Below are positions 1 to 32,279 of a stretch of DNA of 32,279 nucleotides, in pieces (position 1 is the stretch's first letter; every line of letters starts with the position of its first letter). The translations under genes and the position numbers were made by a program. The notes under the pieces are model-generated. The model was given only the letters and a program-made list of their open reading frames with translations, was not told where the DNA came from and ran no database searches. Source of the DNA: Candidatus Omnitrophota bacterium (GTDB lineage Bacteria; Omnitrophota; Gorgyraeia; Gygaellales; Profunditerraquicolaceae); NCBI GenBank assembly GCA_016208765.1, contig JACQXK010000008.1:1-32279 (forward strand), in the 5' to 3' direction.

Positions 1-903
1 TTTGTTTTAGTGTTATCTACGGCAAGAGCTGTTACAATACATACTATCATGAAATCACCCTTGGAAAGATGATACAGGAAAAGTTTCCCCCAGATGCTGT
101 CATTGCTGCTAATGGGATGAGCCCTCTGGCATACTTTGGCGAGAGAAGGTTTGTTGATATCTCAGGGGTAGGCAGCAATGGACTGGCTGCATCCTTCAGG
201 CATGGGGCAGGGAGTATCTTTGAGGCATTAGAATCAAGGGATGTTTATCCTCAATTCTTTGTCCTGCCGGAGAATGAGCTTAGGCTTGAGCAATCCGGTT
301 TACTTGGCAAAAGGGTATATTCCTCTAAGATGGTAACCATTGAACAGCTTTCACCCTTAGTTGTTTATGAAGCAGAAAAGGCATGGCTTCATAAAGGGGA
401 TTCTTGCGTGTCTGTGTTGAATGAGGTAGATGGATGGCTATTAATAGACAGCCTTGATATAGCCGATATTGTTGATGAAAAGGCTCATAATTACAGATTC
501 TGGGAGGCAGAGCACAAACCAGGGGCAATCACCTATGCCCTGAAGCTTCCATTCCTATCTAATCAGGAAAATGTTGTTGCTGACGGCGGCAGGGTTCTTT
601 CCGGAGGGGAGGAGATGGTAAGGCAGGGTTCTTTCCGGAGGGGAGGAGATGGTAATAAAGACAAGGCCGTCAACAACTATGAAAATGATTGTTCGACACA
701 AGGGCAGATTTAATATCCAGGTAATGGTTAATGATAAATATAAAAAGATGTGGAAGGAAGACAGGGGATCTGAGAATGTATGGACAGAGGCTATTCTGGA
801 TATCCCGGCTGAATGGATAACTACGGAACGGACAAGAATAAATATTCTGACCATGGAGAAGGCAGAATATTTTCCAGCACACTATTGGTTTTATCAGAGG
901 TAA
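1..903 (+). pseudogene. C-terminal part of GT-C-type membrane glycosyltransferase-like protein, copy A, frameshifted
   Basis: The reading frame is open from base 3, so the gene began upstream of the window; the ATG at 69 is internal. The first residues (CFSVIYGKS...TLGKMIQEK) match the end of the membrane protein at 1035-2312 (YFSVAYGKN...ALGAWIEKK), and the rest matches the protein at 2288-2908. Copies A and B are therefore tandem paralogues with a soluble C-terminal domain of unknown role. The frame breaks near 621 because of an exact 34-bp tandem duplication. Removing one unit restores ...GGEEMV followed by IKTRPST..., which aligns with GGESMVVRS in copy B, and translation then continues to the stop at 901-903 (...YWFYQR). 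As sequenced, the upstream frame ends at 713. The paralogy and the lesion are seen directly. The glycosyltransferase role comes from copy B only. Confidence 0.8.
588..655. repeat. 34-bp exact tandem duplication that frameshifts copy A
   Basis: Two identical 34-bp units lie head to tail at 588-621 and 622-655. Thirty-four is 3x11+1, so the second unit moves the frame by one base. Both halves on either side align with the paralogue when one unit is removed, so the duplication is the cause of the break and looks recent, because the units are identical. Confidence 0.93.
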
Positions 904-909
904 GCACTC

Positions 910-1018
910 AGGCTATTAGGCTGTTAGACTATTAGGAGAGAAGGCTGTAGGTTGTAGAAAAACCTCGTCGCCTTTGTTTTTCCTGACAGTCTAATGGTCT
1001 ACAGCCTGAACAACCTAC
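910..1018. repeat. Imperfect inverted-repeat element between the two paralogues
   Basis: The left part contains AGGCTGTTAGACTATTAGG and AGGCTGTAGGTTGT. The right part contains CAGTCTAATGGTCTACAGCCT and CAACCTAC, which are their imperfect reverse complements. The gap between the paralogues is essentially this one foldable element. The ribosome binding site TAAGGAG of the next gene follows at 1023-1029. Confidence 0.6.
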
Positions 1019-1034
1019 TTAGTTAAGGAGCGTT

Positions 1035-2312
1035 ATGCGAACACGATATACAATATTATTCAGTACAATAGCGATCTTTCTTGCAGCCATTTTTTTAAGG
1101 TCAATGCTTTTTTATACAGATGGCCATCTTGCCCCACCATTGGATGACACCTTTATCTTTCTCCAGTATGCCAAACAAATCTGTCATGGGGCTGCCTTCC
1201 AATATAATACCGGGGACAGCCTGACAACAGGGGCAACCAGTCTTTTGTATCCTTTTATCTTAAGCATAGGATTTTTATCCGGTTTGGGCAAGACAGGTAT
1301 CCTTGCTTTTTCACTTGGGTTGGGATTGGTTTTTTTAATAGTTTCCTCGTTATTAATCTTTAATATTGGCAGAAGGTTATTTAACGAGGCAACGGGTCTT
1401 GTGTTAGGGTTGCTCTTTTTATTTAATGGTCAAATCCTCTGGAGCTTTTTTTGTGGGATGGAAACAGGCTTTTTCATGTGCATTATTCTATCTGTCTTGT
1501 ATGCCTTTCTTCTTGAGGCAGAGGGGGGGGAATATTTTTGGACAATAGTTTTTGCCAGCATCATGGCTCTGACCAGGCCAGAGGGATTGATCCTTTCCGG
1601 GGTGCTTTTTGGCTTTATCTTCTTTTTGCGGAATGAGAAAAATTATTATTTTCTTATCCCTGTAGGGTTTGGAATGATATTTGTGGTGATGAACTATGCC
1701 TTTACCGGAAGCCTGACATTTAACACCATGATTGCCAAGTCTCCCCTTTCCAGACCAAATTCAAACCTGCTTGATATAGCCGCTACAGCAGGCAAGTATT
1801 TTTTCTATATAATGAAGGATATATTTTCCGGATGTGATGGCAAATATACCCCGGCTATGTATGCCAATGAAGGACAGGAGTCGGTTTATTTTGCCCCATT
1901 TTCATTATTCTTTGGACTTGTTGGAGTGCTATATTTTGTAACAAAAGAGATGCGGGAAAAAATATTGGGGATCGGAACATTAACCCTTTGTTTGTTAATG
2001 ACAGAACTTTTTTCTCTTTGCATTTCTCTTCCGGTTAAATGGCACTGGCATCGATACCTTATTCCGTTCTATCCCTTGTTTTTAATCTTCATGGTCAGCG
2101 GGCTTTCTTTGTTTGCTCGGCTGATTTGCCAGCCCTTTCTTTCTTTTGGGGAGAAGGAGACAAGGGCTGCCTTTGTTTCTTTAGCCTCTTTTTTTATATT
2201 ATTCGGCATACTGAATACCTTGTACTTTTCCGTAGCTTATGGGAAAAATTGTAAAGATATTTACAATCAACAAATGGCTCTTGGGGCATGGATAGAAAAA
2301 AAGGCATGTTAA
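1035..2312 (+). CDS. GT-C-type polytopic membrane glycosyltransferase-like protein, copy B membrane domain
   Basis: The 425-residue protein has about ten hydrophobic segments and a short periplasmic loop after the first one containing PPLDDTFIFLQYA, followed by YNTGDSLTTGATSLLYP. The Asp-Asp pair in the first loop is the layout of GT-C glycosyltransferases (PMT/ArnT-like, GT39/GT83 superfamily), which use polyprenyl-phosphate sugars at the outer face of the inner membrane. The exact family and substrate cannot be told. The start has TAAGGAG five bases upstream. The frame ends at 2312 just after IEKK, where copy A continues straight on for about 200 more residues, so this is a truncated form unless the ribosome shifts into the 2288 frame. 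Membrane type is fairly sure; enzymatic role is inferred. Confidence 0.65.
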   Translation: MRTRYTILFSTIAIFLAAIFLRSMLFYTDGHLAPPLDDTFIFLQYAKQICHGAAFQYNTGDSLTTGATSLLYPFILSIGFLSGLGKTGILAFSLGLGLVFLIVSSLLIFNIGRRLFNEATGLVLGLLFLFNGQILWSFFCGMETGFFMCIILSVLYAFLLEAEGGEYFWTIVFASIMALTRPEGLILSGVLFGFIFFLRNEKNYYFLIPVGFGMIFVVMNYAFTGSLTFNTMIAKSPLSRPNSNLLDIAATAGKYFFYIMKDIFSGCDGKYTPAMYANEGQESVYFAPFSLFFGLVGVLYFVTKEMREKILGIGTLTLCLLMTELFSLCISLPVKWHWHRYLIPFYPLFLIFMVSGLSLFARLICQPFLSFGEKETRAAFVSLASFFILFGILNTLYFSVAYGKNCKDIYNQQMALGAWIEKKAC

Positions 2313-2908
2313 AAGAAAAGATATGCCAATTTGAGCTTATTGATTCAACCATTGCCGGCAGTCCTTCACCCATGACAGTCTACAAGGTTGATTGGAGCCT
2401 TGCCCATAAAGGCGATAAGATTTATACTGCTGATAAAGAATTAGAGGGATATAGCTTGATTGACCATATCGATATTGGAGATGTTGAGAACGAAAAGGCT
2501 CATCACTACAAATTTTGGGAAACGCAACCAGGGATGTTTTATGGCTTGATTTATCAAGATGAAGCCTGTATGTATTCCTATTTGAATAATCCGTCAGCAG
2601 TAGTGGTTGATGCAGGGAGACAGATTACCGGTGGAGAAAGTATGGTAGTTCGCAGTATTCCGGGAAAGGGGCTGAAGATAGTCAAAAGGACATCAACCTA
2701 TACACCTACAGAGGTCTGGGTAAATGGAGAGTTCCTGGGGATATGGACGCATGAGAATGCAGAGAATGCCTGGACAGAAGCAGTGTATGAGGTTCCAGCA
2801 AGCAAGATAACCTCGAACCAAGCAAGGATAAGCTTTCCATTGCATCGGGAACTGAAACATTATTATGTATGCTTTTCAGCATATTATTGGTTTTATCAGA
2901 AGGCGTAA
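2288..2908 (+). pseudogene. Detached C-terminal domain of copy B, in the -1 frame
   Basis: From about residue 15 this 206-residue frame aligns with the soluble C-terminal domain of copy A. Shared blocks include HKGD, IDHIDIGDVENEKAHHYKFWE against IDSLDIADIVDEKAHNYRFWE, and AYYWFYQK against AHYWFYQR. Relative to copy A about 70 residues are missing between IEKK and the GML/GLL block, and the two parts of copy B are in different frames (-1). The ATG at 2288 has no good ribosome binding site, so independent translation is doubtful. Either an out-of-frame deletion killed the gene, or the slippery run at 2297-2303 yields some full-length product. Confidence 0.65.
2297..2303 (+). other. A-AAA-AAG slippery heptamer at the copy B frame junction
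   Basis: In the frame of the 1035 gene the codons read GAA AAA AAG, giving the canonical bacterial -1 slippery heptamer in the correct phase. A -1 shift here reads GGC ATG TTA, entering the C-terminal frame. No clear stimulatory stem-loop or upstream Shine-Dalgarno-like spacer element is visible, so function is unproven; homopolymer indel is the simpler reading. Confidence 0.35.
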
Positions 2909-2920
2909 GAAAAGGGATTT

Positions 2921-2980
2921 TTATCACGAAAGCACGAAACAGATAACATATATTTATAATTTTTCGTGTTTTCGTGATAA
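2921..2980. repeat. Inverted repeat, CACGAAA-type
   Basis: Arms at 2921-2939 and 2962-2980 match at 18 of 19 positions as reverse complements (TTATCACGAAAGCACGAAA type). A third half-copy (TTTTTCGTGTT) follows near 2993-3003. The element fills the gap between the copy B remnant and parB. Confidence 0.8.
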
Positions 2981-3031
2981 GTTCTAAATAATTTTTCGTG
3001 TTCAAAATTAATATAAGGAGTGGTGAACGAA

Positions 3032-3883
3032 ATGCAAAGAATAGCTTTAGGAAAGGGTTTGGACGCTTTAATTCCAGAGGCAAGAGCAGGGGGAGAGACG
3101 GTTCGGGAGATTAAGATTGGGGAGATTGTTCCAGGAGAATATCAGCCAAGACGATACTTTGACCCAGAGAAGCAAACGGAATTAGTAGAATCAATAATAG
3201 AGAAGGGCGTTATTCAGCCAATAATCGTTCGTCCCTATAAAGACGGCTATGAGTTGGTTGCCGGCGAAAGAAGGCTTCGTGCTGCACACGAGGCTGGCTT
3301 GGAAAGAGTTCCAGCAATCGTGAGAGAGCTGTCCAACGAGGATGCCTTAGAGATTGGCTTAATTGAAAACATCCAGAGGCAAGACCTTAATCCTATGGAA
3401 GAGGCAGAGGCGTTTCAGCAATTGATTCGAGAGTTTCATCTAACCCAGGAGGACCTGGCAAAAAAGGTTGGGAAAGACAGAAGCTCTATTACCAACAGTC
3501 TGCGGCTACTAAAACTACCCAAGCCCATTCAGGAAGAAGTGTTGAAGGGAACAATCTCTATGGGACACGCTCGGGCAATCTTGTCTTTGGACAATGAAGC
3601 AGAGCAGCAAGAGGTGTGTGAAAAGATTGTAAAAAGTGGTATCTCTGTGAGAGAGGTAGAGGCTCTTATCAAAAAGATAAAAGAGAATGTTTCACGTGAA
3701 ACATTGAAGAAGGCAGAGGAAAAACCTGCTGTTGATATTGCTCTGGAATCTTGTACGGAAAAACTGATGGAGTCTCTTGGCACAAAGGTTAGGATTAGTC
3801 GAACAGCAAAAGGTACCGGAAAGATTGAGATAGAGTTTTATTCGCAAGAGGATTTGGATAGGATTATGGAAAGGGTGCGCTAA
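3032..3883 (+). CDS. parB: Chromosome partitioning protein ParB (Spo0J family)
   Basis: This 283-residue protein is the CTP-dependent DNA clamp that loads at parS and, with ParA, segregates the chromosome origin. N-terminal LGKGLDALIP is typical of chromosomal ParB. The CTP-binding box GERRLRA lies at residues 78-84, ENIQRQDLNP from about 112, and a helix-turn-helix (LTQEDLAKKVGKDRSSITN) at about 138-156. A C-terminal dimerisation domain follows. GTG codons at 3020 and 3023 are in frame upstream, but AAGGAG at 3015-3020 is correctly spaced only for ATG 3032. No parA is visible next to it; the upstream neighbours are unrelated glycosyltransferase remnants. A perfect parS lies inside the gene, encoding NVSRET. 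Identification is firm. Confidence 0.95.
   Translation: MQRIALGKGLDALIPEARAGGETVREIKIGEIVPGEYQPRRYFDPEKQTELVESIIEKGVIQPIIVRPYKDGYELVAGERRLRAAHEAGLERVPAIVRELSNEDALEIGLIENIQRQDLNPMEEAEAFQQLIREFHLTQEDLAKKVGKDRSSITNSLRLLKLPKPIQEEVLKGTISMGHARAILSLDNEAEQQEVCEKIVKSGISVREVEALIKKIKENVSRETLKKAEEKPAVDIALESCTEKLMESLGTKVRISRTAKGTGKIEIEFYSQEDLDRIMERVR
3688..3703. promoter_or_regulatory. parS: parS centromere site inside parB
   Basis: The 16-mer TGTTTCACGTGAAACA is a perfect palindrome and equals the consensus parS bound by Spo0J/ParB. It lies in the linker-coding part of parB, as in several bacteria where parS is within or near parB, and suggests this locus is near the replication origin. I saw no second copy in the window. 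Confidence 0.95.
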
Positions 3884-3889
3884 GGATAT

Positions 3890-4060
3890 TTCACCGCAGA
3901 GACACAGAGTCGCTGAGAATGGAAATCAATCAAATAACAGAGAGGGTAGTTGGTGCGGCAATTGAAATACATAGAACACTTGGTCTTATCCTTCTTTTAG
4001 AATCTGCCTATTGTAAATAAGCTCTAAGTCTTCTCTGCGCCTTTGCGTCTCTGCGGTGAA
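3890..4060. repeat. 171-bp mini-element with 30-bp terminal inverted repeats, CCGCAGAG family
   Basis: The arms 3890-3919 and 4031-4060 match at 26 of 30 positions as reverse complements (TTCACCGCAGAGAC at the outer ends). Between them lies a short open frame resembling the start of GxxExxY-family proteins. The same arm sequence recurs at 6915, 15871/16211, 22859 and 26663/27038. The element sits between the parB stop and uvrA, and its right arm overlaps a possible but unlikely GTG start of uvrA at 4056. Confidence 0.85.
3919..4020 (+). pseudogene. GxxExxY-family protein remnant
   Basis: The 33-codon frame reads MEINQITERVVGAAIEIHRT followed by [13 protein letters not shown]. The family (PDDEXK-like, GxxExxY) normally starts with ITEKIIGAAIEVHRELGPGL and LESAYE. 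The start is therefore intact, and the rest of the roughly 125-residue protein has been lost, apparently by a deletion after LESAY. It lies exactly between the inverted arms of the surrounding element, its ATG overlapping the end of the left arm. Confidence 0.7.
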
Positions 4061-4094
4061 TTATTTCATTGCTAAATCCAGACGAGGTGTCATC

Positions 4095-6911
4095 TTGGAT
4101 GAAAAAATTATTATCAAGGGTGCCCGGGTGCACAACCTAAAAAATATAGACATAGAGCTTCCCAGGAACAAGCTTGTGGTTATCACCGGGCTTTCTGGTT
4201 CTGGAAAATCTTCACTTGCTTTTGATACTATTTATGCTGAGGGACAGCGAAGATATGTTGAATCCCTCTCTGCCTATGCTCGACAATTCTTAGAGCAAAT
4301 GGAAAAGCCTGATGTGGATTATATAAGCGGGCTTTCGCCAGCCATTGCTATTGAACAAAGAACAGCTGCAAAAAATCCTCGATCAACAGTAGGAACGGTA
4401 ACAGAGATCTACGACTATCTCCGTCTTCTTTATGCTCGAATAGGCAGACCTCATTGCTATAATTGCGGCAAGCTGATTTGCAAACAAAGCGTAGATGAAA
4501 TCGTAGAGCAGATTATATCTCTGGGGCCAGACAAAAAACTCTTGATCCTTGCTCCAGTTGTTCGTGGTAGAAAAGGGGAGTATCAACAAGTTTTTGCTTC
4601 AGCCAAAAAGAATGGTTATGTCAGGGTTCGAGTGGATGGAAAGATGTATGACCTGTCTGAAGATATTTTAGAGGCATCGCCTCTGACGCTGGAAAAGAAT
4701 AAAAAGCATCACATTGAGATAGTTGTAGACAGGCTTATCCTTAAGCCTGAGATACGGGGTCGGTTGGCTGATTCCATAGAAACTGCCTCTGCCCTTGCCA
4801 AGGGAATAGTCATGGTAGCTGATGATGGAGGGGATGAAAAACTTTTTTCTGAACAGTTGGCTTGTGTGGATTGTGGGATTAGTTATGAGGAATTATCTCC
4901 AAGGATGTTTTCTTTTAATAGCCCTTATGGGGCATGTCCGGACTGTACAGGGCTTGGCTCATCGACAGAGATTTCGCCTGATTTGATTGTGCCGGATAAA
5001 TCAAAAACCATTTATGAAGGGGCAATCATTCCCCTGGGTTTTTCCTCTTCCTGGCTTTATCAGATAGAGCGGGTGGCAAGACAGGAAGGGTTTCGATTAG
5101 ATGTTCCTTTTGGAAGCTTTACAAAAGAGCAGCAAGACATCATTCTCTATGGATCAAGGGATGGATATTATTGTCAGACAAAATATGGTGAACGGTATTA
5201 TGGGGGTTACGAGGGCATAATCCCAACCCTTAACAGGCGATATAAAGAGACAGAATCAGAAAGGGTTCGTGAGGAGACAGAGGGTTACATGACCCTGCAA
5301 ACCTGCCCTGTCTGTCAAGGGGCGAGATTAAAAAGGGAAGCCCTTTCTGTGACTGTGAGCGAAAAATCTATTAGTCAGATAACCGAAATGTCTATTAAAG
5401 AGTTAAAGGTTTTTTTTGAGAATATTGTCTTGACCGAGTTTGAAAGGCTTATAGCAGTAAAGATATTGAAGGAGATACAGGAGAGGCTTGGTTTCTTAAA
5501 CAATGTGGGCTTGAATTATCTTACCCTTAACCGCATGACCAAAACCCTTTCCGGCGGAGAGGCACAAAGAATTCAATTAGCAACCCAGATAGGCTCTGGT
5601 CTGGTTGGGGTTTTGTATGTGCTTGATGAACCCAGCATTGGTCTTCATCAGAGGGATAATCAAAGGCTGCTGAATACCATGTGTCGGTTAAGGGATATAG
5701 GCAATACCCTTATTGTAGTAGAGCATGACGAAGCAACTATCAGGCAGGCAGATTTTATTGTTGACCTTGGTCCAGGGGCAGGGGAAACAGGTGGAAGGAT
5801 TGTGGCTCAGGGAAGCCTTGAGGATATTCTAAAGAGCAATGACTCTCTTACCGGTAAATACCTTCGAGGCGACCTATTTATCCCTGTACCTGCTAAAAGA
5901 TGTAAGAGTAAGAGGTTTTTGGAGATAACCGGGGCATCCCATCATAACCTGAAAAATATCACGGTAAAGATTCCCTTAGGGTTATTTATCTGTATTACCG
6001 GGGTATCGGGCTCAGGCAAGAGCAGCCTTATTGGAGAAATTCTTTATCCGCTCCTGATGCAAAAATTATATGATAGTCATACTCAACCGGGAAAGCATGA
6101 AAAAATCTCCGGGCTGGAACATTTAGATAAGGTAATAAACATTGATCAATCCCCTATTGGAAGGACACCAAGATCCAATCCTGCAACCTATACAGGGGCA
6201 TTTACCTATATTCGGGAACTCTTCTCGCTATTGCCTGAGGCAAAGATGAAGGGGTATGCCCCAGGAAGATTTAGTTTTAATGTTAAAGGGGGCAGGTGTG
6301 AGGCCTGTCAGGGGGATGGGATAATCAAGATAGAGATGCATTTTTTGCCGGATGTTTATGTCCCTTGTGAGGTGTGTAAAGGGAAAAGGTATAACAAGGA
6401 AACATTAGAGGTCTGGTATAAAGGCAAGAGCATTGCCGATGTTCTTGATATGACTGTGGAAGAGGCATGGAGTTTTTTTAAGGCTATTCCCAGCCTGCAT
6501 AGTAAGCTGCAAACCTTGGTTGATGTTGGTCTTTCATATGTCAGGCTTGGACAGTCGGCAACTACCCTTTCCGGTGGAGAGGCTCAAAGGATAAAGCTCT
6601 CTGCAGAATTGAGCAAACGATCCACAGGCAAAACCCTGTACCTGCTGGATGAACCAACCACTGGTCTTCATTTTGCAGATATTCATCTGCTGTTGGATGT
6701 TCTTTTAAGGCTCAGGGATGCCGGCAATACAGTGATAATTATTGAACATAATCTGGATGTGATTAAAACCGCTGATTATATTGTTGACCTTGGTCCAGAA
6801 GGCGGGGATGAAGGCGGACAGGTAGTGGCTGTTGGCACGCCTGAAGAGGTGGCAAGGAATGAAGATTCATATACCGGGCAGTTTTTGCGGGGTTGTGGGG
6901 TTGGAGGATAG
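4095..6911 (+). CDS. uvrA: Excinuclease ABC subunit A (UvrA)
   Basis: The 938-residue protein is the damage-sensing ATPase of nucleotide excision repair, which loads UvrB. It has two ABC ATPase modules. Walker A motifs are GLSGSGKS at residues 32-39 and GVSGSGKS at 636-643. Two LSGGEAQRI signatures are each followed by LDEP(S/T)xGLH. Cys pairs are at CVDC/CPDC, CPVC, and CEACQGDG...CEVCKGKRY. Length matches the usual 940. I prefer the TTG at 4095 ([17 protein letters not shown]) with GAGGTG just upstream. The GTG at 4056 lies inside a repeat arm and would add 13 atypical residues. No lexA-type site was recognised. Identification is firm; the start is moderately sure. Confidence 0.96.
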
Positions 6912-6914
6912 AAG

Positions 6915-6943
6915 TTACCACAGAGACACGGAGGCACAGAGAA
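6915..6943. repeat. Single CCGCAGAG-family arm after uvrA
   Basis: The sequence TTACCACAGAGACACGGAGG followed by CACAGAGAA is a diverged single arm of the family seen around 3890 and 26663. The rest of the 6912-7072 gap holds an inverted GCCGGCGCCGGC at 6960-6971 and one copy of a 21-bp direct repeat (7003-7023), and no gene. Confidence 0.6.
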
Positions 6944-7002
6944 GTTTTCTCATCATTTTGCCGGCGCCGGCAAACAGATCGGAGGTGGTAAAGGTGCAGT
7001 GC

Positions 7003-7023
7003 AATATGTTTAACTTAATGGTA
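7003..7023 (+). repeat. 21-bp direct repeat, left copy (flanks the DUF1016 gene)
   Basis: The sequence begins AATATGTTTAACTTAAT and recurs at 8273-8293 in the same orientation with one mismatch in 21. The two copies bracket the DUF1016 gene. Chance occurrence of so long a match in 32 kb is unlikely. Confidence 0.75.
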
Positions 7024-7072
7024 TTAAAGGGATTCTGGAAATGATGTTGAAAAGAAATTAAAGGAGAAAAAA

Positions 7073-8089
7073 GTGGCAAAAGAATTAATAACAACTAAGA
7101 AACAGGTAAAAACAGTAGCAGGCTACAATGAAATTTTAAGAGATATTCGGAGTCTGCTTGAGAAGGCTACTTATCAGGCTTACAGGGCAGTTGATAATCT
7201 GCGGGTTCAGACGTATTGGCAAATAGGAGAAAGGGTTGCAAGGGGAGAGTTAGAACATAGAGAAAGGGCTGATTATGGAGAAAGAATTGTCGAAAGTCTG
7301 ACAGTAGACCTAAATATGCAAAAGTCTACTTTGTATGATATGTTACAATTTTATAAGACATACCCAATTCTCCACGCAGTGCGTGGAGAATTAAGCTGGA
7401 CACATTACCGTATATTAATGCGAGTTGCTAATGCAGAAGAAAGGGAATTTTATGAAATCCAAACGATTCAAAATACATGGAGTACTCGTCGGTTAGAAAG
7501 CCAGATCAGAAGTAACTTATATCAAAACATCTTGAAAGAAGGTAAATTATCTATAATCAAACCTCTTCACTTAAAACTCCTTCTCCCAGAACAAGTTTTC
7601 AAAGACACCTATAATTTTGATTTTCTCCAACTTCAGAATGGCCATAGTGAAAAGCAGTTAGAAGAAGGATTGTTGGCTAATGTAGAAAGGTTGTTATTGG
7701 AATTTGGTACTGACTTTTCTCTTGCAGGTCGCCAGCGTAAAATTATGATTGACTATGAAACTCATACTATTGACCTTGAGTTTTATCATCGAGGCATCCC
7801 CTGTATTGTTTTAGTAGATTTAAAGATAGGTAAATTCAAAAGCGAATATGTTGGACAGATGAATAAATACCTTAACTACTACCGAGAAAATAAGGTATAT
7901 CCCTGGGAAAAGTCACCAGTAGGACTGATTGTCTGTGAGTATAAAGGCAAGGAAGAGGCACATTATGCCTTGGGTGATCTGGAGGATAAGATATTTGTAG
8001 CAGAATATAAGGCTAAATTGCCAGGTGAGAAGGAGATTGAAATAAGGGTAAGGAATATAAGAAATGCAGAGTTGAAAGAAAGCGAGTAA
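7073..8089 (+). CDS. DUF1016/YhcG-family PD-(D/E)XK nuclease-like protein
   Basis: The 338-residue protein has the N-terminal DUF1016 helical domain (NLRVQTYWQIGERV, about residues 43-56, and LSWTHYRILMRV). Its C-terminal PD-(D/E)XK nuclease-like domain has IDLEFYHRGIPCIVLVDLK, with D234 and D249-x-K251, then IGKFKSEYVGQMNKYLNYY. Most relatives have ELK where this has DLK. The family is common in accessory regions and often lies beside restriction genes; its biological role is not settled. The GTG start has AAAGGAG five bases upstream. It is flanked by a 21-bp direct repeat and precedes the broken Zorya locus, so it belongs to the accessory island. A 27-bp palindrome lies within its coding sequence. 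Confidence 0.85.
   Translation: MAKELITTKKQVKTVAGYNEILRDIRSLLEKATYQAYRAVDNLRVQTYWQIGERVARGELEHRERADYGERIVESLTVDLNMQKSTLYDMLQFYKTYPILHAVRGELSWTHYRILMRVANAEEREFYEIQTIQNTWSTRRLESQIRSNLYQNILKEGKLSIIKPLHLKLLLPEQVFKDTYNFDFLQLQNGHSEKQLEEGLLANVERLLLEFGTDFSLAGRQRKIMIDYETHTIDLEFYHRGIPCIVLVDLKIGKFKSEYVGQMNKYLNYYRENKVYPWEKSPVGLIVCEYKGKEEAHYALGDLEDKIFVAEYKAKLPGEKEIEIRVRNIRNAELKESE
7366..7392. repeat. 27-bp perfect palindrome inside the DUF1016 gene
   Basis: The arms AATTCTCCACGCA (7366-7378) and TGCGTGGAGAATT (7380-7392) are exact reverse complements around a single G. They encode the segment PILHAVRGEL. A 13-bp perfect arm is well beyond chance for a window this size, so it could be an operator, a hairpin in the mRNA, or a repeat-derived insertion. 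Confidence 0.85.
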
Positions 8090-8132
8090 ATGAAACCATT
8101 TTGCGTCTCTATAGACGGTTAAAAGAAAAGAT

Positions 8133-8247
8133 CTTACGCAAAGTACGCAAAGAGGAAAAGATTTATTGACTAAACAGATAATATGTTCTTTTCTTTGTGT
8201 CCTTTGTGAAAACTTTGTGACTTTGTGAGAAATTTGGGAATTTAAGG
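8133..8247. repeat. CTTTGTG/CGCAAAG-type repeat cluster upstream of the Zorya remnant
   Basis: The 290-base gap after the DUF1016 gene is a repeat field. ACGCAAAGTACGCAAAGAGG lies near 8136-8155. CTTTGTGTCCTTTGTG followed by ACTTTGTGAGAAATTTGG lies within 8193-8237. The latter recurs, in the same orientation, at 13541-13585 directly before lptF, so the two copies bracket the Zorya segment. No gene is seen here. Confidence 0.65.
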
Positions 8248-8256
8248 AAAAAAGAG

Positions 8257-8284
8257 TTGACAATAGCTGAATAATATGTTTAAC
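8257..8284 (+). promoter_or_regulatory. Possible sigma-70-type promoter for the zor locus
   Basis: TTGACA at 8257-8262 is a perfect -35 box; TTTAAC at 8279-8284 is a weak -10 (4 of 6) with a 16-base spacer. It lies about 105 bases upstream of the zorA start and overlaps the direct repeat at 8273. The -10 is poor, so confidence is low. Confidence 0.3.
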
Positions 8285-8293
8285 TTAATAGTA
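8273..8293 (+). repeat. 21-bp direct repeat, right copy
   Basis: Matches 7003-7023 at 20 of 21 positions in the same orientation. The following 80 bases up to zorA hold the AAGGAG at 8373-8378 and no gene. Confidence 0.75.
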
Positions 8294-8388
8294 ATAAGGG
8301 TAGAAGAGATTGTTAAGGGTTGAAGAAATAACATCATAACCCTACAACTTACAACATTTTAATTAAACAATAAAGGAGAATGAAAAGA

Positions 8389-8895
8389 ATGGATTTCTTG
8401 TATAACTTATACGCATTTTTTCCGTATAAGTCGCTTATCGTGTTTAATACTAACACATTAACCGTTTTGTGGGTAGTAGTGGCAATAGTTATATTTGTAT
8501 GTTTTTCAATTCATATATGGAAAATCTGCAGCAACTTAAAAATAAATATTGAGAAGGCTATATCGGATTTATCCGAAGTTGCTTTATCATCTAACGGTTT
8601 ATTAAAAAGCACATGGAATGACTATCACGAAACATTTATTGATTTTTTTGGCTCTAAGAAAACCGATGAGTTTTCTTGCGACTTTTTCAATGAAAAAAAC
8701 CTTTTATCCTCCACTATAAACCTTAAAATGCTCAATTCAGTTAATAGCATACTTGTAGGGTTTGGAATATTAGGAACATTTGTAGGGCTAACTTATGGTA
8801 TAGGTGGTTTTAGTACAGAAACAAAAGACTTTAAGCAAAGCATTCAACGAAAAACGAGATTTAAGGACTTTAACCTACTCGTTTTCTTATTCTGA
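8389..8895 (+). pseudogene. zorA: Truncated ZorA-like MotA/TolQ/ExbB-type proton channel subunit
   Basis: The open frame runs 168 codons. A membrane helix lies near the N-terminus (LTVLWVVVAIVIFVCFSIHI), then a coil, then NSILVGFGILGTFVGLTYGI, the hallmark of ZorA, the MotA-like stator of Zorya anti-phage systems. The similarity stops after about GFSTETKDFKQSIQ (near 8845); the last dozen codons read out of frame into zorC. Type I ZorA proteins are several times longer. The remaining membrane and tail regions, and all of zorB, appear deleted. ATG 8389 fits AAGGAG at 8373-8378 better than ATG 8380. The channel family is clear; assignment to Zorya rests on the neighbours. Confidence 0.72.
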
Positions 8896-10045
8896 ACAAG
8901 GGTTATCATCCATTTTTACACAAGTTGAAGAGCTATATCAGGCATTGCAACTACTGAAGGCTAATTGGAAAGATTATTATATTCGCGGTCTAACAGATTG
9001 TTTATTCAGGAATTGGGAAGACCGCAATAAAGAATCCTTGGAAATATTGAGAAATTTCATTATAAGTCAGCTAAAAAATTATACAGGTAGCAGGACTGTA
9101 ATAGGTAGCCTTTTGACTAATATACGGTTCATTGAAAAAGATAATGGTCCAATAATTCTTGGGGCTGAATTGGCAGCAAAAGGAATTAAGATAACTCAAG
9201 TAACTTCCTATTGTTCATTACCGGAAAGCTGGATAAAATATTCTTACTTTTCTAAGGTTATAGATACTTATTATGAGAAAAGAAAGCAATATTTAGGGGA
9301 GATACTTGAAGAATTGAAGGAAGTGCTTTCAATTCATAACAATTCAATTACAAATAAGAGGGTTGTAAGCAAATTTATTATTCAAGCCAACCAAAACAAT
9401 TTTACACAGTATCAGCAAGATGTGAAATTGCTCGCATTTGAGATGGTGGGCGATCCGGGAATTACTTCAAAATGGGCTCCATTTGAAAATGCAACAGAAT
9501 CAGAGATTCGCAATCTAACACAAGCAAGGTCAATTCTGAATGAATGGATTACAAAAGAATTTATTTCTGTTTTCTTTGAAAAGTGTATTAACGATGAACG
9601 GCGAAAACAATTCTGGCTTAATATGTCACCGCACATATCAGCATTTAAGGTATTTGGTCCTTCCAATATTCGGCAGACATTGAGGATGGATAAAAGGATT
9701 TCTGATTTCGTAGATGCCCGTTTTCAAAGAACGAAAAGCAATATACAGATTGCCGCATTTATGATGCGGATTGGTGAGTATAAACTCATTGAGTTTAGTA
9801 ATCAAGGATATGCATTTTATGCTTATAAAAATGATAATCCCAAAGCACCTTCTTGGGATGGTAGATATAACAGCGTTGGTGAGTTGAGGGATAGCAGTTT
9901 GCCAATGTTGGTACATAGGCAAGGTGATAATGTTACCGATACTAATCCAGAAGGTAGATTAGTCCATAATGATAGTGGTGCCATAAAGTGGGAAAGGGTA
10001 TTTTCCCATTGGATGCAAGAATATTTAGGAATATGGAGTGCTTGA
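8804..10045 (+). pseudogene. zorC: ZorC-like protein (EH_signature domain), 5'-truncated
   Basis: The frame is open from a GTG at 8804, but its first 15 or so codons are the wrong frame of zorA. Real similarity begins near 8850 (EKRDLRTLTYSF). The C-terminal half shows the EH_signature pattern of ZorC: RSILNEWITKEFISVFFEK, RRKQFWLNM, then KLIEFSNQGYAFYAYKND. ZorC is thought to act with ZorD on invading DNA. At about 400 residues it is shorter than the roughly 560 of type I ZorC, matching loss of its N-terminus in the same deletion that removed zorB. No start with a ribosome binding site is visible. It ends in TGATG, overlapping the zorD start at 10045. Confidence 0.72.
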
Positions 10046-11997
10046 TGTTGAATTGGAAATACGATAAAACCTTCAAATTTTACCTTACTGATGAAATTTC
10101 AGGAAGGCTGATCCCTGTTTCAGAATGGCAGGAAACAGGAACAAGCTTCATTGCTCATATTTCTGTATTGCAAGAATTAGCAGATAATGGCTTTGCAGAC
10201 TTCACTGATGATAGCTGTATTGTAGAGCCTGAAAATATTTATCGATTTACCGAGACTGATTTTCAGATTTTAGAGTTGCCACAATTTTACCCCTATGAAA
10301 TTTATATTCAATCAAATGGACAACTGAATCAAAGCAATTTTAATTTCAGATATGGATTTTATGACTTTGCACCAAATGGAACAAGATTGAATGCTAAACG
10401 AAACGGTCTATTAATAGATATAGACCAAAGACAATATCTGTTATCGTTAAATCAGTATAAAATTTGTGAGGCATTGGATGATTTTAACTCACTTTCGGAA
10501 GAAGAGCGAACATTCAAAAACAACCTTCTTCGTTTTGCTGAGATAAAAGGTCTTTCAGATTCGAACGCATCTATCCTTGATAGGTATTTACAGAATGAAA
10601 ATGTTTGCCATCCTGAGAAAATAATTGTTGATATAGAATTTAACGATGGTGTATTGGAAGTAATTCCACGAGTAGGAAATAATGTATTTAATGAACTAAT
10701 TCAAGAGAATGAATTTAAGCCAATTGAAGAATTTCCAAAAGCATTCGACATGTACCGTAATGTTCAGGATGTTTATCCAACATCCAACCTTAATGGACAA
10801 AGAACACGAGTTGTTTTTGATGATAAACAGAAGGAACAAATTAAGATAATCAAAGACAAGCTTCGGAGAACAAGTGATCCTGAAAAAGTAAAACAAATAA
10901 GTGAAGATCCATTTCGATTTCTTGGTCTTGATAATGAGATAATTGACACTTCTGCTTTTTACAGCGAAAGAGTAGTTGAAATTGGTTTATATAAGCCCAG
11001 ATTTTATCCATTTATATGTCCCTATAAATCGGAATGGATTCCTGGAATAGGTATTGAAGATAGAATTTGTGGCAAAAAGAATATTTTCATTAAAACAAAG
11101 ATTGAGCTTGAAGAATTTAAGCAAGAAAAAGAAAAGGCAGTAAAATCAGGGGAAAATAGCTTTGATTGGAAGAATACCTCAATTCCTATTGAAAAAGCGG
11201 AAGAATTTATAAAAATTGCAGAACGACAATTAGCAAACTCAAAAGAGCCAGTTAAGGGAACAATCGCTTTAATCATAAAAGAAAATGTAGAAGGGTCTGA
11301 ATACAGCGAAATTGGTGATGAATTAGACATAGAAATTGAACAAACATTTTTCAAGGTTCAAAATCTTACCCCTGTTGTTTCATTAAAAGAACACCAACAA
11401 GAAGGAATTGCCTGGCTGCAAAATCTATTTAGTAAAAATCTTCGTGGTTGCTTGCTGGCTGATGATATGGGATTAGGCAAAACGCTACAGCTTCTGTACT
11501 TTATTGAATGGCACTCACAAAATTATGACAACAATAAGCCATATTTGGTTGTAGCCCCTGTTTCAATTTTAGAAAATTGGGAAAAAGAGTATTCTCATTT
11601 CTTTATTCCGCAATCCCTACCTTTAACAAAATTATATGGTAATACAGGACTTACTAAGGACTACAATAAAAAATCAGTTCAGGCATTACAAACAAAACAA
11701 CTGATCTTAACCAATTATGAAACGATTAGAGCCTTCCAATTAAATCTCTGTAAAGTAGATTATGCTGTAGCTGTATTAGATGAAGCACAAAAATTTAAAA
11801 CTCCGGGGACACTCATTACGAATGTTTCCAAAGCATTAAAAGCAGATTTTAAGATTGCAATGACTGGAACACCGGTTGAAAATACCTTGGTTGACTTGTG
11901 GTGTATTATGGACTTTGCTAAACCAGGGCTTTTAGGCAATGCCAAGGATTTTGCAAAAGAATTTCAACACCCCTTAAAAAAGAAGAAACAGATATGA
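10045..11997 (+). pseudogene. zorD: ZorD-like SNF2 helicase, N-terminal part (lobe 1)
   Basis: This part has 650 residues from ATG 10045, which overlaps the zorC stop (TGATG, translational coupling); an upstream in-frame ATG at 9988 lies inside zorC and is rejected. It contains the SNF2 lobe 1: LLADDMGLGKT with Lys479, PVSILENWEKEY, DEAQ at 579-582 in VLDEAQKFKTPGT, and MTGTPVEN. It stops at 11997 after KKKKQI, in the linker before lobe 2. In the -1 frame the protein continues without a gap (HPLKK then EETDMKEFGEKLRN). ZorD is the helicase-nuclease of type I Zorya. One missing A in a run of A's explains the break. Confidence 0.82.
11976..11982 (+). other. A-AAA-AAG slippery heptamer at the zorD frame junction
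   Basis: Lobe 1 codons read TTA AAA AAG, placing the heptamer in -1 slippage phase. A -1 shift gives GAA GAA ACA GAT ATG and continues the helicase in frame. An ATGA overlap (11994-11997) also allows reinitiation. No stimulator structure is evident. Loss of one A from an ancestral run of seven is the simpler explanation. Confidence 0.35.
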
Positions 11998-13307
11998 AAG
12001 AATTTGGTGAAAAACTTCGTAACAAAATTGGAATTTTTATTAAACGAAGATTAAAACAAGATGTAGCGAAAGATTTACCTGAGAAATTTGATAATGAGCA
12101 TTCAAAGATAAAAAAGCAAATGCCGATTGTACAACTTGAACGATATAAGGTTGAGATAGAACAAGCAAAAAATTCTGATTTGTCAGTACCAGATAGACGA
12201 AATCAAATATTAAAATCATTATGGGCTATACGAGATATATCTGACCATCCATATTTAGTAGATAATAATATCAATAATTATTCAGGAAAAGAGCTTGTTG
12301 AAACCTCTGCCAAATTGCAAATTTTAATCGATATCCTCTCGGACATCAAGGAAAAAAACGAAAAAGCTATCATATTTGCTGATAGAAAAGAAACTCAAAA
12401 AATGCTTCAGCATGTAATTTTTGAATATTTTCATGTATCATCCAGAATTATTAATGGAGATACCCCTGCTATAAAGCAAGATGAAAGCAAATCTAAACTA
12501 AGCAGACAACAATCTATTAATGAATTTCAAGACAAGAAAGGATTCAATGTCATTGTAATGTCTCAACTTGCAGCAGGTGTTGGCTTAAATGTAACAGGTG
12601 CAAACCATGTCATACATTACAGTCGACATTGGAATCCTGCCAAGGAAGAACAAGCGACAGCCAGGGCTCATCGAATCGGTCAAATCAAGGATGTTTATGT
12701 TTATTATCCTATGGCAATATCTGATGAATTTACTTCTTTTGACATTGTTTTAGATGAATTACTTGCCAGAAAAAAATTATTGGCAACAGCTACATTATTT
12801 CCTACTGAACAAATAGAAGTCAAGCCAGAGGAAATTTTCGAGGATATTTTTGGAATAGATGCCTCTGTTACTGCAACACCTTATACCTTTGATCAAATTT
12901 CCAAATTGACACCTATTCTTTTTGAAGCCTTTACTGCTGCACTTTATGGCAAATTAGGTTACACTATTCACTTAACACCGCTATCAAATGATAAGGGTGC
13001 AGATGTTTTGGCACTTGGTGATAATGAAAATTTCCTGATTCAATCAAAACAAAGCAATTCACTAATAGGCTTACAAGCAGTTCAAGAAATTTTAGGGGCT
13101 AAAGGATACTACGAAACAAAATTCCAGAAAAAGTTTCAATTAATTGTATTTACTAACAGTGTTCTTAATGGCAATGCAAAAGAATACGCAGATAGTAATA
13201 GTGTTGGTTGGCTTGATAGAGATAAAATTGCCGAATACTTGAATCAATATCAAATAACCATTAAGGATCTTCGTAATTGTGAAAAACAAAGGATGGAGAG
13301 GGTGTAA
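11994..13307 (+). pseudogene. zorD: ZorD-like helicase lobe 2 plus Mrr-like nuclease domain
   Basis: This 437-residue frame continues the helicase. It has IGIFIKRRLKQDVAKDLPEK, motif V in VIVMSQLAAGVGLNVTGANH, and motif VI in EEQATARAHRIGQ. The last 130 residues form a restriction-endonuclease-like Mrr domain, with D337 in DKGADVLAL and Q350-S-K352 in FLIQSKQS, the D...QxK set of that family. SNF2 helicase followed by Mrr-type nuclease is the layout of type I ZorD. It overlaps the upstream part by 4 bp (ATGA). It is catalytic only if joined to lobe 1; alone it lacks the Walker motifs. The end abuts a palindromic repeat. Confidence 0.8.
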
Positions 13308-13312
13308 AGAAT

Positions 13313-13407
13313 TGTAGGGGCAACCCTTGCGGTTGCCCTCCTTTCTTGCGGTTGCACAGAATAAGAGGGTAGGAGAGAAGAGGGCAGGTGCGAGACCTGC
13401 CCCTACA
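13313..13407. repeat. GTAGGGGCA palindromic element
   Basis: The ends are TGTAGGGGCAACC and GACCTGCCCCTACA, outer 10 bases inverted; inside are GGTTGCCCTCC and GGGCAGGTG stems. A related 75-bp element sits inside hsdR at 31186-31260. It begins six bases after the zorD stop. Confidence 0.8.
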
Positions 13408-13430
13408 AGAAGGGTTTCTCACCGCAGCAA

Positions 13431-13464
13431 GATTGCTTCGTCGCAGTAGCTCCTCGCAATGACG
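13431..13464. repeat. ATTGCGAGGAGCTAC-type half element
   Basis: GATTGCTTCGTCGCAGTAGC and CTCCTCGCAATGACG match the right half of the full palindrome at 26764-26845. Only one arm is present here. The remainder of the 13308-13591 gap shows no gene. Confidence 0.75.
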
Positions 13465-13540
13465 ACATGGTGCACCTTGCGTAACATCGCTATTTGTGGA
13501 TAAACGCATCTAAATTCCATAACGGGTTATTACATTTTTT

Positions 13541-13585
13541 CTTTGCGTCCTTTGTGACTTTGCGAGAAATTTGGAATGTTAAGGA
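13541..13585. repeat. CTTTGCG/CTTTGTG repeat before lptF, partner of 8193-8237
   Basis: CTTTGCGTCCTTTGTGACTT followed by TGCGAGAAATTTGGAAT matches the copy before zorA apart from small differences and an extra CTTTGTGA-like unit there. It supplies the AAGGA ribosome binding site region of lptF. Confidence 0.7.
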
Positions 13586-13591
13586 ACCAAC

Positions 13592-14656
13592 ATGAAAATA
13601 CTTCATCGATATTTATTAAAAGAGATTATTCCACCGTTTTTATTTGGAATAGGGATATTTACCTTTATTTTCTTTCTGGAAAAGCTGTTTGATTTGAGTG
13701 ATTTTATTATTACCAAGCATGTGGGAATTTGGCCGGCGATACAGATATTTCTCCTTTGTCTGCCGTCAACCCTTCCTATGACCCTTCCTATAGCCACATT
13801 TATAGGGGTTTTGATTGGGTTGACAAGGCTTAAGGGTGACTATGAGCTTACAGCCATTTTTGCCGGCGGCATAAGATTTACATCCTTTTTCTGGTTATTA
13901 ATCGGGGTAGGATTGTTGATGAGTTTGTTGACCGTAGGAATCAATGAATCCCTTATTCCCTGGGCAAACCAGAGGTTCTGGCAGGTATATTCTGATGCTC
14001 TTAAGTCATCATCGTTTATCCCTATAAAATCAGGTAATTTTATTAAGGTAAAGGATATGGATATCTACATATGCAAGATACAAGGAATGAGGCTGGAAGG
14101 GATATATTTTTATCAAAAAGAACAGGCTGTTTTTGCCCGCAAAGGAGAAATGATAAAAAAACCATCACGAATAATCTTTAATCTACAGGATGGGACGATT
14201 CACAAAATAGATAAAAAGGATGCTTCAAGGTATCATCTGTTACAGTTTGATACCCATACCATTGTTGCTGATTTTGGAGAAAGCAATGCCATAAGCATAA
14301 AAAAACGAATACAGGATATGACCACCTTAGATTTGAGACAGGAAATCTTGAGATATAGGCAATCAAGCATGGATATTCTCCCCTTACTCATTGAATTGTA
14401 TAAAAAAATTGCCTTGCCCTTTGCCTGTATTTCCCTTGTTCTGGTTGGCATCCCCTTAGGAATGTCCTTAAGGCAAAAGGGTAAGTCCATGTCATTGAGC
14501 CTGAGCATCGTCTTTGTATTTGCGTATTATCTTCTTCTTATGTTATCCCAGATCCTTTGCGAGAAAAGGGTGTTTTATCCAGGATTCGGGATGTGGCTGC
14601 CAAATATAATTATTGCTGTTACAGGGATATGCTTGTATGTTCGAAGAAGATTGTAG
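13592..14656 (+). CDS. lptF: LPS export ABC transporter permease LptF-like
   Basis: The 354-residue permease has the LptF/LptG (YjgP/YjgQ) layout: MKILHRYLLKEIIPPFLFG at the N-terminus, three membrane helices to about residue 120 with NESLIPWANQRF, a beta-jellyroll periplasmic domain (about 130-255), and three C-terminal helices. With LptG and the ATPase LptB it extracts lipopolysaccharide from the inner membrane. It is followed by lptG after a palindromic spacer, as in the usual lptFG pair. F is assigned because it comes first and shows SGNFIKVKDMDIYICKI; F and G are hard to tell apart by eye. AAGGA lies seven bases before the start. Confidence 0.87.
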   Translation: MKILHRYLLKEIIPPFLFGIGIFTFIFFLEKLFDLSDFIITKHVGIWPAIQIFLLCLPSTLPMTLPIATFIGVLIGLTRLKGDYELTAIFAGGIRFTSFFWLLIGVGLLMSLLTVGINESLIPWANQRFWQVYSDALKSSSFIPIKSGNFIKVKDMDIYICKIQGMRLEGIYFYQKEQAVFARKGEMIKKPSRIIFNLQDGTIHKIDKKDASRYHLLQFDTHTIVADFGESNAISIKKRIQDMTTLDLRQEILRYRQSSMDILPLLIELYKKIALPFACISLVLVGIPLGMSLRQKGKSMSLSLSIVFVFAYYLLLMLSQILCEKRVFYPGFGMWLPNIIIAVTGICLYVRRRL

Positions 14657-14657
14657 C

Positions 14658-14747
14658 AGGGATCAGGGATCAGGGATCAGAAGTTAGGGAATAGGAATTA
14701 CATCCTTCTTCTTCTCCCCTATCCCTATTCCCTGATCCCTGATCCCC
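14658..14747. repeat. GGGATCA palindromic element between lptF and lptG
   Basis: Three tandem GGGATCA units (14659-14680) and TAGGGAATAGG oppose CCTATTCCCTGATCCCTGAT on the right (14724-14743). It folds into one long imperfect hairpin directly after the lptF stop and may act as an attenuator or mRNA-stabilising hairpin. Confidence 0.75.
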
Positions 14748-14770
14748 GACCCCATTTACAGGATGAAAAA

Positions 14771-15862
14771 ATGAAGATACTTCAACAATACATTCTAAAA
14801 ATATTCTTAAGATTTTTCTTCTCCGGCCTGGTATTCTTTACAGGGATAATCATGATTACCGATGTATTTGAGATAATCCCTATGCTTAAGAAGATACCTA
14901 TCATTACGGTAATGGCATACTTTGGGTATAAGATTCCCTTTGTTGTTTTCCTTATTACCCCTGTATCAGTCTTGCTGGCTACCATTTCCTGCTTCAGCCT
15001 TCTCTTGAAAAATAGTGAAATAACTGCTATGAAGGCATCTGGGGTGAGCTTGCAGGAAATTATCTCACCTGTGTTGACAACAGCTTTTTTTATCAGCATT
15101 TTTGCTATGGGGGTAAATGAATTTTTGGTTCCTTTGGCTAATACTAAGGCTGAATATACTAAAAAGATACAGATAGAGAGAAAGCAAGAGGATAAAAATA
15201 GTTATAATATCTCATTTCGGACAACAGGGAATAGATTTCTTAATATTGGCATGATTAATGATGATAATACGAGGATGGAAACCGTAGAGGTTAAGGATTA
15301 TCGGGCGGATAATTCTATCTCTATGCGGATTGATGCCCAGACAGCCAGATGGATAAATAATCAATGGTGGCTGTTTAATGGAACAGAGAGAAGGTTCTCG
15401 TCCTTTTCGTCCGAGGGCAGGATAGTCTCTGAGCAGAGATTTAGTAAAAAAAAGCTGAATATCCTGGAAACACCTGATGAGATACGCGATATTATCACTG
15501 CCAGCAAGGTAAGGGCAGAGGAGATGAGTATGGTTGATTTGTGGCGAAATATTGAGCTTTCTAAGAGAAGCGGCAATAGGGTTGAGGATAAATTGGTGGA
15601 TTTTTATCTAAAAACATCCTTTCCCTTTGCCAGTCTTATCATTGCCCTGCTTGGCATGAGTATTGCCCTTCAAAGCACAAGGGGGGCAATAGCAGCAGGC
15701 TTTGGGATCAGTATTGTCGTCAGCTTCCTATACTGGGAATCCATTGGTATTGGAAGATCCATGGGACATGCCGGTGTTCTTCCGGCAATACTTGCTGCCT
15801 GGTTGGCTAATATCATCTTTGGTATGGTTGGGGTAGCTCTTCTTTTTCGAGCCAAAGGATAG
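14771..15862 (+). CDS. lptG: LPS export ABC transporter permease LptG-like
   Basis: The 363-residue protein has the same fold as its neighbour: N-terminal helices (MKILQQYILKIFLRFFFSG), the coupling-loop region KNSEITAMKASGVSLQEI, NEFLVPLANTKAEY, a periplasmic domain with WWLFNGTERRF, and a C-terminal helix bundle with FASLIIALLGMSIALQS. It is the second membrane subunit of the LptB2FG exporter. AGGA lies seven bases upstream of ATG 14771. No lptB or lptA is in the window. Confidence 0.88.
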   Translation: MKILQQYILKIFLRFFFSGLVFFTGIIMITDVFEIIPMLKKIPIITVMAYFGYKIPFVVFLITPVSVLLATISCFSLLLKNSEITAMKASGVSLQEIISPVLTTAFFISIFAMGVNEFLVPLANTKAEYTKKIQIERKQEDKNSYNISFRTTGNRFLNIGMINDDNTRMETVEVKDYRADNSISMRIDAQTARWINNQWWLFNGTERRFSSFSSEGRIVSEQRFSKKKLNILETPDEIRDIITASKVRAEEMSMVDLWRNIELSKRSGNRVEDKLVDFYLKTSFPFASLIIALLGMSIALQSTRGAIAAGFGISIVVSFLYWESIGIGRSMGHAGVLPAILAAWLANIIFGMVGVALLFRAKG

Positions 15863-16261
15863 GTGATAGTTTACCGCAGAGTTCACAGAGGTCGCAGAGA
15901 TGAACGAAGAGTTATCGGTAATCAGTAATCAGGTAATCGGTAATACGGGATGGTTTACCTTATTGTGAAAGCTTGCGGTTTGAAATCTTACTGAATAACT
16001 CAGGGTTCGTTTGGGAAACGAACCTTACATATGAGACACAGGCTGGAAGCCTGTGCCACCTATCATGTTGGGGGCACAGACATCCTTGCCTGTGACTGAA
16101 ATTCGAAGCTGAAATGTAGGGTGCGTTTCCAAAACACACCTTTGCCGGATACCAAATTAACGGTTATTTTCTGAAATCTGTATAATTACCGAGAACCATC
16201 TTTCGTTTTTCTGCGAACTCGGCGATCTTTGCGGTGAAATATTACTCAAAAGGAGCACAAT
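15863..16261. repeat. 399-bp non-coding mosaic of nested palindromic repeats
   Basis: CCGCAGAG-family arms lie at 15871-15900 and, inverted, at 16211-16239. Nested inside are GGTAATCAGTAATCAGGTAA tandem units (about 15917-15945), a hairpin GGTTCGTTT-GGG-AAACGAACC (16004-16024), and a hairpin ACACAGGC-TGGAA-GCCTGTGCC (about 16036-16057). No gene is seen. The AAAGGAG of malQ follows at 16249-16255. Confidence 0.75.
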
Positions 16262-17761
16262 ATGCAATTTTCAAGATCAAGTGGAATTTTATTACACCCC
16301 ACATCCCTTCCAGGCAGGTTTGGGATTGGGGATATGGGGGAGGGGGCTTATCGATTTATTGATTTTCTATTCAAAAGCAGGCAGAGATTATGGCAGGTAC
16401 TTCCCTTGAGTCCAACCGGTTACGGGAACTCACCTTACAATTGTTTTTCAGCCTTTGCCGGCAATCCTTTGCTTATCAGTCTTGAGGAATTGGTTAAGGA
16501 TGGGCTGCTTCAGCAGGCTGACTTGACGACCGTACCTGCGTTTCCTGAAAATTATGTCGATTATCCAGCAGTTATAGAGTATAAGATGGCTATGCTTCAT
16601 CGTTCGTTTGAATGGTTTAAGAGCCATGGGCAGGAGGGGAATAGTGATTTTGAGGGATTCTGCATAGAAAATTCCTCATGGCTGGATGATTACAGCCTGT
16701 TTATGGCATTAAAAGACGCTTACTGTGGATTATCATGGAACAAATGGGACAAAGGTATGTCTCAGCGGGAAACAAAGGCAATCAAAGAGGCGTCTCATAG
16801 ATTATCTGATCCTGTTTTGTTTCATAAGTATTTGCAATATATATTCGTTAAGCAATGGCTAAGGTTACGGCAATATGCCCATGACAGGCATATCAAAATA
16901 ATTGGTGATATTCCCATCTTTGTTGCTTACAACAGTTTAGATGTCTGGTCACATCCGGAGTTGTTTCAGCTTGATGATAAAGGCAGGCCAATTGTAGTTG
17001 CCGGTGTGCCGCCTGATTATTTTAGCCAAACAGGACAATTGTGGGGAAATCCCCTTTATCGTTGGGATGTTATGGCAGAGGATGGTTATGACTGGTGGGT
17101 TAAACGGTTTCAAATGCTGTTGAGAATGGTTGATATTATTCGGCTGGATCATTTTCGCGGTTTTGAGGCTTACTGGGAGGTGTCGGCTAAGGAAAAGACA
17201 GCTATAAACGGTCACTGGGTTAAGGGGCCAGGGGCTGATCTGTTTAATATAATCAATCAGTCTCTTGGAAAACTGCCGCTTATTGCTGAGGATTTGGGAG
17301 TAATTACACCAGAGGTAGAGGCATTGAGGGATCAATTTGCATTTCCCGGCATGAAGATCTTGCATTTTGCCTTTGGTTCAGGTTCAGATAACCCATATCT
17401 GCCGCATAATTATCCTAAAAACTCTGTGGTGTATACAGGAACACATGACAATGATACTACCAATAGCTGGCTTATCAGAACCAGCACAAAGACAGAACGC
17501 GAGCATGTCTTAAAGTATCTTGGAAAAACAGACGAAATTCACTGGGAGATTATTCGTCTGGCCTTAAGTTCTGTGGCAGACACAGCCATCATTCCCCTTC
17601 AGGATGTGCTTGGGCTTGGTAGTGAGGCAAGGATGAATCTTCCGGGAAAGGTGCTTGCTAAGAATTGGGCATGGCGATATACACAAGGTATGCTGAATGA
17701 CGAATGTCAGGAAAGATTGCGGGGATTGACAGAGCTGTATGGACGCTTTGGAGTGCGGTAG
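16262..17761 (+). CDS. malQ: 4-alpha-glucanotransferase (amylomaltase, GH77)
   Basis: The 499-residue enzyme transfers alpha-1,4-glucan segments in glycogen/maltodextrin metabolism in the cytoplasm. N-terminal SGILLHPTSLPGRFGIGDMG and LPLSPTGYGNSPYNCFSAF are family signatures. The predicted nucleophile is D296 in IIRLDHFRGF, the acid/base is E343 in LIAEDLG, and the third carboxylate is D396 in GTHDNDT. Length and start match short bacterial MalQ. The stop codon lies inside a terminator-like hairpin. Neighbours are unrelated, so it is probably monocistronic. Confidence 0.96.
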   Translation: MQFSRSSGILLHPTSLPGRFGIGDMGEGAYRFIDFLFKSRQRLWQVLPLSPTGYGNSPYNCFSAFAGNPLLISLEELVKDGLLQQADLTTVPAFPENYVDYPAVIEYKMAMLHRSFEWFKSHGQEGNSDFEGFCIENSSWLDDYSLFMALKDAYCGLSWNKWDKGMSQRETKAIKEASHRLSDPVLFHKYLQYIFVKQWLRLRQYAHDRHIKIIGDIPIFVAYNSLDVWSHPELFQLDDKGRPIVVAGVPPDYFSQTGQLWGNPLYRWDVMAEDGYDWWVKRFQMLLRMVDIIRLDHFRGFEAYWEVSAKEKTAINGHWVKGPGADLFNIINQSLGKLPLIAEDLGVITPEVEALRDQFAFPGMKILHFAFGSGSDNPYLPHNYPKNSVVYTGTHDNDTTNSWLIRTSTKTEREHVLKYLGKTDEIHWEIIRLALSSVADTAIIPLQDVLGLGSEARMNLPGKVLAKNWAWRYTQGMLNDECQERLRGLTELYGRFGVR

Positions 17762-17780
17762 CTTACTTGCTACCGCTTTT
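17755..17780 (+). terminator. Hairpin terminator overlapping the malQ stop
   Basis: GCGGTAGC (17755-17762), a six-base loop and GCTACCGC (17769-17776) followed by TTTT form an intrinsic-terminator-like stem; the malQ TAG (17759-17761) is in its left arm. The U-tract is short. Confidence 0.55.
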
Positions 17781-18030
17781 CAACCTGTGCGGTTGAAAAT
17801 TACCACAAAACAAACACATCTAAAGTGCGTTTGTAATTGTAGTGAGTACCTTCAGGTGCGTTCTGAAATGTAGCAAGCACCTTCAGTGCGGTTTGATTGT
17901 AGTGTTTGTAATCCAAATGTATTTTAACTTCGGGTCTAAAGACCCTCACTACATTTATTCTCTCCTCATAATATATTCTATGTATTGAGCACCTTCATTG
18001 CCATGGGGTAATTTTCAACCGCACAGGTTG
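17781..18030. repeat. 250-bp MITE-like element with perfect 24-bp terminal inverted repeats
   Basis: CAACCTGTGCGGTTGAAAAT plus TACC at 17781-17804 is the exact reverse complement of 18007-18030. The interior has reiterated motifs (CACCTTCA-type three times, TAGTG units) and a hairpin GGGTCTAAAGACCC near 17934-17947, but no open frame. It occupies the malQ-ubiA gap. Confidence 0.85.
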
Positions 18031-18091
18031 CCGCTTTTAGTAGGGAACGGTCATGATCGTTTGAATGTTTACAATTAAAATAGGTGTTAAG

Positions 18092-19075
18092 ATGTTAAAA
18101 TTTCTACAAGCGTACATCAAATCAATGCGGCTTTATTATTCATTTATCACTGGTATAGCTGGTTGGATTGGGGTTGCATATTATGAATTTATAGCTCATT
18201 CCTTAACAGAAAAAACTATCGAAATTATCCCGGCTTGCGAAAAGAAATTTGTTATCTTAATCATATTATTTTTGAGCTGGGGGATAAATCAGATTATTAA
18301 TGATTATCTTGGTCTTAAGGAAGATAAAATTAATGCCCCACAAAGACCAATGGTTACCGGAGAACTTAATCCAAACAAAGCTCTTATTTTATCTATAATT
18401 TTAATCATTATTTCATCCTGCATAACCTGGTTTTACCTTGAGCCTGTCGCCATAGTCTTTCTAATCGCAGGAGTTGTGTTAAATATCGTCTATGAGTATG
18501 CTAAAGGATATGGTTTGCTTGGCAATATTGTCTTTGGGCTGATGATAACCATGGCTACCCTATATGGTGCTTATGCCTCAGGTCCGACACAAGCCTCTTT
18601 CTTAGCCTCTCATCGGCTTTCAGGTCTTATACTTGTTTGGGTGATTAATGCTCTGATGACATTCTACACCTATTTTAAGGATTATAAAGGGGATAAGCTT
18701 GCCGGCAAAAATACGGTGATAGTACAGTATGGTCTAAGAATATCAAAGATTTTAGCTGTTTTATCTGCCTTTCTGCCAACAATAGTGTTTTTCATCCTGA
18801 AAGGAACAAATATGCTCTGGATTGAGATTAACAATACCTTTATTATCCTCGGCATTTTAACCGTGTTTTTACAGATATGGACTGGTGTGCTTTATTATCT
18901 TAACCCTATTGGCAGTAAAACATATACCTCTTTGCGGACTAATTTCCAGGCATGTGCCTGTGGTGAGGCAACAATAATTGCCTTTTTCAATCCTGACATA
19001 GCTATGTGGCTCTTCATAATGTCCTATATTTTTGTTGGTTTTCTGTTTGAGCTGCATACGAATCAAAAATCATGA
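18092..19075 (+). CDS. UbiA-family membrane prenyltransferase
   Basis: The 327-residue protein has about eight membrane helices and both Asp-rich motifs of the UbiA superfamily: NQIINDYLGLKEDKINAPQR (first, about residues 70-90) and YFKDYKGDKLAGKNT (second). These bind Mg-prenyl diphosphate and transfer the prenyl group to an acceptor in the membrane. ATG 18092 with AGGTG just upstream is preferred; an in-frame ATG at 18065 lacks a ribosome binding site. The gene ends in an ATGA overlap with the flavoenzyme gene and opens the lipid-type cluster. The acceptor is unknown; the absence of other quinone genes and the ACP/kinase neighbours favour a lipid-like or specialised product. Confidence 0.88.
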   Translation: MLKFLQAYIKSMRLYYSFITGIAGWIGVAYYEFIAHSLTEKTIEIIPACEKKFVILIILFLSWGINQIINDYLGLKEDKINAPQRPMVTGELNPNKALILSIILIIISSCITWFYLEPVAIVFLIAGVVLNIVYEYAKGYGLLGNIVFGLMITMATLYGAYASGPTQASFLASHRLSGLILVWVINALMTFYTYFKDYKGDKLAGKNTVIVQYGLRISKILAVLSAFLPTIVFFILKGTNMLWIEINNTFIILGILTVFLQIWTGVLYYLNPIGSKTYTSLRTNFQACACGEATIIAFFNPDIAMWLFIMSYIFVGFLFELHTNQKS

Positions 19076-20280
19076 ATATATTTGAACCGGCTGAAATAGG
19101 TAATTTAATTGTAAAAAACAGGATTATTCGTTCTGCTACTTATGAAGGGCGATGTGATGAGCAAGGATTCCCAACAGATAAGTATAAGGAATTATACCTT
19201 GAGCTGGCTAAAAATAGCATAGGACTTATTATTACCGGATTTGCTTATATAAGTAAAGATGGTCGGGCAATGCAGCCATATCAGGCAGGGATTGACAGCG
19301 AAGAAAAAATCCATTTTTATAAACAAATCACGGATGAGATACATCAATATGATTGTAAAATAGTTATGCAAATAGCTCATGTGGGCCGCCAGACATTAAA
19401 GCAGGTAACCGGCCAACAAGTTAGAGGTGTGTCTAAGAAAAAATCGCTTTATTTTAACGAGATTCCTGACATATTAAAAACTGAAGAGGTTGTAGCCATA
19501 ATTGAAAGGTTTGCCGCAGCTGCCTTGTTGGCAAAAAGAGCAGGTTTTGATGGGATACAACTACATGCTGCCCATGGTTATCTTATCCATCAATTTATTA
19601 GTTCATCAATTAACAATAGAAAGGATATCTTTAAGATAGACCCCAAGACAAGAATCGGGGTTAATTTTTTAGATATGATTATCGAGCAGGTAAGACAAAG
19701 GTGTGGGACAGATTTTCCTATCCTTGTTAAGATAAGTGCCAACGATGACCATGGATTTACCCAAACCCAGTTTGTTAATCTTATTCGTTTTCTGGACAGG
19801 AAAAAGGTTGATGGAATAGAAATCAGTTATGGCACAATGGATTACGGATTAAATATATTTAGAGGCAACAGTATCCCTATTGATGTACTGCTAAGACATA
19901 ACCCAAGATATAGAACAGATAATAAAATGGGTAAATATCTTTGGAAAAGGTTTCTTTTGCCGATAATGAAATTAAAAATTAAGCCATTTACAGCTATGTA
20001 TAATCTTCCTTATGCAAAAATCGCTAAAGAAAATACGGATATTCCTATTATTTGTGTAGGTGGGTTTAGAAAGGGAGAAGAGATGTTTGATGTAATTAAC
20101 AATGGGGCTGTGGATTTTGTCAGCTTGTGCAGACCCTTTATTTGTGAACCTGACTTAGTTAAAAAATTGGAACTAAATAATAACTATGTCTCAATGTGTA
20201 TCAGCTGTAATATCTGTGCTATAATGTGTGATACGAAAAATCCTACTAAATGCTACTTAAAACAAGGGGTTGCAACATGA
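19072..20280 (+). CDS. Old-yellow-enzyme-type NADH:flavin oxidoreductase with C-terminal cysteine cluster
   Basis: The 402-residue TIM-barrel flavoenzyme opens NIFEPAEIGNLIVKNRIIRS and has GFDGIQLHAAHGYLIHQF, with catalytic His/His, and the FMN-phosphate loop ICVGGFRKGEEM...VDFVSLCRPFICEPDL. The end has CISCNICAIMC and a further Cys, similar to the 4Fe-4S ligand set of the 2,4-dienoyl-CoA reductase group, but the large C-terminal NAD/FAD domain of that group is absent. It probably reduces an activated C=C bond. It overlaps both neighbours by 4 bp, implying co-translation with the UbiA protein and the ACP. Substrate unknown. Confidence 0.87.
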   Translation: MNIFEPAEIGNLIVKNRIIRSATYEGRCDEQGFPTDKYKELYLELAKNSIGLIITGFAYISKDGRAMQPYQAGIDSEEKIHFYKQITDEIHQYDCKIVMQIAHVGRQTLKQVTGQQVRGVSKKKSLYFNEIPDILKTEEVVAIIERFAAAALLAKRAGFDGIQLHAAHGYLIHQFISSSINNRKDIFKIDPKTRIGVNFLDMIIEQVRQRCGTDFPILVKISANDDHGFTQTQFVNLIRFLDRKKVDGIEISYGTMDYGLNIFRGNSIPIDVLLRHNPRYRTDNKMGKYLWKRFLLPIMKLKIKPFTAMYNLPYAKIAKENTDIPIICVGGFRKGEEMFDVINNGAVDFVSLCRPFICEPDLVKKLELNNNYVSMCISCNICAIMCDTKNPTKCYLKQGVAT

Positions 20281-20525
20281 ATCTTGAGGAAAGAGTGCTG
20301 GCAATAGTTAAAGAAAATCTGGAGGTAGAGGCAGAGGTATCCCTTGAAACTGATCTTAGAAAAGACCTGGAGATTGATTCTCTTGGGTTAATACTGATTA
20401 CTACTGGAATTGAAGACGAATTTTCAATTACTATAAAAAACACAGAACTTAGTGATATAAATACTGTTGCGGATATAGTAAAAAAAATAATTACTATTCA
20501 GCAGGAGATAAATATATGCCACTAA
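20277..20525 (+). CDS. Acyl carrier protein
   Basis: The protein has 82 residues from ATG 20277, which overlaps the previous stop (ATGA). It has the ACP helix pattern and the phosphopantetheine attachment Ser35 in DLRKDLEIDSLGLILI. It most likely presents an acyl chain to the alpha-oxoamine synthase that follows, as dedicated ACPs do beside bacterial serine palmitoyltransferases. The last two residues and stop (C-H-stop) come from the repeat that begins at 20518, so the natural C-terminus may have been altered. Confidence 0.93.
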   Translation: MNLEERVLAIVKENLEVEAEVSLETDLRKDLEIDSLGLILITTGIEDEFSITIKNTELSDINTVADIVKKIITIQQEINICH

Positions 20526-20598
20526 AACACCGAAGCACCAAATTTCACCAATTATAAAATAATTTAGTGGGATTTTGTGTGTTTAGTGTTTTGGTGGC
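20518..20598. repeat. CCACTAAAACAC palindromic element overlapping the ACP stop
   Basis: The left arm GCCACTAAAACACCGAAGCA opposes the right arm GTTTAGTGTTTTGGTGGC (20581-20598) as imperfect inverse. The left arm encodes the ACP stop codon. It separates the ACP from the synthase gene. Confidence 0.75.
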
Positions 20599-20644
20599 TA
20601 TAATAAAGAGCTTGCTGAGTAGTAAAAAAATTAAAGGAAAAACT

Positions 20645-21802
20645 ATGAGTTTTTATAACCAATTACACATAGATAAAGGTGCAATAGAACGGTTTAATCC
20701 TTACTACTGTAATCTGGAATCATCTTTAACCGACCCGATTATAATCAATGGACAGGAATTTATAAATCTTGCCTCCAATAATTACCTTGGGCTTGCCTCA
20801 GATGAGCGGGTGAAGGAGGCTATGATTAATGCCATTAAAAGATATGGAGCCTCAATGTGCGGCACTCCAATTGCAACCGGCTATGTTGATATACTTAAAA
20901 AGGTTGAAGAAAGGTTATCAAAATTCATAGGGCTTGAAGATACAGCTATCTTTCCCTCATGTTATCAGGCAAATCTGGGATTATTTTCTTCAATAGTCAA
21001 TGATAAGGATCTAATCATTGTTGATCACTATGCCCATGCCTCTCTTATTCAGGGAATCAGACTAACAGGATGTAAGGTAAAACCATTTTTGCATAATGAT
21101 ACAGCACACCTTGAAAAGGTGTTACAGAAATCTTCTGATTATCAAAATATATTTGTTGTTACAGAATCAGTCTTTTCTACTGAGGGCAGCCTGGCACCCT
21201 TTGAGAAAATAGTCAATTTATGTGAGAATTACCATGCTATTGCCGTGGTTGATGATTCTCACGGGATAGGTGTTATTGGTAAAAGCGGAAGAGGGATTTT
21301 AGAAGAAAAGGGCATCGTGGATTTTCAGGGGATTTACACTGCCTCTCTGGGTAAGGCATTAGCCAATTCAGGCGGTATTATAAGCGGCAAAAAAGAACTG
21401 ATAGAATTCCTGAGATATTCCTGTTCTTCATTGATTTATTCTACTGCACTTCCCCCTGCGGTCATTGGAGGGATTGATAAGGTACTTGATATAATAGAAG
21501 AAGATTTTGAATCCATCGCCGCAAGGATGTGGAGATATAAGAGATTGATTTCCGAATGTTTACAGGGATGTGGATTAAAATTAGCCGAAGGCACAGCCCC
21601 TATAACCTCTATCATTGGCGGTAGTTTGGAAAATACCATTGCCATAGCCGAAATATTATTTGAAAATCACATACTTCCTACACCGTTTGTGCCTCCATCT
21701 GTGCCACCTAATCAAGGAAAGGTAAGGCTCATAGCAGGTGCTGATTTGAAAGAGACGACTATGGAAAAGGTTCTTGGGATATTTAAGGAGGTAAGATTTT
21801 AG
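20645..21802 (+). CDS. Alpha-oxoamine synthase (serine palmitoyltransferase/KBL/BioF family)
   Basis: The 385-residue PLP enzyme condenses an amino acid with an acyl thioester to a 2-amino ketone. Signatures are FINLASNNYLGLA, HYAHASLIQGIRLTG, VTESVFSTEGSLAP, VVDDSHGIGVIG, and the PLP lysine K237 in TASLGKALANSGG. ATG 20645 with AAAGGA is preferred; in-frame codons back to 20567 lie in the repeat. The family includes BioF, KBL, HemA and SPT, which cannot be told apart by eye. With an ACP immediately upstream and an epimerase and lipid kinase downstream, SPT-like use of acyl-ACP is the best inference. No other biotin or threonine-degradation genes are present. Confidence 0.9.
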   Translation: MSFYNQLHIDKGAIERFNPYYCNLESSLTDPIIINGQEFINLASNNYLGLASDERVKEAMINAIKRYGASMCGTPIATGYVDILKKVEERLSKFIGLEDTAIFPSCYQANLGLFSSIVNDKDLIIVDHYAHASLIQGIRLTGCKVKPFLHNDTAHLEKVLQKSSDYQNIFVVTESVFSTEGSLAPFEKIVNLCENYHAIAVVDDSHGIGVIGKSGRGILEEKGIVDFQGIYTASLGKALANSGGIISGKKELIEFLRYSCSSLIYSTALPPAVIGGIDKVLDIIEEDFESIAARMWRYKRLISECLQGCGLKLAEGTAPITSIIGGSLENTIAIAEILFENHILPTPFVPPSVPPNQGKVRLIAGADLKETTMEKVLGIFKEVRF

Positions 21803-21890
21803 GTAGTCTGGTGTCTGGTAGCCTGGGTGTCTAAGTGCCTGTGATCAGAATCAGGCTACCAGAGGACCAGGCACCAGACTACCAGACACC
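21802..21890. repeat. GGTAGTCTGGTGTCTGG palindromic element
   Basis: The left arm GGTAGTCTGGTGTCTGGTAG (21802-21821) and the right arm CAGGCTACCAGAGGACCAGG ... CAGACTACCAGACACC are imperfect inverses. It starts in the synthase stop codon. A second member lies at 24052-24140. Confidence 0.8.
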
Positions 21891-21922
21891 AAATACCTAA
21901 TCGCTTCCATAAGGAGTTACTC

Positions 21923-22840
21923 ATGAAATACTATCTCATATTAAATCCCGGCTCTTGTGGTGGAAAAAACAGGAAAATATTTAAGCGAATATTTTCTTTG
22001 TTAAATCTGGCAAAGGTTGATTATGCTTATGAAATTACCCAGGGGATGGATGATGCATTAAGATTATCCCTAAAAGCCAATAAATTAGATTATGATGTGA
22101 TTGTAGCCGTTGGTGGTGATGGGACGATTAACAGGGTTGTTAACGGTTTTTATGATACCCAGGGGAAACGGATTTCTAAGGCAAAAATGGGGGTTATTTA
22201 CACAGGCACAAGCCCTGATTTCTGCAAAAGCTATAATATCCCTTATAAAAATGTCGATGAAGCAATAAGGGTTTTGTTGGAGAATAATAGCCGTCCGATT
22301 CAAATTGCTAAAATAACATTTGCTGATGATTCTCATGTCTGCTATTTTAGCTGTTGTACGAATATAGGATTAGGGGCAACCCTGGCCAGATATGCTAATA
22401 GCGGCATCAGAAAAATAGCCGGTGATTTTTTGGGAACCCTTGTCTCACTGATAAGAATCCTTATCCTTTATCACCCCAAAGAGTTGTTGATCCGGTGCGA
22501 TGGCTTTGAGCAGAGATTAGACAGGGTCTTTAACCTCTCCATTGGAAAAACATTTTATATCGCCTCTGGGATTAAGGTAAAAAATGACTTAAAAGAGGGT
22601 GATGGAAGATTTTATCTTTTGACGGTTAAACACCTTGATACTAAACATCTTCCGTATTGCCTGAAGACAATTTATAGTGGAAGGGAAATTCCCAGTAATG
22701 AGATGATATCATTAGGGTATGGTAAAATTATTGAGATACATGGAGATAGTGAGGTAGAGTTTGATGGTGACCCGCAGGGTTATCTGCCATGCCGGATTGA
22801 AATGGCAGAAGAGTCATTGGAGATAATAACAAAATGGTAA
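21923..22840 (+). CDS. Diacylglycerol-kinase-family lipid kinase
   Basis: The 305-residue protein has the DAGK/sphingosine-kinase/YegS fold: nucleotide loop VAVGGDGTINRVVNG (GGDGT at 64-68), YYLILNPGSCGGKNRK at the N-terminus, TGTSPDFCKSYNI, and the C-terminal VEFDGDPQGYLPC. It phosphorylates a lipid hydroxyl at the membrane. TAAGGAG lies upstream of the start. In Caulobacter-type sphingolipid loci a kinase of this family acts on ceramide; beside an alpha-oxoamine synthase and ACP a sphingoid or ceramide-like substrate is plausible, not shown. Confidence 0.9.
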   Translation: MKYYLILNPGSCGGKNRKIFKRIFSLLNLAKVDYAYEITQGMDDALRLSLKANKLDYDVIVAVGGDGTINRVVNGFYDTQGKRISKAKMGVIYTGTSPDFCKSYNIPYKNVDEAIRVLLENNSRPIQIAKITFADDSHVCYFSCCTNIGLGATLARYANSGIRKIAGDFLGTLVSLIRILILYHPKELLIRCDGFEQRLDRVFNLSIGKTFYIASGIKVKNDLKEGDGRFYLLTVKHLDTKHLPYCLKTIYSGREIPSNEMISLGYGKIIEIHGDSEVEFDGDPQGYLPCRIEMAEESLEIITKW

Positions 22841-22858
22841 CTACTCAGGAAGGGGAAT

Positions 22859-22893
22859 TTACCGCAGAGACGCAGAGAAACAGAGAGATTAAC
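22859..22893. repeat. CCGCAGAG-family single arm
   Basis: TTTACCGCAGAGACGCAGAG and AAACAGAGAG form one arm of the family, just after the lipid kinase gene. The rest of the 22841-23058 gap has no recognisable gene; AAAGGAG near 23034 is some distance before the next start. Confidence 0.7.
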
Positions 22894-23058
22894 AGTTTCG
22901 GAATAAGCAAAATTGAGAACACAAAATCTGTAGTATGTTTCTGTACTCTGTAATCTGATTATTCTCTGCTACATGATAATGTAATGCAGCAATTGAAAGA
23001 GGCACTTGCTACTGGCATGTGCCGTGTGTAATAAAGGAGAAAAGGGGAAGATGGGGAA

Positions 23059-24072
23059 ATGGAGAAAAAAAGAGATAACGAACAAAGGCTAATCAATCTT
23101 ATTACCAATATACTTGGGGAAAGTGATTGCCGAGTAAATAAATGCTTTGAATCTGATGCTGAGATAGTAAAATTTGGAGATAGTTATCTTTTATTTACCA
23201 TGGATGAATTTTCATCCGAGGATATGCTTTTGTGTGATAATCCCTATACCTTTGGCTGGAATATGGCTATTGGGGGGATAAGTGATATTCTTGCCTGTGG
23301 CGGCATACCTTTATTCTACGCCCATGCCATTACTGTTGATAAAAACTGGGATGAGCAGTTTATAAAAGGATTATTCCAGGGGGTTCTATCTGTCCTGAAA
23401 AAATCAAATACTGCTTTCATTGGTGGTGATGTCGGAGAAGGAAACGAATGGAGATATACGGTCTCAATCATTGGAAAACTTGACGGAAAACCAATTATGC
23501 GAAAAGGTGGGGATGCTTTCGATATTATTTATATTTCAGGAGAGATTGGTAGTGGAAATCTTCAGGCAGCATTAAAATTATATCCAAACGAACACAGTAA
23601 CATAATCCCTGCATTTAACCTTCGCCTCAAAGAATCTGTTTTGATTAGAGAATATGCCACTTCTTGCATTGACACAAGTGATGGTGTATTCAATGCCTTA
23701 AATACCATCTCCCAAATAAACAACACAGGCTATATCGTGGAAAATCTTCCATATATAAAAGATGGTTTAGCCTTAACTAAAAGATTATCTTTGCCTAAGA
23801 CCCTTTTGTTTTTAGCTGAAGCCGGTGAATATGAGCTCCTTTTTACGATAAAACAAGACGATGAACAAGAATTTTTACAAAAAGCAACGGCAAATGGATT
23901 TTTATTTTATAGACTTGGGCAAATAATCTCTTCTCCAGCAAGGATACTTTTTGAAGATGGACAGAAGATTGATTTAGAAGGGTTAAATATAAGTGCAAGG
24001 GATTATAATACTACGGAGGAATATTTGAGTAAGATTATGGATAAGCTTTCAGGTGGTCTGGTAGTCTGGTAG
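23059..24072 (+). CDS. AIR synthase-related (PurM/ThiL-like) protein
   Basis: The 337-residue protein has the PurM-like ATP-binding fold in two halves. LFTMDEFSSEDM and WNMAIGGISDILACGGIPL match the substrate/Mg-binding first half of ThiL/HypE/SelD relatives. FIGGDVGEGNEWRYTVSIIG and CIDTSDGVFNAL (compare ISDGL of ThiL) follow. Genuine thiamine-monophosphate kinase is possible, but there are no thiamine genes here, and the location between a lipid kinase and an epimerase suggests phosphorylation of, or phosphate-dependent chemistry on, a pathway intermediate. The last six residues, GGLVVW, and the stop are encoded by a repeat starting at 24052. Confidence 0.8.
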   Translation: MEKKRDNEQRLINLITNILGESDCRVNKCFESDAEIVKFGDSYLLFTMDEFSSEDMLLCDNPYTFGWNMAIGGISDILACGGIPLFYAHAITVDKNWDEQFIKGLFQGVLSVLKKSNTAFIGGDVGEGNEWRYTVSIIGKLDGKPIMRKGGDAFDIIYISGEIGSGNLQAALKLYPNEHSNIIPAFNLRLKESVLIREYATSCIDTSDGVFNALNTISQINNTGYIVENLPYIKDGLALTKRLSLPKTLLFLAEAGEYELLFTIKQDDEQEFLQKATANGFLFYRLGQIISSPARILFEDGQKIDLEGLNISARDYNTTEEYLSKIMDKLSGGLVVW

Positions 24073-24140
24073 TCAGGTGGTCTGGTAGTCTAGGTGTCTA
24101 AATGCCTATGCTCAAAACCAGGCTACCAGACACCAGACAC
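24052..24140. repeat. GGTAGTCTGG palindromic element, second copy, overlapping the ThiL-like gene end
   Basis: Shares GGTAGTCTGGTAGTC, TAGGTGTCTAA and the right arm CAGGCTACCAGACACCAGAC with 21802-21890. It begins inside the preceding gene and supplies its stop codon. Confidence 0.8.
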
Positions 24141-24182
24141 AAAATACTCGACCCCTTACAATTATGGAGATATTAACCAACA

Positions 24183-25214
24183 ATGGATAAGGTAATAATA
24201 ACAGGTGCAAATGGATTTATAGGCAGCCATATTACCCGGGAATTCTGTAAAAATGGGATAAAGCCCGGATGCCTCATCAGAAAAGAAAGGAAGCTGACAA
24301 ACATTAAAGATTTGAATGTAGAGATAAGGTATGGCGATATACGGGATGAGGTGAGCTTAAAAAACGCCTTTGAAGGATTTGATTTTGTTATCCACAACGC
24401 AGGTTATGTGAAAGACTGGGGTAAATATGAGCTATTTCACAAAACAAATGTTGAGGGAACACTTAATGTCCTGAAGGCATGCGTAGCAAATGAGATAAAG
24501 GATATTATCATGACCGGGTCTATCTCGGTTTATGGTGAGGAGAATTCTTTTGAGATTAAAGATGAAGAATCACCTTACCATTCACATTATCACTATTTTC
24601 TTGATAAAATCTTTCCCTGTGCACTCAACAGCTATAGGGATACGAAGTGCTTAGCAACAAAAGAGGCTATTTCCTACGCACAGGAAAAGGGATTAAATTT
24701 AACCATACTTGAACCTGTCTGGGTCTATGGGGAAAGGGAATTTAATACAGGTTTTTATGAATATATCAAATCTGTTAAGGAAGGAATGATTCTTGCCCCA
24801 GGGTCGAAAAAGAATAAATTTCATGTAATTTATGCCGGTGATTTGGCCAGGGCATATTTTTCAGCCTATCAGAAAAGGTTAAAAGGGATAAATAGAATTA
24901 TTATCGGCAATAAAGAGCCTGAGTTGATGGCTGATACTTACCAATTATTTTGCCAATTTGCAAATATTAAACCCCCAAAATTATTACCTGCATGGCTGGT
25001 ATATCCAATTGGTTTTATCATGGAATTGGTCGCTACCATCTTACAAACAAAAGAACCACCCCTACTCACAAGAGGCAGGGTGAGTATGTTTTATGATAAT
25101 ATTGAATATTCAACTAAAAAGGCAGAAGATGTCCTTGGATTTACGAACGAATATACATTAGAGGAGGGCATCAAAAAAACCGTTCAATGGTATAAGGAAA
25201 ATAATTTTATTTAG
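24183..25214 (+). CDS. NAD-dependent epimerase/dehydratase (extended SDR)
   Basis: The 343-residue protein has the Rossmann motif TGANGFIGSH at residues 7-16, D-x-x-D in YGDIRDEVSL, HNAGYVKDWG, GSISVYGE with the catalytic Ser, and YRDTK as the Tyr-x-x-x-Lys pair. The C-terminal part (PPLLTRGRVSMFYDN) resembles 3-beta-hydroxysteroid dehydrogenase/isomerase-like SDRs. In bacterial ceramide synthesis an enzyme of this class (CerR) reduces the 3-keto group, which fits a gene close to an alpha-oxoamine synthase. A sugar epimerase role cannot be excluded. Confidence 0.87.
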   Translation: MDKVIITGANGFIGSHITREFCKNGIKPGCLIRKERKLTNIKDLNVEIRYGDIRDEVSLKNAFEGFDFVIHNAGYVKDWGKYELFHKTNVEGTLNVLKACVANEIKDIIMTGSISVYGEENSFEIKDEESPYHSHYHYFLDKIFPCALNSYRDTKCLATKEAISYAQEKGLNLTILEPVWVYGEREFNTGFYEYIKSVKEGMILAPGSKKNKFHVIYAGDLARAYFSAYQKRLKGINRIIIGNKEPELMADTYQLFCQFANIKPPKLLPAWLVYPIGFIMELVATILQTKEPPLLTRGRVSMFYDNIEYSTKKAEDVLGFTNEYTLEEGIKKTVQWYKENNFI

Positions 25215-25224
25215 AGCGGTAGCC

Positions 25225-25296
25225 GTTTAGCGTGTCCGTTTAACGTGTCCGTAGGAAGAATATGGAAAATGAACACGGAAAACGGACACGCTAAAC
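25225..25296. repeat. Inverted repeat with perfect 17-bp arms
   Basis: GTTTAGCGTGTCCGTTT (25225-25241) is the exact reverse complement of 25280-25296, with a further TTAACGTGTCCGT half-copy in the loop. It fills the gap before the radical SAM gene, whose AGGAGGT begins just after it. Confidence 0.9.
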
Positions 25297-25315
25297 AAAC
25301 ACCAGGAGGTAAAAT

Positions 25316-26632
25316 ATGATTAAGGTAAGAAACATCAGAGGGTTTGAAAAACAGCTGTTCAATATTATAGTTAGATTGAAGGTATTGTTTTACTTTATCC
25401 CGGAGATTAGAAAAATATCCATCAAAAGATTTTTTGTTTTCCTGCGAAGGCTTTTGTATTTCTTTTCTAAACTTCAGGAAAACAAATTTGTGAAAATAGG
25501 TAAATACACACGAACAGACCTCTATGTCTCTGGATTTCCTTCCACTGCATTTTACACAGCGTGTAAAAAACTTATGACATTTGATGAAAAACTTCCGGCT
25601 ATAACGGTTTTGATTTCTGTAACCTCTGCCTGCCGATTTAATTGTGAATATTGCTATCAGAAAAAAGACATAGGGAAAGATATAGCTATTGAGAAAATAG
25701 TAGATGTAGTTAACAGATTGCAGGATATGGGGATTGCATTTTTTAACATTGAAGGTGGCGAGCCTTTTCTTGCGTTCGATAGATTAAAAAAGGTCTGTGA
25801 GGTTATTGATAAAAGGTCTGAGGTGTGGGTAAATTCGACAGGTGATGGAATGACCATTGAGAGATTAAGAGAACTGAAGGGATTAAATCTCACAGCCATA
25901 ATGTTTTCCATGCACAGTCCATACCCTGAAGAACTTAATAGATTTATGAAATCAGAGAAGGCATGGGAAACAATGGCAAAAGGTATTGAATTGTGTCATC
26001 AGGCGGATATTCCAATTGCTATAAATTCTTGTCTTCCCAAAGAGGCTTTTTATAATGGCGATTTTGAAAGGATAATGGAACAGGCAAAAGAATTCAATGC
26101 CTCTATAATTCAATTAATAAAACCTAAATCTGCCGGTGGCTGGATTGAAAAAGAATTAGAAAAACTTACTCAGCAAGATGTATTGAGGATAAAAGAGGTT
26201 GTGAATAAGTATAATACCCATAGCAAATACAAGGATTATCCCTCAATCTCTGCTCAGATGATAGAGGAAGATAAAGAGAGATTTGGATGTACTGCAGGCG
26301 GCACTGACCGATTTTATATCAACGCTAAGGGAGATGTTCAACCATGTGAATTTCTGAATATATCCTTTGGAAATATTGATGTGGAGGACTTTAATATTAT
26401 TTACAAGAGGATGAGGGAATGTTTCAAAACGCCAGGTGAATGCTGGCTATGTGAAAGATATTCTCAGGATATTTTTAAGATATTTACGGAAAAAGGGTTA
26501 AAAACACTTCCCTTGACTAAAGAACTCTCCAAAGAAATCTATTTGAATTGGGATAGAGGGAAACCAACACAACTTTATGCTGTGATGGAAAAAAGGAAGA
26601 ATAGACTAACCACGAAGACACAAAAACTCTAA
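25316..26632 (+). CDS. Radical SAM enzyme with SPASM-like C-terminal domain
   Basis: The 438-residue protein has the radical SAM [4Fe-4S] motif C106-x3-C110-x2-C113 (CRFNCEYC) in SVTSACRFNCEYCYQ, the GGE motif in FNIEGGEPFL, and a C-terminal region GCTAGGTDRFYINAKGD...CEF...CWLC with extra cysteines typical of SPASM auxiliary-cluster domains. It has about 100 extra N-terminal residues rich in basic and aromatic side chains, possibly membrane-associating. It makes a 5'-deoxyadenosyl radical; the target is unknown. The start has a perfect AGGAGGT. The last seven residues (TTKTQKL) come from a CCACGAAGACAC-type repeat at 26609, so the native end has probably been replaced. Confidence 0.9.
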   Translation: MIKVRNIRGFEKQLFNIIVRLKVLFYFIPEIRKISIKRFFVFLRRLLYFFSKLQENKFVKIGKYTRTDLYVSGFPSTAFYTACKKLMTFDEKLPAITVLISVTSACRFNCEYCYQKKDIGKDIAIEKIVDVVNRLQDMGIAFFNIEGGEPFLAFDRLKKVCEVIDKRSEVWVNSTGDGMTIERLRELKGLNLTAIMFSMHSPYPEELNRFMKSEKAWETMAKGIELCHQADIPIAINSCLPKEAFYNGDFERIMEQAKEFNASIIQLIKPKSAGGWIEKELEKLTQQDVLRIKEVVNKYNTHSKYKDYPSISAQMIEEDKERFGCTAGGTDRFYINAKGDVQPCEFLNISFGNIDVEDFNIIYKRMRECFKTPGECWLCERYSQDIFKIFTEKGLKTLPLTKELSKEIYLNWDRGKPTQLYAVMEKRKNRLTTKTQKL

Positions 26633-27110
26633 GAAACTAAAAATTATAGATAGAGAAAACCGTTCACCGCAGAGACGCAGAGTTTGCCGAGAATTGCAGA
26701 GAAAAAAAGGAGACTATACTCAGCGAGGCCACAAATAGCGATTTTACGCAAAGAGCGATTCAGGCGTCATTGCGAGGAGCTCCTGCGACGAAGCAATCTC
26801 GCTGCGATTAGATTGCTTTGTCGCAGGAGCTCCTCGCAATGACGCTCGCAATGATGGGTTGGTAATTTTCCTCATAGCTTGCTGACCAATTAGACTTTAC
26901 GCGACCTTTCGTAGTTATGTCTTAAAATCGCAGATTATACCCTTGTTGAGTATAATGATGAATATGTTAAAGGACAATAAGTGATTTGTCGCCAAGTTCT
27001 TTGTCCATGAAAAATCCTGCAGCATACTCTGCGTTTTCTCTGCGTCCTTTGCGTCTCTGCGGTGAACAGATAAATTATGGTGGTAAAATCCTTTTCTTAT
27101 TTTCTTTGTC
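26633..27110. repeat. 478-bp non-coding repeat nest between convergent genes
   Basis: CCGCAGAG-family arms at 26663-26682 and 27038-27066 face each other. Inside is a full ATTGCGAGGAGC palindrome (26764-26845) with 26-bp perfect arms. Between about 26880 and 26990 is a stretch of unassigned sequence with only very short open frames that I do not recognise. No gene is called. Confidence 0.75.
26764..26845. repeat. ATTGCGAGGAGC palindrome with 26-bp perfect arms
   Basis: The left arm 26764-26789, starting GCGTCATTGCGAGGAGCTCC, is the exact reverse complement of 26820-26845. The loop contains GAAGCAATC/GATTGCTT, itself inverted. A half-copy lies at 13431-13464. Confidence 0.92.
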
Positions 27111-28676
27111 TTATATTACTTCCTTCACCTTTTTTAACTTTTGCAGAAAACTGTCTTTCTTAAACTTAGTTTTCCATTCACGCATAATCAACCAGCCGCC
27201 AAAACGCATACCACTGTTACGCCATTCCCGATGCCAATCTTCCCAGCTTTTTTTAATATCATGTAAACAAAATATTAATCTTGGAAAGGATAGAATAGTT
27301 ATTCCAATCATAAAGAAATTTCTAAACCGATAAAACTTGCCCATAATCTTTCCTGCAGCCTTTTGCATATCCTCTGGTCCCAGAGGCTCATCAGGCTTAA
27401 ATAAGGGGAAGTTTCCATCATAATATTCCCAGCCAATCTCTTCCAAGGGATAAACCCTTCCCTGTTCCACAAGTCTTTTTCTTAATTCTGTTCCGGGTAA
27501 TGGTCCGGTCAAAAGGACTTGAATGGTATCTATTCTTGTCTTGTTTATAAAGCTCTTAAATTGTTTTATTCTCTCCTTGGCAGACATCTTGAACTCAACA
27601 CCATCTTTCATTGGGTATCCAAAGATAAACATCCCATGAATCAAAAAACCGAACTTATGGAATACTCGGGTCATTGCCACCATATCTTCCGGCTTAATGT
27701 GTTTATTCATAGCTTTTAGTTCTTCTTTAATAGGGGACTCAAACCCAATCGCCACAGTCTTGATCCTTGCCTCTCGCATAGCCTGAAGAAGTTCAGGGTC
27801 TTTAGCTCGATCTAATCGTATCTGGACGGTTAAATTTATCCTTTTCCGTATCTTTTTCAGATAATCCCGTAGCATATTACAACATCTGATGGTTTCAACC
27901 CTATCCTGACCAAAAAGGTCGTCTACTACAAAGAATTCTCGTGCATTCTTGGTTTCTATAAGAAGGCTTATTTGCTCTAATAGCCGTTCTGCAGGAGCAT
28001 ATCGAGGCTTGCCTTTAACCATACAAAACTCACAATTTGACCCACAACCCCGAATTCTGCTTACCGGATAAACATTAATCATAGCATATCTTACCAAAGA
28101 AAAATCAGGAATTGGAAGCTTGTCAAAATCTGTAATTGGCTCTCTGGGAGGGGTCTGAATAACCTTATTATCCCTAAGAAAGGCAATCCCCTTGATTATA
28201 GCTGGATCGGTTTGTTCCTTTAGACAGGTCAACAGCTCTTTTATGATTTCTTCACCCTCATTGATAATCACATAATCTATTGCCCGATTTAATCCATCAA
28301 CAATGTTTTCATCTACAGAAAAGTGGTATCCTCCAACAATCGTGGGGATGCCCCAACCCTTGTAAAGAGCAGCTAATTCATAAAGCCTGGGTACAGTACT
28401 TGTAAGCCCGCCATAAAACCCAACCACATCTGCCGGTCTTAACTGTTGAAGGTATTCATGATCAGGCATTCCAAGGCTATTTTTAGGACCGTATCTACGG
28501 TAATTATTCTCGTCAATAATCTCTACATCCCAGCCTTCCATCTCGGTAACACTGGTAGCTACACATACCGGACCCAATGCCGTAGTGTTTTTTGCTACAT
28601 GAGAATAGATATTAAAGGCTGGATAGGCAGGAATTATCATCCTGAATCTGCATCTTTTTCTGGAAAATATCGGCAT
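27111..28676 (-). CDS. B12-binding-domain radical SAM protein
   Basis: The 521-residue protein begins with a cobalamin-binding Rossmann-like domain (about 10-140; VGFYGGLTSTVPRLYE and TIVGGYHFSVDE), then a radical SAM domain with C211-x3-C215-x2-C218 (CGSNCEFC) in SRIRGCGSNCEFCMVKG. The C-terminal region has one hydrophobic stretch (FFMIGITILSFPRLIF) and a basic tail. This class includes methylases of unactivated carbon and other lipid/antibiotic modifiers such as the hopanoid enzymes HpnP/HpnR/HpnJ. It is convergent with the lipid-type cluster and has its own strong promoter. A link to that pathway is inferred from location only. Confidence 0.9.
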   Translation of the reverse strand: MPIFSRKRCRFRMIIPAYPAFNIYSHVAKNTTALGPVCVATSVTEMEGWDVEIIDENNYRRYGPKNSLGMPDHEYLQQLRPADVVGFYGGLTSTVPRLYELAALYKGWGIPTIVGGYHFSVDENIVDGLNRAIDYVIINEGEEIIKELLTCLKEQTDPAIIKGIAFLRDNKVIQTPPREPITDFDKLPIPDFSLVRYAMINVYPVSRIRGCGSNCEFCMVKGKPRYAPAERLLEQISLLIETKNAREFFVVDDLFGQDRVETIRCCNMLRDYLKKIRKRINLTVQIRLDRAKDPELLQAMREARIKTVAIGFESPIKEELKAMNKHIKPEDMVAMTRVFHKFGFLIHGMFIFGYPMKDGVEFKMSAKERIKQFKSFINKTRIDTIQVLLTGPLPGTELRKRLVEQGRVYPLEEIGWEYYDGNFPLFKPDEPLGPEDMQKAAGKIMGKFYRFRNFFMIGITILSFPRLIFCLHDIKKSWEDWHREWRNSGMRFGGWLIMREWKTKFKKDSFLQKLKKVKEVI

Positions 28677-28714
28677 ATGTTACCCCCGCTGCACCAAAAC
28701 TAAAGAATATATAT

Positions 28715-28743
28715 ATTATACCTGTGTAATATGTTTAAGTCAA
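28715..28743 (-). promoter_or_regulatory. Sigma-70-type promoter for the B12 radical SAM gene
   Basis: On the minus strand TTGACT (28743-28738), a 17-base spacer, and a perfect TATAAT (28720-28715) precede the ATG at 28676 by about 40 bases. This is the best promoter match seen in the window. Confidence 0.75.
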
Positions 28744-28798
28744 GAAAAATCTTAGTCTTGAATGTAATCCTATAGATATTGCTCATACATTATGCAAT

Positions 28799-30265
28799 TT
28801 ATTCTTTACTTGTCAATTCACTTGCGATTAACTCTGCCTGCTTCAACACTGTTTCTGTAGCTAATTTCTGCATATCAGGCGGATAACCATACTGACGCAA
28901 GGTTCTTTTTATAATTACCTTCAATTTAGCCTTAACACTCTCTTTTATTGTCCAGTCAATTGTGGCATTTTGCTTAACCCTTTCATAGAGAACAACCGCC
29001 AATTCGCGAAGTTTATCCTTCTGCATGAGTTCCCGAGCACTCTCATTATTAGCCACTGCTGTATAAAAAGCATATTCAAATGTGGACATATTCATCTCTG
29101 CCGGCTCCAAGTCCATCTGCTGAACACTTTTGCCAATATTGATCAGTTCTTCGATGAATTCCGCAGCAGTTATAATCTTGTTGTGATATTTCTTGATAGC
29201 GTTTTCCAGCATTTCCATTAATGTTTTGCTTTGCACCAGATTCGTTTTTGCCCGCGATTTGATTTCATCATTAAGCAATTTCTTCAAAACTTCAAGGGCA
29301 ATGTTTTGATGCTTCATCCCTTTTACCTCTAAAAGGAATTCTTCTGAGAGAATGGAAATATCAGGTTTTTTAATTCCGGCGGCATCAAACACATCAATGA
29401 CTTTATCCGTAACCAAAGCCCTGTCAATCACCTGACGGATGGCGGTTTCCAATTCTTCATCGGTTTTACCCGGGCCGCTGGTTTCAAATTTAACAAGACG
29501 GGCTTTGACTGCCTGAAAAAAGGCAACTTCATCTCTAACATCCATGGCCTGCTCGTGCGGGATAGCGATGGCAAACGCTCTGGAAAGTGCGGTTACTTCG
29601 TCAATGTACCTTTTTCTGCCATTGTCAAGTCCGAGTATATGTTCTTCGGCAGATAAAATCAGGGACAGTTTTTGCGGCGTATCTGCTGTGAAATAATCTT
29701 CATAAGGAAACCCATGATACATAGCTGCAACAATTTCTAATTTTTCAAGCATCAGTTTAACCGCTTTTTCCTGGGGGACAGTGGGATCGCCTTTGCCGCC
29801 GCTTTCGGAATAAAACGAAAGGGCTTTTTTCAAATCAGAGGCAATACCAAGATAGTCAACGATTAAACCGCCCGGTTTATCTTTATAAACACGATTGACC
29901 CGGGCAATAGCCTGCATCAGATTATGTCCCTGCATTGGTTTATCAATGTAAAGCGTATGAAGCGATGGAACATCAAAACCGGTAAGCCACATATCGCGGA
30001 CAATCACTAATTTCATTTCGTCCTGTGTATCTTTTATCCGCTCGGATAAGGCTCTCCGTTGTTGTTTTGTGGTATGATGTTTTGCCATTTTGGGACCATC
30101 AGATGACGCCGCAGTCATCACAACCTTAATTGCACCTTTACTCAAATTATCATCATGCCAATCAGGACGCAGCTTGATAATTTCATCATACAATTCAACA
30201 GCGATCGGTGAGGTCGTCTTTTTTAAGTTCTTCATCCAATTCTTTGACCAAGCGTCTACCTTCAT
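28799..30265 (-). pseudogene. hsdR: Type I restriction enzyme HsdR, C-terminal fragment
   Basis: The open frame reads 488 codons, but genuine HsdR sequence starts only near 30208 ([19 protein letters not shown]). It contains helicase motifs [20 protein letters not shown] and [17 protein letters not shown] of lobe 2 and the C-terminal helical domain. The preceding codons are the wrong frame of the N-terminal fragment. Family members have about 60-70 residues (including the GKGMIVCMSRR stretch) between the two parts, so an out-of-frame deletion at about 30208 removed part of lobe 2. Confidence 0.88.
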
Positions 30266-31970
30266 TGCTCAAATGTATTTTCGCCAATCGGGTTTCATAA
30301 TAAATGCGCACCGTCGCACCATCTTCAACTGCCCGGGCAATATCGTAAATATCAATGTAATTCCCAAAAACAGCGGGTGTGTTCACATCAGTGCCTTCGA
30401 TGGGTGTTCCGGTGAATCCCAGATAAGTAGCATTGGGCAAAGCGTCACGCATGTATTTTGCAAATCCATAAACGGTTTTTTTACCAATAACATTTCCGTT
30501 ATCATCTTTATCATCAAGGGTCTTTGCCTTAAAGCCGTATTGGGTGCGGTGGGCTTCATCGGCAATAACCACGATATTTTTCCTACTGGATAATTCTTCG
30601 TAAATATTGCCTTCTTCGGGTTGAAATTTTTGGATGGTGGTAAAGACAATCCCGCCTGAAGCGACCCTTAAAAGCTTTTTCAAGTGGTCACGATTTTCAG
30701 CCTGAACCGGATCCTGCCGCAAAAGTTGTTTGGAAGCGGCAAAGGTATCAAAAAGCTGGTCGTCCAAATCATTGCGGTCGGTAATCATGACAATGGTCGG
30801 ATTATTCAGTACCAATACAATCTTGCCCGTATAAAATACCATGGAAAGTGATTTGCCGCTGCCCTGCGTATGCCAAACCACACCACCGCGACGGTCGCCC
30901 TTTTCCTGATTTTTAACACTCGGTAGACCATATTCTGCGGGATTCTCTTTCACTTTTAGCGAGTATTCATCAACCATTGCCGCCGCACGAATGGTGGATT
31001 CAACCGCTTTGTTCACTGAATAATATTGATGATACGCCGCTAATTTTTTAACGGTTTCAATCGTGGTGATACCGGTCTGCAAGTCTTCTTTTTTGTTTTT
31101 CTCAAAAACGATAAAATGGCGGATTAAATCCAAAAGGGTCTTTTTGCCCAGCATCCCGGAAATAAGCGTTTCCAATCCAGAAATTCGTAGGGGCAACCCC
31201 CTGTGGTTGCCCGATATGTGTTCGCCCTCATCAGGGCAGGCACAGGGGACTGCCCCTACGGCATTCACCGTTTTCCAGACCATAAAGCGGCTGTATCCTG
31301 AAGAAATGGTGCCGGCTCTCGCTTCCAGTCCATCAGAAATGACCGTGATGCCGTTATAGGCAAACAAGCAGGGAATGGCACTCTTGTAGGTTTGAATCTG
31401 CTTAAAAGCTGATTTTACCGTGGCGTTTTCATCTGCCGGATTTTTAAGCTCAATAACCACCAGCGGCAACCCATTGACAAAAAGAATCACATCCGGTCGT
31501 TTATTGACACCATTTTCTATAACCGCGAACTGGTTGCAAACCAAGAAATCGTTGTTTTCCGGATTTTTGAAGTCAACCAACCAGACCAAATCCCCGCGTT
31601 CTTTACCATCTTTTTGATAGCTGACCTTGACACCTTCGGTAAGCATTCGGTGAAAGGTTTCGTTATTATTGATGAGTTCAGGGGAATTGATGCGTTGAAT
31701 TTGCTTAACGGCATCTTCGATTACAAATGCCGGCAAGGTAGGATTGATGCATCGCACAGCGGTTTGCAGCCGTTCTAACAACAGTACGGCTTCAAAGGAT
31801 GAACGATCCGGCGTGTCGCTGTCTGGAGCAATGCTGGGACCGTAAATGTATTGGTAACCGGAAGATTCCAATAAATCAATGGCAGTTCCGTCATAAACAG
31901 TCTGAGCACATTGAAAACTGCGTAATTTGCGAAACCCGCCATGGGGCGGGATCAGTTTATGTTCGGTCAT
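30195..31970 (-). pseudogene. hsdR: Type I restriction enzyme HsdR, N-terminal fragment, chimeric and repeat-bearing
   Basis: This 591-codon frame holds the nuclease domain (RPDVILFVNGLPLVVIELK, PD...ExK), Walker A in VVWHTQGSGKS, DEAH in VVIADEAHRTQ and LGFTGTPIE, ending out of frame at 30195. In an intact enzyme it would translocate and cut DNA with HsdM/HsdS, neither seen here. Two oddities. The first 28 or so residues (LIPPHGGFRKLRSFQCAQTV) resemble the start of four-helix-bundle-suffix proteins rather than HsdR, whose own sequence seems to begin at DLLESSGYQYIYGP. A 75-bp palindromic repeat (31186-31260) is inserted in frame after MVWKTVN. The start overlaps the RhuM fragment stop by 4 bp. 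Confidence 0.88.
31186..31260. repeat. 75-bp GTAGGGGCA palindromic element inserted in frame in hsdR
   Basis: The ends CGTAGGGGCA and TGCCCCTACG are exact inverses. Internal GGTTGCCCGA and TCAGGGCAGG stems match the element type at 13313-13407. Seventy-five bases is 25 codons, so the frame is kept. It adds roughly the residues GAVPCACPDEGEHISGNHRG between two conserved HsdR segments. Confidence 0.88.
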
Positions 31971-32205
31971 AGTTTTACCTCCATTTTCGACCAGTCTAAC
32001 TTGTCTGACCAGTCCAACCAGTCCGATTGTGTTTTATATTTTTTACCATCATTGGCAGTTGTTTCCAAAATGGAAATAACTGAATTTTCTACAAGCTCAC
32101 CGTCTTCAAAGATATTTTTCAAGTGCTTGTTTATAGCCGGAATCTGAACACCAAATAATTCAGTCATGGCTTTCTGTGTCAGCCAGACCGTTTCGTCTTT
32201 CAGGG
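31967..32205 (-). pseudogene. RhuM-family protein fragment, truncated at both ends
   Basis: Reading from about 32205, LKDETVWLTQKAMTELFGV then IPAINKHLKNIFEDGELVEN and TTANDGKKYKT match the N-terminal third of RhuM-like proteins that often sit in type I restriction operons. The usual N-terminal start is missing (an in-frame stop lies just upstream at about 32218), and after YKT the normal FYNLDAII continuation is replaced by repeat-derived QSDWLDWSDKLDWSKMEVKL. The stop overlaps the hsdR ATG (ATGA). Confidence 0.75.
31990..32032. repeat. CCAGTCTAAC/CCAGTCCGA short repeat cluster at the RhuM 3' end
   Basis: ACCAGTCTAACTTGTCTGAC then CAGTCCAACCAGTCCGA are degenerate ten-base reiterations. They encode the aberrant C-terminus of the RhuM fragment, mostly as repeated D-W residues on the minus strand. 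Confidence 0.6.
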
Positions 32206-32243
32206 TACCTCTAAAAACTCAACGAAAGCAAATAAAAAACAAG

Positions 32244-32272
32244 TAGACATTGTTTACAATTTATAGTATACT
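32244..32272 (+). promoter_or_regulatory. Sigma-70-like promoter reading out of the window
   Basis: TAGACA (5 of 6 to TTGACA) at 32244-32249, a 17-base spacer and TATACT (5 of 6) at 32267-32272 on the plus strand. It would drive a gene beyond the right edge, divergent from the restriction locus. Confidence 0.45.
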
Positions 32273-32279
32273 GAATGTA

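Follow-up and report, generated by a model that had tools for sequence, protein, structure and literature searches.

Gene content of the locus

The analysed window was the whole stretch of 32,279 nucleotides of contig JACQXK010000008.1, from an Omnitrophota MAG. Eight intact, co-directional genes on its plus strand (18092-26632) form an operon. In order, they encode a UbiA-family prenyltransferase, an OYE-type reductase, an acyl carrier protein (ACP), an alpha-oxoamine synthase, a DAGK-type kinase, a ThiL-like protein, an extended SDR and a SPASM radical SAM enzyme:

18092..19075, plus strand: membrane prenyltransferase of the UbiA family, with archaeal DGGGP synthase as its closest relative
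19072..20280, plus strand: FMN ene-reductase of the OYE type, carrying the Fe-S motif CxxCNxC...C near its C-terminus
20277..20525, plus strand: acyl carrier protein, joined to OYE by an ATGA overlap
20645..21802, plus strand: PLP-dependent alpha-oxoamine synthase, its clade being distinct from BioF, KBL, SPT and HemA
21802..21887, plus strand: short repeat in the gap between synthase and kinase, of the same kind as that at 24048-24152
21923..22840, plus strand: lipid kinase of the DAGK/YegS fold, GTSPDF replacing GTxNDF
23059..24072, plus strand: PurM/ThiL-superfamily protein, Mg-binding Asp residues kept, not housekeeping ThiL
24048..24152, plus strand: imperfect 8-bp tandem/inverted repeat at the site of a ketosynthase gene in relatives
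24183..25214, plus strand: extended SDR in the class of 3-beta-HSD/DFR/OleD-like ketone reductases, with YxxxK and GxxGxxG intact
25316..26632, plus strand: SPASM radical SAM enzyme (CxxxCxxC at 106/110/113; C325, C344, C379) with an N-terminal helix pair

An earlier note on this DNA had named nine genes, the ninth being a B12 radical SAM gene downstream. The Pfam families found at these positions matched its names in nine of nine cases, all genes being open and full length, and the ATGA overlaps it had described between the first three genes were present. The start of the synthase is most likely at 20645, according to the alignment to its relatives. Catalytic residues were kept across the aligned operon enzymes. 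Scans of the window for promoters and terminators gave results at or near chance. The decay of neighbouring accessory genes was confirmed, the Zorya and type I restriction genes being split or truncated.

The B12 radical SAM gene (27111-28676, minus strand, convergent to the operon) had been counted in the cluster, which was not borne out: its counterpart in 85 related loci was one weak match only, and it was rejected as an operon member. Membership of a hopanoid or ladderane-type system was rejected as well, since every model score was far below the cut-off; this gene reached 92.7 against 577.6 for HpnJ, and the SDR 144.6 against 367.7 for HpnA.

Conservation and distribution

Related loci were gathered by scanning GTDB genomes with a UbiA profile, which gave 79 loci, 57 of them with enough flanking sequence; due to this sampling via UbiA, operon versions free of UbiA are under-counted. 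The gene-neighbourhood check proposed earlier gave a clear result. OYE, synthase, kinase, ThiL-like protein, SDR and radical SAM were each present in 51-54 of the 57 loci, a co-occurrence with UbiA far above chance, and ACP was found in 39. The genes lie on a single strand in all 57 loci and follow the gene order of the window in 30. The operon is well supported as one block of seven to nine enzyme genes. It is spread over about 19 phyla; the carriers are mostly anaerobes and include the cultured Desulfosporosinus (D. hippei DSM 8344), Petroclostridium (strain X23) and Alkaliphilus (A. peptidifermentans DSM 18978). In Peptoclostridium litorale DSM 5388, by contrast, the operon has collapsed. 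The view that the genes form a single biosynthetic unit under selection was supported. Apart from UbiA (0.33-0.53), the core genes, six in number, co-vary in their pairwise distances (r 0.67-0.83), which is supporting evidence only, kinship between the loci being uncontrolled. No earlier account of the gene set was found in the open-access literature searched.

A version 2 of the operon comprises UbiA, radical SAM, DAGK, ThiL-like protein, OYE, synthase and usually SDR. The smallest cores in other genomes consist of synthase, kinase, SDR and UbiA; in one of them (L151) the SDR is fused to the radical SAM enzyme, and in another case (L157/L150) the gene for the radical SAM enzyme lies at a different place in the same genome.

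In 39 loci the operon includes a FabF-like ketosynthase, which the window lacks. Its site is occupied by the repeat at 24048-24152, which encodes the C-terminal residues of the ThiL-like protein and is probably the scar of ketosynthase loss. Relocation of the operon ketosynthase within the window's genome was rejected, because only generic FabF-type matches were found (best 250 bits).

Relationships of the individual enzymes

The synthase keeps Lys237, Asp203, His206, His131 and Arg361. In the tree, window-type synthases and those of L027, L028 and L114 form one clade apart from SPT (SH-aLRT 99). Version 2 synthases, which replace the window type, are the sister of SPT (SH-aLRT 94). The window synthase scored 184-270 with SPT models (cut-offs 500-670), 310.8 with the BioF model (cut-off 426) and 292 and 253 with models of glycine C-acetyltransferase (cut-offs 460 and 493). 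Thus, an identity as BioF or KBL, the outcome against which the earlier note had proposed a phylogenetic check, was rejected.

In UbiA, the first motif reads NDxxGxxED instead of NDxxDxxxD, NDxxG occurring in every aligned member; YxxxK and DxxxD are kept. As Gly replaces one Asp of the first Mg motif, the donor may be unusual. The nearest solved relative, by profile (E 5e-22) and by fold, is the DGGGP synthase of M. jannaschii, an enzyme that attaches a prenyl group to the hydroxyl of a lipid phosphate, and a lipid-phosphate acceptor would be expected here too. By motif and model score, UbiA does not qualify as a DGGGP synthase: the second Asp of NDxxDxxxD is replaced by Gly, and the protein reached 72 bits with the best archaeal GGGP transferase model (cut-off 296). 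In contrast to DGGGP synthase systems, moreover, the locus has no GGGP synthase, and its UbiA is tied to an alpha-oxoamine synthase. A bacterial GGGPS/DGGGPS pair is carried by Cloacimonetes (PMC7852524). In Alkaliphilus peptidifermentans the operon UbiA was the sole UbiA found, so that in this organism it does not serve to make menaquinone.

The kinase has a signature of its own: its motif GTSPDF is unlike that of DAG kinases and recurs in each of the three operon versions. The ThiL-like protein reached 124.8 with the ThiL model (cut-off 184), whereas two other ThiL genes of the same genome exceed the cut-off; it was rejected as housekeeping ThiL. The closest solved structures to the SDR are ketone/alcohol reductases and not sugar epimerases. 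The OYE-type enzyme keeps the pair H165/H168. A fold search with the radical SAM enzyme returned generic SPASM/MoaA/viperin neighbours only, without a hint at the substrate.

Comparison with known systems

The ceramide locus of Caulobacter contains aasR, cerR, acpR, spt and cerS, together with the ceramide kinase CC_1160 (PMC11324152). ACP, alpha-oxoamine synthase, extended SDR and DAGK-type kinase are shared with it, as the earlier note had seen. As a family assignment, however, Caulobacter-type ceramide logic was not supported: the window synthase is not in the SPT clade, AasR and CerS are missing from the locus, and UbiA, OYE, ThiL-like protein and radical SAM are added. Neither a CerS-family N-acyltransferase, which had not been visible before either, nor an acyl-ACP synthetase (AasR) was found among the genes of the window cluster, and neither family recurred in the related loci. 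The FemAB-like family PF04339, presumably that of bacterial CerS, had no match in 10 of 11 carrier genomes, but two in the window's genome, both outside the locus.

A UbiA within a widespread conserved operon is also known from the ebo cluster (UbiA-297/EboC), for which quinoline-type acceptors were reported and neither an alpha-oxoamine synthase nor a kinase is mentioned (PMC9235831). The window UbiA matched the EboC model weakly (23 bits, cut-off 250). PigH-type enzymes of prodigiosin synthesis join ACP to an alpha-oxoamine synthase, with ketosynthase chemistry. The operon differs in having no pyrrole-forming partners, but a lipid kinase and UbiA.

Proposed product and alternative explanations

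Set beside the observed gene content, intact catalytic residues, conserved association and phylogeny, the best reading is that the operon makes a phospholipid of two chains, a long-chain base and an isoprenoid chain which UbiA would add in place of N-acylation. We hold this tentatively, at somewhat less than an even chance. From acyl-ACP and an amino acid the synthase would form, by condensation, a 3-keto long-chain base, which is an alpha-amino ketone; the SDR would reduce the ketone to an alcohol and the DAGK-type kinase would phosphorylate the latter. UbiA would then transfer an isoprenoid from a prenyl diphosphate to the hydroxyl or amine of the phosphorylated base, much as DGGGP synthase does with GGGP, and this prenylation would replace the N-acylation which forms ceramide. 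Radical SAM enzyme, Fe-S ene-reductase and ThiL-like enzyme may tailor the product. We infer all substrates and the order of steps; domain kinship does not prescribe the amino acid, prenyl donor or acceptor.

A long-chain base as intermediate is suggested by two separate recruitments of the synthase, in version 1 and in the SPT-sister version 2. The kinship of UbiA to DGGGP synthase, by analogy, suggests the second chain. The association on one strand over about 19 phyla, the small cores, the lack of a recurring N-acyltransferase in the loci, the distinct kinase motif and the sole UbiA of A. peptidifermentans point the same way. So does another Omnitrophota genome (L154), where the neighbours of a radical SAM homologue are a DGGGPS-like UbiA, a Tes-like radical SAM and a gene resembling GGPP/FPP synthases. 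Against the two-chain lipid stand OYE, ThiL-like protein and radical SAM, which have no firm role in the scheme, and the lack in the window of the ketosynthase of its 39 relatives. Of the earlier proposal of a prenylated long-chain-base lipid, the general reading is still the best one, with the backing of version 2 and of UbiA, while the product itself is a prediction.

Alternatively, the DAGK-type and ThiL-like kinases might together build the diphosphate of a lipid alcohol, for UbiA to transfer to another acceptor, on the model of phytol kinase, phytyl-phosphate kinase and UbiA-type transferases. ThiL turns a monophosphate into a diphosphate, its Mg-binding Asp residues are conserved in the ThiL-like protein, UbiA requires a diphosphate donor, and almost every locus of versions 1 and 2 has both kinase genes, usually adjoining. 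This is rather unlikely, however, as the smallest versions (L151, L157, L027 and L028) have DAGK and UbiA without the ThiL-like protein, and UbiA enzymes make poor use of the diphosphate of a saturated long-chain alcohol as donor. Another candidate product is a prenylated heterocycle or quinone-like redox carrier: ketosynthase, ACP and synthase would form a beta-keto aminoketone, ring closure would give a pyrrole-type compound, as with PigH of prodigiosin synthesis, and UbiA would prenylate the ring, its usual kind of substrate; the fusion of ACP to synthase in L027 resembles the PigH-type domain order, and OYE and radical SAM fit redox chemistry in carriers that are mostly anaerobes. Yet several version 1 loci lack ketosynthase and ACP, as does version 2 with its SPT-sister synthase, Desulfosporosinus hippei and Petroclostridium each have a second strong UbiA match, and a ring leaves the lipid kinase without a clear role; we consider this product unlikely.

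Also unlikely is a variant of known ceramide or phosphosphingolipid synthesis in which the N-acyltransferase is encoded outside the locus and the additional enzymes carry out tailoring steps. The four components shared with Caulobacter (PMC11324152) and the SPT-sister synthases of version 2 are consistent with it, and cerS does not always adjoin spt (PMC11334938), but the window synthase falls outside SPT and far under its cut-offs, acyl-ACP synthetase and N-acyltransferase do not recur in the loci, and PF04339, an uncertain proxy for CerS, is lacking in most carrier genomes though present in the window's genome. A cofactor or secondary-metabolite pathway unconnected with long-chain bases is the least credible and very improbable: the synthase superfamily also yields short aminoketones (CqsA, BioF, HemA) and SPASM enzymes often act on peptides, but a dedicated ketosynthase and ACP together with lipid kinase and UbiA suggest a lipid.

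To return to the two-chain lipid, it may possibly represent a class of membrane lipid new to bacteria, one half resembling sphingolipids and the other archaeal lipids, in anaerobes of many phyla, overlooked as standard searches target ceramides or archaeols; this wider claim, with the phosphorylated base and the UbiA-added isoprenoid as its two parts, is more doubtful than not. If prenylation is correct, the operon mixes the two chemistries which separate bacterial and eukaryotic from archaeal membranes, and its genes would serve as a marker for lipids from anoxic water and sediment that are so far unassigned. Since this conserved, patchily distributed pathway occurs in cultured strains, the product is directly testable. 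Alpha-oxoamine synthases tallied as 'SPT-like' without a nearby CerS, as reported for Cloacimonadota (PMC11334938), may belong to a different lipid.

Operon content and distribution

The following features of the window were considered:
7073-8089, nuclease of the PD-(D/E)xK type, intact
8380-13307, Zorya system, decayed
18092-26632 (+), eight-gene operon
21802-21887, TCTGGTAG-type repeat in the synthase-kinase gap
24048-24152, TCTGGTAG repeat, imperfect tandem/inverted, ~105 bp
27111-28676 (-), B12-binding radical SAM gene
28799-31970 (-), type I restriction HsdR, broken

The operon, from an Omnitrophota MAG, comprises eight intact genes for UbiA, OYE, ACP, alpha-oxoamine synthase, DAGK-type kinase, ThiL-like protein, extended SDR and SPASM radical SAM, with ATGA overlaps at UbiA/OYE and OYE/ACP. 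This is the intact plus-strand cluster claimed in the earlier note, except for the B12 radical SAM gene, which was excluded and is regarded as a separate gene because no counterpart lies beside related loci. Its product has weak similarity to HpnJ, BchE and MJ_0865.

Scanning 84,980 species genomes with a UbiA profile built on three genomes yielded 79 loci. Co-occurrence was counted for the 57 loci with sufficient flank, a sample drawn via UbiA and containing MAG contigs in which misassembly is possible: synthase and kinase 54 each, ThiL-like 53, OYE and radical SAM 52 each, SDR 51 and ACP 39. All 57 loci are on a single strand throughout and 30 have the exact gene order of the window. The expectation that the genes are conserved as one unit in relatives was thus borne out (51-54 of 57 loci per core family). 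The gene set occurs in about 19 phyla (counted from record titles), mostly in anaerobes, including isolates of Desulfosporosinus, Petroclostridium, Alkaliphilus, Herbivorax and Acetivibrio alkalicellulosi; no description of it was found in the literature searched. With the radical SAM as independent query, 11 carriers were obtained among 384 Omnitrophota genomes, and several top matches lay inside an operon cluster or elsewhere in a genome that has one. The distribution is patchy, since the operon UbiA is present in 7 of the 384 Omnitrophota genomes and the sole other searched genome of the window's genus has a different operon version; this suggests horizontal transfer.

Two altered operons serve as natural negative controls: in Peptoclostridium litorale (L076 10988-11365) an internal deletion fused the OYE start to the radical SAM end, and in a Bacillota MAG (L072 10985-12783) a shortened operon has OYE running into SDR. 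Many Clostridia loci (L055 9526, L067 9526, L103 9539-9997 and others) have a conserved helix-turn-helix regulator immediately upstream of UbiA, and some loci of Omnitrophota and Auribacterota have MarR-type regulators in the upstream position. Several Omnitrophota loci encode a small hydrophobic protein (~130 aa) behind the radical SAM or UbiA. The window has none, and the L151 copy was without an NCBIfam match. Positions:
L151 10512-10910
L149 8249-8626
L150 9832-10209
L152 2395-2793
L038 12546-12929

Operon versions

Version 1 (window type) has the order UbiA, OYE, ACP, synthase, DAGK, ThiL-like, ketosynthase, SDR, radical SAM; some Bacteroidota loci have the block from ThiL-like to radical SAM ahead of UbiA and not after the kinase. 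In 39 loci a FabF-like ketosynthase with its Cys-His-His residues retained is encoded between ThiL-like and SDR. Several Ignavibacteria/Spirochaetota-type loci do not contain it, most of which also have no ACP match. In the window the ketosynthase is absent and ACP is retained. The ketosynthase position holds the TCTGGTAG repeat at 24048-24152, within which the C-terminal residues of the ThiL-like protein are encoded; the synthase-kinase gap is the only other place in this genome that has such a repeat. It resembles a scar left by a deletion.

Version 2 (Elusimicrobiota, Verrucomicrobiota, Lentisphaerota, Auribacterota and others) is ordered UbiA, radical SAM, DAGK, ThiL-like, OYE, synthase and usually SDR. 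Version 3 (L027, L028, L114, L157) has a membrane protein, often an ACP-synthase fusion, DAGK, SDR and UbiA; L027, from the window's genus, additionally has FabF, and the radical SAM of the L157 genome is encoded elsewhere, at L150. L151 is limited to synthase, DAGK, UbiA and a fusion of SDR with radical SAM. As they recur across versions 1-3 and L151, synthase, kinase, SDR and UbiA are the core common to all versions, to which the radical SAM is closely tied. Large membrane proteins open these version 3 loci:
L157 4299-5801
L027 1610-3043
L028 9557-10795
The C-terminal half of the L157 protein resembles UbiA enzymes, hence version 3 loci may encode two UbiA-type proteins.

Relationships and residues of the encoded enzymes

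A quick tree of 60 synthases was calculated with E. coli BioF and KBL, SPT of Sphingobacterium, Sphingomonas and Bacteroides, HemA and others as references. In this tree, which has long branches for E. coli BioF, HemA and Sphingomonas SPT, version 1 and 3 synthases form a single clade separate from all references (branch support 99), and those of version 2 constitute a second clade (100) whose sister group is SPT (94). Clustering with BioF or KBL, which according to the earlier note would speak against its reading, was not seen. The window synthase scores below all curated model cut-offs and retains the PLP lysine, the Asp/His pair and the carboxylate-binding Arg.

The closest solved protein of UbiA is the archaeal DGGGP synthase, both in the profile search (E 5e-22) and in Foldseek with a confident predicted model (pLDDT 91.9). 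DxxxD and YxxxK are retained, the first motif being NDxxGxxED throughout. The kinase has GTSPDF across every version, where DAG kinases and the kinase next to Bacteroides SPT have GTxNDF or GSGNGL. The ThiL-like protein retains the Mg-binding Asp residues; it is not the housekeeping ThiL, of which there are two other copies. The closest solved relatives of the SDR are a putative oxidoreductase, kavalactone reductase and cinnamoyl-CoA reductase, and most sugar epimerases, the kinship named as counter-evidence beforehand, rank lower. In OYE the two catalytic His are retained, as are four Cys that probably form an Fe-S site. The radical SAM contains CxxxCxxC and SPASM cysteines; its structural neighbours are generic.

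Comparison with lipid loci and proposed pathway

The earlier note had proposed the logic of ceramide synthesis as in Caulobacter. ACP, SDR and kinase are indeed common to the operon and the Caulobacter locus (PMC11324152), but the operon has neither AasR (acyl-ACP synthetase) nor CerS (ceramide N-acyltransferase) and its synthase is outside the SPT clade; for these reasons it was not classed as a ceramide locus. It may nevertheless act on intermediates similar to those of that pathway. With archaeal lipid synthesis (PMC7852524), UbiA is the sole feature in common. Another Omnitrophota locus (L154 6738-14200 and L153) holds a GGPP/FPP-synthase-like gene, a UbiE-like methyltransferase, a DGGGPS-like UbiA, a homologue of the operon radical SAM and a TrsS/Tes-like radical SAM, and is possibly an isoprenoid lipid pathway.

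The case for a long-chain base as the putative intermediate rests mainly on the fact that otherwise homologous operons are served by an SPT relative in version 2 and by a synthase of a different clade in version 1. Gene content, its conservation, the integrity of key residues and the kinship of the enzymes are established, and the pathway built on them is a proposal. An acyl-ACP and an amino acid would yield an aminoketone, which would be reduced and then phosphorylated; prenylation by UbiA would replace N-acylation, and radical SAM, OYE and ThiL-like would tailor the product. Alternatively, DAGK and the ThiL-like protein might make a diphosphate donor for UbiA, which would suit versions 1 and 2 well but leaves the versions without ThiL-like unexplained. 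A prenylated ring compound is a possible product of the ketosynthase-bearing loci, though less likely for version 2.

Neighbouring genes

The decay of neighbouring accessory genes was seen again. In the Zorya remnants, an N-terminal ZorA fragment runs on into part of ZorC, ZorB was not seen, and ZorD is broken into two frames; HsdR is broken into two overlapping frames. The intact nuclease adjoining the Zorya remnants belongs to PADLOC family PDC-S02.
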